Below, one piece after another: positions 1 through 64,000 of a stretch of DNA of 64,000 nt. Numbering within the stretch: the first letter of the stretch is position 1; the number at the start of each line of letters is the position of its first letter. The stretch is from the IMG/VR virus record IMGVR_UViG_3300008050_000026, positions 1 to 64,000 of that record; one strand, given 5' to 3'. The stretch is from a virus. Under the pieces are notes generated by a model. That model was not told where the DNA came from and ran no database searches. It saw nothing but the letters and a program-made list of their open reading frames with translations. Made by a program: the position numbers and the translations under genes.

Positions 1-204
1 GAACGATCAGGTAGTTTTAAGAACTCAGTACATGAATTCAACATCATCATAGCTGAAGATGCAGATAGTTATTTGACAACAGTAAGATGCCATGCACTTC
101 TTGGTGTATTATCGTGGAAAGAAGTTATTGTTGAAGAAAAAAGATTTCCAGAGCTTAAGTACAGTGATACGTTAAGAGGAGGATTTGATATGGGCAATGC
201 ATAG
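1..204 (+). CDS. C-terminal end of an unidentified protein (5' truncated by window edge)
   Basis: Frame 1 is open from the first base to a TAG at 202-204 and gives 67 residues ending LRGGFDMGNA. The reading is rich in charged residues and includes HEFNIIIAEDADSY and HALLGVLSWKEVIVEEK, as expected of a folded C-terminal domain. I do not recognise the family. Because it lies upstream of a portal gene, a packaging protein such as the large terminase is possible from position alone; no terminase motif is visible in this fragment. The next small gene starts four bases after the stop, so it is probably co-transcribed with what follows. Confidence 0.6.
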   Translation, partial: ERSGSFKNSVHEFNIIIAEDADSYLTTVRCHALLGVLSWKEVIVEEKRFPELKYSDTLRGGFDMGNA

Positions 205-207
205 ATC

Positions 208-339
208 ATGAAATTCACAGGAAACATAGGACTGGACTGGTGGTTACAACAGGAGGAGAAGAAAAAGAAACGTCGCGAGGAATATGATAAACGTAGAAAA
301 CAACGAATAGAAGATTACAATAAGAAAAGAAACAAGTGA
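208..339 (+). CDS. Very small basic protein (43 aa)
   Basis: An ATG four bases after the preceding stop opens 43 codons ending in TGA. The product starts MKFTGNIGLDWWLQQEE and then becomes a highly charged Lys/Arg/Glu helix (KKKKRREEYDKRRKQRIEDY). It could form a single amphipathic helix or bind nucleic acid, but no family is recognised. The last bases form a GTGA overlap with the next reading frame, which supports translational coupling and therefore a real gene. Confidence 0.5.
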   Translation: MKFTGNIGLDWWLQQEEKKKKRREEYDKRRKQRIEDYNKKRNK

Positions 340-473
340 ACTACGTTAAAAAGAAAATAGCAGGATTGATTTGGGACTTATCAGAATGGTCAGGAATACC
401 ATTAGGGAAATACGCTGAACCAATATTCAGGATCATGATAGGAGCTAACAACAATAACAGCAAGAAACTATGA
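336..473 (+). CDS. Very small protein (45 aa), GTG start
   Basis: The frame opens at a GTG that overlaps the preceding TGA (GTGA, 336-339) and closes at a TGA overlapping the next ATG (ATGA, 470-473). The product reads MNYVKKKIAGLIWDLSEWSG and ends in an Asn-rich stretch. It has a hydrophobic middle but is too short to call a membrane segment with confidence. No function is recognised. The tight overlaps at both ends are the main reason for accepting it. Confidence 0.5.
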   Translation: MNYVKKKIAGLIWDLSEWSGIPLGKYAEPIFRIMIGANNNNSKKL

Positions 474-646
474 GCAACTGGTGGCCATGTGATAACTGTG
501 GAACACGACATGATCCTAAAGTAGAATGCAAAGAATATCATATCGATAGACATCAAAGAACTTCTGGTGGTAGACCTATCAGTAGAAAAGAAAAACGAGC
601 AAGAAAACGTAAGAACTTGAAGATGTCAAAACGTAGTCAAAAATGA
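470..646 (+). CDS. Small zinc-ribbon-like basic protein (58 aa)
   Basis: The ATG overlaps the preceding stop as ATGA. The 58-residue product starts MSNWWPCDNCGTRHDPKVEC and carries CxxC (Cys7, Cys10), a third Cys at 20, and His24 and His28, which could together bind one zinc ion. The second half is strongly basic (RKEKRARKRKN). A small zinc-binding nucleic-acid-binding protein is a reasonable guess, but no family is recognised. It ends the micro-gene run; a palindrome and a promoter follow. Confidence 0.5.
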   Translation: MSNWWPCDNCGTRHDPKVECKEYHIDRHQRTSGGRPISRKEKRARKRKNLKMSKRSQK

Positions 647-651
647 ACATG

Positions 652-671
652 TTAAAAGATAAATCTTTTAA
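652..671 (+). terminator. Perfect 9-bp inverted repeat, terminator or operator
   Basis: TTAAAAGAT and ATCTTTTAA flank a 2-base loop, six bases after the last micro-gene. The arms are AT-rich and the 3' arm supplies the U-rich tail. A weak intrinsic terminator is possible. A two-base loop is sterically poor for an RNA hairpin, so a DNA operator next to the promoter at 678-704 is equally possible. Confidence 0.35.
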
Positions 672-677
672 GTGTTA

Positions 678-704
678 TTTGGTAATAACATTTTATTAAA
701 TTTG
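678..704 (+). promoter_or_regulatory. Bacteroidota-type promoter before the winged-helix gene
   Basis: TAAATTTG at 697-704 matches the TAnnTTTG -7 element. A TTTG at 678-681 could be the -33 element, although the 15-base spacer is shorter than the usual 19 or so. The start codon at 740 lies 35 bases downstream. Confidence 0.45.
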
Positions 705-739
705 GCATGTAGATAAAATTGTATAGATCCAGAAATAGA

Positions 740-1276
740 ATGGCAAAGAAGAAAACATCGACCACGAAACCTGCAACTCTCAAAGTTGTCAAGACCCCTG
801 AAGATCACCCAGCAAGTAACGAGCCAGAGTCTAATAAGGCGAATGGTGGGGATGTACATGAGGTCCAGTTGCCTACAGGCGAGGAGGTTCTTGCAGCTGA
901 GAAAGATGTCGTCGAGGAAGTAACACGAGGGCAACTTGTCAAGTTTGCAAGCAAGATCAATATCTTGACGAAAGGCAAATGGTTCACCATTGCAAGATTT
1001 CAGAAGTTGTTCAAGATGCCCAAGCCACAATCAGCTCAAATTCTTCTTGCTTTGTTTGCTGAAAAACTTATTGCGATTGACCAACGTGCTGGTGTAAACA
1101 AGTACAAGATTGACTTTGGTAAGACAACACAGCTTGAAATCATTGACAAAACAATTAACAGGCATAAGAATTCAATGGTTGCATTGATGAAGGAAAGGAA
1201 GTCACTGATGTTAGAGATCGAGCAAGATAAAAAAGCTGCAGTAAAAGCCAAGAAAGAAGAAAAGAAGACAAAGTAA
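740..1276 (+). CDS. Winged-helix-like DNA-binding protein (178 aa)
   Basis: The chosen ATG at 740 gives MAKKKTSTTK; an in-frame TTG at 719 would add seven residues but sits close to the promoter. The first 65 residues are Lys/Glu-rich and probably disordered. Residues about 70-130 (GQLVKFASKINILTKGKWF followed by FQKLFKMPKPQSAQILLALF) look like a helix-turn-helix with a beta wing. The C-terminus is a Lys/Glu coiled helix. Its place directly before the portal gene is typical of a small terminase subunit, but a transcription regulator is equally compatible. The function is inferred from position and fold pattern only. Confidence 0.6.
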   Translation: MAKKKTSTTKPATLKVVKTPEDHPASNEPESNKANGGDVHEVQLPTGEEVLAAEKDVVEEVTRGQLVKFASKINILTKGKWFTIARFQKLFKMPKPQSAQILLALFAEKLIAIDQRAGVNKYKIDFGKTTQLEIIDKTINRHKNSMVALMKERKSLMLEIEQDKKAAVKAKKEEKKTK

Positions 1277-1291
1277 TTCAAGGCAATAAGT

Positions 1292-1299
1292 TATATTTG
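1292..1299 (+). promoter_or_regulatory. -7 element TATATTTG before the portal gene
   Basis: TATATTTG lies 20 bases before the portal start codon, in the 43-base gap after the winged-helix gene. No clear TTTG is seen at the -33 spacing. It fits the second, simpler promoter style found before structural genes here. Confidence 0.5.
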
Positions 1300-1319
1300 T
1301 TTCCGTTAATAAGCAAATC

Positions 1320-3035
1320 ATGGCTAAGAATAAAGGCAAACGTAAGAAGAATAAAATCGTTAAAGCCGAACAGGTAGGCCTAAGTGGGGACATATTTTCA
1401 AAGGAATTACTTTCATTAGATGCTTTAGGAAAAGAAACTGAGATCAAAAAAGGATTATTGATCAAAGAGGCCTTAAGTACTGATGACCCTACTACCATAT
1501 TGAAAGCACAAAGTTATTTGAAAGCTATTGAGGAGCGAGGAGACAGTAGACCCAAATCACTGATCCTCGATAATACGTTCTTCAGTGGACAAGGTTGGAA
1601 AGAAAAATCCTACTCGGTATCATACGAGCTATTGAGGGGAATGGCAAGAACACCTATCATCAAATCAATTGTTGAAACGAGAGTTGAACAGGTAGTTGAT
1701 TTCATGACACCTCAAGAAGATCGATATTCAACAGGTTTTATAATCAGGCCAAAGAGAAAGGCACATTTCAGTGATGAAGAAGAGAAGTTAAAACCTGAGC
1801 AGATCAAACGTGCTTCGGAAATTACTGATTGGATCATGAACTGTGGACCTAATGCTAATGAATGGCATGGTGATGATATTGATAGTTTCACAAGAAAGGT
1901 AGTTCGAGACTCATTATCATTTGACCAGATGTGTTGGGAGAACGTTGAGAATAGGAGAGGGGATCTTACTGAGATCATAGCTGTTGATGGTGCATCGTTC
2001 AGACTTACTGACCAGATCAATGAAGAGGACTACGAGAAACTTACATCAATCAAGCAAGTTCTTGGAAAAGAGGAGAAGAAGAACCACGTAAAAGGCTATC
2101 CACCATATTACTTGCAAGTATATCAAGGCAGGATCATTGCTCAGTTCTACCCTTGGGAAATGTGCTTTGGTATCAGAAATGCACAAACATCAATCCTATC
2201 AAATGGATATGGACGTTCTGAACTGGAGGATCTGGTTCAAACAGTTACTTCATTGCTTAACGTAGATCAGTACAATGCCAATTATTTCAAAGTAGGTTCA
2301 AATCCAAAAGGGATCCTAAGGGTAACAGGAAATGTATCCAACGAACGATTGGACGAATTCAAGTCCCAATGGCAAGCACAGATGGCAGGAGTACATAATG
2401 CCCATAAGCTTCCAGTAATAGAAGCTGATAAGATGGACTTCATTACTACCCAAGGCACCAACAAGGAAATGGAATACAGCAAATATCAGGAGTTCCTGAT
2501 CAAAGTAGGCTGCGCTGTATTCAAAATGGACCCATCGGAGATTGGATTTCCTATGTCAGGTTCAAGTGATGCCAAGCCAATGTTTGAAGGAAACAACGAG
2601 GCAAGGCTAAAACATTCAAAAGACAAGGGCCTCAAACCTATACTGAAGTTCTATGAACGTAAGTTCCAACGTTATGTTATTGATCGTTTGGATCCAGAAT
2701 ATGAAATCAAGTTTGTTGGACTTAATGCATTCACCCCAGAAGAAGAACTGGAAGCAGAGATCAAGAAGGTACAGAACTTCAAAACGGTTAATGAAACCAG
2801 AAAGGAATTTGGATTGGATGAACATCCAGATGGTGACATCATATTAAATCCAGTCATGATGCAAGCCAAACAAATGGAAGCCATGAATGGTATGGGACAA
2901 GAGTCAGACCAATTTGCAGATGATAATCCATTCAACTGGGATGATGAAGGAGACCCAACGGAAAAAGGAGAAAAGACTGGACCTATCGTAGATGCATTGA
3001 ACCAATACATCAAAAAGGAATTGGTAGAAGAATAA
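1320..3035 (+). CDS. Portal protein (571 aa)
   Basis: The portal forms the dodecameric ring at the head vertex through which DNA is packaged and ejected. The 571-residue product has the usual family length. It has a basic N-terminal tail (residues 1-20) and then a portal core containing RTPIIKSIVETRVEQVVDF. The helical stretch GRSELEDLVQTVTSLLNVDQ with NYFKVGSNPKGIL is characteristic of the clip and stem part of phage portals. QGTNKEMEYSKYQEFLIKVG and IGFPMSGSSDAK follow, and the C-terminus is acidic. The next virion gene starts three bases after the stop. The identification rests on these motifs plus neighbouring head genes and is solid. Confidence 0.9.
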   Translation: MAKNKGKRKKNKIVKAEQVGLSGDIFSKELLSLDALGKETEIKKGLLIKEALSTDDPTTILKAQSYLKAIEERGDSRPKSLILDNTFFSGQGWKEKSYSVSYELLRGMARTPIIKSIVETRVEQVVDFMTPQEDRYSTGFIIRPKRKAHFSDEEEKLKPEQIKRASEITDWIMNCGPNANEWHGDDIDSFTRKVVRDSLSFDQMCWENVENRRGDLTEIIAVDGASFRLTDQINEEDYEKLTSIKQVLGKEEKKNHVKGYPPYYLQVYQGRIIAQFYPWEMCFGIRNAQTSILSNGYGRSELEDLVQTVTSLLNVDQYNANYFKVGSNPKGILRVTGNVSNERLDEFKSQWQAQMAGVHNAHKLPVIEADKMDFITTQGTNKEMEYSKYQEFLIKVGCAVFKMDPSEIGFPMSGSSDAKPMFEGNNEARLKHSKDKGLKPILKFYERKFQRYVIDRLDPEYEIKFVGLNAFTPEEELEAEIKKVQNFKTVNETRKEFGLDEHPDGDIILNPVMMQAKQMEAMNGMGQESDQFADDNPFNWDDEGDPTEKGEKTGPIVDALNQYIKKELVEE

Positions 3036-3037
3036 TC

Positions 3038-4456
3038 ATGGCTGATAAGTTTAAGCAAGCTACTACAGATGCAAATAACTTCATACACAACTATCCTCCA
3101 GTTGTAGAAGAGGTAGAAGAAGCAATTGCAGTTGAAGATGCCACTTCACAAAAGGATGCATTGACCAATGAAGAATTAAGGGAAGTTCCATTAGAGGTAA
3201 GTTCAGAAGGTTTAACAGATAAAGAACTTAGGGCATCAGCTGTACCAGTAACAGATTTAGGACATCAAACAGATGCACTTACTGACACAGAATTAAGAGC
3301 AAGTCCAGTTGAGGTAATAGCATCTGAAGATGTTCAAAAGATAAGTACAGTCAATTCATCCAATGTATTACTTACATCTGGTTCAACGTTTACAGGGGTT
3401 TGGGAAGATGTTACATTATATCCAGCCTTAACAATATCTGTATCAACTGACCAAGATGGAACCTATCAAATACAATATAGCCCAGATGGTGTGAACGTTG
3501 ATAGTAGCCTGACGAGATACTATCGTACAAATCAGATAAATGTACCACATAGGTTTACCAATGCAAGGGGGTATATGAGAATTGTATTCACAAATACTAC
3601 AGCTTCAGATCAAACATATTTAAGGCTCCAAACAACACTTGGTTTCTTCAGTGATCTTAATGCACCTATTGACTCAACATTGGCTCAGGACTTTGATGCT
3701 TTGGTTGTAAGGCCTACAGATTTTCATACAGAGGTAGGGTTAGGCAGACGACAAGGTTTTGAACTTTGGAATAAGTTTGGCTATAACCAAAACATAAGCG
3801 TTGGTACAGAGGCGGTGCTTTCTTGGGGTGGTTCGTTTACACCATTGTTAGTGGCAACCACAATGTCGATAGTTTCAGATTCAGTAGATGATGCTGTTGG
3901 TGGAATAGGGGTTGAGCAAGCGGTCATCTATTACATAGACGAAAACAGATTACCTCAGATAAAGGTTATTCCAATGAACGGAACAACGCCTGTTGTTACT
4001 GTCGAATTAAGTCTTGGGATAAATAGGGTTGCGATGTTCTTATGTGGCAGTAACATGAAGAATGTCGGTACAATAACTGTTACGGCTGTTACGGGTGGAA
4101 GTACGATGGCTGAAATGCCAGCAGGGGGTGGAGTTACACAGCAATGTCTTTTCCACGTTCCATTAGGGTATCAATTTTCTGCGGAATGGTTATGGGCCAA
4201 TACTCTGAAACCATCAGGACAAAACCCAACCGTAACCATAAAGATGTGGGTGTGGTCATCCGTATCAAATGGTATGCAAGAAGTTTACAGAAAGACTTTG
4301 GACACCGCAGTTGTAACACATCTAAGTGAAAACCCTAATCTGCCGTTTCCTATTACAGAGGGTACTGTTTTGTGGTTAGAGGCTACAACAGATAAAAATG
4401 CCACAATCGTTGAAGGAAGATTTTCAGGAGAACTGGTAAGAAATATAGATGCTTAA
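3038..4456 (+). CDS. Virion protein with LTDxELRA repeats (472 aa)
   Basis: The N-terminal part carries three degenerate copies, about 20 residues apart, of a motif of the type LTDxELRAxPVxV (residues about 39-92: ALTNEELREVPLEV, GLTDKELRASAVPV, ALTDTELRASPVEV). Such repeats occur in many phage structural proteins. The rest, from about residue 105, is predicted to be beta-rich, with YQIQYSPDGVNVDSS and a C-terminal domain containing GVEQAVIYYIDENRLPQIKV. It follows the portal by two bases. A head fibre, decoration or appendage protein is likely; the exact role is not recognised. Confidence 0.6.
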   Translation: MADKFKQATTDANNFIHNYPPVVEEVEEAIAVEDATSQKDALTNEELREVPLEVSSEGLTDKELRASAVPVTDLGHQTDALTDTELRASPVEVIASEDVQKISTVNSSNVLLTSGSTFTGVWEDVTLYPALTISVSTDQDGTYQIQYSPDGVNVDSSLTRYYRTNQINVPHRFTNARGYMRIVFTNTTASDQTYLRLQTTLGFFSDLNAPIDSTLAQDFDALVVRPTDFHTEVGLGRRQGFELWNKFGYNQNISVGTEAVLSWGGSFTPLLVATTMSIVSDSVDDAVGGIGVEQAVIYYIDENRLPQIKVIPMNGTTPVVTVELSLGINRVAMFLCGSNMKNVGTITVTAVTGGSTMAEMPAGGGVTQQCLFHVPLGYQFSAEWLWANTLKPSGQNPTVTIKMWVWSSVSNGMQEVYRKTLDTAVVTHLSENPNLPFPITEGTVLWLEATTDKNATIVEGRFSGELVRNIDA

Positions 4457-4523
4457 TAATAACGAAGAAAAAGAGTATTTTTGAAATGAAACAGGGAACA
4501 AAAATCAGGAACAATGGAGAGAA

Positions 4524-5138
4524 ATGAAACATCATATAATCGCCTTAATTATGATACTATCACAAAGATCATTTCCGCTACAGATAGTGGACAGCGTATT
4601 TAGCACGCTTAACGGAATATTCAAATTAACGTTAATGCAGGTGCTCGTTCTAATGATAACCTTGAGTTCAGTTATAATCACCTTTGAGGGATTTGTTGAA
4701 CATTGGGTTTGGGAACCATTCTGGACACTGCCTATCATGTGGATGTTCTATATAGCCGATACGGCCACTGCAATCATAAGAACTGGAAGGGTAAATGGGA
4801 CAAATTGGGAGTTCAGTTCTGATAAGTTCCAAAAGTTCATTGTGGATGTAATTGGAGTAACGATTGTACTTGGTGCAGTTCATGCCTTTCCTGTTATTGG
4901 AAATTTGATGATGGAACATCAGGACTTGGCGGTGGCAAAGAGGGAAGCAACATACGACATGTTAATACTATCAACATGGGGAGCATATCTTGCCATTGCG
5001 GTAAGACAAGGATTTTCAATCGTTGCAAATGCTTCCAAAGCAGGGGTTATACCTAAAGGAGCAGCCAAGGTAATAAGCAAGCATCTGGACAGGTATAAAG
5101 AAAGTGTATGGGATGACACAATAATCAAAGGGAAATGA
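4524..5138 (+). CDS. Holin-like inner-membrane protein (204 aa)
   Basis: Several hydrophobic helices are visible: a start-proximal segment, LTLMQVLVLMITLSSVIITF, FWTLPIMWMFYIADTATAI and VIGVTIVLGAVHAFPVIG. The segment YIADTATAIIRTGRVNG followed by SSDKFQKFIVD resembles the DxxTGxxKA-type core of phage holins of the toxin-secretion/phage-lysis family. Holins permeabilise the inner membrane to time lysis. The gene overlaps the next by four bases (ATGA), and that gene together with the following one looks like a spanin pair, which supports a lysis role. The 67 bases upstream hold only short frames that I do not accept as genes. Confidence 0.65.
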   Translation: MKHHIIALIMILSQRSFPLQIVDSVFSTLNGIFKLTLMQVLVLMITLSSVIITFEGFVEHWVWEPFWTLPIMWMFYIADTATAIIRTGRVNGTNWEFSSDKFQKFIVDVIGVTIVLGAVHAFPVIGNLMMEHQDLAVAKREATYDMLILSTWGAYLAIAVRQGFSIVANASKAGVIPKGAAKVISKHLDRYKESVWDDTIIKGK

Positions 5139-5548
5139 AAGAAGCTTGGAAAAATCTATCAACAGGACTTAAGATCCTCATAATTGGGTTAGCATTATTG
5201 GTAACCTTATTGGGAATTGCAGTAATTGTTACAAGTATCCAGAATGCAAAGCTTGAGAAAGATGCAGTAGACCTTGTTGAACTACAGAAAAAGGAATTGG
5301 ATGATAGCAAGAAAGGCTTTGAGGACATCATAAAAGGAAAGGAGAAGGAGATCAATGATACCAATGATGATATAACCAGCATAAGGGAACTAAGGAAAAA
5401 GGACCAAGAAGATGCAAGATATTGGTACGCAAAGGCACAACAACGTAAAACACAGATCGATGACATCAATAAACAGATTGCTGGTATGGATAGTTCTGAG
5501 CTTCGGGACGTTTACATCGGTATACTCACAGCACATAATCTTAATTGA
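5135..5548 (+). CDS. Inner-membrane coiled-coil protein, i-spanin-like (137 aa)
   Basis: The product has a short N-terminus, one strong transmembrane helix (ILIIGLALLVTLLGIAVIV, residues about 14-32) and then an almost uninterrupted charged coiled coil to the end. This is the layout of an Rz-type i-spanin, which anchors in the inner membrane and helps fuse it with the outer membrane at lysis. The start overlaps the holin-like gene by four bases. Its last 89 bases are overlapped in another frame by a signal-peptide gene, as in Rz/Rz1 pairs. No sequence family is recognised; the call rests on topology and context. Confidence 0.55.
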   Translation: MKEAWKNLSTGLKILIIGLALLVTLLGIAVIVTSIQNAKLEKDAVDLVELQKKELDDSKKGFEDIIKGKEKEINDTNDDITSIRELRKKDQEDARYWYAKAQQRKTQIDDINKQIAGMDSSELRDVYIGILTAHNLN

Positions 5549-5921
5549 AGATGAAACCCATCATTGCTTTACTGAAGCTCAGACGAAGTTCTGGGTTACT
5601 CAACAACAAGAGAACCAAGTTCACGAAGGGACAATCATTGACCTCGAGCAATCAACTGAAGCAAAGGATAGGGAGATTGAAAAGCTTGAAGATGAGAACA
5701 AAAAGCAAGCCTCTGTAATTGAAGCACAGAAGGTTATCATTGCTGCACAGGATACCATTCAAGACATTGATGAGAATATCCAAGATCTATCAGAGGAACA
5801 GTTAAAGAAACTTCGAAAGAAGAAGAAGCTTGAAAAGGCTTGGAAGGTATGGATACGTCCTACATTAATAGGTCTGGGTTCAGGCTTGGTCGGTTATGGA
5901 TTGGGTTCAATACCAAAATGA
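5460..5921 (+). CDS. Secreted coiled-coil protein, partner of the i-spanin-like gene (153 aa)
   Basis: An ATG at 5460 gives a classical signal peptide (MTSINRLLVWIVLSFGTFTS, then VYS before Gln), which decides the start; an upstream ATG at 5412 would put 16 extra residues before it. No lipobox Cys is present, so it is not an obvious lipoprotein. The mature part is a long coiled coil, then a Lys-rich stretch, then a glycine-rich hydrophobic C-terminal segment (PTLIGLGSGLVGYGLGSI) that could insert in a membrane. It overlaps the preceding gene by 89 bases in another frame and the next by four. An outer-membrane-side spanin role is inferred. Confidence 0.55.
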   Translation: MTSINRLLVWIVLSFGTFTSVYSQHIILIEDETHHCFTEAQTKFWVTQQQENQVHEGTIIDLEQSTEAKDREIEKLEDENKKQASVIEAQKVIIAAQDTIQDIDENIQDLSEEQLKKLRKKKKLEKAWKVWIRPTLIGLGSGLVGYGLGSIPK

Positions 5922-6211
5922 CCAGAACAGTAAACATGCATTTCATTGAAGCTGAAGATCATCCAGCTGAATATAAGCCAGGGAATGTATGGGTTGTAGG
6001 TCCTAAGAACAAATGGGTAATGAGTTTCCTTTGCCCTTGTGGTTGTGGAGATGAAATCCATTTGAATATGCTCCCAGGATCTGCACCACGATGGAAATAT
6101 CATGGGAATAAGACCATGACACCTTCAGTCAATAGGACAAAAGGATGCAGGTCACATTTTACAATCACAGGTGGATTGGTTAAATTTCACGGTCATGTTG
6201 AAAATAGGTAA
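5918..6211 (+). CDS. DUF6527-like metal-binding protein (97 aa)
   Basis: The ATG overlapping the previous stop (ATGA) gives a 97-residue product. The pattern CPCGCGDEIHLNM followed by W, TPSVNR and CRSHFTITGGLV resembles the DUF6527 family as I remember it, whose cysteines and histidine are likely to bind a metal ion. Members are known to me from phages and from bacterial operons with ubiquitin-like conjugation components; a biochemical role here is not known. It follows the lysis genes directly and is overlapped by the next small gene, so it is part of the same operon. Confidence 0.55.
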   Translation: MTRTVNMHFIEAEDHPAEYKPGNVWVVGPKNKWVMSFLCPCGCGDEIHLNMLPGSAPRWKYHGNKTMTPSVNRTKGCRSHFTITGGLVKFHGHVENR

Positions 6212-6434
6212 CTTCGCAGCAAAGCTAACAGACAAAGGAACTTGGATCTACAAGGCCTTGGCACCTACGTTCTTTAAGAAGGATGGAGCATTACGAAAAA
6301 AGTATCATGATCTACCAAGATACAAAGTAATTCCAGAATATGAGGATGCAGCCAAAGATGAATATCAGTTAGAAATGGCGAAGGCTGTGAAGGACATTAC
6401 AGATAAATTAAAGACCTTTGTCATAGATGCTTAG
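6195..6434 (+). CDS. Small hypothetical protein (79 aa)
   Basis: The ATG at 6195 (MLKIGNFAAKLTDKGTWIYK) overlaps the preceding gene by 17 bases; an upstream ATG at 6171 would add eight residues. The product ends in an amphipathic helix (YQLEMAKAVKDITDKLKTFV). No family is recognised. It overlaps the MuF-like gene by eight bases and is therefore translationally linked to a head gene. Confidence 0.5.
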   Translation: MLKIGNFAAKLTDKGTWIYKALAPTFFKKDGALRKKYHDLPRYKVIPEYEDAAKDEYQLEMAKAVKDITDKLKTFVIDA

Positions 6435-7359
6435 CGTAGAACAGGTAAACGAGTTATTGGAGATCTTGGACAGTCATACATTGATGTTCATAGGTAAGTC
6501 GCTTGGGCCTGATTACCTTACAAAGGATGAGAAGAAGTCGTTGAATAAATTAGGCATCAATCCAAGCGCGATATACAATCCTGAGATGGATACCATGAAA
6601 ACTGCGTTCTACTTTGGTCTAATATCGGATGCATTAGGAAAAAGGGAGGCAAACAAGGTAACATTCAAGGACCTTAAGAAGTCATTAAGGAAAGGGGAGT
6701 ATTTGCCATTGACATATAAGGAGCAAGCTACAATTCATTCAGTCAAGATGCAGTACCTTGGAGATCTACGAGCCAACAAAGGGAAGATCTTCAATGATGT
6801 CAATGGTATCATACGTGAAAAGGACAAAGGCAATCGAGCTGCTTATGAAGAAGTAATACGAAAAGAACTGGTTCAAGGAATAAAGGATAAGAAGACAGCA
6901 GGCCAAATAGCTTCAGAACTTGGACATAAGACTGGTGATTGGAGGAGAAACTTTGGAAGAATTGCAGAATTCACATCACATCAAGCTTTTGATGAGGGAA
7001 GAGCAGCATTATATAAAAGGAAACATGGTGAAGGGGCATTGGTATATAAGCAACCGTATGAAGGGGCATGTAAACATTGTATTGGGATGTACCTGACAAA
7101 AGGCCCTGGATCTGCACCTATAATATTCCTGCTAACAACACTGGAAGCCAATGGGACCAATATAGGTAAGAAGACAACCGATTGGAACCCAGTGGTAGGA
7201 AGCACACATCCATATTGTAGATGTACATTGCACAGCTATGATCCAGATTATGAGTGGGACCCTGAGACTGGCGGGTTTACGAAATTAAAGAAAAAACCTC
7301 CTCGTGTAATTAGACACAAGGTAAAAGTGACCTACGGAGGCAAAGAGTATCAAGTTTAG
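6427..7359 (+). CDS. MuF-like minor head protein (310 aa)
   Basis: Proteins of the Mu gpF type are minor head components made next to the portal and often packaged in the head. Here the C-terminal half has the family signature: a helical stretch (RIAEFTSHQAFDEGRAALYK), a first Cys pair (CKHC, residues about 215-218) and the closing HPYCRCTL. These cysteines and histidine probably hold a metal. The N-terminal half is helical. The family often carries toxin or effector domains at its C-terminus; none is seen here, as the protein stops about 50 residues after the CRC motif. A promoter follows the stop. Confidence 0.8.
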   Translation: MLSVEQVNELLEILDSHTLMFIGKSLGPDYLTKDEKKSLNKLGINPSAIYNPEMDTMKTAFYFGLISDALGKREANKVTFKDLKKSLRKGEYLPLTYKEQATIHSVKMQYLGDLRANKGKIFNDVNGIIREKDKGNRAAYEEVIRKELVQGIKDKKTAGQIASELGHKTGDWRRNFGRIAEFTSHQAFDEGRAALYKRKHGEGALVYKQPYEGACKHCIGMYLTKGPGSAPIIFLLTTLEANGTNIGKKTTDWNPVVGSTHPYCRCTLHSYDPDYEWDPETGGFTKLKKKPPRVIRHKVKVTYGGKEYQV

Positions 7360-7362
7360 TTT

Positions 7363-7370
7363 TATATTTG
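7363..7370 (+). promoter_or_regulatory. -7 element TATATTTG before the 107-aa gene
   Basis: TATATTTG sits just after the MuF-like stop and 35 bases before the next start. The leader downstream contains AACAATCGTTAAA (7376-7388), identical to the leader of the capsid gene. Confidence 0.5.
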
Positions 7371-7405
7371 TATCCAACAATCGTTAAATCACATTAATTA
7401 CAATC

Positions 7406-7729
7406 ATGGTAGACGTAATAATCACATCAGCTGTAGGTGTCATTGAAGCAGTAGTGGATATGATCAATCCAGAAATCGATGAGAACATGACAGTAATGGA
7501 GTACAAAGAACTTCCAGATGGAGCTTCTGATGCACTCGTTGCTCTTCGTGATCAATTGGAAGGTCATTTCCAACGTAAAATTGAGTCGGACAAAACTTAT
7601 TTGTTCCAAGCTGCTCAAGCATACGGTTGGGATGTTACTTGGAGAAATCATGCGGATGGTTCTACAGGTACTTGGTTCAATGAGTTCTCAGGTTCAGTAT
7701 CTTCTTCTGGTTCAATGTCTGGACCTTAA
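7406..7729 (+). CDS. Hypothetical protein with Ser-rich tail (107 aa)
   Basis: The product begins MVDVIITSAVGVIEAVVDMI, has a central part with YKELPDGASDALVALRDQL and YLFQAAQAYGWDVTWRNHAD, and ends in a low-complexity serine tail (SGSVSSSGSMSGP). The same kind of tail occurs in two tail proteins further downstream. It has its own promoter and a leader shared with the capsid gene, suggesting high expression and a virion role. No family is recognised. Confidence 0.55.
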   Translation: MVDVIITSAVGVIEAVVDMINPEIDENMTVMEYKELPDGASDALVALRDQLEGHFQRKIESDKTYLFQAAQAYGWDVTWRNHADGSTGTWFNEFSGSVSSSGSMSGP

Positions 7730-7741
7730 GTTACTTAGGTA

Positions 7742-8740
7742 ATGATCGAGACAATAATCAACGCAAGAAATGAAGTAGGTGAAAAGGTATCGGCAACAAT
7801 TACAATCGATGCTTTAGATTTCACTGTACAAAATTTTACTATTGTTGAAATTGCCCCAGCTGATGAAAAATCAAGAATACACTTTCAAGATCTTCAATTA
7901 ATACCTTACACCCGTTTAGGATGGGTTGATTACCTTTTAGGAAAAGGTGTAACTGATGGTGTTAATATCAATCATTCAAACGATGAGAAAGTAAATTGGA
8001 CATTGGGTGATGCAATTGAAGGCAAATATCTTACTGTTTGGTTAACCAATGAAACAGCTGGTCAAATATTTCATTTTGCAAATGAAGATCCAGCTGAACA
8101 TACACTTCATATATCCAGATTGATGCTTCATGGTGTTGAAGGTGAAGTAACGTATGTTGCTATTGGACCTAAAAAAGATTACGAGTTTGGTGAAGGAGGA
8201 ATTGAAATACCAAAAGAAGATATTCCAGAAGACGAAACATTGTTCCATGTTATTATGCAAGGTTTAATAGATGAAGAACCTTATGTATCTGAAATAATTA
8301 TGGAAGTAAGTACTTTACCTTTTACTATTCTAATGGATGGGCCAAAGGTTAATATTCCACTTATACCACTTGTTGAGCCAGAACCAGAAGAATTGCAGAT
8401 TGATATACAGTTGAAATTAGGTGGAGAAGGACCTGAAGTACACTTATTAAATAGCTATGCTGGGGAAGATCTTGGAATGAAACAAATAACGTTGCTTCGA
8501 AAATTCGATTTATCTGAATTCACAAACATTATTCATATAGGTTTGTTTAATTTTCCAGAAGGTGATACAATATCTTACGGTGGTTCATTACCCCCAGATC
8601 CTACAAATGATTATAGTATAATGATCGTTTTGGTAGATAGTTCTGAGCAAACTTGGGTATTCAATTCAGTTATGCATCTTGAAATTGATAGTCCACCTTC
8701 AACAATTACTTTAGATCCATTAGAATTACCAATGCCTTAA
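7742..8740 (+). CDS. Hypothetical beta-rich protein (332 aa)
   Basis: The sequence is acidic and strongly beta-patterned, with two or three related-looking segments (residues about 1-135, 135-210 and 215-332) separated by Pro/Glu linkers such as LIPLVEPEPEEL. No catalytic motif is visible. It lies between a Ser-tailed protein and glycosyltransferases; a virion surface or decoration protein is possible, but this is inference from context only. Confidence 0.5.
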   Translation: MIETIINARNEVGEKVSATITIDALDFTVQNFTIVEIAPADEKSRIHFQDLQLIPYTRLGWVDYLLGKGVTDGVNINHSNDEKVNWTLGDAIEGKYLTVWLTNETAGQIFHFANEDPAEHTLHISRLMLHGVEGEVTYVAIGPKKDYEFGEGGIEIPKEDIPEDETLFHVIMQGLIDEEPYVSEIIMEVSTLPFTILMDGPKVNIPLIPLVEPEPEELQIDIQLKLGGEGPEVHLLNSYAGEDLGMKQITLLRKFDLSEFTNIIHIGLFNFPEGDTISYGGSLPPDPTNDYSIMIVLVDSSEQTWVFNSVMHLEIDSPPSTITLDPLELPMP

Positions 8741-8761
8741 AATCAAAAAAAACAATCGTAC

Positions 8762-10123
8762 ATGCTATTTTTAACATCTTTATCACCAGACCCAAAAGCC
8801 TACGAAGCCCAAAATATAGCAACCAAGACAATTCTAACCTTGGAGGGCTCAAGACTTATTTCATTCAATCACCCATCAGAAGTACCCCAGATCAAAAGGA
8901 TGTATCCAAATGTGGAGATACATTCAACTCAGATGACAGCTGAGAACCTATACAAGAAACCTTATGTAAGGATCAGTACTTTCTTGAATTGGGTAAGAGC
9001 AAATCAGGATATTGATGTTTTCGCACTTATCAACAGTGATATTATCATCGATAATGATGTTAAGAAATGGAAAACAGTAGAAGGTATTGTTCGAGGAGGT
9101 ACACATGTTATCGCTCAACGTTATGATTTCAATGACTATGGTAATATAAGGAATGCAAAGAAACAAGTCTGGGGAATAGACATGTTTGTCCTAAATAGGA
9201 GACATTTGAAGTTCCTGAACGATGACATCTATGCAATGGGACAACCTTACTGGGATTACTGGTTACCATTCTCATTGTTCAGCAATGGTGTAAGGGTAAT
9301 GAAGATCTTCAATACAAAATTGATATACCATAAGGCACATGCCCAACGATGGACAAATTCTACATGGCACATGCTAGCAAGACATTTCTCGAAATCAGTT
9401 GAGAAGAAGAAATGGAGATCACCAAAACATGATGATTATTCATTTGCCATGAGTGTATACAATGACATCTTGTATAATTCAGAAGAAATAGAATTTGAGA
9501 ACAAGTATCCAGACATACATATATTGTTCAGAAAGATCCTAAGAGGATTTAAGAACCCAGTTATCTTTGATCTTGGAGCTCACATGTGTCAAGATGCAAG
9601 AACATTGGCTTTCATTGGAGGAAGCAAGGTATATGCATTTGAACCAGATACAAGGACAGTTCCAGAAAAGTTACCACCTAACGTAGTTGTTGAAAGATTG
9701 GCAATTGGAGCAGAGAACAAACAGGTGGAAATGTATATGTCATCATTGCATGGAAGTGTACCATGGACACAATCATCAAGTATCAAGAAACCAACTGGAC
9801 ATAAGAAGAAGTTTCCGGGAGTAAAATTCAGTAAAGAGAAGAAGAACGTTCAGCTTGTAAAACTCGATACCTATTGTAAGGAGAAAGGTATAAAGCACAT
9901 TGATTTCATACATGCAGATATTCAAGGTGCTGAAATGGATTTCTTGATAGGAGCAAAGAAGATCCTTGACGATACTAAGTACCTATACATAGAATATTCG
10001 GATCAACAGTTGTATGAAGGACAACCTAACCTGACTCAGATCATGAATACATTGCCCGGGTGGTCCATTGTTGAGGACCTAAAGACTGATGTATTATTAA
10101 GAAACGATCGGTGGTTTGCATAA
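8762..10123 (+). CDS. Glycosyltransferase-like domain fused to an FkbM methyltransferase (453 aa)
   Basis: Residues 1 to about 240 resemble a small glycosyltransferase-type domain: INSDIIIDNDVKKW carries the acidic metal/nucleotide-sugar motif and WGIDMFVLNRR and GQPYWDYWLPFSLF follow. Residues about 255-450 are an FkbM-family SAM-dependent methyltransferase, with IFDLGAH (motif I), AFEPD, and IDFIHADIQGAEMDFL. FkbM enzymes methylate hydroxyl groups, commonly on sugars. The fusion suggests transfer of a sugar and its O-methylation by one protein. The first domain is paralogous to the next gene, which overlaps by eight bases. The target, virion protein or host glycan, is unknown. Confidence 0.75.
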   Translation: MLFLTSLSPDPKAYEAQNIATKTILTLEGSRLISFNHPSEVPQIKRMYPNVEIHSTQMTAENLYKKPYVRISTFLNWVRANQDIDVFALINSDIIIDNDVKKWKTVEGIVRGGTHVIAQRYDFNDYGNIRNAKKQVWGIDMFVLNRRHLKFLNDDIYAMGQPYWDYWLPFSLFSNGVRVMKIFNTKLIYHKAHAQRWTNSTWHMLARHFSKSVEKKKWRSPKHDDYSFAMSVYNDILYNSEEIEFENKYPDIHILFRKILRGFKNPVIFDLGAHMCQDARTLAFIGGSKVYAFEPDTRTVPEKLPPNVVVERLAIGAENKQVEMYMSSLHGSVPWTQSSSIKKPTGHKKKFPGVKFSKEKKNVQLVKLDTYCKEKGIKHIDFIHADIQGAEMDFLIGAKKILDDTKYLYIEYSDQQLYEGQPNLTQIMNTLPGWSIVEDLKTDVLLRNDRWFA

Positions 10124-10805
10124 AATATACACTTCAATCGCCCCATTTGACCTGAAAAGGCAACGTGAAGCTCTGGAGACTTGGATATTTCATGGGTATC
10201 CTGTGATTTCCATCAATGACAAAAGAGAATTGGCGGGAATAAGCGTGTTAAAGGATGTTGTTGATATAAGGCAGATTGTACAGCTGAACATATTCCATTC
10301 AACACATGTGATGTTAGATAAGATCTTCGAGGAGATCAGAAAAGAAGATGAACATACAGTAGTGATAATGAATAGTGATATAAAGCTAATTGATCCAGAT
10401 GTATTTCAGAGGTTGGTAGAAGCAGTAGATGACCAGTTGATATATTGTAAGAAATGGAACTACAACATGGCAGGTCAACTATCCATAGAAAATCATGGCA
10501 TAGATATGTTCATGTTCAATTCAAAGATCCTTGATGAAATAGATCAAAGTTCTTTTTGCATAGGAAAACCCCTTTGGGATTTCTGGCTTCCATGGCAATT
10601 CCATAAGAAGCAGAAGCGAATTATGTCAGTTGAGACCAAATTCCTGACACATGACTACCATAAAAGGAATTGGAACAGGAATGATTACGTAAAGTTAGAG
10701 GGGAATTACAGACAGTATCCTGAACTGATGAATGTACCTCGGAAATACTTATCAAGCGTTATAAAGCGTGCTTTTGCCAATTCTATCGTGGCAACCTATC
10801 AATAG
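10116..10805 (+). CDS. Glycosyltransferase-like protein, paralogue of the upstream N-terminal domain (229 aa)
   Basis: The frame opens at a TTG at 10116 inside the end of the preceding gene (eight-base overlap); no ATG fits. The protein repeats the layout of the first domain of its neighbour: VVIMNSDIKLIDPDVF, then HGIDMFMFNSK, then GKPLWDFWLPWQFHK and THDYHKRNW. It lacks the methyltransferase. The two genes probably act on the same substrate pathway. After the stop comes an AT-only inverted repeat (10818-10836), possibly a weak terminator. Confidence 0.65.
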   Translation: MHKIYTSIAPFDLKRQREALETWIFHGYPVISINDKRELAGISVLKDVVDIRQIVQLNIFHSTHVMLDKIFEEIRKEDEHTVVIMNSDIKLIDPDVFQRLVEAVDDQLIYCKKWNYNMAGQLSIENHGIDMFMFNSKILDEIDQSSFCIGKPLWDFWLPWQFHKKQKRIMSVETKFLTHDYHKRNWNRNDYVKLEGNYRQYPELMNVPRKYLSSVIKRAFANSIVATYQ

Positions 10806-10817
10806 GACAGGAAAATA

Positions 10818-10836
10818 AAATAATTTTTTATTATTT
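10818..10836 (+). terminator. AT-only inverted repeat after the glycosyltransferase pair
   Basis: AAATAAT and ATTATTT flank a TTTTT loop. It could be a weak terminator, but its 3' half also resembles the first part of the phage promoter block TTATTATTTTTG (here TTATTATTTCG), so a promoter remnant is an alternative reading. Confidence 0.3.
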
Positions 10837-10853
10837 CGTGTCAAGATAATGCT

Positions 10854-10861
10854 TATATTTA
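10854..10861 (+). promoter_or_regulatory. -7-like element TATATTTA before the small-gene operon
   Basis: TATATTTA deviates from TAnnTTTG only in the last base and lies 27 bases before the start at 10889. The context (an 83-base gap after an AT-rich inverted repeat) supports a promoter for 10889-12221. Confidence 0.4.
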
Positions 10862-10888
10862 TCTCGAAGTTTAACTAACACACGAACT

Positions 10889-11263
10889 ATGAACAACACT
10901 ATCAAGATCTTGGCCCAGTACGAGGAAAACTACGCTTGGGCCGATTGGGATGGCAAAGGGGAATGTCCCCAAGGCTGGAAGTTCAAGGGGTCAGCCACCC
11001 TTGAGGTAACACTTTCAGATGATGCCAGATGGTTGAACGGTGAGGACATCGCCAAGGCAGCCAAGTTAATATGTGAACAACGATCAGGGGACTCCACGCG
11101 ATTGACCTATGTCAGCTATGAAATTCCTGAGTCAGTTGATTGGGAAGTTACGGAGGATGAATGGGAAAAGGCCTTGAAAGAGGCCAATCCTCCTCAGGAG
11201 GATATGTTCGGTCCAGATGAATTGGATCCAGCTGGAGGTTATGGTTTACATTCACACGTTTAA
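10889..11263 (+). CDS. Hypothetical acidic protein (124 aa)
   Basis: The product starts MNNTIKILAQYEENYAWADW and is acidic with many tryptophans, ending in a Pro/Gly/His tail. The N-terminal pattern (ILAQYEENY, then GWKFKGSATLEV) recalls small phage and plasmid proteins of unknown role. Base composition here is visibly less AT-rich than in the neighbours, which could mean a separate origin. No function is assigned. Confidence 0.5.
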   Translation: MNNTIKILAQYEENYAWADWDGKGECPQGWKFKGSATLEVTLSDDARWLNGEDIAKAAKLICEQRSGDSTRLTYVSYEIPESVDWEVTEDEWEKALKEANPPQEDMFGPDELDPAGGYGLHSHV

Positions 11264-11273
11264 TTAGATAGAT

Positions 11274-11522
11274 ATGAAAAAGGAAAAATCGCACGAATGG
11301 GAAACAGTTTGGTCCCCTATGATATGGGGAATTGGAATTGCAATTGCAATTTGCTTATTGGCTTGGGGGTACATAAGTTTGATGGCCACAAAACATAAGG
11401 CACATAGAGCCACCCTACCAAAGATCGAGGAGTTCAGATCGGTCCAAGTACTAACAATCCAAGGCGACACCGTCACTATTAGAGGTGGAGCTACATGTCA
11501 CATCTATAAGGAATTGAAATAA
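11274..11522 (+). CDS. Small single-pass membrane protein (82 aa)
   Basis: A charged N-terminus is followed by one transmembrane helix (MIWGIGIAIAICLLAWGYI, residues about 16-34) and a soluble tail ending VLTIQGDTVTIRGGATCHIY. It shares one base with the next start (TAATG). No family is recognised; it could be an inner-membrane accessory protein. Confidence 0.5.
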   Translation: MKKEKSHEWETVWSPMIWGIGIAIAICLLAWGYISLMATKHKAHRATLPKIEEFRSVQVLTIQGDTVTIRGGATCHIYKELK

Positions 11523-11776
11523 TGCCAAAGATCAAAAAGAAATTTCCAACCAACGGGGACTTGGAACCATTTTTCAGCCCAATTGATATTAATCAAATGA
11601 ATGCTTTGAAAGGAACCAACACTTGCAGGGTTTATGTGGACCGTTTCGGCAATGGGTACATGGTATCACCAAAACCTAAGTACAAAAACGACCATTACCC
11701 ACGTGAATACAAATTAGAATTTCAACAAATGGAAGCGAACGGCAAAGGTGGCTGGTGGTTTCCACAACCAAAATAA
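11522..11776 (+). CDS. Hypothetical protein (84 aa)
   Basis: The product is basic and aromatic, with RVYVDRFGNGYMVSPKPKY and a closing GGWWFPQPK. The start ATG overlaps the previous stop by one base. No family is recognised. Confidence 0.45.
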   Translation: MPKIKKKFPTNGDLEPFFSPIDINQMNALKGTNTCRVYVDRFGNGYMVSPKPKYKNDHYPREYKLEFQQMEANGKGGWWFPQPK

Positions 11777-11780
11777 GATC

Positions 11781-12221
11781 ATGAAAACAGATATTGAAAG
11801 AGTGAAAGAATACCTGATTTCAGCTGGAGGAGCAGCTGAGTTCCATACCTTGAACGACCTTTGCCTTAGTGTAACAGGTGAAGGGGAAGTCGTAAGGGTT
11901 GTCAAATGTAAAGTTACTGACGACAATCCTTTTGGTGTAAAGGATGCCCCACATGGGATAGGACCTTTGCAAATGAATGATTTGATTGTCATTGTCAAGG
12001 AGGAAATGTTCAAGAAAAAGATAATGAACAAGTTTCAGAAGATAACTGGACATCATTTCTATGAACAAGCCCAGGTACTTCCAATGAAGTTACTGAAAAC
12101 TGTTCAAACATTGAACAACGAATTTGGGGATAAAAGGCAATACGCTCCATTGTTCATGAATGGTGATTGTGTAAAATTTCATACTGAGTCCACAAAGGTA
12201 CTTGCTGCCCGAACATTGTAA
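11781..12221 (+). CDS. Hypothetical protein (146 aa)
   Basis: The ATG at 11781, five bases after the preceding stop, gives MKTDIERVKEYLISAGG; an in-frame upstream ATG at 11748 would lie inside the previous gene and is not needed. The middle has VVRVVKCKVTDDNPFGVKDA and a helical part follows. No family is recognised. The stop codon is itself the first part of the promoter at 12219-12240. Confidence 0.5.
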   Translation: MKTDIERVKEYLISAGGAAEFHTLNDLCLSVTGEGEVVRVVKCKVTDDNPFGVKDAPHGIGPLQMNDLIVIVKEEMFKKKIMNKFQKITGHHFYEQAQVLPMKLLKTVQTLNNEFGDKRQYAPLFMNGDCVKFHTESTKVLAARTL

Positions 12222-12240
12222 TAAGAAATTATTATATTTG
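12219..12240 (+). promoter_or_regulatory. Two-block phage promoter before the candidate ncRNA
   Basis: The block TAATAAG, three bases, then TTATTATATTTG matches the two-block motif seen before the replication genes. The final TATATTTG (12233-12240) is the -7 element. Transcription would start near 12245 and run into the stem-loop RNA at 12264-12355. Confidence 0.55.
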
Positions 12241-12244
12241 GTGT

Positions 12245-12360
12245 GTGACAAGGAAAGAGGTCATGGACCAGAGCATCCTTGAAATACCAACAACAGTATG
12301 CCGAACTTCGGTTCTTTGCATCAGAAACGGTTAAATCATGTTTTGCTCTGGTCCAATTTT
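12245..12360 (+). ncRNA. Candidate structured small RNA with UUCG-capped hairpin
   Basis: A perfect 12-base complement, TGGACCAGAGCA (12264-12275) and TGCTCTGGTCCA (12344-12355), closes a 68-base interior. Inside is a hairpin with GAAC-TTCG-GTTC (12303-12314), a classic stable UUCG tetraloop, extended by ATGC/GCAT (12298-12301 with 12318-12321). A T-rich stretch follows the closing stem, as in a terminator. A promoter lies just upstream. A 23-codon frame (ATG at 12263) also fits inside, so a leader peptide or an attenuator cannot be excluded. No known RNA family is recognised, including hammerhead: no CUGANGA core is present. Confidence 0.5.
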
Positions 12361-12361
12361 G

Positions 12362-12369
12362 TAAATTTG
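12362..12369 (+). promoter_or_regulatory. -7 element TAAATTTG just before the 68-aa gene
   Basis: TAAATTTG ends seven bases before the ATG at 12377, leaving almost no leader. It follows the candidate RNA directly. Confidence 0.45.
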
Positions 12370-12376
12370 TAAACTA

Positions 12377-12583
12377 ATGCCAACAGTTATACTTATCGAT
12401 AAAGATCTTAAAGATTGGGTTCATAATCATGAAGTCCCATTTGCACATAGGACAGGTGATGATCTACCTGAAAAGAAACTAACTGTTGATTTCAATAAGA
12501 CATATCGTGTATATGAGAACAAACGAGAAGTCCTCATGACTGCTTCTTCATCTGAAGCAATCGACAAATACAATTCAATCTAA
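12377..12583 (+). CDS. Small hypothetical protein (68 aa)
   Basis: The product reads MPTVILIDKDLKDWVHNHEV and ends SSEAIDKYNSI; it looks like a small folded alpha/beta domain. Its last base is shared with the next start. No family is recognised. Confidence 0.45.
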   Translation: MPTVILIDKDLKDWVHNHEVPFAHRTGDDLPEKKLTVDFNKTYRVYENKREVLMTASSSEAIDKYNSI

Positions 12584-12819
12584 TGGCTAAGCAAAGAAAA
12601 AGCAAGAAAAAACATCATTTTTTAGTAAAAGATTGCAAGGTTGGTGATACAATCATCATTACATCTACTGATATTGGTAAGGATCGAGTAAATTGGCCAA
12701 CAATTCGAGATGGTATAATTGCGAAAGCTAAAGATCTTGGATGTTTCAAAGATCTAACGTTGGAAAATATTGATGATGGTACTGAAAATAAAGTCAAAGT
12801 AATGTTCTATGAAGCTTGA
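12583..12819 (+). CDS. Small hypothetical basic protein (78 aa)
   Basis: A Lys-rich N-terminus (MAKQRKSKKKHHFLV) is followed by a compact alpha/beta pattern (VGDTIIITSTDIGKDRVNW, then DGIIAKAKDLG). It overlaps the next gene by 11 bases. No family is recognised. Confidence 0.45.
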   Translation: MAKQRKSKKKHHFLVKDCKVGDTIIITSTDIGKDRVNWPTIRDGIIAKAKDLGCFKDLTLENIDDGTENKVKVMFYEA

Positions 12820-13546
12820 TATTGTCATCCCATTGGGGATGGAAGGAATGGGATGGGATGATAATGAATTGAAATATGCATTGCGATCCATTGAAAAAAA
12901 CTTCAAAGATCTTGGTCAAGTATGGATCATAGGATATAAGCCAAATTGGTTGGTGAATGTAAAGTATATCCAAGCATTCGATCCATATAAGCACAACAAA
13001 GATGCTAACCTGATCAATAAGATAATCCTTGCGTGTCAGCAAGATGAATTATCTGAACAATTCCTATTCACATCTGATGATCATTTCATAATGAAACCTG
13101 TGGATGCTTCATGGTTTGATAGGCCATTGATGGACAATAGCCAGATGAAATTTGACAGAAATAAGAAATTGAACAGATGGCAACAAAGATTGGTTCAAAC
13201 TGAGGCAGCATGTTTGGCAAGGTCTCGCCCATCGAATTGTTACGAGGCACATGTACCATATAAATTCAACAAGCGATTATATCCTCATTTTATGCTTCAA
13301 TTCGACTATGGCGAGGGCCTTGGGTATACATTGGCTTCTCCATATTTCAATTCAGTTCAATTAGAATATCAGGAACCTGAAGAAAATACTGTTGCCAGAG
13401 TCAATCATAAGGTCCAGTCACGAGAAGAATTGGATGGACTTGTGAAGGATAAGATGTTCTTCAACTATTCAACAGTTGCATTTGACGATACAATTAAGAC
13501 ATTCCTTGCGGAAAGATTTACAGAAAAGAGTAAATTTGAAGCATGA
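12809..13546 (+). CDS. Stealth/glycosyltransferase-like protein (245 aa)
   Basis: The N-terminus (MKLDIVIPLGMEGMGWDDNE, then LKYALRSIEKNFKDLGQVWI) and the segment EQFLFTSDDHFIMKPVD resemble the conserved regions of Stealth-type hexose-phosphate transferases and related glycosyltransferases, where the acidic pair binds metal and nucleotide sugar. It is the third carbohydrate-active enzyme in 5 kb. The start overlaps the previous gene by 11 bases. The substrate cannot be read from the sequence. Confidence 0.6.
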   Translation: MKLDIVIPLGMEGMGWDDNELKYALRSIEKNFKDLGQVWIIGYKPNWLVNVKYIQAFDPYKHNKDANLINKIILACQQDELSEQFLFTSDDHFIMKPVDASWFDRPLMDNSQMKFDRNKKLNRWQQRLVQTEAACLARSRPSNCYEAHVPYKFNKRLYPHFMLQFDYGEGLGYTLASPYFNSVQLEYQEPEENTVARVNHKVQSREELDGLVKDKMFFNYSTVAFDDTIKTFLAERFTEKSKFEA

Positions 13547-13577
13547 CAACCGTAAACCTTGATCCGAAGATTAGAAG

Positions 13578-14978
13578 ATGTCTAAGAAAATCATAGCTAC
13601 CGATCACCTCCACGTAGCGAAGAACCTTGTTGAAATGTACAAGGGCAAAGAGGATTACAACTCAGAAAAAATTTCAGGTGTATTGGATTACAACCTTGAA
13701 AAAGGTATCATTGATGATGATCAATTCTGTAATGCTAAGGACCAATTGGATACCATTGAAAAAGGTAGGGGAAAGACAAAGAAGATCGGGGAGTTGGATA
13801 AATCAGGCAGGAATATTAAGACTGCCAATGGTTGGGTTCCAGTTAAACATGCTGCAAAAACACATGCAGGCGCAGCTGAAGCAATTGCCAAGAAACAAGC
13901 TGCGGGACTTGATATTTCAAACTATGGACTTGATGAATACCATAAGATCATTGACTCAGCTGTAAAATCAAGGAAAGGTTTCTATACTGGATCTGGATAT
14001 GATACAGATGTTGATTTATATGAAGAAAGGAAAGCATGGGGTGAAAGTTCAAGAAAAACTTACGCGATCTTAAATCTGTTTCATCCAAGAAATAATTTCA
14101 AATATGCATTAGGTCAACAGGATACGTTGGCTACTAAGGTTCTAATGGAAACAACCAATGGGAAAACTTGGAAGAAAGTTGAAGAGCAAGTAATTGGTCA
14201 TGGATATGGTGGTCAAGTTCTTAAAGGTAAGATGGGGCGAATTGATAGTGCATACAATGGGAATGACTATAACAAGTTACGTCTTTCTCCTACGTGGATA
14301 AAACATAGGGAAAATAAAGCTGCTGAAACTAAAGAAAAAGCTGAATTCAAAAATGATCTACTTTCAAAGATACCATTTGATAGTAAGGATGAAGCCAGAA
14401 TTAAAAATATCATTGCAAGGTCAAAAGGTTCAGATAATTCAGCAATGAGTTTTGCACAAAGTATGGCTAATTCTATTAAGGATCCTAATAAAGCTATTCA
14501 ACGAGCATCTGCAGCTCATTCATTAGGACATGGTAGAATAGCTGACATATTTCTTGAAGAGGCATTCAATCTTGGATATGTTTATGAAGAACCTTACTCG
14601 CCAAAGAAAAGGAAACGAGATGGTGAACCTAAGAACTATGGTAGACCTTCACCTATCCTACCTATAGGAAAAATCAATTTGAATACTGGATCTTCTAAAT
14701 ATTTCAATGTTTATGAAACGTGGGGTGAAGACTCAACCTATGAAATATACAAAGATCTTAATTCTGGATGGAGTGATGGATCTAAGAAAAATTACAAGAT
14801 CGTCGTAACATCAGGTAAATCACCTATAAATGATGTTGGTGATAAGGCAGGTTTCATACACGATCAAAATCATAGAGGATTATTTGATGGTGAAATGATA
14901 GACCATGCGACAGGTTCAGAATTAAAAAGGTTAGCAGCAACGTATGGTAATTCAATTTCAGGATACGTATACAAGTAA
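13578..14978 (+). CDS. Tagged modular protein 1, putative capsid cargo (466 aa)
   Basis: Residues about 35-62 form the helical segment shared by the cassette (LEKGIIDDDQFCNAKDQLDT then IEKG). It leads into tag A (residues about 63-90, GELDKSGRNIKTANGWVPVK). The remaining 375 residues contain a region with YTGSGYDTDVDLYEERKAWG and, near the C-terminus, PIGKINLNTG, which resembles a short segment of the next protein. No catalytic family is recognised in the body. It starts the 14 kb cassette between the head genes; packaging in the capsid is inferred from position and the shared tag. Confidence 0.6.
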   Translation: MSKKIIATDHLHVAKNLVEMYKGKEDYNSEKISGVLDYNLEKGIIDDDQFCNAKDQLDTIEKGRGKTKKIGELDKSGRNIKTANGWVPVKHAAKTHAGAAEAIAKKQAAGLDISNYGLDEYHKIIDSAVKSRKGFYTGSGYDTDVDLYEERKAWGESSRKTYAILNLFHPRNNFKYALGQQDTLATKVLMETTNGKTWKKVEEQVIGHGYGGQVLKGKMGRIDSAYNGNDYNKLRLSPTWIKHRENKAAETKEKAEFKNDLLSKIPFDSKDEARIKNIIARSKGSDNSAMSFAQSMANSIKDPNKAIQRASAAHSLGHGRIADIFLEEAFNLGYVYEEPYSPKKRKRDGEPKNYGRPSPILPIGKINLNTGSSKYFNVYETWGEDSTYEIYKDLNSGWSDGSKKNYKIVVTSGKSPINDVGDKAGFIHDQNHRGLFDGEMIDHATGSELKRLAATYGNSISGYVYK

Positions 14979-15937
14979 TGAACAACGAGGAAAAGCGCAT
15001 ATCGAATAATATTCTCAAATCCTATGGATTAGACATTGAGAAGGGTAGGGGAACCACCAAGAAAATTGGCGAACTTGATAAGTCAGGCAAGAATATCAAA
15101 ACTGCGAATGGCTGGGTACCTGTTAAAAAACATCAAGCAGGAGGTAGTTCTGAACCAAAAGAGGGAACAATAGCAAGTATCAAAAAAGTTGCAAGAAGTT
15201 TAGGTATACCAAACGATCCAAGTGGATTAAGCGATTTTGTATCTTGGACAAAACGAGGAGGATATGCTGGTGAAAAGAAGGTAGGCACTGTTTCAAGAAA
15301 AGCTATTGAACTTGGTTGGAAAGAGGAAAGCGATTACCATGATACACATCCAGCAAATGGAAATACATCAAAAGGTACAATATTTATCTCACCTGATGGT
15401 AAATTCAAATTAGATGCCAGTGTGTACTTTGGTGAAACTGCAAGCAAAAATGCTTATGGGTTAATGCTAAAAAGGGTTAAGGAGCCTGAAACAAAAGGTG
15501 ATGGTTCAGGACTTCTTGATAAAGTAAAAGAAAATCTGAGAAAAGAAAAACCTCTTACTGCGGCTGTAATTGCTGTGGGTGTTATTAACATGAATACTGG
15601 AATGACTGGTCATGGTTGGAGTATTTATGAAAACAAAGGAATGCATGCTTTCTTGACAGATCAAGGTTCATTGCTATTAGGAAATCCAAAAACATTTGAA
15701 GTTGGTAACAAGGACATAACTCTTAGAGACAATGACTCAAATAGGCGAAAAGAATATGGAGTTGAGATAATTGATAAAGCACCTTGTAATAAAGATGAGC
15801 TTTTAAGTATGCTTGAAAAACACAGGTATCATTATAAACCATTGAAAGCGTTTAGAAAAAGACCTGAGGGAAGTAGAAAATTACGTACATCATATTCTGT
15901 AAAAGGAACTGATCACACTGAAAATTGGAGAAAATGA
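14978..15937 (+). CDS. Tagged modular protein 2 (319 aa)
   Basis: The N-terminus is short: one helix (NNEEKRISNNILKSYGLDIE) joined directly to tag A (residues about 23-50, GELDKSGKNIKTANGWVPVK). The body contains a helical first part and a C-terminal part with AVGVINMNTGMTGHGWSIYE, weakly similar to the end of protein 1. The first base of the ATG is the last base of the previous stop, and the end overlaps the next gene by four bases (ATGA). No enzymatic motif is recognised. Confidence 0.6.
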   Translation: MNNEEKRISNNILKSYGLDIEKGRGTTKKIGELDKSGKNIKTANGWVPVKKHQAGGSSEPKEGTIASIKKVARSLGIPNDPSGLSDFVSWTKRGGYAGEKKVGTVSRKAIELGWKEESDYHDTHPANGNTSKGTIFISPDGKFKLDASVYFGETASKNAYGLMLKRVKEPETKGDGSGLLDKVKENLRKEKPLTAAVIAVGVINMNTGMTGHGWSIYENKGMHAFLTDQGSLLLGNPKTFEVGNKDITLRDNDSNRRKEYGVEIIDKAPCNKDELLSMLEKHRYHYKPLKAFRKRPEGSRKLRTSYSVKGTDHTENWRK

Positions 15938-16674
15938 AACCAGTAGCTAAAGACGAACAGAACATTAAGAACCGTATTGCTGAAATGTATGGCAATAAGG
16001 ATGTTCCTACATGTGAAGCAATTGCGAAATCGCTTGGTAAAAAACTCAAATCGGGTGTTATTGATCAAACCTTACATGACAAGGCGATTAACCAACTTAA
16101 TGGTACTGTTGAGAAAGGTGATGATGGGGAACTTGAAAAAGCTCACAAATATGTTAGCAGGTCTGGATCTAAAGGTCATTATAAGTATGTATATCGAGAG
16201 CATGGAGAAAAACCAGCTACAAAACATTTTGATGTAGGTGATCACGTTATGACACCATTTTCAGGAACTATAGTTGTTAGTAAAGTTGAAGGAAATGTTA
16301 TTTGGGATCATAATGGAAGAAGGATCAGTGGTTTCCAATTAAAAGATGCTGAAATAATCGGTTCACCAGAAGCACGTAGGAGAAAGGCACAAACAATTCA
16401 AGATGCCCATAATGCCAAGATAAAAGCTGAAAAGCGAGAAAGGCAGGCAAATAAGATGACTGAAGCTAAATACAATGCAGCCATTAAAGAATGGGCATCG
16501 TCATTGGCTCATGATCTTGGTGACGAAGCAATGGAAAATGTAGGTGAAACAGTTGAGAATTTCATACTTGCTCATCCAAACGTTGTAGACTATATTGAAA
16601 ATAGAAACACGTATGGATACGATAACGACCCACCTGAACTTAGAATCCAATGGGACTTAGAAGGACAACTATAA
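15934..16674 (+). CDS. Tagged modular protein 3, tag B type (246 aa)
   Basis: The ATG at 15934 overlaps the preceding stop. Residues about 33-60 are the shared helical segment (KKLKSGVIDQTLHDKAINQL), followed by tag B (residues about 69-86, HKYVSRSGSKGHYKYVYRE). Then comes a small beta barrel-like part (FDVGDHVMTPFSGTIVVSKV then EGNVIWDHNGRRI), suggestive of an SH3-type fold, and a charged helical C-terminus. Function is unknown. One base overlaps the next start. Confidence 0.6.
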   Translation: MKPVAKDEQNIKNRIAEMYGNKDVPTCEAIAKSLGKKLKSGVIDQTLHDKAINQLNGTVEKGDDGELEKAHKYVSRSGSKGHYKYVYREHGEKPATKHFDVGDHVMTPFSGTIVVSKVEGNVIWDHNGRRISGFQLKDAEIIGSPEARRRKAQTIQDAHNAKIKAEKRERQANKMTEAKYNAAIKEWASSLAHDLGDEAMENVGETVENFILAHPNVVDYIENRNTYGYDNDPPELRIQWDLEGQL

Positions 16675-17978
16675 TGAACCAAGAGGAGCAACGCATATCA
16701 AATAATATTTCAAAGGCTTACGGTATTGATATCGAGAAGGCCAGAGGTAAGGTGAAGAAGATTGGTGAACTTGATAAATCTGGAAAGAATATCAAGACAG
16801 CCAATGGATGGGTGCCTGTGAAAAAACATGGTTCTACTTCAATCAAAAAGAAAGCTTCACCAAAACCTAAAAAGGCTAATGCATCTATTCAAGATGATGT
16901 TGCTGGTCCTGATAAAAAAGGAGGATCAAAATTACTTGGTTTTGAAACGTACGATGTTAAAACAAGAATGGATCGTGCAGTTCTGTTTAGCAACTATGAA
17001 GAAAAATACATGGCTGACCATTTTGAAACAAAATGGAAAAGTGATCTAAGCGACCACCAGAAGAATGAAATAAGGGAAGCATTCTTTGCAGATCATGGTA
17101 GAGGAAAAGATAGTGCTGATCCAGAAAAAATAAGCGAACTTCTTGGGGGTAAGTTATCAGAGAAAAATGAAGCTTTATTTGCAATTGAGTCATTTTACAT
17201 ACGCGATCACGAAAAAGGCAACTATACAGATGATATGCTTAATTCTGTAACTGAAAAGACCAAAAAGGTTGTTTCACTTATTGAAAAGAATAAAGATACG
17301 TTCCAAAACTTTATAGCATCATTATATCCAGATACTGAGTCAGCAAATCGTGTTGTTTTGAGATCAAAGGATTTTGACATAATTACAGACGATCTTAATA
17401 CTGCTGCTTTCAAAATGGAATACAGGCCTAAAAAATGGGATAGCAATAGACCAAACATTGGCTTCAAATGTGTTCTTTCAAATGGTAAGATCAATACCAA
17501 TTTGAAAGCAATGCAAACAAACACAGAAAATAGTTTGGCTCGTTTTCCAGACTCTGGAACAAAAGAGCGCCTTGAATTAGAAAAGAAACTGGTTGATAGA
17601 ACAGGAGGTGACTCATCATCTAATGCAAAACATGATGATGAGCTTATTGATCTTCAAAAAATTTATGATAATTATCATACGCTTTCAAGACATTCACATA
17701 AGCAATCAACATCAAATCTTAGTAGAAAGGATGAAAACACATTGCATTTCCACGTAGGTGATATTGGTAAGAAAAAACAAGTTCATGATACTATTAGGGA
17801 TGCATTTTCACTTAGCGTTCCATCTTCAATAGGTGATTACAAGTTACAGGGAATTACTAATGGTGAAAAAATAGTTTCAAAACGTGATCACATGAAGCGA
17901 GCTCTTGAGGTTAGGGAAAATGATTACAGCGAATATGAGAATGATTATAGTATAACGTATGTTTATACTAAGAAATAA
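16674..17978 (+). CDS. Tagged modular protein 4 (434 aa)
   Basis: The ATG at 16674 shares one base with the previous stop. The N-terminus closely repeats that of protein 2: NQEEQRISNNISKAYGIDIE then tag A (residues about 23-50). A Lys-rich linker follows. The body carries RPNIGFKCVLSNGKINTN and a His-rich part (YHTLSRHSHKQSTS, then ENTLHFHVGDIG), without a recognised family. The near-identical heads of proteins 2 and 4 with unrelated bodies show modular exchange. Confidence 0.6.
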   Translation: MNQEEQRISNNISKAYGIDIEKARGKVKKIGELDKSGKNIKTANGWVPVKKHGSTSIKKKASPKPKKANASIQDDVAGPDKKGGSKLLGFETYDVKTRMDRAVLFSNYEEKYMADHFETKWKSDLSDHQKNEIREAFFADHGRGKDSADPEKISELLGGKLSEKNEALFAIESFYIRDHEKGNYTDDMLNSVTEKTKKVVSLIEKNKDTFQNFIASLYPDTESANRVVLRSKDFDIITDDLNTAAFKMEYRPKKWDSNRPNIGFKCVLSNGKINTNLKAMQTNTENSLARFPDSGTKERLELEKKLVDRTGGDSSSNAKHDDELIDLQKIYDNYHTLSRHSHKQSTSNLSRKDENTLHFHVGDIGKKKQVHDTIRDAFSLSVPSSIGDYKLQGITNGEKIVSKRDHMKRALEVRENDYSEYENDYSITYVYTKK

Positions 17979-17989
17979 GTAAATCAATA

Positions 17990-18856
17990 ATGGGAGAAAA
18001 ATACAATCCAGCTGACCTGCTAAAACAAAATAGGCAGGATAGAGTTAATCCATACGAAAGTGATGGAGGACTTCAAAAAGTAGGTGAGACCTATGGCAAG
18101 ATGATTTCCTTGATGAATGAGAATTTCAACAAGGGAAAAATTGATGAAGCGTTATGCAACAGGGGCTTCGAACAACTGGATGGGTTGATTGAAAAGGCAG
18201 GTCATAGGTATATTCGTAGAGAAGGTACTCCTGGGAATTACAAGTATGTGTATGCTGAAGATGCTAAAAAAGGCGATCACGTAAAAACCACCCAACATAA
18301 TGATAAAAATCTAAGCAGAACAAAAGATACTGTTAAAGATCTTCGTATGACTGGTAAAATGTCAAAAGAGGACTATAAAAAGTATCTTGATGGTGGAGGT
18401 AAAGAAACTGATTATGTTGATCATGGTAAAAAAGAAAAATCTATTTCTGAAGAATACGATACTGAGTTAAAAAGACTTAAGGGTCTCAAGGCAAAGGTTG
18501 ATGATCGAGCTGATAAGACGCATAACTATGCTGAAGGGAAACAGCTGTTAAAAGAAAGTGATAAACTTAAAAATCAGATCGAAAAACTTGAAAAGGAGAA
18601 CAAGCAACAATCTTCAGAACCTGAAGAAAACGATTTTGAACCAGATGGAAAAATTCGAAGTAGACTAAAGATGAATTTGAGTCTTGATACAGAAGATCTT
18701 AATACATTCATTGACTCAATAAAAAATCAAGATCTTGAAGACAAAGTGTTTGGATTATTCACAGGATGGTCTAATAGTAGGGAACAAGGTGAGATGTATG
18801 AAAGAATAGAACGCGAACTTGATATGGCGGGTTATGATGCAGCACATTTGGATTAA
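17990..18856 (+). CDS. Tagged modular protein 5, tag B type (288 aa)
   Basis: Residues about 38-64 carry the shared helical segment (NENFNKGKIDEALCNRGFEQ, LDGLIEK), followed by tag B (about 67-82, HRYIRREGTPGNYKYVYAE). After a charged linker the body is mostly coiled coil (residues about 145-205) and ends with a short acidic domain. No enzyme family is recognised. A 50-base gap with a promoter separates it from protein 6. Confidence 0.6.
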   Translation: MGEKYNPADLLKQNRQDRVNPYESDGGLQKVGETYGKMISLMNENFNKGKIDEALCNRGFEQLDGLIEKAGHRYIRREGTPGNYKYVYAEDAKKGDHVKTTQHNDKNLSRTKDTVKDLRMTGKMSKEDYKKYLDGGGKETDYVDHGKKEKSISEEYDTELKRLKGLKAKVDDRADKTHNYAEGKQLLKESDKLKNQIEKLEKENKQQSSEPEENDFEPDGKIRSRLKMNLSLDTEDLNTFIDSIKNQDLEDKVFGLFTGWSNSREQGEMYERIERELDMAGYDAAHLD

Positions 18857-18879
18857 AGGTTAGTTGTTAATAAAAATCG

Positions 18880-18887
18880 TAAATTTG
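18880..18887 (+). promoter_or_regulatory. -7 element TAAATTTG before the AAA+ gene
   Basis: TAAATTTG lies 19 bases before the ATG at 18907, in the only real gap inside the tagged-protein cassette. Confidence 0.45.
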
Positions 18888-18906
18888 TTGAAATTCAGTA
18901 GATAAA

Positions 18907-21714
18907 ATGGACGCATTGGAAGAACTTACAGGAGGCAACCTTACAGAACAAGCTAAGGATAGGATCTCAAAATCATATACATCCAGAGTAGGCGAACGAA
19001 AGATTGCCACAACTGCCTTAGCTGTAAAGACCCTCAACGATAATTTCAATAAGGGACTAATAACTGAAGACCATCTTGAAAAGGCATTCAAACAACTTGA
19101 TGGTATCATCGAGAAATCATTTCATAAGTATCTAAGTCGAGCTGGAACCCCAGGGCATTATAAGTATGTCTACCTTGAAGACCAAAAGAAAGCTGGTCAA
19201 AAAAAAAGAACAGAGGTTGATGTAGAAGGTTCAGGAACAGATGCTTCATTAGATGCACAAGCCGATAAGATTGTTCAAAGTTCAATTGATAGATATAACG
19301 ATCGCCACAACCAATTACTGTTCCATCCAAGTAGATTGCTTGAACGTTCTGTGAAACATGGTTTCATTACTGAGGAGCAATCTAATAATGAAGATTTCAT
19401 TGCTGCTGCCGAAGAGGTTGCTGAACGTTGGACCGAGGATCAGGATCCAGATGGTGATTTTGGTTCATCTGATTTTACAGCAGCTCTGGCAGATTTTATG
19501 GATGAAGCAGGCATCGCTTATCATCGAGGTGAAAGACATGAACTTAAACCAGGGCCAAAGGTAGTAAGCGATGCTGAAGTAAATGAATTAAAAGACCCAT
19601 CTGACCCAGGCTTTACTATCACAGGTGAATATGAAGGTAAACCAGTAGAATTCTCAGGTGAGCAACTTCAAAATGCTATGGATGGTGCTTTCCATAGTGC
19701 AAATACCCCAATGGATTTTGCTATTAAAGTTTTATATGCAGTAACTGATCAGACAAGCGAAATATCAAACGAAGATATGTCAAAGTTAGAATCGTGGTAT
19801 TCAGCAGAAAAAGATAGGTTACGTGGAAGAGGAGATAAGGAAGACGAAGCTGATACTTCATATAAGGGAGCAAATACTGCATTGGCAAAAATTACAGATC
19901 TTGTGAAAGATTGGTCTGGTGATACAATTACAGAAGCTGAAGTTTTATCAGTAATTGAAGCAGCCGATGATTACGGTGTTGAAGAAAATATGTTCAGAAT
20001 AGAACATCCTCGAAATCAAGATGAAGAAAGCAGAAGAGTAAATTTTGCTACTGATTACATTACAAGAAATATTCCTGAAGGGATGTGGTTACATACTATG
20101 GAGCGATCAGATGTTCGTGATATTGTATGGGGAATGGTGATGGCAAAAAGAGGTAATAACAGTATCAAGATATTTGATGCATTAAAAAAATCTGATGTTG
20201 ACATTGATATTTTGAAAAAAGGTAATTCAACACCATTCGTATTTACTGAAGAACAAGATGCATTCCTATTCAATGTGTTTGACATCATGAAAGGTGCTCC
20301 ATCAGGAAAGATTGCTAAGAAGGTCACTGTCAAAAAGAAAGATGGTGGGACTTACATGGCAACACGTTATTTCAGCCAAGAGGAGATTGATGAAATGGAA
20401 ACAAAAGGTACCACCCAAGAGGAAATGGATACCGATACATCCAATAAGATCTATGAAATATTAGAAGGGAGCAAAGCTAAATCAGCTCAACTTCGTCAAT
20501 TGATTGAAATAGGTATTCATAATCCATTCCATTTGATGGCAATGAATACTGATTACAACGAGTCAAATGTATCTCATTATCTTAAGGAGGCAGGAATTGA
20601 TCCAAAGTCATTTGGTTTTGGTAAGAAAAGAAAAGCTGCAACTGTGAATGACGATGGTTCAATTGAATATGAGGAGGACGATGACGAACCAAATCAAAAT
20701 GAATTGGAGCAGGAGATAGAAGCAATGCTTCGAGCTGATGGTTTGCTTTTTGATACTGATCTTATGGAAGCAAATGCTGAAACAGGAAAAGATGCTGTAG
20801 ATACTGTTCAGGATAAATTTGTCAACAAGGTAGCAAAAGGTGAAGCTAAACTGGCTATGATATATGGCACAGGAGGTGTTGGTAAAACATGGGGAGTAAA
20901 ACAAACTATGACTAACCCATCTGTTAAGGATGAATGGGGAGAAGAATTTGGCAATGAGTTAGTAGAATATGACTCAGAACTTCAACCAAATTCTGAAGAA
21001 TACGATTTCATAAAGTTCACAGGTCAAATATCACCTTCAAAACTTTATCGCGCATTGTATGAACACAATGGCAAAATTCTTATGCTTGATGACTGTGATG
21101 CTGTTCTACAAGATAGAACAATGGTGGATATGCTTAAAGGTGCTACAGATACAACATTGGAAGATATTGTTTGGGATGGTATGCCTATCAAACCTACAGG
21201 AGCTGATAAGGATACACCACCACTCCCTACGCGCTTCAAATTCAAAGGGGGCATTATATTCATATCGAATATGACTGAAGAAAAATTAAGACAAACTGCA
21301 TCACCTCTATTAGACTCGAGGGCACTTTCGCTTAATGTATCAAGAACAAAGGAACAGACAATTGACAAACTTGATCGTATCAAACAACACATGGAGTTTG
21401 AAGATACAAAAGGCAATGTCATAGAAGTTTCGCCAGAGTCAAGGGACGCTGCGGTTGAATTTGTGAAAAAATGGTCTAAGTATGCTGATATTGCTAAGAT
21501 CAACGCAAGAACGTTTGGTTCATTGGCAAAGGATTATGAAAGTTCAAAGTATAACGGTGTAGAAGGTTTCTTAAAATCACATTCAGCTCGATCAATAATG
21601 AATGTCCTTGATCATCAGGTTAAGAAGTACATTTATACTGAAAAGAAAAAGGAAATGAAAGCGGCAAAGGATAAAGCTGCTTTGATGAAGTCAATACATA
21701 ATCATATAGGATAA
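18907..21714 (+). CDS. Tagged AAA+ ATPase (935 aa)
   Basis: The N-terminus has the shared helical segment (NDNFNKGLITEDHLEKAFKQ, LDGIIEK) and tag B (residues about 73-90, HKYLSRAGTPGHYKYVYLE). A long charged middle (about 90-640) follows. A C-terminal AAA+ ATPase domain begins near residue 640. Walker A is GTGGVGKT (654-661), Walker B is ILMLDDCD (Asp728, Asp729), and a sensor-1-like Asn sits in GGIIFISN. Arg-rich SPLLDSRALSL follows. The enzyme should hydrolyse ATP to remodel a protein or nucleic acid; the target is unknown. ATPases are unusual as head-cassette proteins, which makes this worth testing. Confidence 0.7.
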   Translation: MDALEELTGGNLTEQAKDRISKSYTSRVGERKIATTALAVKTLNDNFNKGLITEDHLEKAFKQLDGIIEKSFHKYLSRAGTPGHYKYVYLEDQKKAGQKKRTEVDVEGSGTDASLDAQADKIVQSSIDRYNDRHNQLLFHPSRLLERSVKHGFITEEQSNNEDFIAAAEEVAERWTEDQDPDGDFGSSDFTAALADFMDEAGIAYHRGERHELKPGPKVVSDAEVNELKDPSDPGFTITGEYEGKPVEFSGEQLQNAMDGAFHSANTPMDFAIKVLYAVTDQTSEISNEDMSKLESWYSAEKDRLRGRGDKEDEADTSYKGANTALAKITDLVKDWSGDTITEAEVLSVIEAADDYGVEENMFRIEHPRNQDEESRRVNFATDYITRNIPEGMWLHTMERSDVRDIVWGMVMAKRGNNSIKIFDALKKSDVDIDILKKGNSTPFVFTEEQDAFLFNVFDIMKGAPSGKIAKKVTVKKKDGGTYMATRYFSQEEIDEMETKGTTQEEMDTDTSNKIYEILEGSKAKSAQLRQLIEIGIHNPFHLMAMNTDYNESNVSHYLKEAGIDPKSFGFGKKRKAATVNDDGSIEYEEDDDEPNQNELEQEIEAMLRADGLLFDTDLMEANAETGKDAVDTVQDKFVNKVAKGEAKLAMIYGTGGVGKTWGVKQTMTNPSVKDEWGEEFGNELVEYDSELQPNSEEYDFIKFTGQISPSKLYRALYEHNGKILMLDDCDAVLQDRTMVDMLKGATDTTLEDIVWDGMPIKPTGADKDTPPLPTRFKFKGGIIFISNMTEEKLRQTASPLLDSRALSLNVSRTKEQTIDKLDRIKQHMEFEDTKGNVIEVSPESRDAAVEFVKKWSKYADIAKINARTFGSLAKDYESSKYNGVEGFLKSHSARSIMNVLDHQVKKYIYTEKKKEMKAAKDKAALMKSIHNHIG

Positions 21715-21947
21715 TGGCTAAAGAAGAAAAAACACCAGAAAAAGAAGTTGCTGAAAAAGGTAGTAATACCGAAAGTTCAGGATTGGATTTATCAAATGAA
21801 ACTGATGAGTCACTTAATACAACTTTAAGGGTTATGATGAGAATATATCCACATCAAACAACCCCTGTAATGCAGGCGTATTATGATGAGCTTCAAAAGC
21901 GTGGTGTAAAAGCACCTGAAAAGGAAACAGAAAAAGATGCTGCATAA
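21714..21947 (+). CDS. Small acidic/charged hypothetical protein (77 aa)
   Basis: A charged, probably disordered N-terminus (residues 1-30) and C-terminus enclose a short helical core (LNTTLRVMMRIYPHQTTPVM followed by QAYYDELQKRG). It shares one base with the AAA+ gene stop. No family is recognised; it may be an adaptor or a cargo peptide of the cassette. Confidence 0.45.
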   Translation: MAKEEKTPEKEVAEKGSNTESSGLDLSNETDESLNTTLRVMMRIYPHQTTPVMQAYYDELQKRGVKAPEKETEKDAA

Positions 21948-21949
21948 CC

Positions 21950-24472
21950 ATGGCAAAAGTAATGCCTGTAGGTACTGTACGTCACTGGAAAAAAGGTGAT
22001 GTAATAAAAGCACATGATGGTACAGCCATGCATTCAGGCTGGATAGGCCTCGAATCTCCAGAACATTTAAGACAAGTTTTCAAGGAAGCAGATACGTTAG
22101 CAAATATTCTGTATAAGAAAAAAGAGCCAATCAGTGGTGAAGTTTACCTTGATCATGAATTGAGGGAAGTAAAAAGACCACCAGATAAGAATTCAGGTCC
22201 TTATTCACCAGACAAATTCAAGATCTACGAAGGTTTCTATGGTGCAGGCAAATATTCGTTCTTCAATGAGTTTTCAAGGTTATTCATGGCCAAGAAAATT
22301 GAAGCACAGGAGTATTATATAGATATGCTTCGAAGATACAATAGGGAGGAGAAGCAAGGGAACGATAGACTTGATAGAACTTCATCTGATGAAAAGAAAA
22401 TGATAAGAAGGCGATCTAAAGAGTCGTTTGTCTTTTCAGGTGAAGAACTTAATGAAGGAGATGCACATGATATTGTAGCCTTAGTCAAAAAGGTATACAA
22501 GCACATGGAAAAAGGTATGAAGCTTGAACCTGATGAAAAAAAGGTTTATGATAAAGCAGCTGCCTTAGTTGATGGATTACCAATTAACTATGTAAGGTTG
22601 AAAGAAGCCATGCGTAGAAAGGAACTTGCTGTTAAGTTAATAGGTAAGAAATTTCCAGATAACTGGGCCATTCGAGAGTCATTCAGAATAAAGGCGACTG
22701 AGAAACTAAATGAATATCTTAAGAAATATAAGGATAGGATAGCTGAAGACGAAGCCAAGGATCAAGAAGCTACATTTGGTGTATCGTTGGATGCTCCAGT
22801 CGATGAGTTCTATGAAGCTGTATATGATAAGATTGATGGCGAACTTCATAAAGTCAAGAATTTTGATTTTGAGACATTAAAAGGTAAGAAGCACGATATT
22901 GTAATGAAAGGTGCTTACAATGGTGAACCTACACATGATTGCGTAGTTATTGACTGGAAAAAAATGATTGAAAAAAATTCAGATCTTCAAGCTGAATTTC
23001 CAGAGGCAACATATTGGATAGGTAAACCAAAACCAAAAGATAAAGAAAGTGATCCTCAGTTATATTATATGTCTCCAATCGAACCAGAGGATGAGCTTTA
23101 TTACAAAGCGCAGTTTCATCAAATGAAATACCCATTTGCTGAATTGGTCAAATTAAGATTTGCGACTAAGTACCAAAAGGAACTTGATGGTAATTGGACG
23201 TTTGATCTACTTCCAGCAATGGAAAACATTGAAAGGGCTCTTACAGGCTTACCAGAAGGACATGTATTGAACAATAAATACATTGAAACGTTCTCCCAAC
23301 AATCATTTAATGGGGGATCACATGGAGGTTATGCTTGGTTCAGTGACCATGATAGTAAGATAAATTTCTCAGATGAATGTGCAAAGCATGCAAGTATCTG
23401 GGCAAGGAGTTCAATTGCACCTGAGTTCAAAGCTACATTATATCATGAAATAGGTCATGGAGTAAGTAAAAGGTTTGGGCGTGATGGGAACCTTGATTAC
23501 AAGAAATTCACAGTTGCCGCAGGTTGGTCATATCATCAAGCTGAATTAAGAGCTGGTTTTACAAGAACAGGTGATGATAAGAATTTACCAAGACATGGTT
23601 CAAATTCTGGTACTAAGTTATTGACAGCTTATGCGCATAAATCACAGGAAGAAGCTTTTGCTGAATATTATTCAATCTATAACCTTCATAAGGATGCAAT
23701 TGATAAATGGTTAGAAACAGGTGAGTCGAAACATCTTAAAGAAACCTATGCTGTTGAGGTACCTATGAAGATTGAGAAGAAACAGTTGAAGGAATATTTC
23801 AATGATGGTTCAAATTGGGCTTTATCGTCTCAAATTAAAAATCGCTTGATTGATTTTAAGGGTAGAAACAAGATAAATATTCAAGAACATCTCGGTTTAG
23901 ATCTTATTTCACCACATAGGTGTTCAACAGTAAAGACTGAGAAAAATAAATACAGTCCTCCAAAGGTCCTTGGAAGAAAACATAGGCAAGCACATTATGT
24001 CCCACCAGTTGTAGCAGTAAAAGACAAGAATAAGTATAAATTACTCGATGGTGTTAATAGGCAAAAGGAGTTTATGTTGAAACATAAGATGATGCCAGCT
24101 CAGTTAATATCTCAGGAGCTTTATTCACAAATGAAGAAAAACGATTTTACTGACGAGGAAATTACAGGTATCGTATCATTTCATTTGAAAGATAGTATGG
24201 TACCTATTCAGGTTTCGCAACCTGTTAAAAGAGAGGGATTGATGTACAGGAACAATGTTCTTGATTATAAGGATCTTGAAAAGAACATCCAGCCCATAAG
24301 GGCTATGAAGAAAATATTTCACAGTTCAGCTTTAGTGAAGGCATTAGGAGAAACATTTGGAATAGTAAAACAAGGCCATGAACAAGGTATTGTGACCGAT
24401 GTTGATTATTTTAATGCCATCGTTAAGTATAATGAACATCGAGAAAAATTGTTAAATGGAAGAACCAGTTAA
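21950..24472 (+). CDS. Zinc metallopeptidase with ParB-like domain, modular cassette (840 aa)
   Basis: The N-terminus (MPVGTVRHWKKGDVIKAHDG) looks like a third type of tag. Around residues 499-503 is HEIGH, a zinc-metallopeptidase HEXXH motif. It is preceded by a helix and followed about 65 residues later by EEAFAE (567-572), which can supply the third ligand, so the peptidase looks intact. Residues about 660-720 (VPPVVAVKDKNKYKLLDGVN, then RQKEF) resemble the ParB/sulfiredoxin-like fold. The C-terminal 60 residues again resemble the shared helical segment (HEQGIVTDVDYFNAIVKY). Such multi-effector layouts are known from phage polyvalent proteins. The substrate is unknown. Confidence 0.7.
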   Translation: MAKVMPVGTVRHWKKGDVIKAHDGTAMHSGWIGLESPEHLRQVFKEADTLANILYKKKEPISGEVYLDHELREVKRPPDKNSGPYSPDKFKIYEGFYGAGKYSFFNEFSRLFMAKKIEAQEYYIDMLRRYNREEKQGNDRLDRTSSDEKKMIRRRSKESFVFSGEELNEGDAHDIVALVKKVYKHMEKGMKLEPDEKKVYDKAAALVDGLPINYVRLKEAMRRKELAVKLIGKKFPDNWAIRESFRIKATEKLNEYLKKYKDRIAEDEAKDQEATFGVSLDAPVDEFYEAVYDKIDGELHKVKNFDFETLKGKKHDIVMKGAYNGEPTHDCVVIDWKKMIEKNSDLQAEFPEATYWIGKPKPKDKESDPQLYYMSPIEPEDELYYKAQFHQMKYPFAELVKLRFATKYQKELDGNWTFDLLPAMENIERALTGLPEGHVLNNKYIETFSQQSFNGGSHGGYAWFSDHDSKINFSDECAKHASIWARSSIAPEFKATLYHEIGHGVSKRFGRDGNLDYKKFTVAAGWSYHQAELRAGFTRTGDDKNLPRHGSNSGTKLLTAYAHKSQEEAFAEYYSIYNLHKDAIDKWLETGESKHLKETYAVEVPMKIEKKQLKEYFNDGSNWALSSQIKNRLIDFKGRNKINIQEHLGLDLISPHRCSTVKTEKNKYSPPKVLGRKHRQAHYVPPVVAVKDKNKYKLLDGVNRQKEFMLKHKMMPAQLISQELYSQMKKNDFTDEEITGIVSFHLKDSMVPIQVSQPVKREGLMYRNNVLDYKDLEKNIQPIRAMKKIFHSSALVKALGETFGIVKQGHEQGIVTDVDYFNAIVKYNEHREKLLNGRTS

Positions 24473-24593
24473 AAAGTGGAAGATCACATACGGTAACCTT
24501 GAAACAGAAGATTACGAGGGTACATTCAATGAAGCGTATGATCATGCTATGGTTAAGAGTAAAGAATTCGAAATTCTACCAGCTGATGAATGA
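24456..24593 (+). CDS. Very small acidic protein overlapping both neighbours (45 aa)
   Basis: An ATG inside the end of the metallopeptidase gene opens 45 codons (MEEPVKKWKITYGNLETEDY, ending ILPADE) and closes eight bases after the next gene starts. It fills an otherwise empty 113-base gap, and the overlaps on both sides suggest coupling. The sequence has a plausible beta-beta-alpha pattern. No function is recognised. Confidence 0.5.
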   Translation: MEEPVKKWKITYGNLETEDYEGTFNEAYDHAMVKSKEFEILPADE

Positions 24594-27500
24594 TATAATC
24601 GAAAAATCACCTGCTGGTGTCTACGTAAACAATCCAAAGAATAAAAAGTTGGGTAGGGTAGGTGCCAGATATGGTACGTCAAAGACTGCAGGTGAATATT
24701 ATGGCAAGACTGTTAAGCATTTCAAGGAATATTCAAATGCAATAAATAACATCGCTTCAGAACTCGGAGGTGTTGCAATAGTAGCCCCACCTAAAAAACT
24801 TGAAAGAGTTCAGTATAAAGCCAAACATGAATACGGTGGTGATTTCAAAAAGGTCAAAGACATTTTAAGATCAACAATCGTAATAGGTAGAAGTAAAGCG
24901 TTGGAGCTTTGTGATACGATAAGGAAAAAATACCCATGCGTAAAAGCTTATGTAAATTTTAGTTCAGAAGGGTACCAAGGTGCCAATTTTGTATTTTCAT
25001 TTAAGGGATTTCCAGTTGAACTTCAAGTCAATACTCCAGTCAATATGGTTTTGAAACAAGGCCATGATGATAATCCTGCGTTGAAAAATGCTTATGATAT
25101 GATCAACAGTGCTGGTATACCTACTGGACTTGGTCATAAGTATTACGAAAAGTTAAGACAGGCTGGATTATCTGAAGAAACAAATACTATTGGTACTAAT
25201 TTGATGAACAAGTACTATAACTATAGGGAACTGTTCATGTTGCGTGATGAACTTACAAAGGCTTCAAAACATGGCCATGGTAAAAAAAGAAAACCCATTG
25301 TTGTTTACAATAAGAAGACTGGCAAGACATATACAAGGAACCAGATTGTAGGTGACAAACTTGAAGAACATGAGACTAAGCATCCCATAAACGAGTTCTT
25401 AAGAGGTTTAACAAAATTGTCAGCTGGCAAACAAGCCGAATTCTTCAAATGGGAAAGGGACAATGCAAAATACGTTGAAGTAAATCCAATAAGCGATCTA
25501 CCTCAAGATGTTCAAGATAATATTTGGGCAACAGGTCCTAAGATCAAAGAATGTTTTGGTAATTCTGCAAGGATCGCGATGGGAGGTATAAAGGGAGCTA
25601 AATATGTTGAAGGCTTCGTTTCTTTTGCAGGAGTGATACCTTTGGAACATGCTTGGGTCAAAATTGGAGACAAATATTACGATCCAACAGCTGAAGGTCC
25701 TTTGAAAGGAGGATCAGACATGGGACATTATACAGCATTGATTGAACTCAATGAAGATGAGGTTCTTGATTATATGGTAAAAGAAAGGAAACATGGACCT
25801 TGGGTAGGTTCATATTACTATAATAATAACGTTATGAAGAAAGGACTACTATCTACTTTGTTGAACCCATTTACTAAATTATTCGATAAACCAGAGTATC
25901 CTGAAAACATCTGTAAATCCTCAGATGAGACGACATTCAAGAACTATGCTGACTGTATATTAGTAAATGAAAAAGGTCAGCTTCTTCTACTCCTACGTGC
26001 TGATGGTGATTTTTATCCGAGACACTGGTGTTTGCCTGGGGGTAAAATAGAACAAGGGGAAACACAGGATGAAGGTGCTCTACGTGAATTGCTCGAGGAA
26101 ACAAACATCAAACCAGTAGGTTACAACTTCTTACGAGAATATGATAATGGTGATGGTACAACTTCAAGCTATTATGAAGTCCATTGCAGTGAAAATGATT
26201 TGATGATACTTGATAACAGTGAGCATTACAACTGGTGTTGGGTAGATCAAGTTGAATTAGAAAAGTTACCTTTGATACTAAGTTTACAGGAAAGGCTTGT
26301 AGATTTATTGCCATTGACAACATTCGGTATGTTTCAAGCAAACCCTTTTACAATGACTTCAATAATCGAACAAGAGACCAATAATATTTCACCACAGTTA
26401 CAGGCCAAGCATCAAAAAGAAGATGCTGCATATTACATTATTAAAACTGCCTATGATAATGGCCAACTTGGGGAGGCAGCATTCTTGAAAGCTTCATCGC
26501 AATATACTGAAATCAAAAAAGGACGCCCTGCACAAATTGGTGAGATACGAGAATGGGGAGGAGTTAAGAAACAAAAAACTGCAAATGGATGGGTCCCAGT
26601 TAAATCAGGTAAGAAAGGAGCTAAAGTTGAGGATGAGGGAAAGGATGAGAAAACTGCAAAACCAGAGGATGAAAAAACTCAACATTCTGAAGAGGAACTT
26701 GCTGGACATGCTCAAAACGCTTCTGAAGCTGACCTAAAGAAAACAGTTAGTAATTCCAAGGATGAGAAATTAAGGGTTGCTGCACAAAAGGAGCTTCAAC
26801 GTCGAACCGAACAATCTGATGAGATTACTGGTAAGAACAAAGATGAGGATGCTGATGGTTGGGCTAAGAAAGATGGTGAGGATAAGAAAGGTGCTGGCGG
26901 AGAAGCAAAAACTCCCGAACATGATTATTCTGAAGATGAAGATGGATTTCATGAACAAGTTTCAAGAGCAAGAAAAGCTTATGACAATCCAATGGATGAT
27001 AAGATGAAGGATCATGCAAAGTCTTTCCTTGATGGGGCAAAAGACCATAAGAAGAAAATGGGCTTTGGTTCAGAACCTGAAGACAAATCTGTTGAAAAGG
27101 AGAAATCTGATAATGCAAAAATGAAACAAGTCATGGATTTCCTTGATGGAGAACATGGTGGTGCTTCATTAGAACCAGTAAAAGGCAAGCCAGGGTTGTG
27201 GCGAGACTCAGAAAACGATATTCTTGATAAGAAAGACATAATTGCTCTTCACGAACAGTTTGATAAAGAAGGCTTGTTTGAAGAAGAGGGAATAAGCCCT
27301 GATAGTGGAAAAGATGACGATGGTTATCAAGAATGGTTAGAGAGCAGGAATTGGCGAAAACCACAAGCAGAGATTGATGCAGAGGAAAAAGCAAAGAAAG
27401 AAGAAACAACTGAAAAAGCTGGAGATCAATTATTAGAAGACTTGGGAATTGGTTATTCAACAGATACTTACAGCATATTTTTATCAGATGGGGTAAGTTC

Positions 27501-27771
27501 TAAGACTACACCAACAACTCTTGATAAAATGAAAAAGAATGGTGAAGATTTTGTTGAAGATAAAGAATTCAATCTAAGTCAATTGGAAGGGTTTATTGGT
27601 GGAGAAGACAAAATGAAAGAAGCTGTTAAGAAACGAGCAGCAAAAGAAAAAGTTTCCAATGACGAAATGATGTGGGCAGATAATTACACCGAAACCCAAG
27701 AAAAATTAAAAACCGCAAAAGATGGTCTTAGTAAAATAGAAGCTAAGATGGGTGAAACTAAAAAGAAATAG
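24586..27771 (+). CDS. Polyvalent protein: RelA/SpoT-like, C-H-D peptidase-like and Nudix domains with tag A (1061 aa)
   Basis: I chose the ATG at 24586; an upstream in-frame TTG at 24499 is inside the 45-aa gene. Residues about 60-200 resemble the RelA/SpoT nucleotidyltransferase fold (GDFKKVKDILRSTIVIGRSK, then GYQGANFVF, VELQVNTP). Residues about 300-410 look like a papain/transglutaminase-type domain with Cys323 (KECFGNS), His355 (LEHAWVKIG) and Asp366 (YYDPT). A Nudix hydrolase follows (box about 485-508, GGKIEQGETQDEGALRELLE then ET). The shared helical segment and tag A come next (about 620-675), and then a long charged tail. The domains suggest nucleotide and protein modification; packaging is inferred. 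Confidence 0.7.
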   Translation: MNDIIEKSPAGVYVNNPKNKKLGRVGARYGTSKTAGEYYGKTVKHFKEYSNAINNIASELGGVAIVAPPKKLERVQYKAKHEYGGDFKKVKDILRSTIVIGRSKALELCDTIRKKYPCVKAYVNFSSEGYQGANFVFSFKGFPVELQVNTPVNMVLKQGHDDNPALKNAYDMINSAGIPTGLGHKYYEKLRQAGLSEETNTIGTNLMNKYYNYRELFMLRDELTKASKHGHGKKRKPIVVYNKKTGKTYTRNQIVGDKLEEHETKHPINEFLRGLTKLSAGKQAEFFKWERDNAKYVEVNPISDLPQDVQDNIWATGPKIKECFGNSARIAMGGIKGAKYVEGFVSFAGVIPLEHAWVKIGDKYYDPTAEGPLKGGSDMGHYTALIELNEDEVLDYMVKERKHGPWVGSYYYNNNVMKKGLLSTLLNPFTKLFDKPEYPENICKSSDETTFKNYADCILVNEKGQLLLLLRADGDFYPRHWCLPGGKIEQGETQDEGALRELLEETNIKPVGYNFLREYDNGDGTTSSYYEVHCSENDLMILDNSEHYNWCWVDQVELEKLPLILSLQERLVDLLPLTTFGMFQANPFTMTSIIEQETNNISPQLQAKHQKEDAAYYIIKTAYDNGQLGEAAFLKASSQYTEIKKGRPAQIGEIREWGGVKKQKTANGWVPVKSGKKGAKVEDEGKDEKTAKPEDEKTQHSEEELAGHAQNASEADLKKTVSNSKDEKLRVAAQKELQRRTEQSDEITGKNKDEDADGWAKKDGEDKKGAGGEAKTPEHDYSEDEDGFHEQVSRARKAYDNPMDDKMKDHAKSFLDGAKDHKKKMGFGSEPEDKSVEKEKSDNAKMKQVMDFLDGEHGGASLEPVKGKPGLWRDSENDILDKKDIIALHEQFDKEGLFEEEGISPDSGKDDDGYQEWLESRNWRKPQAEIDAEEKAKKEETTEKAGDQLLEDLGIGYSTDTYSIFLSDGVSSKTTPTTLDKMKKNGEDFVEDKEFNLSQLEGFIGGEDKMKEAVKKRAAKEKVSNDEMMWADNYTETQEKLKTAKDGLSKIEAKMGETKKK

Positions 27772-27773
27772 TT

Positions 27774-27781
27774 TAGATTTG
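27774..27781 (+). promoter_or_regulatory. -7 element TAGATTTG immediately before the protease gene
   Basis: TAGATTTG ends five bases before the ATG at 27787, in a 15-base gap. If used, transcription would start at or next to the start codon. Confidence 0.4.
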
Positions 27782-27786
27782 TAAAG

Positions 27787-29430
27787 ATGAAAGCTGCAAA
27801 AGATAACTTCAAATTCTTTATACCTGCCGATTTTGTAAAAGGCATTGATGATGATGGTCATGAGACTATGATGATCAAGGGAGTAGCTTCTACCAATAGA
27901 AAGGACTCACAAGGTGAAATACTCGATGTGAATGGTTTCGATCTTACTGATTTCTCGGTTATCAATTGGAACCATAAGGGAAAGGATGACGCAGGAGCTA
28001 TAATTGGCGAACCTACCAAAGCTGAGGTAAAAGGGAACAAGTTATTGATTGAAGGCATGCTTTATCCAGAAATGCCAATGGCGAAAGCTGTATTCAATTT
28101 AATGAAGGCATATAAGAACTCCCCTACAGGAAAACAACTTGGACTATCAATTGAAGGAAAGGCATTGTCAAGAGATAATGTAAACCCAAAGAAAATCAAT
28201 AGGGCCAAAGTAACAGGGGTTGCAGTATGTCCACATCCTATAAATGGGGATACAACTGTTGAACTATTGGAAAAAAGCTTTACACATGGAGATTTCGAGT
28301 TTGATGAAGATGAACTTGAAAGTGTAGAAAAAGCAAATGACTTCTGGTCCTTAATAGATAGTGATAGCAAATTCAAAGAATATGTTACTTCTAATAATAA
28401 GGAAGACAGAGCTGGTGGTGAAATTGGCGATATTACTGAGATAGAAAGGAATAGATTACTTAAAGCTTATACGGCAGCAGGTAACGTTCACGTATCTAAG
28501 GAGTCAGTAGAACACGATCCAAAAGGCATTGTAGATGGTAAAAAGAAAAATTTATCAAAATCTGATGTCTACGAAAAGATTTTTGATTATTTTGGTCCCG
28601 TCGAAACAAAAACGGCTCAAGGAATATACTCGTTAGTAGATAAAATTTCAACTATGGAAAAGCAACCTATCTCAGAAGACACTCTCAAAAAAGCAGAAGA
28701 AATCCTTAACCTTTCAACTGAGGAACTTATTAAGAAAGCAGCAGAAGATGGAGGCGATAAGATAAGTGATGATGATGAAGGTGACAAGAAAGATGGCGAA
28801 TATGAGGGAGAGGATGGAGTAGAAAAAGCAGAAGCATTTGCAAAATCAGAATTTGCAAAAGGAACCAAAGAAGCTGACATCGTCAGTACCTTAACTAAGG
28901 GAGGCCTTGGAATTGAAAAGGCACAAGCATGTGTCAAATCATGTGTTGCTGAAGCCAATCGAAAACGAGAAGGTGGAGACGTTACGACTTTGAAAAAATC
29001 ATTTGATGAGCAAACTGACATCATAAAAGGTTTCGGTGTTTCAATGGATCAAAAATTCTCAGCTGTCCTTGATATTATGAAAGGACAATCTGAAAAGATT
29101 AGCTCACTCGAAGAAATAAATAAAGGATTGGCTTCAGAAATTGAAGCATTTGGCAATTCAGGTGCCAAAAGGAAATCCGTTCCATCATTGAAGATGATCG
29201 AAAAATTCGAAAAATCTGTTGATGGTTCAGAAACGTATCAACTATCCAATAAGACTTCACGAGGATTACTTGTATCTCGCATCAATGAGGCTTCAGGCTT
29301 GAATGGTGGAGATCCAGATAAAGTGAATATGGCACTTGCAAGGGTAGCACAAGACATTGAATTGACCCAATCGGTTACTGCACCAGGGCTTCAGTTATTG
29401 AAGTCGCATCAAATCGAGGTTATCAAATAA
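27787..29430 (+). CDS. Prohead protease fused to a scaffold-like domain (547 aa)
   Basis: Residues 1 to about 160 are an HK97-type (S78) prohead serine protease. His63 sits in NWNHKGKDDAGAIIGEP, Ser121 in LGLSIEGKA, and KVTGVAVCPHPINGDT closes the core. These enzymes cleave scaffold and other internal proteins during head maturation. The following 380 residues are acidic and helical, with coiled-coil segments and KAQACVKSC, as expected of a scaffold. Protease and scaffold on one chain, directly before the capsid gene, is a known arrangement. It is also the likely processing enzyme for the tagged proteins encoded upstream. Confidence 0.8.
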   Translation: MKAAKDNFKFFIPADFVKGIDDDGHETMMIKGVASTNRKDSQGEILDVNGFDLTDFSVINWNHKGKDDAGAIIGEPTKAEVKGNKLLIEGMLYPEMPMAKAVFNLMKAYKNSPTGKQLGLSIEGKALSRDNVNPKKINRAKVTGVAVCPHPINGDTTVELLEKSFTHGDFEFDEDELESVEKANDFWSLIDSDSKFKEYVTSNNKEDRAGGEIGDITEIERNRLLKAYTAAGNVHVSKESVEHDPKGIVDGKKKNLSKSDVYEKIFDYFGPVETKTAQGIYSLVDKISTMEKQPISEDTLKKAEEILNLSTEELIKKAAEDGGDKISDDDEGDKKDGEYEGEDGVEKAEAFAKSEFAKGTKEADIVSTLTKGGLGIEKAQACVKSCVAEANRKREGGDVTTLKKSFDEQTDIIKGFGVSMDQKFSAVLDIMKGQSEKISSLEEINKGLASEIEAFGNSGAKRKSVPSLKMIEKFEKSVDGSETYQLSNKTSRGLLVSRINEASGLNGGDPDKVNMALARVAQDIELTQSVTAPGLQLLKSHQIEVIK

Positions 29431-29442
29431 ACAATCGTTAAA
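29430..29442 (+). promoter_or_regulatory. Leader sequence shared with the 107-aa gene
   Basis: AACAATCGTTAAA here is identical to 7376-7388. Shorter forms precede the starts at 8762 (AACAATCGTA), 31034 (ATATCGT) and 44158 (ACATCGTT). It may be a translation-enhancing leader; no -7 element is seen directly upstream of this gene. Confidence 0.3.
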
Positions 29443-29466
29443 GAAACAAGTTAAAGACTAAAAGCT

Positions 29467-30942
29467 ATGGACGCAAAATTAGCAGATTATTTAGATGTCG
29501 AAGGCTTTGGCAGCGAAGGCGGAGTTGAGGAACTCTTGAAAGCGATGCAAGCTGGTGCTATTACAGGTCGTGATACCACAAATCAGGCATTAACCCAGGA
29601 ACCACTCAAAGTGGAAAGCTTGGAAACGACCCTTAAACTTCTTGATTTCAGGATGAAAGATATTCGCCTGATGAACAAGATGCCAAAACTTACAGCCTAC
29701 AACACGGTTGAAGAGTTCTTGCAACTTGAAAGCTATGGAGCTGATCGAGGGGGTTTCTATAACGAAGGAGAACTATCCGATGTTGAGGATAGCACTTACG
29801 TAAGACGTTCTGAACTTATCAAGTACATCCAAGTTACGGGTGAGGTTACCTTGCAAGCTCAGATGGTTCGTTCTTATGTGGATGCGATGAGGAAAGAGGT
29901 TGAAAACAAGACCATGTGGGTTTTGCGAAAAGCCAACTCAGCAATGACCAAAGGAAATGAAGATCATATCGGTCAGGAATGGAACGGACTTTATAAACAA
30001 CACGCAGCAATTGGTGTTGGTGCCGGCTTCCTATATAATACTATAGAGGAGTATTACAATTCCAATGTAGTGATTGACCTTCGTGGAAGATCATTGGTCC
30101 AACAAGATGTTGAAAATGCAGCTGTTATCGTGGATGACAACTACGGAACTCCAACTGATCTATTTGCTGTCCCAGGTGTTATCTCAGCTCTGGCCCAAGA
30201 TTATTACCAAGACCAACGTATCCTACAACAAGGAACGGCAGTTAATGGTGTAATTGGTACTTCGCCAAAAGCTATCTCCACAACTATGGGGGATGTGGCT
30301 TTGAGTTCTGATAAGTTCATGGCGCAACAAGGACAACGTCAAACAAAATTGCTTACGGATGGAGCAACATCGACCAAAGCACCAAATTCGCCAGTAACTG
30401 GTGGAGCACCTGCAGTGGTTGTTGATCCAATTTCCAAATACATTGCGGCAGAAGCTGGAAATGCTTTCTATGCTGTTAGTGGTATCAATCGATTTGGTGA
30501 ATCTGCATTGACCATATTAGATGCTGCGGCAGTTGCGATAGTTGCTGGAGGAGCTGTTGATTGTACATTTGTATCTGGTGGAGGAGCAGTTCCGGCAACA
30601 GGTTACACTATTTATAGAACATTGATAGGTGCACCAAGCACAGGAACCTTCTATCCAATCTTCACTGTTTCGGCAGCTGAAGTTGCTGCAGGATACGATG
30701 GAGGTGGTGTTGGAGTTATTAGAGATCGAGGGCGAGCTCTTCCAAACACTGAAACTGCATTCATGACAGAAATGATAGATGATGTCCTTTCATTGAAACA
30801 ACTTGCACCAATCTCGAAATTGGATCTTGCTGTATTGTCAATGAGTAGACGTTTCATCAACTTCATGTTTGCAACGCCACATTTGTATACTCCACGAAAG
30901 CTTGTGAAGTTCATCAACGTTGCCACTACCCTCACACCATAA
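29467..30942 (+). CDS. Major capsid protein, HK97 fold with an inserted Ig/Fn3-like domain (491 aa)
   Basis: The sequence between protease and connector genes has the HK97 major capsid pattern: an N-terminal arm, LTAYNTVEEFLQLESYGADR, then SELIKYIQVTGEVTLQAQMV, and a C-terminal part ending MFATPHLYTPRKLVKFINVA. Residues about 305-420 interrupt the fold with a small beta domain (NAFYAVSGINRFGESALTI; GYTIYRTLIG) that looks like an immunoglobulin or fibronectin type III module exposed on the capsid. A strong terminator follows. It is probably the most abundant virion protein. Confidence 0.8.
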   Translation: MDAKLADYLDVEGFGSEGGVEELLKAMQAGAITGRDTTNQALTQEPLKVESLETTLKLLDFRMKDIRLMNKMPKLTAYNTVEEFLQLESYGADRGGFYNEGELSDVEDSTYVRRSELIKYIQVTGEVTLQAQMVRSYVDAMRKEVENKTMWVLRKANSAMTKGNEDHIGQEWNGLYKQHAAIGVGAGFLYNTIEEYYNSNVVIDLRGRSLVQQDVENAAVIVDDNYGTPTDLFAVPGVISALAQDYYQDQRILQQGTAVNGVIGTSPKAISTTMGDVALSSDKFMAQQGQRQTKLLTDGATSTKAPNSPVTGGAPAVVVDPISKYIAAEAGNAFYAVSGINRFGESALTILDAAAVAIVAGGAVDCTFVSGGGAVPATGYTIYRTLIGAPSTGTFYPIFTVSAAEVAAGYDGGGVGVIRDRGRALPNTETAFMTEMIDDVLSLKQLAPISKLDLAVLSMSRRFINFMFATPHLYTPRKLVKFINVATTLTP

Positions 30943-30967
30943 GGGGTAACAACATAATTACTTAAGA

Positions 30968-30995
30968 AAGGGATCCTATCATGGGTCCCTTTTTT
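30968..30995 (+). terminator. Rho-independent terminator after the capsid gene
   Basis: AAGGGATCC and GGGTCCCTT form a nine-base stem (one U-G pair) around a TATCAT loop. The 3' arm runs directly into six T residues. It is the clearest terminator in the window and sits 26 bases after the capsid stop. Confidence 0.85.
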
Positions 30996-30999
30996 GTTT

Positions 31000-31007
31000 T
31001 ATATTTG
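31000..31007 (+). promoter_or_regulatory. -7 element TATATTTG after the capsid terminator
   Basis: TATATTTG starts five bases after the terminator T-run and 26 bases before the ATG at 31034, re-initiating transcription for the connector operon. Confidence 0.55.
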
Positions 31008-31033
31008 TTAGGAACTAATCAAAAAAATATCGT

Positions 31034-31531
31034 ATGAAAACTCAAATCAAAACATCAGACATAAAATTAGCAGGATTGGCATTGAATGTTCCATTTCTTG
31101 GAAAGATCGAATTCGATGAAGACTGTATTGCTGTTACTGATGATGCAGAAGGTGCCAAACAGCTCGCTGAGATTGTTGAACATATTTCAGTAATCAAGAC
31201 TGGAAAGGCTAAAAAGGCAACACCTGCAAAGGTTGAAACCAAGAAGGAAGAAAAGGTTGAGGAGAAAGTAGAAGAACCCGCTAATGAAAAAGTGGATGAA
31301 GGTTCACCTGACATAGCACAAACTCCTCCAGATGAAGATGATGGTCCTGACGCTGATGCTACTAATGATGGTCCTACGGTTGATGAAATGGTTGCTCATG
31401 TCAAGACTTTGAAATTCAAGGAATTGAAAGTAATGGCCAATGATAACTATCCAACTGAGGATAAAGTTTGGAAAAAATTGAAAAGCACCAAAAAGCTTTG
31501 TGACTACATCGTAGGAAAGTTACAGGAATAA
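31034..31531 (+). CDS. Acidic protein with Rho-N/SAP-like C-terminus (165 aa)
   Basis: A small N-terminal domain (KTSDIKLAGLALNVPFLGKI) is followed by a very acidic, low-complexity linker (residues about 58-115) and a helical C-terminal domain (VDEMVAHVKTLKFKELKVMA). The last domain resembles small helix-extended-loop-helix folds, but the match is weak. The position after the capsid gene suggests a head or head-completion protein. Confidence 0.55.
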   Translation: MKTQIKTSDIKLAGLALNVPFLGKIEFDEDCIAVTDDAEGAKQLAEIVEHISVIKTGKAKKATPAKVETKKEEKVEEKVEEPANEKVDEGSPDIAQTPPDEDDGPDADATNDGPTVDEMVAHVKTLKFKELKVMANDNYPTEDKVWKKLKSTKKLCDYIVGKLQE

Positions 31532-31535
31532 ATAG

Positions 31536-32327
31536 ATGCCAACTCTTAATTACAGTTTCAAATTCAAAAAAAATACTGGCCTTGTAATTTCTGCCAGTGA
31601 AATGCGTGATGATTATCTATTTGGTGTTGTTATTGAAGACAACGATGGTAGGGAATTGGGCGATGAGGTATTTGAAAAGTATGTAAGAGCAGCATCAGAT
31701 TTTTTCGAAAGATTACTCGACATCAAGTTTGAAAAACAAGTTGTTGATGAGTCGTTCCATTTCAATCATACAGATTGGCAACAATGGGCATATCTGAAAA
31801 CTACGTATCCAGTTGATTGTGCATTTGAACTTACTGGTTTTTTGAATACGATCAAACAGGTTGAATATCCACCTGAGTGGTTACAGACAAGGAGAACCAA
31901 CAACAAAGCAAATGGTAATCATCGTAGAATAACAGTTGTTCCAGCAGGAAATTCAGCCCAAGCAACATTTCAAGTAATATTCTCAGGAATAGTACCTCAG
32001 CTTGGTTATATGAACATGCGAATAATTCCTGATTATTGGAGCGTTGTCTATACAACTGGCTTTGATGAAATTCCTTATGAGTTATTAGACGCTGTAGGTA
32101 AGATGGCATCCTTGGGAATGTTCAATATTGCTGGAGATTTGATCTTGGGAGCAGGTATTGCAAACTTCTCACTTGGTTTAGATGGTTTGAGTCAATCAAT
32201 AGGTACTACATCTTCAGCAACAAATGCAGGTTATGGTGCAAGGATCACTACCTACAAGGACGAATTGAAAAAATTACTACCACAGCTTAAGGATTTCTAT
32301 AAAGGTCTCGTATTTACAGTCGCATAA
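31536..32327 (+). CDS. Head-tail connector-like protein (263 aa)
   Basis: The gene follows the capsid operon in the place of head-completion genes. The sequence starts MPTLNYSFKFKKNTGLVISA. It has a central beta part (HRRITVVPAGNSAQATFQVI) and YWSVVYTTGFDEIPYELLDA VGKMAS, where the pattern YxTGFDxIPxxLxxAxxxMA is typical of phage connector or adaptor proteins. A hydrophobic Gly-rich segment and a C-terminal helix follow. It shares one base with the next start. The role as adaptor on the portal is inferred. Confidence 0.6.
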   Translation: MPTLNYSFKFKKNTGLVISASEMRDDYLFGVVIEDNDGRELGDEVFEKYVRAASDFFERLLDIKFEKQVVDESFHFNHTDWQQWAYLKTTYPVDCAFELTGFLNTIKQVEYPPEWLQTRRTNNKANGNHRRITVVPAGNSAQATFQVIFSGIVPQLGYMNMRIIPDYWSVVYTTGFDEIPYELLDAVGKMASLGMFNIAGDLILGAGIANFSLGLDGLSQSIGTTSSATNAGYGARITTYKDELKKLLPQLKDFYKGLVFTVA

Positions 32328-33109
32328 TGGTTCAAATAGCACAAACACCAGCATTAACAAATTCAGGTGTTGAGTTCCAGAAAAGCAAATTCGACGAACT
32401 CATCTGGAAAAAAGGTTATGAGGCTATAATTGAAAAAGCTATTTATTGTCCATGTAGAGATGAAGGCGGGCATCAACAATCAATATGCAGGAATTGCGGG
32501 GGTTCAGGTTGGTTATTCATAAATCCTATAGAAGACAGATTTGTGATGTATTCTATGAACCTGCAAACGCAATTCAGAGCTTGGAGTAGGGAGGAGATAG
32601 GAACAACTGCAATATCAGCTATGTCCAGGGTTGAGTTCACATTCATGGATAGGTTGACAATCAAGGATGCTCATAATATCTTCAATGAATTTGTATTTCC
32701 ACAATTGGATGCAGAAGGAGATGATTTCTTTGCATTTCTGTCCTATGAGATAGTTGAGATCCAGTATGCTGCAATGTTCGTTGCTACTGAACAAAAGCTT
32801 AGAATACTTGTTGAGGGAACAGATTTTACTATTGCAAATGGAAATGTTCTACTATTCAATAAGGATTTAAGGAACGAGGTAAGCGATAAGGTTTCTGTAA
32901 CTATCAGGTACAAACACAAAGCCCAGTATCATATCATTGATGTAAATCGTGAGTTCATGTCCTCTTGGGTTCAGGATGATGGAAAAGAAAAGCAAATCAG
33001 ATTGCCAATCTCAGCTGTAGGTAGAAGAGCACATTTTCAGATGGATAAAGATAATTGGAAAAACACTAATATACTTGACAATGAGACGAGTCAGTACTTC
33101 CAAGTATGA
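32327..33109 (+). CDS. Neck/head-completion protein with zinc-binding N-terminus (260 aa)
   Basis: Residues about 42-62 carry CPCRDEGGHQQSICRNCGGS G, a CxC...CxxCxGxG cluster like that of DnaJ-type zinc modules. The rest is beta-rich, with QLDAEGDDFFAFLSYEIVEI and TIANGNVLLFNKDLRNEVSD. It overlaps the next gene by four bases. Gene order suggests a head-tail stopper or neck protein. The zinc motif is clear; the role is inferred. Confidence 0.6.
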   Translation: MVQIAQTPALTNSGVEFQKSKFDELIWKKGYEAIIEKAIYCPCRDEGGHQQSICRNCGGSGWLFINPIEDRFVMYSMNLQTQFRAWSREEIGTTAISAMSRVEFTFMDRLTIKDAHNIFNEFVFPQLDAEGDDFFAFLSYEIVEIQYAAMFVATEQKLRILVEGTDFTIANGNVLLFNKDLRNEVSDKVSVTIRYKHKAQYHIIDVNREFMSSWVQDDGKEKQIRLPISAVGRRAHFQMDKDNWKNTNILDNETSQYFQV

Positions 33110-33885
33110 TACCAATAGTAATAGATACCAGACCATTAGTCGAACAGTTTGCCCTTAGTAGATCAGAAGTCGATATCCTTATCGATGAGTCAGTAAAATA
33201 CGTTGTATCAAAATTTGCTGAATATTGGGAACTTGCAGCTCAACAGAAATTAAAGAAAACACGTCAAAGGTATATCAATAGCCTGAAGGTTATAGATACA
33301 GGTAGGATGACAGGTGCAGTAGTACTTGATTATACCCAAGACAAGATTGTACGTTTCGTTGAAGAAGGCATAGGTGCTTTTGATATGAAAGCAGGATTTG
33401 AACGTTCTGCCAAAAAGAAGTTCACAAAGAAAGGAGGATGGTACTTGACTATTCCTTTTACGTATGCTACACCTGATGCTATTGGCGAATCTTCAGTTTT
33501 TAATGCTAAATTGCCTTTCTCAATACATGAGGTGGCTAAGGAGCTGGATGGCGTACCTGTACAAATAGGTGATATTCCAAACAAATACCAGATAAAGAAA
33601 GTAAGGCCACCTATTACAAATCTTGGGTTGCGTGAGTCATTTGATAAATATGCCCATAAGACAAATATTTACCAAGGTGTTGCGAAAAGAGGTAATTTTG
33701 ATGGTAAGCCAACCTATATGTCTTTCAGAAGAGTTTCAAGCAATTCAGATGATCTTAGTTGGATACATACTGGAATAAACGCTTATAATCTTGCAACTGA
33801 TGCAAAAAGTACGTTGGATAGGAATTTTGAGGATGTGATGGGGGAAGCAATAAACAAGGCTTTAGAACACATGGGCTATGAATAA
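33106..33885 (+). CDS. Neck or tail-completion protein (259 aa)
   Basis: The product has an N-terminal helical part (SRSEVDILIDESVKYVVSKF), then SLKVIDTGRMTGAVVLDY and GGWYLTIPFTYATPDAIGES, resembling phage minor tail or completion proteins that act between connector and tail terminator. It overlaps both neighbours by a few bases. No catalytic motif is visible. Confidence 0.55.
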   Translation: MIPIVIDTRPLVEQFALSRSEVDILIDESVKYVVSKFAEYWELAAQQKLKKTRQRYINSLKVIDTGRMTGAVVLDYTQDKIVRFVEEGIGAFDMKAGFERSAKKKFTKKGGWYLTIPFTYATPDAIGESSVFNAKLPFSIHEVAKELDGVPVQIGDIPNKYQIKKVRPPITNLGLRESFDKYAHKTNIYQGVAKRGNFDGKPTYMSFRRVSSNSDDLSWIHTGINAYNLATDAKSTLDRNFEDVMGEAINKALEHMGYE

Positions 33886-34198
33886 GGATTGGATAAAAAA
33901 TAATTTGATGTGGTTAACACCAGTTGTTTTATCGGCTTTAGGTGGTGCAGGTACTGGAATAACCTATGCAGCAAAATCGTTTATTTCTTATGAACAATCT
34001 GCTGGATATGAACAAGCAAGAAAAGATTTTCAACCAAAAATAGATACATTACGAAATGAAAAACATGCGATCTATGAGAAGTATAATGGTTCAATGCTTG
34101 ATGCTATGCGCTTGCGTGTTAAGCTCGAACATTGTGAAGGCTCAGAAACAACAGAGCCAGAAGATGAACAATGGGACTTTTCGGGGGTACAACCTTGA
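33878..34198 (+). CDS. Small membrane-anchored helical protein, i-spanin-like (106 aa)
   Basis: One transmembrane helix near the N-terminus (LMWLTPVVLSALGGAGTGIT) is followed by a charged helix (EQARKDFQPKIDTLRNEKHA) and an acidic tail. Its last 143 bases are overlapped in another frame by a gene with a signal peptide. This copies the topology and overlap of the pair at 5135-5921, so a second spanin-like pair is possible. It overlaps the neck gene by eight bases. Confidence 0.5.
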   Translation: MNKDWIKNNLMWLTPVVLSALGGAGTGITYAAKSFISYEQSAGYEQARKDFQPKIDTLRNEKHAIYEKYNGSMLDAMRLRVKLEHCEGSETTEPEDEQWDFSGVQP

Positions 34199-34364
34199 AA
34201 CTGAGAATATCATAATTTACGATTATGAAACTTTGACACCTGTTGATAGTTTACACATTACTGAAGAGTTGAGGAAAATCCAAGGTATTAAGGATCCAGA
34301 CTTTAGGAATGAAGAAATAGAGGACGTATACGAAACAGTTAAAGAAGCAAAAAATCCAGAATGA
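34056..34364 (+). CDS. Secreted small protein overlapping the i-spanin-like gene (102 aa)
   Basis: The frame starts inside the preceding gene and extends 166 bases beyond it, filling the space up to the next start (four-base overlap), so it is unlikely to be a shadow frame. Residues 1-29 form a signal peptide (basic n-region, IMVQCLMLCACVLSSNIV core, VKA before Gln). Cys residues in the core could form an imperfect lipobox. The mature part is acidic, with NIIIYDYETLTPVDSLH. An outer-membrane-side spanin partner is inferred from topology. Confidence 0.5.
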   Translation: MKNMRSMRSIMVQCLMLCACVLSSNIVKAQKQQSQKMNNGTFRGYNLETENIIIYDYETLTPVDSLHITEELRKIQGIKDPDFRNEEIEDVYETVKEAKNPE

Positions 34365-35059
34365 TAGTACCAGAACAAATCGTAAGGGATGCATTAGAAA
34401 AGATCTTGGATTTCATTAAAACAGATTTTGATACTGCATCTAATGAAAGTGAAAGTTATCTGCATAGAGTGTTGGGTCTTGATGATGACTTGAAATTGAC
34501 TAACAGGTATGAGTTCTATAAACAAGCAAAAGCGCTATTTACAGATCAACCTGATGGTAGACGAAGATTGAAAACTCATTTGTTCTTCAATGCTGAACGA
34601 CATGGAGCACCTACAATGCATATCATGCCTTCAAATGATACACCTACACCAAGTGGAATTGGTTTGAACCAAGGAAATTATGAAGGAATTGTGTCTGGAG
34701 ATGAAGATGGATATTTGAACGAGTTGATGACAAGGGCATATACTTCACAGATGCCAATGGTATTCACATCAGATAATCCTTCTGAAGTTCTCATGATGTA
34801 TTATTTCGTAAGACAGCTTCTAATACCAATGTTCAATCATTTTGAAATGAAAGGTTTGAAGAACTGTACAGTTAGTGGTGCACCAATTAATATAGAAGAA
34901 CATTTAGTACCAAAAGGAATTTTTGCGAAACAGTTAACTATGACCTATTATAATGAACTGAATTCGGTAAACTTTTATACTTTAGCAAAAATCAATGATC
35001 TCAATTTCATTCAAATAATTCAGGATGCCTTCGAAGACAATTCCATTAGCGGCTCGTAA
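34361..35059 (+). CDS. Tail terminator/neck-like protein (232 aa)
   Basis: The product contains RRLKTHLFFNAERHGAPTMH, a loop region (PTPSGIGLNQGNYEG), and SDNPSEVLMMYYFVRQLLIP MFNHFE. It lies directly upstream of a coiled-coil gene and the tail sheath, where contractile-tailed phages encode the tail terminator. No signature is decisive. It is overlapped by 35 bases by the next gene. Confidence 0.5.
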   Translation: MIVPEQIVRDALEKILDFIKTDFDTASNESESYLHRVLGLDDDLKLTNRYEFYKQAKALFTDQPDGRRRLKTHLFFNAERHGAPTMHIMPSNDTPTPSGIGLNQGNYEGIVSGDEDGYLNELMTRAYTSQMPMVFTSDNPSEVLMMYYFVRQLLIPMFNHFEMKGLKNCTVSGAPINIEEHLVPKGIFAKQLTMTYYNELNSVNFYTLAKINDLNFIQIIQDAFEDNSISGS

Positions 35060-35543
35060 AGGAGTTCAAGTAGAAGATGGCAAAGTAATTGCTGTCTATC
35101 AAAGAGGAGATAGTTGGAAACCATATTCAGATCAAGAGTCTGATAATGCTATCGAACTAATTGACAAATACCTTGATGGATTGAAAGGACCTAAAGCAAC
35201 TGAGGCTTCTGAAGTCAGTAAGACGACTGAAGATAAACTTCAGGACAAAATTGAAGATCTTGAAGAAACTATTGATGCAGTTGAAGACTTGGTTGAAGAT
35301 CTTAAGGCTGAAAAAGCCAGACGCCCACGAAATATTCAGGAGCAAGTAACGAGTCATATTCGTGAAATTGGTGCAGAGCAGTTGTTATTGGATAACCCAG
35401 TAAACCTATCTACAGTTCTTCGTCAAGTTACTATTGCTCAACCAAATTCGGTAAGATTTCTTAAGAAAAAGTATGGTAATGCTACATTCACATACTCTCA
35501 ATGGAAAGAACTTTTCCTAAAAGAAAACGTCATCGATAGTTAA
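35025..35543 (+). CDS. Coiled-coil neck/tail protein (172 aa)
   Basis: The start lies 35 bases inside the preceding gene and gives MPSKTIPLAARKGVQVEDGK, a plausible beginning with no better in-frame alternative. Residues about 60-105 are an acidic coiled coil (EDLEETIDAVEDLVEDLKAE). The C-terminus (NSVRFLKKKYGNATFTYSQW) is a small helical domain. No family is recognised. Confidence 0.5.
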   Translation: MPSKTIPLAARKGVQVEDGKVIAVYQRGDSWKPYSDQESDNAIELIDKYLDGLKGPKATEASEVSKTTEDKLQDKIEDLEETIDAVEDLVEDLKAEKARRPRNIQEQVTSHIREIGAEQLLLDNPVNLSTVLRQVTIAQPNSVRFLKKKYGNATFTYSQWKELFLKENVIDS

Positions 35544-35551
35544 AATGATTA

Positions 35552-35559
35552 TATTTGAC
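35552..35559 (+). promoter_or_regulatory. -7 element TATATTTG before the tail sheath gene
   Basis: TATATTTG lies 36 bases before the sheath ATG in a 52-base gap. Confidence 0.5.
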
Positions 35560-35595
35560 ACAGATAACATCGGTCTTTTTGAAGATAATTAGATA

Positions 35596-37248
35596 ATGGC
35601 AACAGAGTTCACGTTTGACGGAAAAACGATAATCATCCCAGGTACTCATTCACGTTTAGTTAGTGGAGTAAAGAACCAACCAGTAGAACTTTCTTATGGA
35701 ACAGCACTTTTCATTGATACTGGAAGTGGTGCAGGATACGGAGGAGGTGCTGGAATAAATGGGGTTACAGCTGATAGGAAAGATGCTTTTTACGAATTTG
35801 ACAATCTTCGCGATTTTCAAAATTTCGTTGGGGGAAACCTACCTTGGTTACTTGCTACACCATTATTCAAACCTGCAGGATCTGGTATTCAAGGTCTTTC
35901 AAAACTTATTTACGTACGAGCTGCCAGAACAGCCCCCGGAACTTTAACAATTGAATTTGTAGGTGATGGAACGGCTTCAGTATCTACTTCAATCAACAAT
36001 GGTGGATCATTAACCATAAGAACAAAATACGAAGGGCTTACTGCAAATGGTGCTTTATCACCAGACCTATCAAGATTGTCAAGAGGTTTTGGTGTAACAA
36101 TGGAAGCCGGCATTGATGATACTGCAAAATTTGTATTAAAATTCTGGCGAGGTGCTTTCACTGGAAACGATGCAAATGGATTTCCACATGATGGAATTGC
36201 TGAAAATGATGGTAATCCAATTCTTCTTACAACAAGTCCAGAATTTGACAACGTTGCTGAATTGGTAACATGGATGCAGGGTGATTTTGAATTCAATGGT
36301 TTCTTTGAACTTACAGGTTCAGCAGTAAATGGTACAGGTGCTGTTGATCAATACGACCTTTTAGATTTTGGAACAATTCAATTGTTTACAGGGGGAGCAG
36401 AAACATTTGGATCAACAAGTTTAGATGATGTTCTTGAAGATATTGCAAACATGGATTTCAGTTTCATTCTTTGTGATAGATATGGTACTGAGTCACAGCA
36501 TGGAAACAATTTCAGAATTGCTGCCGCTGCAAACGATCACAAATACGAACCAGAAGTTTACATAGCATCTCAGGATGATAGATCTGGTTTTGCTTTATCA
36601 AAAGCTGATTGTGTATACTATGATAATGAGAACACTACTGTAGTCCATGGTGCTGTAAGGATTTCAAATCGAAATTCAGCATTGGGTTATAGGGTCTATT
36701 CATCGATATACAAAGCAGCTGGACTATTAGGGCGTGAAGCAGGTCGTCCACCACAAGTACCTTTGACAAACAAAAATATTGCAATCTCTGGTGAGGAGCA
36801 TGCACTATCGGAAAAAGAAGCTAAGCAGGCTTTGAAGATAGGTTTGCTTGTAACATGGAAAGACAATGGTAAGTTCGTTTGTATCAAAGGTGTAAACTCA
36901 CTTCAAAAAAATACTTACTTGTTGAACGAGGATGGAACAACCCACTCTAAGCAATTGCGAAGAATGGGTCGTCAACTCAACAAGGAGATCATCATCAATT
37001 CAAAAGCTCAATTGCTTGATCAAGAAGAAGGAGTTAACAGAAATACACTTTCTGAAGCTGATGTGAAAACATGGTTATTCGGTTATTTGAAACTGAAAAC
37101 AGCTGACTCTGAAACTGATAACTTGGTGATCTCACAAAGAAATATAACAGTTACGAGAAATCAGGATTTATACGATGTCGAATATGAGGTTGTAATGAAT
37201 ACTGAAATATCGTTCATCTTATTCACAGGTAAAATCGTAGATTTGTAA
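35596..37248 (+). CDS. Contractile tail sheath protein (550 aa)
   Basis: The 550-residue product has features of phage sheath subunits: an N-terminal domain with a Gly-rich loop, FENLRDF-type fragments (EFDNLRDFQNFVGGNLPWLL), a central variable domain, and the conserved C-terminal region with AAGLLGREAGRPPQVPLTNK and LYDVEYEVVMNTEISFILFT. The final beta strands of this kind provide the extended-arm mesh of the sheath. The tube gene follows 12 bases later. This pair identifies the virus as a myovirus. Confidence 0.85.
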   Translation: MATEFTFDGKTIIIPGTHSRLVSGVKNQPVELSYGTALFIDTGSGAGYGGGAGINGVTADRKDAFYEFDNLRDFQNFVGGNLPWLLATPLFKPAGSGIQGLSKLIYVRAARTAPGTLTIEFVGDGTASVSTSINNGGSLTIRTKYEGLTANGALSPDLSRLSRGFGVTMEAGIDDTAKFVLKFWRGAFTGNDANGFPHDGIAENDGNPILLTTSPEFDNVAELVTWMQGDFEFNGFFELTGSAVNGTGAVDQYDLLDFGTIQLFTGGAETFGSTSLDDVLEDIANMDFSFILCDRYGTESQHGNNFRIAAAANDHKYEPEVYIASQDDRSGFALSKADCVYYDNENTTVVHGAVRISNRNSALGYRVYSSIYKAAGLLGREAGRPPQVPLTNKNIAISGEEHALSEKEAKQALKIGLLVTWKDNGKFVCIKGVNSLQKNTYLLNEDGTTHSKQLRRMGRQLNKEIIINSKAQLLDQEEGVNRNTLSEADVKTWLFGYLKLKTADSETDNLVISQRNITVTRNQDLYDVEYEVVMNTEISFILFTGKIVDL

Positions 37249-37260
37249 TAACGAAACACA

Positions 37261-37764
37261 ATGGATAGAGTATTAACAGGCGCGATAGCATTGGTCAAGA
37301 GTAACGGAGTGGTTATTGGCAAAATGCGTGACATTAACATTCAGGAGAATAATCAACGTCAGCGAATTGGTGGAATAGGAACTATACTACCAAAAGAAAT
37401 TGCTGCCACGATGTGGTCAGGAACCTTATCATGCTCATTCTTTGAAGTTGACTTTAAGAAATCAGGTATACCAAAAGCAATAAGGAGAGATACCGATGGA
37501 GTTGCTGCATCTCAGGCTGGAGGAACTAATAACCCCTCCTTTGAAGATCAAATTGTCCTTGATGAAGTTGGTGTCCAAGTTGATGTTTTCAAAAAGGTCA
37601 CAGATGTGATAGATCCTACTACAGGATTGATCAGGCCAAAACTCGAACCATACGCAGTAGTTGGAAGATGTTTCATCGAAGGTGATGGCGTTCAAATTGC
37701 TGATGGTCAGGTTTCAGGAAGAAATCAGTCATTCCAATATATGGATCCAGTTCTCGAACTATAA
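37261..37764 (+). CDS. Tail tube protein (167 aa)
   Basis: The length and the position after the sheath fit a tube subunit. The sequence (MDRVLTGAIALVKSNGVVIG KMRDINIQEN) starts like phage tube proteins, and RIGGIGTILPKEIAATMWSG TLSC gives the expected beta-barrel pattern. A hairpin terminator follows. Confidence 0.75.
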   Translation: MDRVLTGAIALVKSNGVVIGKMRDINIQENNQRQRIGGIGTILPKEIAATMWSGTLSCSFFEVDFKKSGIPKAIRRDTDGVAASQAGGTNNPSFEDQIVLDEVGVQVDVFKKVTDVIDPTTGLIRPKLEPYAVVGRCFIEGDGVQIADGQVSGRNQSFQYMDPVLEL

Positions 37765-37796
37765 TCCAACCCTTTATTTTCCAGTTGACACTGTGG

Positions 37797-37823
37797 ACGC
37801 CTCCAAATGGGGCGTTTGCTTTG
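37797..37823 (+). terminator. Probable terminator after the tail tube gene
   Basis: ACGCCTC pairs with GGGGCGT (one U-G pair) around a CAAAT loop, followed by an interrupted T-rich tail (TTTGCTTTG). The stem is good and the tail is modest. Confidence 0.6.
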
Positions 37824-37845
37824 TAATAAAAAATGATTATTTTTG
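37824..37845 (+). promoter_or_regulatory. Two-block phage promoter before the chaperone gene
   Basis: TAATAAA, three bases, then TGATTATTTTTG fits the two-block motif with one mismatch. The -7 element is TATTTTTG (37838-37845), and a TTTG at 37815-37818 lies at the usual 19-base -33 spacing. The ATG is 18 bases downstream. Confidence 0.6.
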
Positions 37846-37863
37846 CTTCAAATAAATCGGAAA

Positions 37864-38247
37864 ATGAAAACACCTGAAAGAACAATCAAAGTAAAACTAT
37901 TAGAAAAGGAATACGAGGTTGAATTTCCAGCCACAAGAGGCCTTATCGAAATCAGTATCCAGAAAGCTAATATCTCAAGACAGACGTATGATGCCATTTC
38001 GGCTTCAGGATCTGCTGATGATACATATTCAAGGTTCACAATTGATATGATAGCAACATTTCGGGTAATGATCAAAGACATTGAAAAAGATCTGAATGTT
38101 AGTAATTTCTTGGATCTTGATCCTTTACATGCTAAACAGTTCTTAAGCGTGTATCTTAAAGAGGTTCTACCTTGGATTGTTGAATGGCAAAAAGTTCTGA
38201 ACGCAGAACCTGAAGAGAAGAAAGAACCTTCAGATGGCCAATCATGA
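37864..38247 (+). CDS. Tail assembly chaperone-like protein (127 aa)
   Basis: The ATG at 37864 gives MKTPERTIKVKLLEKEYEVE. The small, mostly helical product sits between tube and tape measure, the place of tail assembly chaperones (gpG type). Its last 14 bases are overlapped by a second small gene in another frame, a typical arrangement. No slippery heptamer is obvious in the overlap, so separate initiation is more likely than frameshifting. Confidence 0.6.
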   Translation: MKTPERTIKVKLLEKEYEVEFPATRGLIEISIQKANISRQTYDAISASGSADDTYSRFTIDMIATFRVMIKDIEKDLNVSNFLDLDPLHAKQFLSVYLKEVLPWIVEWQKVLNAEPEEKKEPSDGQS

Positions 38248-38575
38248 TAATTTTCTAAGCAAAATTGAAGATATTCGTGGCTTTCTGATTGAATGGAACA
38301 ATACTTATCCATTTGATAGAATATACAGGAAGAAATATAATATCCCGTTTGGTTCTGAGGAACACCTCAGCATAAATCAAATAGACGTATATTTGGATAT
38401 CGCTGAGGATAGGCTATTCAATAATCTGTTCGTTGACCTGTCAGAAGTAGATAGTGGTAGAAAGAAATACAAGCACGGTGAAATCTATCGCGAAGAAAAA
38501 GAGTCAGAAGAGGTAATCTCTGAATTGTTCGACAAGATCGACATTAACGATATACAAGACAATGGCGGACAATAA
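38234..38575 (+). CDS. Second tail assembly chaperone-like protein (113 aa)
   Basis: The acidic helical product (MANHDNFLSKIEDIRGFLIE) overlaps the first chaperone gene by 14 bases and the tape measure gene by 14 bases. Order and size fit the second chaperone of the tape-measure assembly pair. The frame is +1 relative to the upstream gene. Confidence 0.55.
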   Translation: MANHDNFLSKIEDIRGFLIEWNNTYPFDRIYRKKYNIPFGSEEHLSINQIDVYLDIAEDRLFNNLFVDLSEVDSGRKKYKHGEIYREEKESEEVISELFDKIDINDIQDNGGQ

Positions 38576-40499
38576 AACAGTAAACTTTAAGGGAAAAGAT
38601 GGTGGCATCAATCAGTTGATGGACCAGTATAAGCGTAAAGCTGATACGATGTATTCAAACATGAAGCGTGATGCTGATAGTTTGAACATGTCCTTAGAGA
38701 AGCAGGTCAAGTTTATGAACCAACAGGTTGATACCCTTGAAAAACAATCACGTCTCATTAAACAACGCTTAGTAGACCAAGCAGCATCAGATTTTCAAAG
38801 TGAGTCATTCAATTCAAGGAATGCTCAACAAAGGGAACAAGCCAATATAGGTTATAGAACTACCATTGAAGGTGCTGAGTCAAAAAGAACAGAAGATAGG
38901 GAAGTAATTGGGTTGCTCCGTGAAATGATCAGAGCTAATGAGGACGATGAATTTGTAGATGAAGCACGAAGTTCTGGTCCAAATGGTCCCAATGGGAATA
39001 TTATGGACATTCTGAAAAGAATGGAGAAGGAACTCAAAGGTATTAATAAGAATACAGGTATTACTGCTGGAGTGGGTGGAGCTGCTGGAGGTGCGGCAGG
39101 TGGGTTCTTTGGAAGTCTATTTGGAAATCGCGCTTCAGGTGCTGGCGGAGGTTTTGGAGGCGGAGGTGCTGGCGGAGGTTTTGGAGGAGGTCATGGAGGA
39201 GGCAGTCATGGTATTTTTGGAGGAATGCTTCGAGCCAATATGGTAGAAAATCTTGCTAAGAAACTTGGTAAGATGGGTAATGTTAAAAGTGAAAATGAGA
39301 TGATAGGATCTTGGGCTGGCTTAATGGCTCAAGGTGCAATATCAGCCCCATTGGTAGCAGCTGCTGCATTAGGTGATATGTTTGGATATGAAGGAGGTAC
39401 TGATCTTGCCTTAAAATTAGGTGAAGTAGGGGGCGAGGTTGTAGGTGAAGCTAAATCAAGAGAACTTGAGGAGTTTGAACAATATGAAATTCCAATGTTC
39501 AAATTAGGAGCAACAACTGGACAAAGAACTTCTAAAGATCTTTCTGGGTTAGGTATTGAACGAAGTAAATCAGTACAATTATCATTAGAACTTGCAAAAG
39601 CACAAATGAGTAGAAATGCTTTACTATCAAGGACAAATCTTGTTGCAAGAGGTGAAGCTGGTTTAGGTTTAGATAGAAGTACAATGCTTGGTCTTGCTGG
39701 AATGTCAAGAATGACTTCTGGTGATATGTTAGAAAACATGTCTGGTTTGTATGGTAATATGAGGTCACAAGGTCTAATGGGATCTTCAAATATGTTGCCA
39801 TTTCATGAAGCTATGCAATTTCAATTGGCTTTTGGTCAACAAAAAGGAAGTTCATTAGAAAGTTTGAATTCAGGTGATCTATCGGGGGCTGTAACAATGA
39901 TGAGAGGAATAGGGGGAGGTTTTGGTGATCAAAGAGGACTTGGAAGAATGACACAAATAGATCAAGGGCTTGCAAAACCAGGGAATGATTATCAAAAAGC
40001 AAGATCTTTTTCTGCATTGTCAAAACTCAATCCTAATGCTTCGTATTTTGAATTACTCGAAATGCAAGAAAAAGGAGTTATGCAAGAAGGTTATCTTGGT
40101 GCTATGTTGAAACAACTTGAAGGTGAAGTTGGTGGAGGACAAAATCTTATGATGGGAGCAATGTCAGAATTTGGTGTATCACCTGAAGTAAGTAGATCAT
40201 TAGTTGAAAAGTTTGAAAAGGATAGAACATATTTTGACAAATTTGCAGGTAGTACTGAAGATGCTGCTACAATGGCTGGTTTCAAAGGCGAGTTAGGTGG
40301 GAAATTAGCAGGTTCAGAACAATGGGTAACACACATGGAAGTTTCAGTAGCAAAAATTGCTGATGCTTTTGTAGAGTCTTGGCATAAAGGTATTACTGAA
40401 GCATTTTCATATAGTGGTCATAAGATGTCAAAAGAATTAAAACGAGAAATAGATAAATTATTCCATTCTGAACATGGAACTCATCATCAAATTCACTAA
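38562..40499 (+). CDS. Tape measure protein (645 aa)
   Basis: The N-terminal 140 residues are coiled coil (LEKQVKFMNQQVDTLEKQSR). A Gly/Ala-rich hydrophobic and low-complexity stretch follows (residues about 165-225, GGAAGGFFGSLFGNRASGAG then FGGGG repeats), and the rest is helical with APLVAAAALGDMFGYEGG. This is typical of tape measure proteins, which fill the tube and set tail length. At 645 residues the tail should be fairly short for a myovirus. It shares one base with the next start. Confidence 0.7.
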   Translation: MADNKTVNFKGKDGGINQLMDQYKRKADTMYSNMKRDADSLNMSLEKQVKFMNQQVDTLEKQSRLIKQRLVDQAASDFQSESFNSRNAQQREQANIGYRTTIEGAESKRTEDREVIGLLREMIRANEDDEFVDEARSSGPNGPNGNIMDILKRMEKELKGINKNTGITAGVGGAAGGAAGGFFGSLFGNRASGAGGGFGGGGAGGGFGGGHGGGSHGIFGGMLRANMVENLAKKLGKMGNVKSENEMIGSWAGLMAQGAISAPLVAAAALGDMFGYEGGTDLALKLGEVGGEVVGEAKSRELEEFEQYEIPMFKLGATTGQRTSKDLSGLGIERSKSVQLSLELAKAQMSRNALLSRTNLVARGEAGLGLDRSTMLGLAGMSRMTSGDMLENMSGLYGNMRSQGLMGSSNMLPFHEAMQFQLAFGQQKGSSLESLNSGDLSGAVTMMRGIGGGFGDQRGLGRMTQIDQGLAKPGNDYQKARSFSALSKLNPNASYFELLEMQEKGVMQEGYLGAMLKQLEGEVGGGQNLMMGAMSEFGVSPEVSRSLVEKFEKDRTYFDKFAGSTEDAATMAGFKGELGGKLAGSEQWVTHMEVSVAKIADAFVESWHKGITEAFSYSGHKMSKELKREIDKLFHSEHGTHHQIH

Positions 40500-43213
40500 T
40501 GAGGGAAGAATTATTTGAATACACTCATCAAGATAAGTCTCAAGCTGTATTGGGTGACATCGTTGAAGATCTTGCTTCTGTATTGTATGGTTCGCTATTA
40601 CATGAAGTACTTCTTGTCAAAGATGATAATGGTGTTGATAATATATCCCGCCTTGTTGAGTTCTATACTGAGGATGATCTTCAAACAAACTCAGAAGACT
40701 CGATCAGATCGTTTGCGGAAGCGATAAAAGAAACAAAGGCAACTGAGAATGATGATCAATTAAAAAATCTTAAGGTCTACAACCAGACAGTATTCATGGT
40801 CGATATGCATCTTGTTGAAAGGATGCTTGTATTTACACAATCAACTCAACAAGTTGATCAATCGTCATATAATGCATTTATGTCAGAGGCGCATTATCGT
40901 TTGCTTCGAAGTCCATTACATCAACAGGTTCTTGAGTCAAAAAATGTTTCAAGAGGTGTTGCAAAGAATTTATTTGTACATGCTTCTGTATGGGGGTGGT
41001 CAAAAACGCTTTCACTTGATAATGATGGAAACTATAAAGATGTAATTGTAAATTGCTCGCCTTTCCTGTTTGATCTTACAACTGAAACAAATGAAAATGG
41101 TGGAAGTTTTCAAATGTCATTAGCTCCAGTTCAAGCTGAATATAGAGATGATAATTGGCAGATCAAAGATGGTTCATTGAAAGGATCACCTGACAATCGT
41201 ATTTCACATTCCAATTTGCATACCAATAATTTTAACAGGTCTGATTATTATTTTGAAAAGATATTTCAGGAAAATGACGTGATTTTCATCAGGTTTGAAA
41301 CACTTGAGATAGAAAAACAATCAAGATATGATAATGCAAGGAAATTATTCATAGATAAGACTGAAATACCAAACAAGCCTTATGATATGATAGCCCTCAT
41401 TGATGGTGTTGATATAACAACTGATCCTGAGTCAAATGAAGTTTCTGTTAAAATAAGAGGTAGGGATCTTACAAAATTACTTATTGAGGATGGTGTGTAT
41501 TTCTATCCACAGTTATTTGCAACAGGTGGAATGTTCGCTAACATATCAGATGACGATAAGCTTAAGAGATATGACGGACAATTACAGAGTCTGTTTGTGT
41601 TTTCATTCAAGAACGTTTCGACAACGTTAAAATTCATCATGAATGCACTTTCAAATATTGAAATCGTTTCCGATAAATTATTTGAACCATATAGTAACAG
41701 TAAAGACTTTGATGGGAATATTAAGGATAGACGAAATTATTTCTATTCTGAAAAGGAATTGACAGAAGCCTTAGCGTATGAAAAACGTGATACTGATGTC
41801 AAAAAGGTAATATCAGAAATTGAAGATGCAAGGGCATTAAGGGGGTTAATAAATTCAACACCTCTTGCAATATTACAGAATTTGAACTTATTTGTTGCTC
41901 ATTTGATAAAATATGATTTGTTCAATGTAGTAGATGGAGGAGATTTTGTTGGATTACCTAAAGGTTGGGGAGCTACTACGTATGATGGTCAAAATCTAAA
42001 GGCTAATGAACTTCCTTTATTTTCTAAGGATACTTTGATGTCAAAGTTACCTGGGCTCAATAGGATGATTTTGAATTTGACGAAACCCACATTGATAACT
42101 TCTCAAGGTACAATACATCAAGACATTGACGTACTTGGAATAGTAACACTTGTTCGAGAAAATCTTGTTTCTGTGGGTGTGACAAGTAATTTTAGACAAT
42201 TACCCACTGAAAATCCTGCTAAAGGAATTTGGCAGATCATAAATCTTGTAATTGATGAGTCGGTTCAACAAAGACGTTTGACTGACTCAAGTATTGGAAA
42301 TGAGCATGGTAGTCTCATTAATGCTGTTAAAAAGATTTGTCAATCACCTTTTGTAGAGTTTTTTACAGATACATATTATGATAAATTTTATTTCGTAGCA
42401 AGAAAACAACCTTTCGATAGGAAATCATTGGAAAGTGTTTTGAATGGTACAGTTGTAATTGATACCACAAAAGAAAGTTACGGGAATGATTATGGTCCTC
42501 TTATTGTTGATATTAATGAAGAAGATATTCTTCAAGAAAACATAACGTATGGTGATACTGCATTTTCATGGTATTACTTGAGACCTATAAATATGTTGAA
42601 TGGTGGTGTAAATGATATGAACTTTGCTTATTTGAAAGCAGTTTATTTCAAACGCTATGCTGAGATATGGGGGTCCAAGCCTTATGACATTTCGACGAAT
42701 TACATTGATTACTATTCAGTTCAGGATAAGGAGTTGAGAAACTCAGTTGGTCGATACATAAAACAAGGTATCTATGATCTGAAATTCATTATTGACATTC
42801 ACGCGCATTTACCTTTTACAAGAAAAGGGAACATAACAATAACACCCAACCGTAGAATAAAACGAGCAAATTATGTACGTCTTGTTTCAACAGGTGAGAT
42901 ATTCTATGTTGATGGAGTGGAACAGAATATGGCTGTTACTAATAGTGAAATAACAAGAAGCACAAATCTTACTATTTCAAGAGGTATGGTTGAGAAACAT
43001 ATCAACCCACCTGAATTAAGTCCAAATCAAGATAGTGGTCTTTATTCGTATTTTGACATCATAAATACAGACATTCCAGAAGGTATTTTTGAACAAAAGT
43101 CAGATGATGGTCAAGCGTTAAGTGCTAACGAATACAACGAAAAGATCTTGGCTAACTGGGGTGTAAATGATGATGTATTTGATTTTTTCTTAAAAAAGAA
43201 ACAATTTCTATAA
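40499..43213 (+). CDS. Baseplate hub-like protein (904 aa)
   Basis: The large protein contains KIRGRDLTKLLIEDGVYFYP and, near the C-terminus, VRLVSTGEIFYVDGVEQ with EITRSTNLTISRGM. The combination of a GRDL motif and a final ring-forming beta segment is typical of gpD/gp27-type hub proteins, here with long additional helical regions. It lies between tape measure and spike-like genes, as a hub should. Confidence 0.65.
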   Translation: MREELFEYTHQDKSQAVLGDIVEDLASVLYGSLLHEVLLVKDDNGVDNISRLVEFYTEDDLQTNSEDSIRSFAEAIKETKATENDDQLKNLKVYNQTVFMVDMHLVERMLVFTQSTQQVDQSSYNAFMSEAHYRLLRSPLHQQVLESKNVSRGVAKNLFVHASVWGWSKTLSLDNDGNYKDVIVNCSPFLFDLTTETNENGGSFQMSLAPVQAEYRDDNWQIKDGSLKGSPDNRISHSNLHTNNFNRSDYYFEKIFQENDVIFIRFETLEIEKQSRYDNARKLFIDKTEIPNKPYDMIALIDGVDITTDPESNEVSVKIRGRDLTKLLIEDGVYFYPQLFATGGMFANISDDDKLKRYDGQLQSLFVFSFKNVSTTLKFIMNALSNIEIVSDKLFEPYSNSKDFDGNIKDRRNYFYSEKELTEALAYEKRDTDVKKVISEIEDARALRGLINSTPLAILQNLNLFVAHLIKYDLFNVVDGGDFVGLPKGWGATTYDGQNLKANELPLFSKDTLMSKLPGLNRMILNLTKPTLITSQGTIHQDIDVLGIVTLVRENLVSVGVTSNFRQLPTENPAKGIWQIINLVIDESVQQRRLTDSSIGNEHGSLINAVKKICQSPFVEFFTDTYYDKFYFVARKQPFDRKSLESVLNGTVVIDTTKESYGNDYGPLIVDINEEDILQENITYGDTAFSWYYLRPINMLNGGVNDMNFAYLKAVYFKRYAEIWGSKPYDISTNYIDYYSVQDKELRNSVGRYIKQGIYDLKFIIDIHAHLPFTRKGNITITPNRRIKRANYVRLVSTGEIFYVDGVEQNMAVTNSEITRSTNLTISRGMVEKHINPPELSPNQDSGLYSYFDIINTDIPEGIFEQKSDDGQALSANEYNEKILANWGVNDDVFDFFLKKKQFL

Positions 43214-44133
43214 TGTTTGGAAATCGTAAATATGGAGTAACAACGCAAAGGGCTGGAACCAGATATTATACTGGGTTTGGATACGTTGCTTTACCTAAAG
43301 ATCTTGATAGGGATAAATACATCAACAACTGTTTGAGAACAAATTCTATTACAATATTGTTTGAAAATGGGGGATGGGCTGATAATGTACCTGTTGCAAA
43401 AGGATTATTCGAACACATAGAATTTCCAGACGATCCTGAAAAATTAGGTAGTCAAGTTGTTTATTCAAGCCTTAACGCTACAGGTTGGTTGTTTATTACA
43501 GCAGTTCTTCCTAAAAACAACGAGGTTGTTGTTACCAATGAACTTCAATTTGTAAAGCAAAGAAGTGGTTCTAACGGAGTAGTATCAATAGTAGGCGATG
43601 CTTTGAAGCAATTTGTGAATATCACAGTGTCGAGTTTCAAAAAAGGAATGGGTTCATTCAATTTATCTGTATCAAATCCAGATAAGACAGCTGAATTGAA
43701 CGTTAGGGTAAAAGGTTCAAAGAATTCAGATATTGAAGGTTCCGAAAATAAGGAGATCCTTGGTACAAAGACAACAACTGTTTCAGATAAATACGTCATA
43801 AATGTAAGTGAAGATGATACACTTACAACCATTACCATAGAAAAGGATGTTGGAGTAATAATTGAAGATCAATATGACAATAAGTTAGAGTTGAAGAAAG
43901 ATGGTGTTTTCTGGAATGGTGGGGATAACGGTGGTTTGATAAATATTTCAGACATTGTTGCTCAAATGAATAAGAATGAAAAGCTCACAAATAATCTGTT
44001 GGCTGCATTACAAGGGGTTGTAGTTCCACTTGCTCCATCTGGAACGTATCCTTTTGCTCCATTGTTCTCTGCTTATCAACCTCTCGCTGAAACTCAGAAG
44101 GATCAAATTGAAGATACTAAAGTCAATCATTAA
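43213..44133 (+). CDS. Baseplate spike/assembly protein V-like (306 aa)
   Basis: The C-terminal half has IEDQYDNKLELKKDGVFWNG GDNGGLINISDIVAQMN, the pattern that closes gpV/gp45-type spike proteins. The N-terminal half is an OB-like beta domain. The C-terminus carries PLAPSGTYPFAPL. It shares one base with the hub gene, as expected for partners. No separate PAAR-type tip was found nearby. Confidence 0.6.
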   Translation: MFGNRKYGVTTQRAGTRYYTGFGYVALPKDLDRDKYINNCLRTNSITILFENGGWADNVPVAKGLFEHIEFPDDPEKLGSQVVYSSLNATGWLFITAVLPKNNEVVVTNELQFVKQRSGSNGVVSIVGDALKQFVNITVSSFKKGMGSFNLSVSNPDKTAELNVRVKGSKNSDIEGSENKEILGTKTTTVSDKYVINVSEDDTLTTITIEKDVGVIIEDQYDNKLELKKDGVFWNGGDNGGLINISDIVAQMNKNEKLTNNLLAALQGVVVPLAPSGTYPFAPLFSAYQPLAETQKDQIEDTKVNH

Positions 44134-44136
44134 ACA

Positions 44137-44144
44137 TATATTTG
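44137..44144 (+). promoter_or_regulatory. -7 element TATATTTG before the endolysin gene
   Basis: TATATTTG lies 13 bases before the ATG at 44158. It would allow separate timing of the lysis enzyme inside the tail operon. Confidence 0.5.
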
Positions 44145-44157
44145 TAAAAACATCGTT

Positions 44158-44664
44158 ATGAAATATAGTTCAGGAAATAAATTCGGTTCAAGATCAAAAG
44201 AAATTCTTGCAACGTGTCATGCTGATCTTCAACTTATTCACAATACAGCAATAGGACAATGTCCCGTTGATTATGGTCCACATGCTGGCGCCAGAACAAT
44301 TCCTGAACAGCAAAAATATTTTGATGAAAGTAAATCGAGAATAAATCCGAAATCATATCCTTCACCAGAAGCTTTGGCTAAGGTAGCCAAGCATATCACT
44401 ATTCCTGATCATCCAGAATACGATAAAAGTAGAGCAACTGATCATCATGTTGCTGAAAAGCATAATGGAAAGGCACTTACTTGGGATGAAATTCATCTTG
44501 CTTTTACTGCCGGCTATTTAATACGCGTTTCTCACGAATTACACAACGCTGGGAAAATCCAACATATTTTACGTTGGGGCGGAGATTGGGACTCAGATGG
44601 GGTCATCGCATTGGACCATAAGTTAAAGGACATGCCTCATTTGGAACTAATCAAAGTTAAATAA
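44158..44664 (+). CDS. M15-type peptidoglycan peptidase, endolysin (168 aa)
   Basis: The product resembles phage L-alanyl-D-glutamate peptidases of the M15 group: HAGARTIPEQQKYFDESKSR is the conserved substrate region, and LRWGGDWDSDGVIALDHKLK with MPHLEL carries the tryptophan and late His ligand. The usual SxHxxGxAxD motif is changed to a form around SRATDHHVAEKHNG, so ligand assignment needs a structure. No signal peptide is visible, consistent with holin-dependent release. It lies in the tail operon, far from the holin at 4524; a tail-associated lysin is an alternative. Confidence 0.7.
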   Translation: MKYSSGNKFGSRSKEILATCHADLQLIHNTAIGQCPVDYGPHAGARTIPEQQKYFDESKSRINPKSYPSPEALAKVAKHITIPDHPEYDKSRATDHHVAEKHNGKALTWDEIHLAFTAGYLIRVSHELHNAGKIQHILRWGGDWDSDGVIALDHKLKDMPHLELIKVK

Positions 44665-45410
44665 TGGCATCAACGATAGAGTCGGTAAGGGAAGTTTACA
44701 AAAACTTAAGAGGTAGTTACGGTAAGGTTGGATTGAATGCCGTATTTCCTAATGATTTTGAAGCCTATATGATGGGCCTCGAACTTGTGAATGGATCTGG
44801 AGAGGTTGAAGAGTATTTCGTATTTCCTATCAATCCAAATCAACTTGTGGAGGTTTCTAAAAGGATTACATCCATTAGAAAAACGTTGGGAGGTGTTTCA
44901 ATACACTCAACAGAAAAATTCATACCTACAGATATTACTATGCAAGGAACCTTTGGTAGGAAATTGAAATTTCTTATTGGTGATGATATAATCAACTTTG
45001 CAGGATTGTCATTTGGTTTCAAAAAGAATAGGTTCAAATTTGATTTCAACACGAACGCTGCAGCAAGGGAACTTACAAGGCAGGTAAAAACTGGTTACGG
45101 TTGTATTAAGGTATTGGAGTCAGTATGTAATCGGAGTGAAACACTTGATGAGAATGGAAAACCTTATGAGTTGTATTTGTACAACCTTGCTTTAGGGAAT
45201 AGTTATCTTGTAAAGGTACTTGATCTTACTTTTTCACAAAGTGAACAAATGAATATGATCTGGAGTTACAATCTTGTATTAAAATCAATCGCACCAATTG
45301 ATCAGGTAAAAAGAAGATCAGCATTGAACCTGATAAGAGCGATGGGTGCTGGTTTTGTACAAAGTACAGCAAATGCACATTTGCCTAAATTGCTTAAGAT
45401 GCTTGGCTAA
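44664..45410 (+). CDS. Tail/baseplate protein (248 aa)
   Basis: The product has FPINPNQLVEVSKRITSIRK TLGGVSIHS, a pattern often seen in baseplate or tube-initiator proteins that contact the hub, followed by a domain with LRGRKLKFL-like residues (MQGTFGRKLKFLIGDD) and a C-terminal VLKSIAPIDQ. It shares one base with each neighbour. No definite family is named. Confidence 0.5.
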   Translation: MASTIESVREVYKNLRGSYGKVGLNAVFPNDFEAYMMGLELVNGSGEVEEYFVFPINPNQLVEVSKRITSIRKTLGGVSIHSTEKFIPTDITMQGTFGRKLKFLIGDDIINFAGLSFGFKKNRFKFDFNTNAAARELTRQVKTGYGCIKVLESVCNRSETLDENGKPYELYLYNLALGNSYLVKVLDLTFSQSEQMNMIWSYNLVLKSIAPIDQVKRRSALNLIRAMGAGFVQSTANAHLPKLLKMLG

Positions 45411-46336
45411 TGGATATTACTAAAGACATATTGGAAGAATTTGAAGAAATAACTAATTTCGATGCTATTTCGTTCATTCAGGCGTATGTTGATTTTTTAC
45501 AAAAAGATCTATCAAAAATCCAACTGTTCTTTAGTGGTCAAATAAAGAATAATTCGCAAGATGCATTTGATAATTTGAAGCAATTAAGAATAACAGTTGA
45601 AGATTTTTATTCCACCTTTAGATCATTTGAGACACAGTTGTGGTCATTCAAATGGTGGGATCTATTGGAAGAGATTGAAAGAATAGAACATACGATCAGT
45701 TTGATGGAGAACATGTCAAAATGGATGCGTAGTAGTATTTTGAATTCAAGTTTTTCTCAGGATCAACTGGCTGACTCAAATCTTATTCAAGGAGAAACCC
45801 TTGCTGATTTTTCAAGAACACGTGAAGGTTCTTCTGACCCTAATAATGATTGGTATGAGCTTGCGTTGTTGAATGACCTTACTGAAGAGGAATATACAAC
45901 CGATGGTGGTAATTTACTGTACTACAAAAAAAGGAATGGACCTATCCTATTCATTGAGTCAGTAGTAGATAATATCGTAGGTGAAACTATATTGGGTCTT
46001 GATATTCAACAAACAATGGAGTTTGCTGATGATGATCTTGTAGTTTTATCACATAAGGACACATTTTATCAAGCAGTTGATATTTTAGCTACGTTAAAGA
46101 AAGGCGATAACCCAGAATTCTATGAAATTGGATTACAACCCGGAGTTACAGCAGGTTCAAATATCAACTCAATAGGGTTTCCTGTAATTTTGAGACAAAT
46201 GAGTGAGTCGTTTGGTACAGATGATACGATAAGAACATCAGAAGTAACGGAAATTAGAAGAGACCAAGATGCGTTGTTCATTGATTTTGAAGTTGAAAGT
46301 ATGAATAGCGATACAACCATTGCGTCAGTAAATTAA
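45410..46336 (+). CDS. Baseplate-region hypothetical protein (308 aa)
   Basis: The N-terminal half is helical and acidic (LRITVEDFYSTFRSFETQLW). The C-terminal half is beta-rich with LFIESVVDNIVGETILGLDI and ends DALFIDFEVESMNSDTT. It lies directly before the gpJ-like gene, where a gp25/gpW-like wedge protein is expected, but the lysozyme-like gp25 motif is not evident. Assigned to the baseplate from position. Confidence 0.5.
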   Translation: MDITKDILEEFEEITNFDAISFIQAYVDFLQKDLSKIQLFFSGQIKNNSQDAFDNLKQLRITVEDFYSTFRSFETQLWSFKWWDLLEEIERIEHTISLMENMSKWMRSSILNSSFSQDQLADSNLIQGETLADFSRTREGSSDPNNDWYELALLNDLTEEEYTTDGGNLLYYKKRNGPILFIESVVDNIVGETILGLDIQQTMEFADDDLVVLSHKDTFYQAVDILATLKKGDNPEFYEIGLQPGVTAGSNINSIGFPVILRQMSESFGTDDTIRTSEVTEIRRDQDALFIDFEVESMNSDTTIASVN

Positions 46337-46341
46337 AAGAC

Positions 46342-47547
46342 ATGGCACTTAATATTAGACCAAGTACAAGCAAAGAAAGAAAGGAACTATTTGTCGAAGC
46401 TATGCTTAATAAGACAGATAAGGTTACTAAGGTTTCGCCAAATTCAGTTTTGAGTGGAGTTGCTTTTGGTGTAGGTAAGATTGCAGGAAAGGCTGAAAAA
46501 GACATTTTCCTTGCTGTGGCCCAATTATTTCCTGATCATGCGTATGGTGAACAATTGGATCAGGTGGCTGAAAATTTTGGTATTGCTCCAAGGTTTTTGC
46601 AATCTGGATCATCAACCTATTTAAGATTAGTTGGTGATGTTGGTACACAATATGCTATAAACACTCACATTTTTTCAGGTACTAATGGTATTCAATTCCA
46701 ACTTGAAGAAGATGTTACGATAGGGGCTGCAGGATTTACATATACCAAAGTTAGAAGCGTTGATACTGGAGTTCAATCAAATGTAAACCCAGGAGATGTT
46801 TCCAACGTTACACCTGTACCTGTAGGACATACATACGTCGTGAATGAATACATTTCAACAGGTGGTAGAGAAAATGAGTCAGATGAGGATTTTCGAAATA
46901 GAATAAAGGAGGGAGCCAATATTCTTGGAAAGGCAACAATTTCATCACTTGAACAGGCGATGATGAAGATCAACACAAATGTTCTTCGTGTATTTTTCTA
47001 TGGACGTGATGATAATGGCAAATTGGTTCTTGCAATCCAATCACAAAATGGAATTGATTTCAACGAACAGGAACTTGATGAATTGCTTGATAAAGCTGAT
47101 AAGTACATGGCTTTTACAGAACTCAGGCCTTATGGTACACAAAGTTTTGGTGTGAAACTAAGAAACGTTGAATATGATCCTCTTGATATTTCGTTCAGAT
47201 GTAACCTATTCAATAACTTTGATCCAGATGCTGTAAGAAAAGAAATTCAGATCAACATCAGTAAATACCTTGATTTTAGAAACTTTACTCAAGGTGGGAT
47301 TGTTGAATGGGATAATATACTGGAGATTGTGAAAAAAACAAAAGGTGTGAAGTACGTGCCAGACCAATTCTTCTATCCTAATAATGATATACAAACAAGT
47401 AGGGTGAAGATCATGCGCCTCAGGGGCTTCCTAATGTTAAACCTTGAAGGAACAGTTATCAGTACGCTTCAAAATACATTGTCGCCAGTTTACTATCCCC
47501 AAGAGGCAGATTTTTCATTCCAACAAACTGTATTAGCTGAAATATAA
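46342..47547 (+). CDS. Baseplate wedge protein, gpJ-like (401 aa)
   Basis: The layout fits the baseplate J family: an N-terminal helical part with DHAYGEQLDQVAENFGIAPR, a beta domain with GTQYAINTHIFSGTNGIQFQ, the conserved GGRENESDEDFRNRIKEG, then ATISSLEQAMMKINTNVLRV. The first and third motifs are strongly characteristic. Together with sheath and hub genes this defines a contractile baseplate. Confidence 0.8.
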   Translation: MALNIRPSTSKERKELFVEAMLNKTDKVTKVSPNSVLSGVAFGVGKIAGKAEKDIFLAVAQLFPDHAYGEQLDQVAENFGIAPRFLQSGSSTYLRLVGDVGTQYAINTHIFSGTNGIQFQLEEDVTIGAAGFTYTKVRSVDTGVQSNVNPGDVSNVTPVPVGHTYVVNEYISTGGRENESDEDFRNRIKEGANILGKATISSLEQAMMKINTNVLRVFFYGRDDNGKLVLAIQSQNGIDFNEQELDELLDKADKYMAFTELRPYGTQSFGVKLRNVEYDPLDISFRCNLFNNFDPDAVRKEIQINISKYLDFRNFTQGGIVEWDNILEIVKKTKGVKYVPDQFFYPNNDIQTSRVKIMRLRGFLMLNLEGTVISTLQNTLSPVYYPQEADFSFQQTVLAEI

Positions 47548-47876
47548 TGGGAAAAGGAATAGCAAAAGTTCATCAAACGTATTCCTTTCCAAGGATAAAG
47601 CCTACTGTAGAAGATGCATCAAATTTGAGTATAACAAATGAAGATATGACCACGTATCCTCATTGTGGTTTTAATATAATGGATGTTGAACCTAAAGGGA
47701 TCAATTATGTTGAAACTTTGGAAGGTGAGCTTATGACAGTTTCGAGGGATGAATATCCAAATGGTGTCAATTTTTATATTGATAACATGGGTAACATGAT
47801 TGTATACACTGATGATGAAACATTTAAGAATTTTTCCATTGATGAGATGGGTAACGTAATTTATACAACACCATAA
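47547..47876 (+). CDS. Small baseplate/fibre protein with internal repeat (109 aa)
   Basis: The C-terminal half has two related segments: NGVNFYIDNMGNMIVYTDDE and FKNFSIDEMGNVIYTTP. The repeat is short and beta-type. It shares one base with each neighbour and lies between the J-like gene and the fibre duplication. A fibre attachment or linker role is possible. Confidence 0.5.
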   Translation: MGKGIAKVHQTYSFPRIKPTVEDASNLSITNEDMTTYPHCGFNIMDVEPKGINYVETLEGELMTVSRDEYPNGVNFYIDNMGNMIVYTDDETFKNFSIDEMGNVIYTTP

Positions 47877-48403
47877 TGGCTTCTGGTTCAAAAAATCTTG
47901 GTCTCGTAAAAGCAATTCATGCTGGAAATACTGCTCCAGCGAATACTGCCATGATCTGGTATAACACTTTAACATTCAGGCACTACTATCATAATGGAAC
48001 AATTTGGGTTCTTTTTGGTACTGGAGGAGGAGCTGGTGGAACGCCAAAAGTAACCGTTGAAATGGGTTATACAACCAACGTTTCAATAAATGGTCAGCAA
48101 AATGGTATAAATTTTGATCCTACTTTCAAAATATCAACTGCGCCAAAACCAGTACCTGTACCTTTTAGAGTTAGCGTTGACAGAAATGGAAATGATGGGG
48201 AAGTTGAATTAACGTTTACAGATGCAGCAGGAGGTATGCATAATATGGATGGTGTATCGTATACTATGCCAGCAAATATGAGTGAAGTACTTTTCATGTT
48301 TGAAACTACACAAGCAAATCCAGTAGGTGTTTATACATTGGAAGTAAATTGTGTTTTGGGATCTTATTCGTTTTCACGAGAATTAACGATAGAAATTATT
48401 TAA
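47876..48403 (+). CDS. Tail fibre-like protein, copy A of the duplicated head module (175 aa)
   Basis: Residues 1-50 (MASGSKNLGLVKAIHAGNTA, PANTAMIWYNTL, RHYYHNG, W) form a module repeated at the start of the next protein. Residues about 57-175 are a separate beta-sandwich-like domain, with PVPFRVSVDRNGNDGEVELT and YTLEVNCVLGSYSFSREL, unrelated to the next gene. The shared N-terminus is probably the attachment domain and the C-terminus the variable binding domain. Confidence 0.6.
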   Translation: MASGSKNLGLVKAIHAGNTAPANTAMIWYNTLTFRHYYHNGTIWVLFGTGGGAGGTPKVTVEMGYTTNVSINGQQNGINFDPTFKISTAPKPVPVPFRVSVDRNGNDGEVELTFTDAAGGMHNMDGVSYTMPANMSEVLFMFETTQANPVGVYTLEVNCVLGSYSFSRELTIEII

Positions 48404-48404
48404 G

Positions 48405-49493
48405 ATGGCTTCAGGTACAAAAAATCTTGGTTTAGTTAAAGCAATACACGCAGGAAATACTGCGCCTGCTAATACATATATGATCTGGTACAATACACTT
48501 GCATCAAGGCATTATTATCACAATGGGTCAAGCTGGGTCGAATTAGGTACTGGAGGATCTGGAGCATTTGAAACAATTCCACATTTTGTTTATCAGCCTC
48601 TTGGAGTTGATAGTGGTATGGTCTATAATGATTTTGAAATCATGATGGATGATGTTATTGAACAGAAAGGCAAGAAAACAATCTATTTTGATAGAACATT
48701 TTTATCAGCTTTGGATGCAATGGAAATACCAGTCAAATCTGGTGGTGGTTCTTGGGATTTTATAGATGTTTCGTTTCAGTGGTTATTTGAGTCAGTTTAC
48801 GATACATCAAACATTACAATAAGCGTAGCAGATGGAAATTTATGGGAAAATTTTCCAGACAATTTCTCTTTTATAAGGTTAATCTTTAATAACACTTCTT
48901 TTCCAGTCTATTCAGATAGTTCTGGACAAAAACTCAGCCTTTTAGACTCAGCTACAACGTTTGAAAACCTTGGTTCTGTTGAAGTTATGAATTTGTCAGG
49001 TTCAGCGGAATTTGTTTTTGGTTTGGAAGAAGGTTCAAAGATGAAAAATGGTTCTTATGAGATTTTCAATTTAGTTGGAAATTCGTCTATAAATCTTGCG
49101 TTGATTGGTGCTGGAGAAATTGAACAAGACGTCATAAGAGGAGCGATAACAGCTTATGTCGATATAAATTTGACCCACGGAGGGTCAAGTTATAAAGAAA
49201 CGCAAACCAATTATGCTGGTACAGTTGAATTACAAAGTAAAAATGCTTCAAGAATTATGTTTGGTGTTTTACCAAATTTGGGTTCAATATCTTTTGCACA
49301 TAATTTTGGTAATGAGTTTTTGCACATCGAAGTTTATAGAAACTCGGGTTTTCCAAAAATAAGATTAGGGACTGTTTCGGAAGTAAGAGTTCAAATAGAT
49401 GATGATGATAATATTACAATAACAGATCTTTTTGGGTTAGGCGGAATAAACATTCAAGTAGTCATTGCATCAAAACCTCAACAGATAGACTAA
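48405..49493 (+). CDS. Tail fibre-like protein, copy B of the duplicated head module (362 aa)
   Basis: The first 50 residues repeat those of the preceding protein almost exactly (MASGTKNLGLVKAIHAGNTA, then RHYYHNGSSWVELGTGG), while codons differ at silent positions, so the duplication is old and under protein-level selection. The rest is a longer beta-rich domain with no recognised family. Both proteins probably attach to the same baseplate site with different receptor-binding ends. Confidence 0.6.
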   Translation: MASGTKNLGLVKAIHAGNTAPANTYMIWYNTLASRHYYHNGSSWVELGTGGSGAFETIPHFVYQPLGVDSGMVYNDFEIMMDDVIEQKGKKTIYFDRTFLSALDAMEIPVKSGGGSWDFIDVSFQWLFESVYDTSNITISVADGNLWENFPDNFSFIRLIFNNTSFPVYSDSSGQKLSLLDSATTFENLGSVEVMNLSGSAEFVFGLEEGSKMKNGSYEIFNLVGNSSINLALIGAGEIEQDVIRGAITAYVDINLTHGGSSYKETQTNYAGTVELQSKNASRIMFGVLPNLGSISFAHNFGNEFLHIEVYRNSGFPKIRLGTVSEVRVQIDDDDNITITDLFGLGGINIQVVIASKPQQID

Positions 49494-51337
49494 TGGCAGT
49501 AATAGACAATCGTTTGACAGAAGTTGGTGATGTTCTTGTAATACAGACAGAAATCCCGCTTGTAGGAATAATTGCGCTACTTGGCTTTACAGATCTTACT
49601 ACAGGAGAAGTACCCGGGTCTCGTGAATTTGATAAGAAGTTCAGGTATTCATTTGATGGAGGAGTAAATTGGTCTGACTTTGTTGACCTTACAACTTCAA
49701 ATATTCTTGAAATACCAATTCAGGATACTGACCTCTTCATTTTAGAATATCTATACATAAGAACAGGTACTGATAGTTCAGGTGAATTGACAGTTGAAGC
49801 TGTACAATTGAATTCACAAACTATTTTAGGAACTTCTGATGATGTATATGGTAATTCAATTTTCAAAGAGTTCTATAATAGCTACAGTATCTGTACGCTT
49901 GCATGGTCAATCAATGTGCTTGAAAAACTATACAGAGATGGAATAGTACCTAAGTACATAAAACGAGGAAAAAGAAACGATACTCGAGAGGATCAGGATT
50001 ATCTTGATTTTTGGTTTACTGTATCATTGTTCTATTCATATTATGTATGTCTGGCTCGTGAGTTCAAAGATTTCTATACAAATTCTGATTTGTTAAGGGA
50101 GTTCCTTATTGAAAGGAACATGTTCATGTGTAATGATATTCAGATGGCTGATATGCTTTACATCATGAGAATGTACCACAGTGAAATGTCTCATAGAGGA
50201 ACAGAACAGATATTCCTTAAAAAAGGCGTCTCATCATACGAAGATGAAGATAATTCATTTAGTGAAAGTTTCAGTCAAAGCCTAAGTGGTTCATTTAGTC
50301 ATAGTTACAGTTCAGTAGATCCATTTTTCTATCGTCAGGTAGATGGGGAACTTTTAAGATTGATTTGCTATAGTTTATGCGATGAATTCATTTGGGGACT
50401 TGGAAGGGCTGAACACACAAGTTGGAATATGGGTAATGGAAGTCCATGTTATAGAGGATTGATGCCTCAACACCAATTCAGTAAAGGTTATGAAATAACA
50501 GAAGATGTTATCGATCTATCTGTATACCCTTTAATTGAAGATCAACTCATTTCTATTGCAGCTGATGGCGATAAGTATGTAATGGATATTGATGTACCTG
50601 TACTTGGTCCTTTTCCAGCAGGAATAGGACAACTTACAAATCAAGACATTGATAAAATGTTTGTTGTTGAACCTAATATGTCATATCAACTGACTTTTCA
50701 AATAAAAATAGGGCCAAAACTTGATAAGATTATGAATATTGGGTTTTCAATGGTGGATCAATTTGAAAACAATATAATACCAACTTCTTTTGTAACTGGA
50801 ACGTCTACAAATTATGCTATACAAGCTGAAGCATTATCTCGAAGTGATGTTTATTACAATATTCGTGTAATTCTTTGGGCTGCAAATCAAGGTAACGCTT
50901 GGGATCCAGCTGAAATTTATGAGAAAGAACGTATTGTTGAGCATAGTGGTAATTATTACGTATCAGAAAAGGTTACTAATTTTGGAATAACACCCGGAAC
51001 TACTTCTGATTGGAGATTGGTAGATACTGAAGGTTTAGTTTCAATAGGACAACCAAGTATTAAAGCAGGTGAAAATCTTAAAATGAGTTCAAATGTATGT
51101 AAGGTAATGCCAATCATACATAGTTCAGTACCTGCTAATCCAGCATCTATAAGAATACACAACTTGAAATTCAAACCTCTTCATTTTGAATACAGCCATT
51201 ATTTCATCAATGTGAAGAATTTCGTCCATATATTTATGGAACAAAACAATGGGCGTTATACGAACGAAGAAGTAGAAGAAATAATGAGGCGTTATTTGTT
51301 TCCGTACAATACCTCGTTTAGAAACACTTATTTATGA
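49493..51337 (+). CDS. Large baseplate/tail protein with Ser-rich linker (614 aa)
   Basis: The N-terminal domain (residues 1 to about 115) is beta-type with FRYSFDGGVNWSDFVDL. A helical domain follows. At residues about 258-280 is a serine repeat (SFSESFSQSLSGSFSHSYSS) that separates it from a second half with lectin-like beta segments (VVEPNMSYQLTFQIKIGPKL) and a C-terminal helix. It could be a wedge protein that carries a fibre. The last gene of this group ends 12 bases before the next start, with a promoter in between. Confidence 0.55.
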   Translation: MAVIDNRLTEVGDVLVIQTEIPLVGIIALLGFTDLTTGEVPGSREFDKKFRYSFDGGVNWSDFVDLTTSNILEIPIQDTDLFILEYLYIRTGTDSSGELTVEAVQLNSQTILGTSDDVYGNSIFKEFYNSYSICTLAWSINVLEKLYRDGIVPKYIKRGKRNDTREDQDYLDFWFTVSLFYSYYVCLAREFKDFYTNSDLLREFLIERNMFMCNDIQMADMLYIMRMYHSEMSHRGTEQIFLKKGVSSYEDEDNSFSESFSQSLSGSFSHSYSSVDPFFYRQVDGELLRLICYSLCDEFIWGLGRAEHTSWNMGNGSPCYRGLMPQHQFSKGYEITEDVIDLSVYPLIEDQLISIAADGDKYVMDIDVPVLGPFPAGIGQLTNQDIDKMFVVEPNMSYQLTFQIKIGPKLDKIMNIGFSMVDQFENNIIPTSFVTGTSTNYAIQAEALSRSDVYYNIRVILWAANQGNAWDPAEIYEKERIVEHSGNYYVSEKVTNFGITPGTTSDWRLVDTEGLVSIGQPSIKAGENLKMSSNVCKVMPIIHSSVPANPASIRIHNLKFKPLHFEYSHYFINVKNFVHIFMEQNNGRYTNEEVEEIMRRYLFPYNTSFRNTYL

Positions 51338-51345
51338 TAAATTTG
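51338..51345 (+). promoter_or_regulatory. -7 element TAAATTTG before the tail fibre gene
   Basis: TAAATTTG overlaps the end of the previous gene region and ends four bases before the ATG at 51350. If used, the transcript would be leaderless. Confidence 0.4.
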
Positions 51346-51349
51346 TAAC

Positions 51350-53821
51350 ATGTCGATCTTAAAATTTGCACCAGATCTATTTCTTGAACAACAGGAGCTT
51401 AATAGGTTAAGAAAGTTCCTTGATGATGAAGGCTTTAGAATAAATCTAATTGACAATACTCAGAAATGGGGATTGATTGATAAGCAAAGTTTCTATCCAG
51501 ATAATTCTGTAAAGGATCAATTCACAAATGCATTGATCACTGAGGATGTTGGTTTAACAATCAAGCATAATCCAATACGAGCATTGAATGCTGATGGAAG
51601 ACTTATTTATAGGGCTGCCACAAATCAGATTGCTGTTACAGGTGATAATAACTGGTATTGGGTTAAGATCTCGTGGGTTGCCTCTCCTATTGAACTTGGT
51701 GTTTGGGCATTGGATGCTGATGGAAATCTTACAGGAACAGGTGGAGAACTTCTTACGATATTAAGAGGTGAACCTAATTTTCCTTCAAGAATAAAATTCA
51801 CGAATGCTATAAATAACACTGCTGAATATGATGTTGTTGAAGTCATTGATGACAATAACGCTATTCTAAATGGGGTATCTGGTACATTCAATGTTGAAAC
51901 AGGTTTAGAATTAGCAGTTGTTGGAACATTCACTGAAGGAGTAGCCCCACCAGCTGCAAATAAATATCCATTCCAATATGATAGTTGCGTATTTGAATTA
52001 ATCCTTGAAGCAACACCAAACACACCACCTACATTAGTTGAAGGTCAAGAATTCGTTATTGCTCGTGTAAAGAGTGATGGTGTAACAATGGTTATCCAAG
52101 ATAAAAGGGTTGAAAGATGGACAACGAAAGCAAATTATAGGCTTTCAAAAGTTGATGAAGTAGATAACCCTTTAATAGGAGTTGGTAGAATAATGTTCGA
52201 CCACGAATATTCTACAAAGGATAGGAATAAGGTTTTCATGCAATGGGCATTTCAATCTACAAACTATACTGTAAATACAAATTTGAATATCATAACGATC
52301 AACGCTGGATCTGGTGGTAATTTCAAAACTGTTGCTGATTTTACAGATGGTGATTTCAATGGATGGAGATTGTATGCTACCAACGGAAAATACTTGAGGA
52401 TCGTAAATTCTGTTCTTACAGGAGGTCAGATCAATTGTTATTTTGACAGTCTCGAAGTTGATTATTTCTCGACCGATGGAGGTTCAACATTTACAGGTTC
52501 TCAAATTGTAATCACACCTGATGCTGAAAAGATTGAAATTGTATTCGATGCTCAGGATATTTCTTCAACATCAGTTGTAGAGACATTTCCAAATCTTGAA
52601 GAAACGTTTGAATTCAATATCAATGAAGTAGAAGCATTGTGTCCACTGTTAGTATATGATGATCCAGTCGCGTATTATTCTGCTAAATACAGATACAAGA
52701 CAAATGATACATATACTGAATATGTAGATCTTCCTGAAGATACATCGTTTGGGTATTATACTGAAAACGCATACGAGGATGATGGTTCATTGAAACCAAT
52801 TGTTCTTGCAAATAGTTATGCTCAAAACGTAGCTCAAGGATACATCAAGACATATACTGGAGGCGTTATTGAACTCATTTTACATGGTACAGCTTACTAT
52901 CCTCTACTTGCAACAATTGTTACAGGTGATAGACTTGGTGTAGATCGTGTAACATTAAATCCTGCAATTACTCCACCTTACACATTGGTTGTTGGTGCAA
53001 ATAGGATCTATCAGTACTTTGAAGGGGGACCTTTTTCTTTGACACAGGATTTTTTCATCAATATTGAAAACACAGGTGCTATAAATGGTAACAGGTTTTT
53101 CTTACATTTTGCCAATGAACCCCAGTTAAATGGTTTTAGGTTAAGAATAGTTACAAATTTCGTTAACATTTCTACATTTGATCTAATTGAGGAGTTCACA
53201 ACCTTTGATGATACATTTGCTTCGTTGGGACATCCTGTTCAGTTTGAAGTAAGACATGATGGAACACAATGGGAAGTTGAACATAGCACCTATGATAGAG
53301 GACTTGTTGCTTTGGAATACCTACAAATACTGTTTGTAAACGCATTGGTTGCAGCAAACGCTGCCGATATTACAGCACTTCAAGCTTTCCAAGCCGATGT
53401 TGAAAGTGCATGGACTTCTTTTTCAAGCCCAACAACCAGATACATAGACCAATTTGGTTTACCTGTTAATGGTACTGTACTACTCACTTCAGGAGGATAT
53501 AAAATAGTCGGTAGAGTTGCTACAATTCAAATACAAGTAACTATTGATACAATTACGGGTAATTCTGGCACTGGATTTCAGTGGATCGAGGTTGATTTAC
53601 CAGCAGCTTTAGAAAACTTTGGTGGAGCCGCTGAACCAGTTGGAATGTGTAAAGGTGCAAGAAATGGTACAAACATTTTCGAATGGCAAATGACAACTAC
53701 GATGGTAGCTGGCGGTGGAAGTACTGTTAGATTTGTTTATGGTAATAGTATGACTGATGTTTCACCAATTGGTTCAGGTTCTCAAACTATTAGAGCAACC
53801 TTTCAAATAGGCGTATTATAA
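51350..53821 (+). CDS. Tail fibre/baseplate protein (823 aa)
   Basis: The N-terminus (MSILKFAPDLFLEQQELNRL RKFLDD) is followed by a series of beta domains. A helical trimerisation-like segment (ALEYLQILFVNALVAANAADITALQAFQADVES is the region, residues about 663-695) leads to a final beta domain with FGLPVNGTVLLTSGGYKIVG and WIEVDLPAA. The layout of attachment domain, shaft and knob fits a fibre. The promoter ends four bases before the start. No enzymatic domain is recognised. Confidence 0.6.
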   Translation: MSILKFAPDLFLEQQELNRLRKFLDDEGFRINLIDNTQKWGLIDKQSFYPDNSVKDQFTNALITEDVGLTIKHNPIRALNADGRLIYRAATNQIAVTGDNNWYWVKISWVASPIELGVWALDADGNLTGTGGELLTILRGEPNFPSRIKFTNAINNTAEYDVVEVIDDNNAILNGVSGTFNVETGLELAVVGTFTEGVAPPAANKYPFQYDSCVFELILEATPNTPPTLVEGQEFVIARVKSDGVTMVIQDKRVERWTTKANYRLSKVDEVDNPLIGVGRIMFDHEYSTKDRNKVFMQWAFQSTNYTVNTNLNIITINAGSGGNFKTVADFTDGDFNGWRLYATNGKYLRIVNSVLTGGQINCYFDSLEVDYFSTDGGSTFTGSQIVITPDAEKIEIVFDAQDISSTSVVETFPNLEETFEFNINEVEALCPLLVYDDPVAYYSAKYRYKTNDTYTEYVDLPEDTSFGYYTENAYEDDGSLKPIVLANSYAQNVAQGYIKTYTGGVIELILHGTAYYPLLATIVTGDRLGVDRVTLNPAITPPYTLVVGANRIYQYFEGGPFSLTQDFFINIENTGAINGNRFFLHFANEPQLNGFRLRIVTNFVNISTFDLIEEFTTFDDTFASLGHPVQFEVRHDGTQWEVEHSTYDRGLVALEYLQILFVNALVAANAADITALQAFQADVESAWTSFSSPTTRYIDQFGLPVNGTVLLTSGGYKIVGRVATIQIQVTIDTITGNSGTGFQWIEVDLPAALENFGGAAEPVGMCKGARNGTNIFEWQMTTTMVAGGGSTVRFVYGNSMTDVSPIGSGSQTIRATFQIGVL

Positions 53822-54435
53822 TGATAGAACTACGATATACAGGGGCTACTAATAGTTCAGATACTCAGACTATTGCTTCAAAGTCATTGGGGGGTTATGT
53901 TTCACCTTCGAAAGTACCAAATGATGATTTTAGCAATTTGTTTGATGAGATATCGTTGATGTCAAAACAGTTGAAGAAAAGGGAAGCAAGGTTGATTGCT
54001 ATTGTAAACATTTCATCAACAGAAGACTATGGTTCATTATCAGCCATGTTCACATTGCAGAATAATTCGGATGTAAAATACAAAGTTGCTTTTGTGGCTC
54101 CATCAGAAGATAGTGATGGACTGTATTTTGAACGATTGAATTCACAACGTGAATTACCAGCATACGCAACATTCCAAGACATAGTTACTCTTCAAACATT
54201 GAACCTTGGAACACTTAATGCTGGGAAGGCCTTGGGAATGTGGTTAATAAGGGAACTTACAGATGAGTTTGTTGCACCAGTAGATTGTCAAGAACTTTAT
54301 GACAATTACAAAGCTGAAACATCTCGTGAAACTGAAGAAAAACTTGCATTGACAATATCTTATGGTGATGACTCAGTATCAACATCTGTATCAACATCTG
54401 TATCGTCTTCTGGATCATTATCAAAGGTTCTATAA
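53821..54435 (+). CDS. Tail-associated protein with Ser/Val tail (204 aa)
   Basis: The sequence has a small beta-type start, QLKKREARLIAIVNISSTED and FQDIVTLQTLNLGTLNAGKA LGMWLIRE, and ends in a serine-rich tail (SVSTSVSTSVSSSGSL). It overlaps the fibre stop by one base (TAATG) and ends the virion block. It may be a fibre chaperone or fibre attachment protein. No family is recognised. Confidence 0.5.
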   Translation: MIELRYTGATNSSDTQTIASKSLGGYVSPSKVPNDDFSNLFDEISLMSKQLKKREARLIAIVNISSTEDYGSLSAMFTLQNNSDVKYKVAFVAPSEDSDGLYFERLNSQRELPAYATFQDIVTLQTLNLGTLNAGKALGMWLIRELTDEFVAPVDCQELYDNYKAETSRETEEKLALTISYGDDSVSTSVSTSVSSSGSLSKVL

Positions 54436-54460
54436 CCTTAATTGCAACATTAGTTTCCAA

Positions 54461-54484
54461 TAATAAATTTTTATTTTATTTTTG
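54461..54484 (+). promoter_or_regulatory. Two-block phage promoter opening the replication module
   Basis: TAATAAA is followed after five bases by ATTTTATTTTTG, a diverged form of the second block. The -7 element is TATTTTTG (54477-54484), five bases before the ATG at 54490. Confidence 0.6.
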
Positions 54485-54489
54485 TCCTT

Positions 54490-55134
54490 ATGGACTATGA
54501 TACTCTGCTCAAATGTGTAGAAATTGTTTATTCTTATTTATATTCGTTGACGTATGGTAATTCTAAGTACTACTATAATTGGAATGAAAGATCAATCCTT
54601 ACTTTCAACAATTTTGCAGGTCATATTGATAATAGGTATAAGCTGATTACAGTAGGTAAGAATTTCATGGTAAATTATTTCTTGTTCCATTATGCAAGGT
54701 TGGTTGAAACGGAATTTGAAAGATATTCATCAAAGGATGCAAAAGGAAACATCACTGCTCATGGTAGGTTCCAGATCTATGATTTCATTTCAAAGAAATC
54801 ATTTGAAACATTTGTAAATAGAAATAGGAAATTCGATTTCTGTATCCTTACAAATAGAAAGTTCGATAAGTATGTAGTTAGTGTATCGACTATGCTTAAA
54901 GCATTGGACGCTATCATCAATCCTAATGATATAAGCTTTGAACTATTTGAAGAAACTGTCAAGCATCGTTATTTTGGAACCTCATCATGTTTTGTGTATT
55001 GTATTTCAGAAACAACTCTGTACAATCCAGACTCAGTGATGTGTCCAAAATGTCCATTTCGGAAAGAGTGTATAAAATTGTTGGAAAAAAAGTATCCAAA
55101 AATCTATAAAGAAAGAGAATGTCAGATAAGTTAA
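54490..55134 (+). CDS. Hypothetical protein with C-terminal Cys cluster (214 aa)
   Basis: The Tyr/Phe-rich product ends in MCPKCPFRKECIKLLEK, where CxxCx5C plus a Cys in the last residues (RECQIS) could bind a metal, possibly an iron-sulfur cluster or zinc. It overlaps the helicase gene by 16 bases. It is the first gene of the replication operon; a helicase partner or loader is possible from position, but no family is recognised. Confidence 0.55.
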   Translation: MDYDTLLKCVEIVYSYLYSLTYGNSKYYYNWNERSILTFNNFAGHIDNRYKLITVGKNFMVNYFLFHYARLVETEFERYSSKDAKGNITAHGRFQIYDFISKKSFETFVNRNRKFDFCILTNRKFDKYVVSVSTMLKALDAIINPNDISFELFEETVKHRYFGTSSCFVYCISETTLYNPDSVMCPKCPFRKECIKLLEKKYPKIYKERECQIS

Positions 55135-56477
55135 CTTATGATTTCCTTGTTGAATTGATAGCACAGTGTTTCACATCAAGGACGTTTTCAGAAATAGTAA
55201 CATCAAATCTAAAATATGAATACCTACCCACAGAAGCCACAAAATTAGTTTTCAAAGAAATTGTTGATACACTTGAGCTTGAGGATCGAGTTTCTACGAT
55301 AGGTACCATTTCGCAAAAACATTCTGATCATGAAGAAGTAAAACAGTTCCTAAAGGAGATCAAAAAAGTAAAACTCAGCAATTCAAAGGACCAATTATTA
55401 GATACACTTGAAGATTATGTCAAGGAAAGCATGTTCGTTGAACTATATGATGAAATTGCTGAGGAGTATAATAAAGGTGACAAATCGGAAGCTATAATTA
55501 CGCTTTCACAGCGAGCAACGGATATTGCTGAATTTTCAATTAAACAAGCAACTGTAGGTAGGGTATTTAAGGATTTTGATAAAAGGAACCAGAAACGACA
55601 GAATAAGACAGAAACCAACGAAGCCAAAATACCTACAGGAATACATCCATTTGATTTCTACACATTCGGTGGTATAAAAGCAGGAACCTCATTACTTGCC
55701 TTGGGTAGATCTGGTGGAGGTAAATCAACATTCTTAAAGTGGTTAGGAATACATGCTGCAAGGTTAGGTTATAATGTTGTTCATTTTCAAGCTGAAGGTA
55801 CAGAAGATGAAGCATTCGATAACTATGATGCTGGATGGACAGGTATAAGTACAGTTGATATTGAGGAGGGGTATATTCCACCAGATAAGCTTAAGAAAAT
55901 AAAAATAGCCCACAAGGACTTATTATCACAAAAAGGTGAGATTTTCATAAAATCATCAGAGCAATTCGATGAAATGTACCTTGATGATTGTCGCGATTAT
56001 CTAATTGAATTGGAAAGGTCAGTTGGTAAAATACATTTGGTTTTGTTTGACTACCTTGAACTATTCATGTTAAAAGGTAAAAGATTTTCGCAATCTGAGT
56101 CTGGTGAAAGAAGAAGACGAGAATTGATTGCCAATAGAATTACCAATATAGCAACAGAAATGAAATGTGCTACAGCTACTGTAACACAGGCAAATGATAT
56201 TAAGACGGAAAAATACAATGATCCAGATTATGTCATGACAAGATCTGATATTGCTGAATTCAAAGGCGCTGTAAAACCTTTCAGTTATTTTCTAACATTA
56301 AATCAAACTGATGACGAATACGACTCTGGATCTATGAGGGTATTCATTGATAAGATGAGAAAGTACAAAGGTAGAAGATTATTCACAATTGCCCAATCAA
56401 TGGACAATGCAAGGTTCTACAATAGCAACAAGACACTTGATTACTTCTGGGATGAACATAAACACAAACCTAAGTGA
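55119..56477 (+). CDS. DnaB-like replicative helicase (452 aa)
   Basis: The N-terminal 160 residues are helical. The RecA-like core has Walker A GRSGGGKST (residues about 196-204, Lys202), then VVHFQAEG, Walker B LVLFDYLEL, and ATVTQAND before KGAVKPFSYFLTLNQT, the usual order in DnaB and T7 gp4-type helicases. It should unwind DNA ahead of the fork as a hexamer. The primase gene overlaps by four bases, consistent with a primosome pair. Confidence 0.85.
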   Translation: MSDKLTYDFLVELIAQCFTSRTFSEIVTSNLKYEYLPTEATKLVFKEIVDTLELEDRVSTIGTISQKHSDHEEVKQFLKEIKKVKLSNSKDQLLDTLEDYVKESMFVELYDEIAEEYNKGDKSEAIITLSQRATDIAEFSIKQATVGRVFKDFDKRNQKRQNKTETNEAKIPTGIHPFDFYTFGGIKAGTSLLALGRSGGGKSTFLKWLGIHAARLGYNVVHFQAEGTEDEAFDNYDAGWTGISTVDIEEGYIPPDKLKKIKIAHKDLLSQKGEIFIKSSEQFDEMYLDDCRDYLIELERSVGKIHLVLFDYLELFMLKGKRFSQSESGERRRRELIANRITNIATEMKCATATVTQANDIKTEKYNDPDYVMTRSDIAEFKGAVKPFSYFLTLNQTDDEYDSGSMRVFIDKMRKYKGRRLFTIAQSMDNARFYNSNKTLDYFWDEHKHKPK

Positions 56478-57418
56478 AATTATCGAAAGATAAAATCCTT
56501 GAACTTATTAAGAAATCTCGAGTATCAAGGGATGGAAAAGATGTGTATGGGGTATGCCCATGGTGTGGGCATGATGAGTTTGGTATTTCACTTTCAGATA
56601 ATCACCAATTCAATTGCTTTAGAAAAAAGAAATGTGGTGAGACAGGTAATATATATACATTACTTAAGTTCTTAAAGGAATATTCATTTTTCAATAAGAC
56701 ATACCAACCAAAAGATACGTTAGCAAAACTTTCAGTTGAAGAAGATGAAGAATTCAGTATTGAGGTGCCTACAATCAAACTTCCAATTGGTTTTATGAGA
56801 ACCAGTAAATCAAACTATCTTGATGATAGAGGTTTCAAAGCGTATGATAAATATGGTGTAGGTAGGACAAAACTCATATACAGTTTGAAGAAATACATCA
56901 TTTTTCAGGTTTTTGAAGATGGTGAGCTTAAGGGATACCTTGGAAGATTTGAAAGCGATGAAAAAGTCAAACGAAAATATAGAAATTCAGAAGGCACTGA
57001 TTTTGCCAAACTCGTATTAGGTCTTGATGAACTAAATGAGAGCATTGAAGAAATACTAATGGTTGAGGGTGTATTTGATAAGGAAAATGTAGACGAAGAA
57101 TTGAACCTTGAAGAAAATGAAATAAGAAAATGCGTTTGTACGTTTGGGGCAAGATGTACTGATGAACAGCTTATCAAGATAATGATGAGGGCTCCTAATT
57201 TGAAAAGGATCTATGTAATGCACGAATCTGACGTTATCAATTCTGTGAAGAAAACTGGGTTGAGATGTCAGAATTATGTCAAGGATACAAAGGTTTGTCA
57301 TCTTGATGAAAAAGACCCAGGTGATATGTCTGAAAAAGAATTAGTAAATTGCCTGTCCCTTTCCAAAGATCCTTTAGCATTCAATGTTGGGACAGTTAAG
57401 AAAGGTATTTTACGTTGA
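56474..57418 (+). CDS. DnaG-type primase (314 aa)
   Basis: An N-terminal zinc ribbon (CPWCGHDEF, then FNCFRKKKC) is followed by the Toprim region with LKGYLGRF, ILMVEGVFDKENV and an expected acidic strand. The second Toprim motif, usually DxD, appears as VMHESDV, so one acidic residue is displaced. The length suits a compact phage primase. It overlaps the helicase by four bases. Activity is likely but the altered motif should be kept in mind. Confidence 0.75.
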   Translation: MKLSKDKILELIKKSRVSRDGKDVYGVCPWCGHDEFGISLSDNHQFNCFRKKKCGETGNIYTLLKFLKEYSFFNKTYQPKDTLAKLSVEEDEEFSIEVPTIKLPIGFMRTSKSNYLDDRGFKAYDKYGVGRTKLIYSLKKYIIFQVFEDGELKGYLGRFESDEKVKRKYRNSEGTDFAKLVLGLDELNESIEEILMVEGVFDKENVDEELNLEENEIRKCVCTFGARCTDEQLIKIMMRAPNLKRIYVMHESDVINSVKKTGLRCQNYVKDTKVCHLDEKDPGDMSEKELVNCLSLSKDPLAFNVGTVKKGILR

Positions 57419-57420
57419 TT

Positions 57421-57888
57421 ATGGGATCAAGAAAACTATCGTTATCCGAATTACTTAAAAATCTACAGTACGAATATATTTGTTGTGAAATCAGGTCGAA
57501 GACTTATGTTCATGAAAAACATCGAATATATTGGGAAAAAGTAGCAGGATATAAAAAAGAGAAGATCATCAATATTGCTGAAAAGCAAAATGCGTCTTCC
57601 ATATTTTCAGATGATAACATCAATAAGTCGTTTAAGGACATGATCTATTCAGGTTATGGACTACCTGCATTTGTGTATAAGAACGAACAGGATCGTGAAG
57701 TTCAGGAACAGTGGGATATTTTGAATTTTTTCTACAGGGGAACAGAAGTCGAATTTGTTATTGATGGAAACATAAAGAAAGGAAAAGCTATGTTTACAGA
57801 CTCTGAAAAAAGACGAGTAGAAATTAAGGAATTTGATGGTGAAAAATACAATGTGTTCTTTGAGTCCATCAAACGAGATATTTGGTAA
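57421..57888 (+). CDS. Hypothetical protein of the replication operon (155 aa)
   Basis: The ATG at 57421 comes two bases after the primase stop; an in-frame TTG at 57415 is an alternative. The product starts MGSRKLSLSELLKNLQYEYI CCEI and has a C-terminal beta part with GKAMFTDSEKRRVEIKEFDG. No family is recognised. Its stop codon forms the first bases of the polymerase promoter. Confidence 0.5.
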   Translation: MGSRKLSLSELLKNLQYEYICCEIRSKTYVHEKHRIYWEKVAGYKKEKIINIAEKQNASSIFSDDNINKSFKDMIYSGYGLPAFVYKNEQDREVQEQWDILNFFYRGTEVEFVIDGNIKKGKAMFTDSEKRRVEIKEFDGEKYNVFFESIKRDIW

Positions 57889-57907
57889 TAAAAATTTATT
57901 ATTTTTG
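57886..57907 (+). promoter_or_regulatory. Two-block phage promoter before the polymerase gene
   Basis: TAATAAA, AAT, then TTATTATTTTTG. The -7 element is TATTTTTG (57900-57907). The polymerase ATG lies five bases downstream, predicting a leaderless or nearly leaderless transcript. Confidence 0.65.
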
Positions 57908-57912
57908 GCAGC

Positions 57913-60900
57913 ATGAATGCTGATACAATCGTTGAATTACAATCTTGGCTTGAGACTAATAAGTTACAAGCAACAATTGAAAAAAACATAGTTGAATGTG
58001 CTGATAAGAAATTCCTGTTCATAGAGGATAAGGATGGTACGTTGATCAACAAGAAATTCCAACTGATAGTTACACAACCTGAGTTTAATCAAACTCCACA
58101 TGTTGACTATTATCTATTCAAGTTTGGATCATTTTTCTACTATTCAGAAATTGACAAACTCAAGCTTAATAAATTCAAGTATTTAGGTGAAGCAGATGAT
58201 GATCTTTTTGATTTCAGTTTGCCTTTCCTTGGTATTCATGGAAAATATGAGCTATGTAATGGAACAAGGCATTATGATGATTGGTGTATAAAAGCAAAAT
58301 TCTTAGGTTACAAATCATTGGCAATTTGTGAAAAGAATACATTGGCTGGAATACTTCACTTTCAAAAATCTTGTGAGGATCAGGATATTAAGCCAATTCT
58401 TGGTGCATCGTTCGATATAAATATTGGAAGTGAGAAGGTAGATACCAAATTTTATGTCAAATCCAAAGAAGGTTGGATGAGCATATTAAGGTTACTTCAT
58501 GAAGCTAACTCTGGAGATGATATGAGTATCACATTTGATGATCTCATCGAAAATTCAAAAGACTTGGTTATAGTCATACCTGCATCATGTAAGAATTACA
58601 AGAAGTTCATTGCTTTACCTGAAGATGTTTATGTTCAGTTTGATACTACAGAATTCAATTCAAATGAAACCGATACGAAAAGGTTAAATGATCTGAAGAC
58701 AGTTTACAACTCAAATCTCAATCCTGTATTAGTAAGTGACGCATTTTATCTCGACAAAGAAGATCATGTAATAAAGGATGTGATAAATACAGTTGGAAAA
58801 GTCAATTTCCAATTTAGTTCATCTGATCAGTATTTCAAAAGTAAGCAGGAATTGGTTGAAAAAGCTGAAGGTTTGTTTGCTGACGATGATAAAGCTGTTG
58901 AATTTGTAAAGAAACTCATAAAGAATACAAGGGAAATTGATGAATTGTGTGATTATACATTGCATGAGAAGAAAAGTCATTTGCCTGAGTATGAAATGAA
59001 TGAAGATGAAGTTGATCTGGCTGATACGAATATAGATCTTTTCTACCATTATATAGAATTGGGATTTGCAGAAAAAATTGCAGGTAAGGACAACGAGAAG
59101 GAATACAAGGAAAGGTTAGATTATGAAATAAGTGTTCTTATTGAAGGAAATGTCATCGATTATTTTCTGATCCTATTTGATATTGTAAACTGGTGTAAGA
59201 AAAACAACATCCTCCCGGGAATAGGTAGAGGATCAGCTGCAGGCTCACTTGTATCATATCTAATGGGGATCACTGGTTTGGATCCTTTGGAACATGGATT
59301 ACTATTTGAAAGATTTTTGAATAAAGCAAGGATGCTTACTGGAGCATTACCTGATATTGATCAGGATGTTCCTTCAGCTCACAGGCAGGACATAATTGAA
59401 TATGTCAAAACAAAATATGGTAAGGATCAAGTTGCATGTATAGGTACTTCACAGAATTTCAAGTTGAAGTCACTTCTAAAGGACATGCTTAAGCTCAAGA
59501 ATGTTGATTTCAAGGAGCAAAATTTCATTACGTCGATGCTAACAAAGGAATATGACTTTGCAGATGTAGGTGGGTTATTCGAATTGGCTACCAAGGAACC
59601 TAAGATCCTTGAGGTGATAAATGATCATTGGGAAAATATCGAAATGATGGATTTATGCATGTTCCAACCAAGATCATTTGGTATTCACGCAGCTGCAATC
59701 ATCGTTGTACCAAAACATAATGAGGGTAGAAGAACGTATGTTTGGGATTATACCCCTGTTCGAATGCATAATGGACAATGGGTTACAGAATGGGAAAAGG
59801 ACCATATTGAACAAGTAGGACTATTAAAAGAAGACATCCTTGGATTACTTCAACTTGATAAGCTCATGAGAATGGTGATGCTTATAAAGGAAAATAAGAA
59901 TATCGAGATTGATGTCCTTAAAATACCTGTTGACGATCCAGAAGTGTATGAGTTATTTGCTAAGGGGATAAATCAAGACATTTTTCAATTTGGTTCACCT
60001 GGGCAAAAGGTATATACGACTGAATTGAAACCCGATAATATCAGTGACCTCATAGCAACTGTAGCTTTATATCGCCCAGGAGCCATGGAGAACAATTCAC
60101 ATAATAAATATGTGAAGATGAAGAATGGTGAACTTGAACCAGTTTTACCTAAGAACCTTGAAGAATTTTCGGAGGAGACATTTGGTTTGTATATCTATCA
60201 GGAACAAGCAATGCTTTCATATCAGAAGATCACAGCCTGTGAACTTGAAGAAGCTGATAAATTCAGAAAGGCACTTACAAAACTCAAGCCTGGGTTTAGA
60301 AATCCTGAAATAGAAATCTACGAGAAGATATTCAAGGACAAGTATTTTGCAATGATACATGATAAAGATCATGTTCAATATGTTTGGGACCTCATTGTTG
60401 GTTTCAGTAGTTATGGTTTCAATAAATCACACGCTGCAGCATACGCAATAACTGGATATTATGCTCAGTGGTTCAAAGCCCATTATCCTCTTGAGTTCTA
60501 TGTTACAGCTTTGGAATTTGCTGACGATAAAACAATATCCGATGTGATACATGAGATCCAACATAATAGTAAAACTGAATTGAAACAACCAGACATCAAC
60601 AAATCAGCTACGCATTTCACTTATGATGATGAACTCAATGAAATATATTGGTCATTCAATTCAATAAAATATGTTACTGAAAGATCAATCGATGTCATAG
60701 TTGAAGAAAGGAATAAATCTGGTGCATTTTTTACGTTTGAGGAGTTTCTATCAAGAGTTAAGATCAACAAACAAGCTGTTGAAAATCTAATCCTTGCTGG
60801 TGCGTTTGATACAATTGAAAAACATGTTGATGCATACGATAGATTTTCGTTACTTCAAAGATACTATACAGCTATCAAAAGGTTAGACTCGCTTGAAAAA

Positions 60901-61311
60901 ATACCTGAGGAGTTCAGGATGAAAAATTGGTGGTGGCAATTACAATCAAAGAACAATTGTGGTTATGGGTTCATTGATTACAGGGGTATTTTCATGAGAA
61001 AGGCTAATACGACAACTTATCATCATCCTGATCAATTTCAAAAAGAAGATGCAGAAGGGTATTACATAACTGGAGGTATTGTAACCAATATCATCAAAAG
61101 AAATTCGAAGAAAGGACCTTTTGTCCAACTTAATATAGATCACAATAATATCGAGATCATTTTTACTGTATGGAACGATGCCTATAGTAAAATAAGAAAG
61201 GATCTTGCTGAGAACAGATTGATCGTTTTCAAAGCTGATTTATCTTGGGATGGATACAAAAAGAAAAACACTTTCAAAAGTGGCAAAAAAACATTCATAC
61301 ATTTTGTATGA
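57913..61311 (+). CDS. dnaE: DnaE-type DNA polymerase III alpha subunit (1132 aa)
   Basis: The product is a C-family polymerase. Residues about 105-180 are a PHP-like domain, degenerate at the first His motif (GIHGKYELCNG). The palm has GRGSAAGS (438-445), the catalytic PDIDQD (Asp481, Asp483) and the third Asp641 in KEDILGL. The fingers have YQEQAMLSYQKITACELEEA and FSSYGFNKSHAAAYAI. A helix-hairpin-helix region and a C-terminal OB fold (YITGGIVTNIIKRNSKKGPF) follow. All catalytic acids are present, so it should replicate the phage genome. No separate exonuclease or clamp gene is seen in this window. Confidence 0.9.
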   Translation: MNADTIVELQSWLETNKLQATIEKNIVECADKKFLFIEDKDGTLINKKFQLIVTQPEFNQTPHVDYYLFKFGSFFYYSEIDKLKLNKFKYLGEADDDLFDFSLPFLGIHGKYELCNGTRHYDDWCIKAKFLGYKSLAICEKNTLAGILHFQKSCEDQDIKPILGASFDINIGSEKVDTKFYVKSKEGWMSILRLLHEANSGDDMSITFDDLIENSKDLVIVIPASCKNYKKFIALPEDVYVQFDTTEFNSNETDTKRLNDLKTVYNSNLNPVLVSDAFYLDKEDHVIKDVINTVGKVNFQFSSSDQYFKSKQELVEKAEGLFADDDKAVEFVKKLIKNTREIDELCDYTLHEKKSHLPEYEMNEDEVDLADTNIDLFYHYIELGFAEKIAGKDNEKEYKERLDYEISVLIEGNVIDYFLILFDIVNWCKKNNILPGIGRGSAAGSLVSYLMGITGLDPLEHGLLFERFLNKARMLTGALPDIDQDVPSAHRQDIIEYVKTKYGKDQVACIGTSQNFKLKSLLKDMLKLKNVDFKEQNFITSMLTKEYDFADVGGLFELATKEPKILEVINDHWENIEMMDLCMFQPRSFGIHAAAIIVVPKHNEGRRTYVWDYTPVRMHNGQWVTEWEKDHIEQVGLLKEDILGLLQLDKLMRMVMLIKENKNIEIDVLKIPVDDPEVYELFAKGINQDIFQFGSPGQKVYTTELKPDNISDLIATVALYRPGAMENNSHNKYVKMKNGELEPVLPKNLEEFSEETFGLYIYQEQAMLSYQKITACELEEADKFRKALTKLKPGFRNPEIEIYEKIFKDKYFAMIHDKDHVQYVWDLIVGFSSYGFNKSHAAAYAITGYYAQWFKAHYPLEFYVTALEFADDKTISDVIHEIQHNSKTELKQPDINKSATHFTYDDELNEIYWSFNSIKYVTERSIDVIVEERNKSGAFFTFEEFLSRVKINKQAVENLILAGAFDTIEKHVDAYDRFSLLQRYYTAIKRLDSLEKIPEEFRMKNWWWQLQSKNNCGYGFIDYRGIFMRKANTTTYHHPDQFQKEDAEGYYITGGIVTNIIKRNSKKGPFVQLNIDHNNIEIIFTVWNDAYSKIRKDLAENRLIVFKADLSWDGYKKKNTFKSGKKTFIHFV

Positions 61312-61313
61312 TG

Positions 61314-61335
61314 TAATAAAATATTATTATTTTTG
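61314..61335 (+). promoter_or_regulatory. Two-block phage promoter before the oxidoreductase gene
   Basis: TAATAAA, ATA, then TTATTATTTTTG. The -7 element is TATTTTTG (61328-61335), five bases before the ATG at 61341. A TTTG at 61303-61306 could be the -33 element (21-base spacer). Confidence 0.65.
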
Positions 61336-61340
61336 AAGCA

Positions 61341-62273
61341 ATGAAAGACGATCTCATCTTAGGTGCTGGTACAGCTGGTATAATTACTTCACTTTTCACA
61401 AAAGCAAAAATGATAGATCCTAAGCCACTTGGTGAGCTGGGGTTACCTTTTTCACCTGGGATAAGGATCTTCAAATGGGAACTTGAAGTTGTACAATTTA
61501 TTTCATACTGGCTTCCTAAGTGGTATCCAGAATTTAGCATCAAAAGGGAAACTTTGAAAATAGGCTATAAAACTGATGATGGGGTTTTTAATTGTGCCAC
61601 TGAAAAATTCAAGGAAACATATTCCTTAATAACAAGAGGAAAACAAGAATATGAACCAAGTTTTTTATCGTCTGGTCAAAATAGTATTTCATACGTATCA
61701 ATCAATGGTTTAGGATACGAAGGTTCTTATGAATTCTTTTTCAAATCAGCACTTGAGTACTTGAAAACAAAAGGTAAGTTAATTGAAGAAAAAGTAACAT
61801 TTGTTGATATAGGATCAAAAACAGTAAGGTGTGGTGATAAAAAATACAACTATAAGCATTTGTATTCCTGTATCAAAAGACCAATTCTTGAAAGACTTAT
61901 GGATAAGATTTCAGGTGAAGATTTTTCAACAACTAAGAAATCATTTTACAGAACTATCAAAATGATAGATGGTGGTATCATGGGTTATGCTTACATCTAC
62001 AGTATAACAGATGAATGGACAAGAAAAACTGAGTTTGGTCGTTACTATGTTTATGAAACAACTAAGCCAATTTTAAGTGATCATTTTGAACATGACAATG
62101 AAATAACTGATACATTTGAGGATATTCCTTTGCAAATACAGAAATCACTATCACAAACAAACTACTATGGTGTAGAACTTGTTGGTAGGTATGCAGAATG
62201 GAACCATGCAATAAAAGCAAACGAAATAATTCAAAGGTTTGCGCAACGATTAAAATTCAAAGTAAATGGGTGA
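61341..62273 (+). CDS. FAD/NAD(P)-binding oxidoreductase-like protein (310 aa)
   Basis: The N-terminus (MKDDLILGAGTAGIITSLF) is a dinucleotide-binding GxGxxG motif. The C-terminus (GVELVGRYAEWNHAIKANEI) resembles the closing FAD-binding helix of the UDP-galactopyranose mutase and amine-oxidase fold, where GRYAEW is characteristic. At 310 residues it is shorter than those enzymes. A flavin-dependent sugar or nucleotide modification is possible. It is in the replication operon and overlaps the dUTPase-HAD gene by eight bases. Confidence 0.6.
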   Translation: MKDDLILGAGTAGIITSLFTKAKMIDPKPLGELGLPFSPGIRIFKWELEVVQFISYWLPKWYPEFSIKRETLKIGYKTDDGVFNCATEKFKETYSLITRGKQEYEPSFLSSGQNSISYVSINGLGYEGSYEFFFKSALEYLKTKGKLIEEKVTFVDIGSKTVRCGDKKYNYKHLYSCIKRPILERLMDKISGEDFSTTKKSFYRTIKMIDGGIMGYAYIYSITDEWTRKTEFGRYYVYETTKPILSDHFEHDNEITDTFEDIPLQIQKSLSQTNYYGVELVGRYAEWNHAIKANEIIQRFAQRLKFKVNG

Positions 62274-63219
62274 TAGATTAAGTGAGATATTTCGTATTCA
62301 AATCGAGTTCAGTAAAACTTGGCTTAAGAATGAAAAGAACATTGACATTTTTGATATGTCAAGGAACGACAGGATAAAATGGAGCAAGGAATACATATTA
62401 GCAGCAGTAAATGAACTATGTGAAGCCTTAAATGAGTTGAAGTGGAAAACTCATCGCGAATTTGAAAAACAAGACAACATAGATAATTTTAACGAGGAAT
62501 GTATTGATGTTTTTAAGTTCCTTATGAACCTCCTTCTAATAAATGGTATCAAGGAGGATGATTTCTATCAAAAGTTCATTGATAAAAGTGAAATCGTCCA
62601 ATTGAGGTATGAGCAGGAAAAAGCAATGACTTTGTTGAAGTTGGACCCAAACGCAAGAATTGCCATTGTTGACATTGATGGATGCTTGAATAACTACCCG
62701 TATCACTTTCTTGAATTTACAGAAGCTGCCACAGGATTGGATTACAAAACTGTTCCAGACTTCAAAGAAGCTGACATAGTAAATTACAATAAAGCAAAGG
62801 CCTCATATAGATTATCAGGAGGAGAACGAGGAAACGTACCTAATGAAGAAACATTCAAATTCCTACATGATCTAAAGGCACATGGTTACACGGTTGTTCT
62901 TTTATCATCAAGGCCTTATGAAAAGATCAAAAGGCTATATTCGGATACTGTTCATTGGTTGAATAGTTACAAGTTTCCTTATGATTATCTGGTATTCAAT
63001 AAAAATAAGGACACCTACATAATAGACAACCTAAAAGATTGTAATGTAGAATTTTGTGTAGATGATGATTTCAACAATGCTCAGAACCTTTCTTATCATT
63101 TTCCAACTTATTTGATGGTTAACAAGGGCCTCTACTCGTTGGAAGCCTATCTACATGCACCAAAGAAAGTAAAGGTTATAGACTCACTATTAAAAATTGA
63201 ACTTACAGGTATGAAATAA
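62266..63219 (+). CDS. All-alpha dUTPase/MazG-like domain fused to a HAD phosphatase (317 aa)
   Basis: Residues 1 to about 120 match the dimeric all-alpha dUTPase/MazG pattern: NELCEALNELKWKTHRE and EECIDVFKFLMNLLLI hold the metal-binding acids. Residues about 130-317 are a HAD-type domain: DIDGCLNNYP (Asp136, Asp138), LLSSRP and CVDDDF, as in 5'(3')-deoxyribonucleotidases. The chain could convert dUTP to dUMP and then remove the phosphate, or act on another nucleotide. Fusion of the two steps on one chain is notable. It overlaps the oxidoreductase gene by eight bases. Confidence 0.7.
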   Translation: MGDRLSEIFRIQIEFSKTWLKNEKNIDIFDMSRNDRIKWSKEYILAAVNELCEALNELKWKTHREFEKQDNIDNFNEECIDVFKFLMNLLLINGIKEDDFYQKFIDKSEIVQLRYEQEKAMTLLKLDPNARIAIVDIDGCLNNYPYHFLEFTEAATGLDYKTVPDFKEADIVNYNKAKASYRLSGGERGNVPNEETFKFLHDLKAHGYTVVLLSSRPYEKIKRLYSDTVHWLNSYKFPYDYLVFNKNKDTYIIDNLKDCNVEFCVDDDFNNAQNLSYHFPTYLMVNKGLYSLEAYLHAPKKVKVIDSLLKIELTGMK

Positions 63220-63235
63220 TAAATTATTATTTTTA
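63217..63235 (+). promoter_or_regulatory. Two-block phage promoter before the 109-aa gene
   Basis: TAATAAA is followed directly, without the three-base spacer, by TTATTATTTTTA. The last base differs from the consensus -7 element. The ATG lies five bases downstream, at 63241. Confidence 0.5.
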
Positions 63236-63240
63236 CATAC

Positions 63241-63570
63241 ATGAAAGAAACAAAAACATATTGCTTTTATCAAGAAGGTGCTGCAGAAGTTGAATTGGAC
63301 TTTTGGGAAAGCATGCAAAAACAGTTTTTGAAAACAGAAGTTGAGTTCAAAGGAAAAAAGTTAAGAATTTATGCTTTGGATAAAACACCAAGGAAACAAG
63401 AAATAGAACACATGATCTGTATTCCAGATACTATTGGCATCAATGCAGAACTTCACAATTTCTTGAATAACATCAGGCCAGCAGAATACAAGAAGACATT
63501 ATATTTTGGAAAGATAACTTCTGAATATGCACAAATACTTAGTAACTTTATAAAGGCTTGTAAAAAATGA
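63241..63570 (+). CDS. Hypothetical protein (109 aa)
   Basis: The product has an N-terminal beta part (KTYCFYQEGAAEVELDFWES) and a C-terminal helix (LSNFIKACKK). It overlaps the next gene by four bases (ATGA). No family is recognised; the operon suggests nucleotide metabolism or replication. Confidence 0.5.
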   Translation: MKETKTYCFYQEGAAEVELDFWESMQKQFLKTEVEFKGKKLRIYALDKTPRKQEIEHMICIPDTIGINAELHNFLNNIRPAEYKKTLYFGKITSEYAQILSNFIKACKK

Positions 63571-64000
63571 GTGATGTAGTTCAAATCATACACATTGATG
63601 GACCAGACAAATCTGGCAAAGATGCTATCAAGCGTGAGATAATAAAAAGAACAGGTGGGGCTGTAATGGTAATTGCCAGATCGTTCCTTTCACAAACTGT
63701 TTATGCAAGTATCTATGGTCGAGATATAAATTCTGAAGGATATTGGTTAAAAGCAAAGCAAGCTTTTCAAAGAGGTGAAACACTCATATATCTTCGTCCA
63801 GAAAAGAACTTAGGTGAAATTGAAAGGAGGTTCAAGGAACATGATGAAAAAGACATGGACTTTGAAAATTATACCTTACATAGAACTTGGTTTGATAGAA
63901 CAGTATCGTTATTGGGACACCAAGGATGTAGATATTTACAAATAGATACAACAGCACATGATATTAGTAAATGTGTTGACATTATCTTACACAAGGCACT
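63567..64000 (+). CDS. P-loop nucleotide kinase, thymidylate kinase-like (3' truncated by window edge)
   Basis: The frame opens at an ATGA overlap and runs off the window after 144 codons. The start (MSDVVQIIHIDGPDKSGKDA) has a P-loop (GPDKSGKD) typical of thymidylate and deoxynucleoside kinases. RETLIYLRPEKNLGEIERRF-type features (here GETLIYLRPEKNLGEIERRF) are compatible with the DR/LID part, and LQIDTTAHDISKCV is like the closing strand of such kinases. It would phosphorylate dTMP or a deoxynucleoside. The last residues are missing. Confidence 0.7.
   Translation, partial: MSDVVQIIHIDGPDKSGKDAIKREIIKRTGGAVMVIARSFLSQTVYASIYGRDINSEGYWLKAKQAFQRGETLIYLRPEKNLGEIERRFKEHDEKDMDFENYTLHRTWFDRTVSLLGHQGCRYLQIDTTAHDISKCVDIILHKA

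Follow-up and report, generated by a model that had tools for sequence, protein, structure and literature searches.

Does the 155-base intergenic gap downstream of gene 11781 hold a gene for an independent structured RNA, as a first-pass annotation of this phage genome had proposed? The window, i.e. the whole stretch of 64,000 nucleotides analysed here, corresponds to the initial 64 kb of an IMG/VR virus record of 97,074 bp. Genes for a portal protein (phrog_12), a head maturation protease and a major head protein (phrog_752) mark the record as a tailed phage; its head protein shares at most 65% identity with those of other uncultured phages and 61% with the counterpart of Chryseobacterium phage MA9V-3. 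Shine-Dalgarno (SD) sites precede just 8 of the 96 phage genes, and TAnnTTTG, the -7 element known from Bacteroidota (PMC7366714, PMC6847099, PMC9723704), is found upstream of many start codons. Both features make it very probable that the host belongs to the Bacteroidota, whose messages naturally lack SD sites (PMC6847099).

The gap belongs to a variable region that extends from the portal gene to gene 12809-13546 (phrog_7999, with a weak Pfam match to Stealth_CR2 under the curated cut-off) and is occupied by different genes in related phages. The protein of gene 12377 has no match in phages and none in viral contigs; that of gene 11781 has none in phages and one weak match (31% over part of its length) in viral contigs. 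Coordinates of all features of the locus are given in the table.

Features of the RNA locus and its flanks (positions in the window)
Feature	Position	Strand	Remarks
Upstream gene	11781..12221	+	146 aa; stop codon abuts P1; no PHROG, Pfam or PADLOC match
Promoter P1, TAATAAGAAATTATTATATTTG	12219..12240	+	phage-specific dyad and Bacteroidota -7 element TATATTTG (12233-12240)
Predicted structured transcript	12245..12360	+	about 116 nt; 3' end uncertain, possibly to about 12370
23-codon open frame, MDQSILEIPTTVCRTSVLCIRNG*	12263..12334	+	judged probably not a gene
5' arm of closing stem, TGGACCAGAGCA	12264..12275	+	inverted repeat I12, 100% complementary
Inner hairpin, AUGC-C-GAAC-UUCG-GUUC-UUU-GCAU	12298..12321	+	C(UUCG)G tetraloop; from sequence and minimum-energy fold
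3' arm of closing stem, TGCTCTGGTCCA	12344..12355	+	inverted repeat I12, 100% complementary
A/T-rich tail, ATTTTGTAAATTTGTAAACTA	12356..12376	+	weak terminator-like U stretch overlapping P2
Promoter P2, -7 element TAAATTTG	12362..12369	+	7 nt before the ATG of gene 12377
Downstream gene	12377..12583	+	68 aa; no PHROG, Pfam or PADLOC match

The promoter P1 and its family

P1 fits the family pattern TAATAANNNNTTATTATNTTTG with zero mismatches. The two-block promoter noticed earlier is present: its downstream block is the Bacteroidota -7 element TATATTTG, and its upstream block is a phage-specific TAATAA..TTATTA dyad and not a clear -33 box. With the published numbering, in which the -7 element covers -12 to -5 (PMC9723704), the predicted +1 of P1 is 12245, identical to the left coordinate of the first-pass annotation.

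The family follows the form TAATAA-N4-TTATTAT-N-TTT(G/A) and counts about 13 sites, five of them in the window (683-704, 12219-12240, 37824-37845, 57886-57907 and 61314-61335) and more beyond it. Besides the box at 12233, seven sites share the dyad directly upstream of the -7 box. When all 194,084 positions of the two strands are scored with a weight matrix trained on these seven, 12233 being held out, 12233 comes 9th, behind six of the training sites and two new sites, both located before genes. Allowing up to two mismatches, TAATAANNNNTTATTATNTTTG has 14 forward and 5 reverse matches in the phage, against 0 for the reversed control. The family is essentially absent from the 21 related phage records, three of which contain any match, one or two each. 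Perfect matches number only three in the phage, i.e. P1 and two sister copies 5 nt ahead of the DNA polymerase gene (57913) and of gene 61341. Such a dyad hints at an activator or repressor encoded by the phage itself.

The -7 boxes starting at 27774, 51338, 54477, 57900 and 61328 end 4-5 nt before an ATG, and the corresponding genes are predicted to give leaderless messages, a type reported as rare in Bacteroidota hosts (3.7-5.5%; PMC7366714, PMC9723704).

Each of the 21 other promoters examined is followed, 0-43 nt past its box, by the start of an ORF of 40 aa or more, whereas behind P1 the first such ORF begins only after 136 nt, at 12377. We gathered the 22 promoters compared here from the -7-box listing and the weight-matrix ranking, and the set is not exhaustive.

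Stem, fold and 3' end

Both arms of the perfect 12-base stem described earlier are present, separated by 68 nt and fully complementary, and the GAAC-UUCG-GUUC hairpin extended by ATGC/GCAT is likewise found, in the sequence (ATGC 12298-12301, GAAC 12303-12306, TTCG 12307-12310, GTTC 12311-12314, GCAT 12318-12321) as well as in the fold. Among perfect stems with loops of up to 100 nt, no other in the window reaches 12 bp, or 11 bp combined with 6 G+C. In order-2 Markov simulations, 64 kb of sequence contains 0.95 perfect stems of 12 bp or longer; those that also have 7 or more G+C number only 0.025, and the window has exactly one of them. The length of the stem is by itself ordinary and its G+C content is the unusual part; the earlier statement that such a stem exceeds chance holds for stems with at least 7 G+C and fails on length. 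The same statement on the UUCG tetraloop is not borne out, as the + strand of the window carries two UUCG-capped 4-bp hairpins where, by our estimate from base composition, about one is expected.

The RNA fold of 12262-12358, a stretch picked by hand, has -32.4 kcal/mol (z -5.3). The promoter-defined stretch 12245-12360 has -33.8 (z -3.1), matched by 3 of 1000 shuffles, and ranks first in structure among the 22 stretches downstream of promoters (z -3.08; next -2.63), a comparison in which the stretch was set by the promoter and not by the stem, while the locus itself was first noticed by its stem. A scan of the whole 97-kb record finds other 100-nt windows that fold equally well, many of them within genes, so fold energy alone would not make the case. 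The lowest 100-nt fold energy of the whole record occurs at 10906-11005, inside the 124-aa gene 10889-11263, where local G+C reaches up to 0.57; this G+C-rich stretch was possibly acquired recently.

The 23-codon frame scores -0.20 per codon, where in-frame sequence has +0.26 and out-of-frame sequence -0.29, and a score as low occurs in 2.6% of real in-frame stretches. The frame is probably non-coding.

The 12-bp stem is followed by AATTTTG, a broken U run, and the tail is not among the results of a terminator scan that allows only 3-8-nt loops. A canonical intrinsic terminator at the stem was rejected on its 68-nt loop and broken U run; short loops and long U runs characterise the terminator-like hairpins found elsewhere in the phage, for instance near 30970 and 95210. 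Of the T-rich end in the first-pass annotation, the letters AATTTTGTAAATTTG are there, but they are weak as a terminator and overlap the -7 element TAAATTTG.

Searches for relatives

No Rfam 15 family reaches its gathering threshold, in agreement with the earlier impression that the RNA matches no family. A tRNA or tmRNA was dismissed for lack of an ARAGORN or Rfam match in the window, and a known riboswitch because no Rfam family matches. Blastn returned no homologue of the locus or the RNA from phages or plasmids, only chance-level 22-nt matches; a simulation with uniform random substitutions and an approximated search space suggests that, at E<=10, such a search would recover about 93% of the copies with 80% identity and 52% of those with 70%. 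The exact 11-bp arm pattern does not occur in viral contigs. The exact 9-bp arm pattern does so six times, with unrelated insides and twice within genes, a number that we estimate to be compatible with chance. A single match to the inner-hairpin pattern, in a phage of 69% GC, was judged to be chance. Among the 9-bp arm matches, intergenic hairpins of two other phages (L112:1447-1543, with a 15-bp stem, and L110:930-1020, with a stem of 14 pairs) have the core ACCAGAGCA/TGCTCTGGT in common; neither aligns to the locus beyond the stem, and the likeness is probably chance.

A covariance model, of short reach as it is built on one sequence, gave nothing convincing in the other loci compared or in 50 related, mostly fragmentary records. 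Portal proteins of the closest related records are merely about 50-55% identical, and intergenic sequence is therefore not expected to align. That no homologue was found says little in either direction and is not proof of absence. Inside the phage genome the element has no second copy, and shuffled segments are predicted to pair with phage gene starts as well as the RNA's own unpaired segments do.

Candidate functions and known RNAs

We tentatively read the locus, with confidence just short of even, as a gene for an orphan small non-coding RNA in a phage that infects Bacteroidota, because P1 is a perfect family member with no ORF behind it, the next gene has its own promoter, the stretch is the most structured of the 22, its stem is G+C-rich and the 23-codon frame appears non-coding. 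Two parallels also speak for it, namely the intergenic RNAs common in Bacteroides hosts and the RNA genes that a related phage has in the same variable region. The independent structured RNA of the first-pass annotation thereby keeps its support from P1, the missing ORF, the fold and the non-coding frame, and loses that from the UUCG argument and the T-rich end; above all, it gains none from conservation of the pairing, since no homologue was recovered. Promoter, missing ORF and fold are read from the sequence itself; transcription of the locus, the place of the 3' end and action in trans are inferred. Host RNA polymerase (sigma-A type), probably assisted by a phage factor reading the TAATAA/TTATTA dyad, would start at about 12245 and yield an RNA of about 116-130 nt. 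Its ends would be joined, and the RNA protected, by the perfect 12-bp stem, the C(UUCG)G hairpin would nucleate the inner fold, and two mostly unpaired strands of 23-25 nt, together with the purine-rich 5' end (ACAAGGAAAGAGG), would remain exposed as a possible pairing or protein-binding surface. The most likely action of the RNA would be in trans during infection, with an RNA of host or phage, or an RNA-binding protein, as the target. It is quite unlikely that it represents a new class of trans-acting phage RNA in Bacteroidota phages that rewires host or phage gene expression; such a class would be expressed from one of the three perfect-consensus promoters, alongside DNA polymerase.

Counting against the small-RNA reading are the failure to find a homologue or covariation and a pairing with phage gene starts at the level of shuffled segments; its weakest link is the 3' end, which is not a canonical terminator, and transcription from P1 may run on into 12377. 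The main rival is consequently a structured 5' leader of the operon 12377-13546, in which transcription from P1 reads through, P2 serves the same genes as a second promoter, and the role of the long stem is to make the messenger more stable or, like an attenuator, to regulate read-through or translation. We consider this somewhat unlikely, but it stays serious because the AATTTTGTAAATTTG tail is no canonical terminator. Locus and operon lie on the same strand, no strong terminator separates the stem from the ATG at 12377, and there is weak pairing between the folded 5' end and the tail (near 12361-12370); gene 12377, however, has its own near-leaderless promoter, the distance from box to ATG would be 136 nt as against 0-43 nt at the 21 other promoters, and no known riboswitch or leader family matches. 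That the element instead marks a boundary, either as the terminator of genes 10889-12221 or as an inverted repeat that works at the DNA level and borders a cargo block, with the promoter firing into the next gene only, is improbable: the locus does end a block of orphan genes, and its 12-bp stem is followed by AATTTTG, but the 68-nt loop and broken U run differ from the hairpins near 30970 and 95210, P1 sits between the upstream genes and the stem, and the genome holds no second copy.

Equally improbable is a lack of any function, i.e. a decayed gene behind a surviving promoter with a stem formed by chance. By chance alone, 64 kb would hold about one perfect 12-bp stem of any composition, equally good folds occur in other 100-nt windows of the genome and no homologue was found, but a G+C-rich stem of such length is about 40-fold rarer and this one lies directly behind one of only three perfect promoters. 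A 23-residue peptide encoded from 12263, be it a microprotein or a leader peptide, is very improbable. Its ATG lies 22 nt past the P1 box, inside the leader range of the phage, and is preceded by the SD-like AGGAAAGAGG; against it, codon usage matches out-of-frame sequence, the ATG is partly within the 12-bp stem, and SD sites precede few genes of this phage (8 of 96) and are naturally lacking from Bacteroidota messages (PMC6847099).

Should the transcript exist, the locus offers a defined, promoter-anchored candidate for a phage small RNA, along with a promoter family specific to the phage and probably indicative of a phage transcription programme; even if there is no such transcript, the family can be used as a result in its own right. 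A narrow search of the open-access literature found no papers on phage-encoded small RNAs in Bacteroidetes.

Like structured mRNA leaders of the riboswitch or attenuator type, the locus lies upstream of a co-oriented gene, but that gene's own promoter intervenes and no known family matches. With the RNA cargo of related phages (tRNA, tmRNA, permuted tmRNA) it would have in common that both are RNA genes, but by ARAGORN and Rfam it is neither tRNA nor tmRNA. In one related phage (G004), this same region of variable content, which separates the portal gene from the 12809 homologue, includes a tRNA-Thr gene and a tmRNA. Genes for tmRNA are located at L022:9031-9446 in this phage and at L028:22766-23124 in Chryseobacterium phage MA9V-3, the latter matching the permuted tmRNA of Rfam (RF04321). 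MA9V-3 also has a non-coding stretch of about 900 nt (L028:37655-38558) in which several tRNA-like elements lie; some contain unusually long inserts, and ARAGORN or Rfam calls only some of the elements. Intergenic RNAs of a comparable kind are common in Bacteroides hosts, among them GibS of about 145 nt (PMC7366714). Unlike these, the present locus is phage-encoded, has a phage-specific promoter dyad and lacks a clear intrinsic terminator; like them, it is intergenic, has its own promoter and is predicted to be about 100-150 nt in size and folded, a likeness in general features.

Follow-up and report, generated by a model that had tools for sequence, protein, structure and literature searches.

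Each of the seven tags carried by a row of otherwise unlike phage proteins was found to be preceded by a hydrophobic-x-Lys motif continued by Ala, Ser or Gly. We consider it likely that these proteins are head cargo, laid out as a propeptide, this site, a beta-hairpin tag and an effector body, which would be loaded into the head, trimmed there by the prohead protease and probably delivered with the DNA. The motif is absent from the initial annotation of the region.

The analysed stretch (the window, bases 1-64000 of a 97,074-base IMG/VR virus record) carries a head module of the SPO1 type, in which a phrog_1028 protease gene adjoins the gene of a phrog_752 capsid protein (Table 1). By its capsid protein, the phage comes closest among isolates to Chryseobacterium phage MA9V-3 (61% identity), next to phages of Bacteroides thetaiotaomicron (38%) and then to SPO1-like phages; since the nearest isolates infect Chryseobacterium and B. 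thetaiotaomicron, the host is likely a member of the Bacteroidota. Relatives of the window protease were present in 606 of 50,697 phage isolate records. The row itself consists of eight genes on the plus strand, from 13578 to 27771, with gaps of -4 to 50 bases among the first six. It had been described as lying between MuF and the prohead protease, and the order is right, although other genes (7406-13546) intervene between the MuF-like gene and the row. A promoter and terminator scan was uninformative, its counts being about the same as in shuffles.

Table 1. Head genes, tagged proteins and predicted protease sites of the window (a slash marks the predicted cut).
Feature	Coordinates	Strand	Helical segment	Predicted site	Tag	Family, domains and other features
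Portal	start 1320					phrog_12
MuF-like gene	6427-7359					weak match
Tagged protein 1 (466 aa)	13578..14978	+	13683-13763	IEK/G 13755-13766	A 13785-13847	body without recognised family
Tagged protein 2 (319 aa)	14978..15937	+		IEK/G 15035-15046	A 15065-15127	
Tagged protein 3 (246 aa)	15934..16674	+	16027-16116	LEK/A 16132-16143	B 16144-16194	
Tagged protein 4 (434 aa)	16674..17978	+		IEK/A 16731-16742	A 16761-16823	
Tagged protein 5 (288 aa)	17990..18856	+	18113-18196	IEK/A 18188-18199	B 18203-18253	
Tagged protein 6 (935 aa)	18907..21714	+	19033-19116	IEK/S 19108-19119	B 19123-19173	C-terminal phrog_1250 P-loop ATPase-like domain ~20806-21549
Neighbour protein (840 aa)	21950..24472	+	24356-24448 (C-terminal)			HExxH zincin-like motif
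Tagged protein 7 (1061 aa)	24586..27771	+	26431-26523	IKK/G 26512-26523	A 26536-26604	start MNDIIEK/SP; Tas1/RelA-SpoT-like domain ~24676-25164; Nudix ~25945-26265; acidic C-terminal region
S78-type prohead protease	27787..29430	+				phrog_1028, SPO1 gp3.2 type, E 1e-36
Major capsid protein	29467..30942	+		ELLK/AMQAG ~29530-29556 (reference site)		phrog_752, E 2e-68

Tags A and B in the window

As the initial annotation had reported, six proteins and the middle of protein 7 are tagged, four copies being of tag A and three of tag B. HMMs built from other phages alone recovered all seven, with i-E values of 2e-10, 1.5e-7 and 8e-5 for tag B and 2e-7, 0.0045, 0.0049 and 0.039 for tag A, while in a control with every ORF shuffled ten times the best tag-HMM value was 2.4. 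When the remainder of the 97,074-base record was scanned in six frames, no further tag emerged, and a tag A-like stretch at the N-terminus of the neighbour protein was very weak (10 bits), below what supports a claim. The bodies, said to differ completely, gave no pairwise BLASTP match with E <0.2; most of them had no family match in Pfam, PHROGs or NCBIfam, and protein 6 and the neighbour protein had no match in the PDB. The N-terminal domain of protein 7 shows a relationship (E 4e-18) to the RelA/SpoT-type synthetase toxin Tas1.

Three tag A copies are separated by 10-13 synonymous changes over ~14 synonymous sites and by at most one amino-acid change (pN 0-0.02 vs pS 0.71-0.93). The near-saturated silent sites together with the constant peptide indicate that the copies are old and under selection for the peptide, presumably since each tag A copy meets the same partner. 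The same figures make it very improbable that the tag is a remnant of recombination or duplication marking the joints of modules: one unit does occur on differing bodies, and one protein of another record (G004) contains two nearly identical tag copies, but a remnant saturated at silent sites would hardly have kept its amino-acid sequence as the window copies have. Homology of tags A and B was not supported by HHalign profile comparison, and both were modelled as beta-hairpins. The phrog_1250 ATPase family, which bears tag B in the window (protein 6), bears tag A in MA9V-3, and this suggests that the two tags are interchangeable.

The helical segment, described as coming first in most of the proteins, is present in five of the seven and absent from proteins 2 and 4, whose N-termini have another motif in common, EExRISNNIxKxYGxDIEK; the extra copy at the end of the neighbour protein is without a clear tag. 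An assignment of the segment to SHOCT was rejected, as the Pfam SHOCT model did not match even with the E limit at 10, and other Pfam domains gave no match either. The AlphaFold2 model of the protein 6 module (40 sequences, pLDDT 73) has helices at 14-26 and 32-49 and strands at 53-57 and 64-67, and points with moderate confidence to a helical hairpin that gives way, at the Lys-Ser motif, to a beta-hairpin. The tag A model, likewise of moderate confidence (15 sequences, pLDDT 67), has, besides a helix, a short hairpin (40-43/46-49).

Predicted protease site ahead of the tags

In the capsid relatives examined, K[AS] ends a short N-terminal segment, as it does at the reference site of the window, and the chains deposited for the homologous staphylococcal phage protein in PDB entries 9row, 9rox and 9roz start right behind that Lys, at S25 of the 5lii precursor (VVK/SFQTG). 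Across 14 relatives, [LIVMF]xK[AS] occurs 152 times in the scaffold regions vs 22.5 +/- 4.6 times in shuffled sequences (~7-fold), and the SPO1 scaffold gp3.3 has 11 such sites vs 1.1 expected; in the window, the C-terminal scaffold region of the protease is dotted with hydrophobic-x-K-[AS] sites. Enrichment was not found for R[AS], E[AS] or D[AS] in the 14 regions (E[AS] 64 vs 94 expected). Moreover, the capsid N-arm and its site recur as a copy in the proteases of SPO1 and of the records G002 and G003. From the mature start of the capsid protein, the scaffold enrichment and the N-arm copies, that is, from conservation and one structure series, we infer that this branch of proteases cleaves at hydrophobic-x-K/[ASG], the cut after Lys being transferred from the homologues. 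The phage K peptide SFQTGYG... was discarded as proof of the cut, as it is itself tryptic and decides nothing. Trypsin also cuts after Lys, and therefore ordinary mass spectrometry data cannot tell a cut by the prohead protease apart.

The motif was first derived by inspecting these proteins and was afterwards counted on a larger tag set, in which 48 of 82 non-redundant tags have the strict site at most 20 aa upstream, vs 8% of control windows from the same proteins. A further 10 tags have K[AS], and for 7 there is a start codon nearby; the other 17 lack both, although several of them have K-G. In the alignments of tag B and of tag A alike, at least 90% of the sequences have the Lys. The N-termini of the window cargo contain 11 sites against 1.8 expected. 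In 22 tagged relatives hydrophobic-x-K[AS] precedes the tag no more than 60 residues into the open frame, and the segment before the site is often just 7-25 aa from a plausible start. The idea that cargo bodies avoid the motif was rejected, since no depletion was observed (194 sites vs 125 in shuffles); either more internal cuts occur or context matters.

The tags had been taken for targeting or maturation signals of head-associated proteins. Comparison supports this well, through the capsid-like site and, as described below, co-occurrence with the protease, the upstream position on its strand and fusions with portal-MuF and effector domains. What has changed is the role of the helical segment: in the light of the cleavage motif, it is reread as a propeptide that is probably removed, and the tag as the probable start of the trimmed chain, while in the Nudix proteins the tag would alternatively, and probably, be a removable C-terminal piece.

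Distribution of the tags and their fusion partners

The core DNA pattern of tag B was found in 94 stretches of IMG/VR, and a slightly stricter pattern in one stretch of 84,980 bacterial and archaeal genomes. Tag B is carried by ~80 distinct proteins of uncultured phages, a figure in which degenerate tags are under-counted, the loci having been found by the exact core pattern, and some records are near-duplicates. Among 50,697 phage records the tag B consensus had no match, and the tag A consensus matched MA9V-3 alone, at four places; the 131-aa N-terminal module of protein 6 had no match among phage isolates, and an exact tag A scan of IMG/VR (TANGWVPVK) gave no match beyond the window phage.

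The phrog_1028 protease was present in 27 of 50 tagged IMG/VR records, in 18 of the 20 that are at least 39 kb long (two of these matches being weak), and in all five additional tagged records of the first scan, vs none of 15 chance-match control records, just four of which are long. No protease was seen in two tag A cases (G085, 43.7 kb, and short records), which are fragments. In records chosen to contain both tag and protease, the tags lie on the protease strand in 41 of 41 cases and upstream of it in 37 of 41, at a median distance of 3.5 kb; when one tag per contig of at least 40 kb is counted, 20 of 24 fall within 20 kb upstream of the protease vs 6.6 expected. Tags found chiefly on non-structural proteins and at a distance from the head genes would have spoken against the initial annotation, and the outcome favours it. 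The related B. thetaiotaomicron phage SJC03 has the head module and no tags, and such a module can accordingly exist without them.

This linkage bears on another reading, according to which the tag is a mini-domain that works in the host cell, for example in nucleic-acid or ribosome binding, and is unrelated to head loading. The small, basic and aromatic nature of the tag and its reuse on differing bodies would agree with that, but we regard it as improbable, as the tag accompanies a single type of prohead protease, upstream of which it lies, is preceded by a capsid-maturation motif and occurs on portal-MuF proteins.

The Pfam domains found in 78 tagged proteins are MuF (8), portal (6), Nudix (4) and zeta toxin (2), as well as ParB, LPD1, RelA_SpoT, S78 protease and others, most proteins having no match; the larger tagged proteins carry ART-PolyVal, ddrB-ParB, LPD1, helicase, PAPS reductase and GNAT domains. 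In several records a portal domain, a tag and a MuF domain follow one another in one fusion. A 1894-aa protein of G003, with the order Nudix - tag - ART - tag - unassigned - tag - GNAT and with EKA or TKA ahead of each of the three tags, resembles a polyprotein of cargo. The site-tag unit stands after a Nudix domain in the window, MA9V-3, L031, L035, L041 and G003; trimming there would part the Nudix enzyme from the tag, and the tag need not head the active enzyme. The multi-domain architecture of polyvalent proteins was recognised in window protein 7 (Tas1/RelA-like and Nudix) and in the G003 protein (NUDIX, ART-PolyVal, GNAT), and not in most of the single-body window proteins.

Tags on portal-MuF fusions and next to the protease gene, along with window bodies that mostly match no effector family, could also be expected of structural or assembly factors whose hairpin docks to the inner capsid or the portal and which are trimmed and stay in the head. 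We consider this rather unlikely: many relatives bear ART, zeta toxin, RelA/SpoT, GNAT or Nudix enzymes, and the bodies vary wildly between phages, unlike conserved structural proteins.

Proposed mechanism and known systems

According to the cargo model, which we prefer, the helical propeptide and/or the tag would take each protein into the head during procapsid assembly. The SPO1-type protease (27787), once activated, would cut the capsid protein at ELLK/A, shred its own scaffold at the repeated sites and cut every cargo protein immediately ahead of its tag, placing the tag at or near the new N-terminus; a multi-tag polypeptide would be cut into several effectors. The cargo would probably enter the host with the DNA and act early in infection. 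The tags, the motif, the selection, the gene order, the co-occurrence and the effector domains are seen in the sequences themselves; packaging, the element serving as loading signal and injection are deduced indirectly. As the helix occurs in part of the set whereas the site-tag unit is general, the tag (or the site plus the tag) is favoured as the recognised element, with the helix as an added one. We see even chances for a broader proposal, namely that the site-hairpin unit is the address system of a large, almost uncultivated branch of phages with SPO1-type heads, in which any effector attached behind the unit becomes head cargo, long polyproteins are cut into separate effectors in the procapsid and labels A and B are interchangeable.

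The selection of head proteins by phages is understood chiefly from T4, P1 and giant phages. If the cargo model is true, a short recognisable address would allow head-loaded effectors to be read from genomes, many unannotated phage proteins would gain a place in the virion, and some polyvalent proteins would be explained as strings of cargo cut by the protease. The predicted Lys cut would be masked in trypsin-based proteomics. The cultured phage MA9V-3 makes the model testable now. No description of the tag peptides was found in the available portions of the open-licence literature.

In T4, internal proteins carry a capsid-targeting sequence that is cleaved by gp21 (PMC9958956). The initial annotation had invoked these proteins as an analogy, which holds at the functional level: T4 has several small cargo proteins with a common N-terminal signal removed by the prohead protease, and the short putative propeptides (7-25 aa) of many tagged relatives would resemble T4 capsid-targeting sequences. 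It does not extend to homology, as the T4-type cut, of LxE or IxE type, falls after Glu whereas the residue conserved at the site, and the predicted P1, is Lys; the protease belongs to another branch, a conserved hairpin tag follows the predicted cut, and the proposed cargo includes large enzymatic, multi-domain proteins and polyprotein strings.

Three further systems were compared from the available parts of their descriptions. First, the ejection proteins of phiKZ and SPN3US are cleaved at (A/S)xE (PMC5694885, PMC10052503), and many head proteins there have propeptides that the prohead protease removes at a single motif, as is proposed for the tagged cargo; the two systems differ in motif, in type of protease and in phage group, and no portable tag is described in those parts. 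Second, P1 DarB has an N-terminal packaging signal within its first 30 residues, and the Dar system resembles the tagged cargo in that the bearer of the signal is a very large anti-restriction protein of several domains; unlike the tagged cargo, it has no tag reported in the available text (PMC9024508). Third, phage polyvalent proteins have in common with the tagged proteins their effector domains, MuF and portal fusions, a head-gene context and predicted packaging in virions, and the accessible account of them mentions no common cleavable tag (PMC5512222), whereas here the site-tag unit links unrelated proteins. Finally, while the regions of SPO1, SscM-1 and Goe26 that were examined are, unlike the window, without tagged cargo, SPO1 and the Herelleviridae (gp3.2 protease, gp3.3 scaffold, gp6.1 capsid) have a homologous protease and capsid protein and share the K[AS] site, which is present in all three of these head proteins.

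Enzyme-type domains of tagged proteins and their neighbours

The 24586 protein, a tagged protein of 1061 aa, carries both a Tas1/RelA-SpoT-like and a Nudix domain on a single polypeptide, with a stretch that by eye looks papain-like between them; perhaps an alarmone-type synthetase is here held together with a nucleotide hydrolase. Its 840-aa neighbour (the 21950 protein) has no clear tag; it contains LYHEIGHG, a metallopeptidase motif of the HExxH form, and carries a helical segment at the C-terminus. By eye, this neighbour also has a DGxxR stretch resembling ParB. Two tagged proteins of relatives matched Pfam ATLF, a metallopeptidase-type family known from toxins too (alignment A2). Genes that by eye resemble glycosyltransferase/FkbM and nucleotide-sugar epimerase/dehydratase types also occur in the window and in L005 and L006.

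Untagged counterparts and tagged fusions

At the equivalent gene position, Bacteroides phage SJC03 encodes counterparts lacking the tag: one begins SPLNRKLGRVG, resembling NPKNKKLGRVG of the window, and the other is Nudix-like. Portal-tag-MuF fusion proteins occur in five comparison records (L082, L135, L075, L093 and L110), that of L093 with an additional LAGLIDADG homing-endonuclease-like insert.

Capsid N-arm copy in the prohead protease

A copy of the capsid protein N-arm, including the same K[AS] site, is present in the prohead proteases of G002, G003 and SPO1 (for example, DKAMSAGHKTGRDLDG), and is perhaps a self-cleavage or capsid-docking mimic.

Coordinates of the features in the window and comparison records
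Feature	Record	Position	Remark
Tas1/RelA-SpoT-like domain	window	24676-25164	
Nudix domain	window	25945-26265	
21950 protein	window	21950-24472	
Glycosyltransferase/FkbM-like and nucleotide-sugar epimerase/dehydratase-like genes	window; L005; L006	8762-10805; 513-1472; 147-1142	by eye
Untagged counterparts	SJC03 (L168)	14431-16089; 17320-18003	
Prohead protease with capsid N-arm copy	G002	21358-22284	
Prohead protease with capsid N-arm copy	G003	60178-61071	
Prohead protease with capsid N-arm copy	SPO1 (L165)	5986-6756	gp3.2
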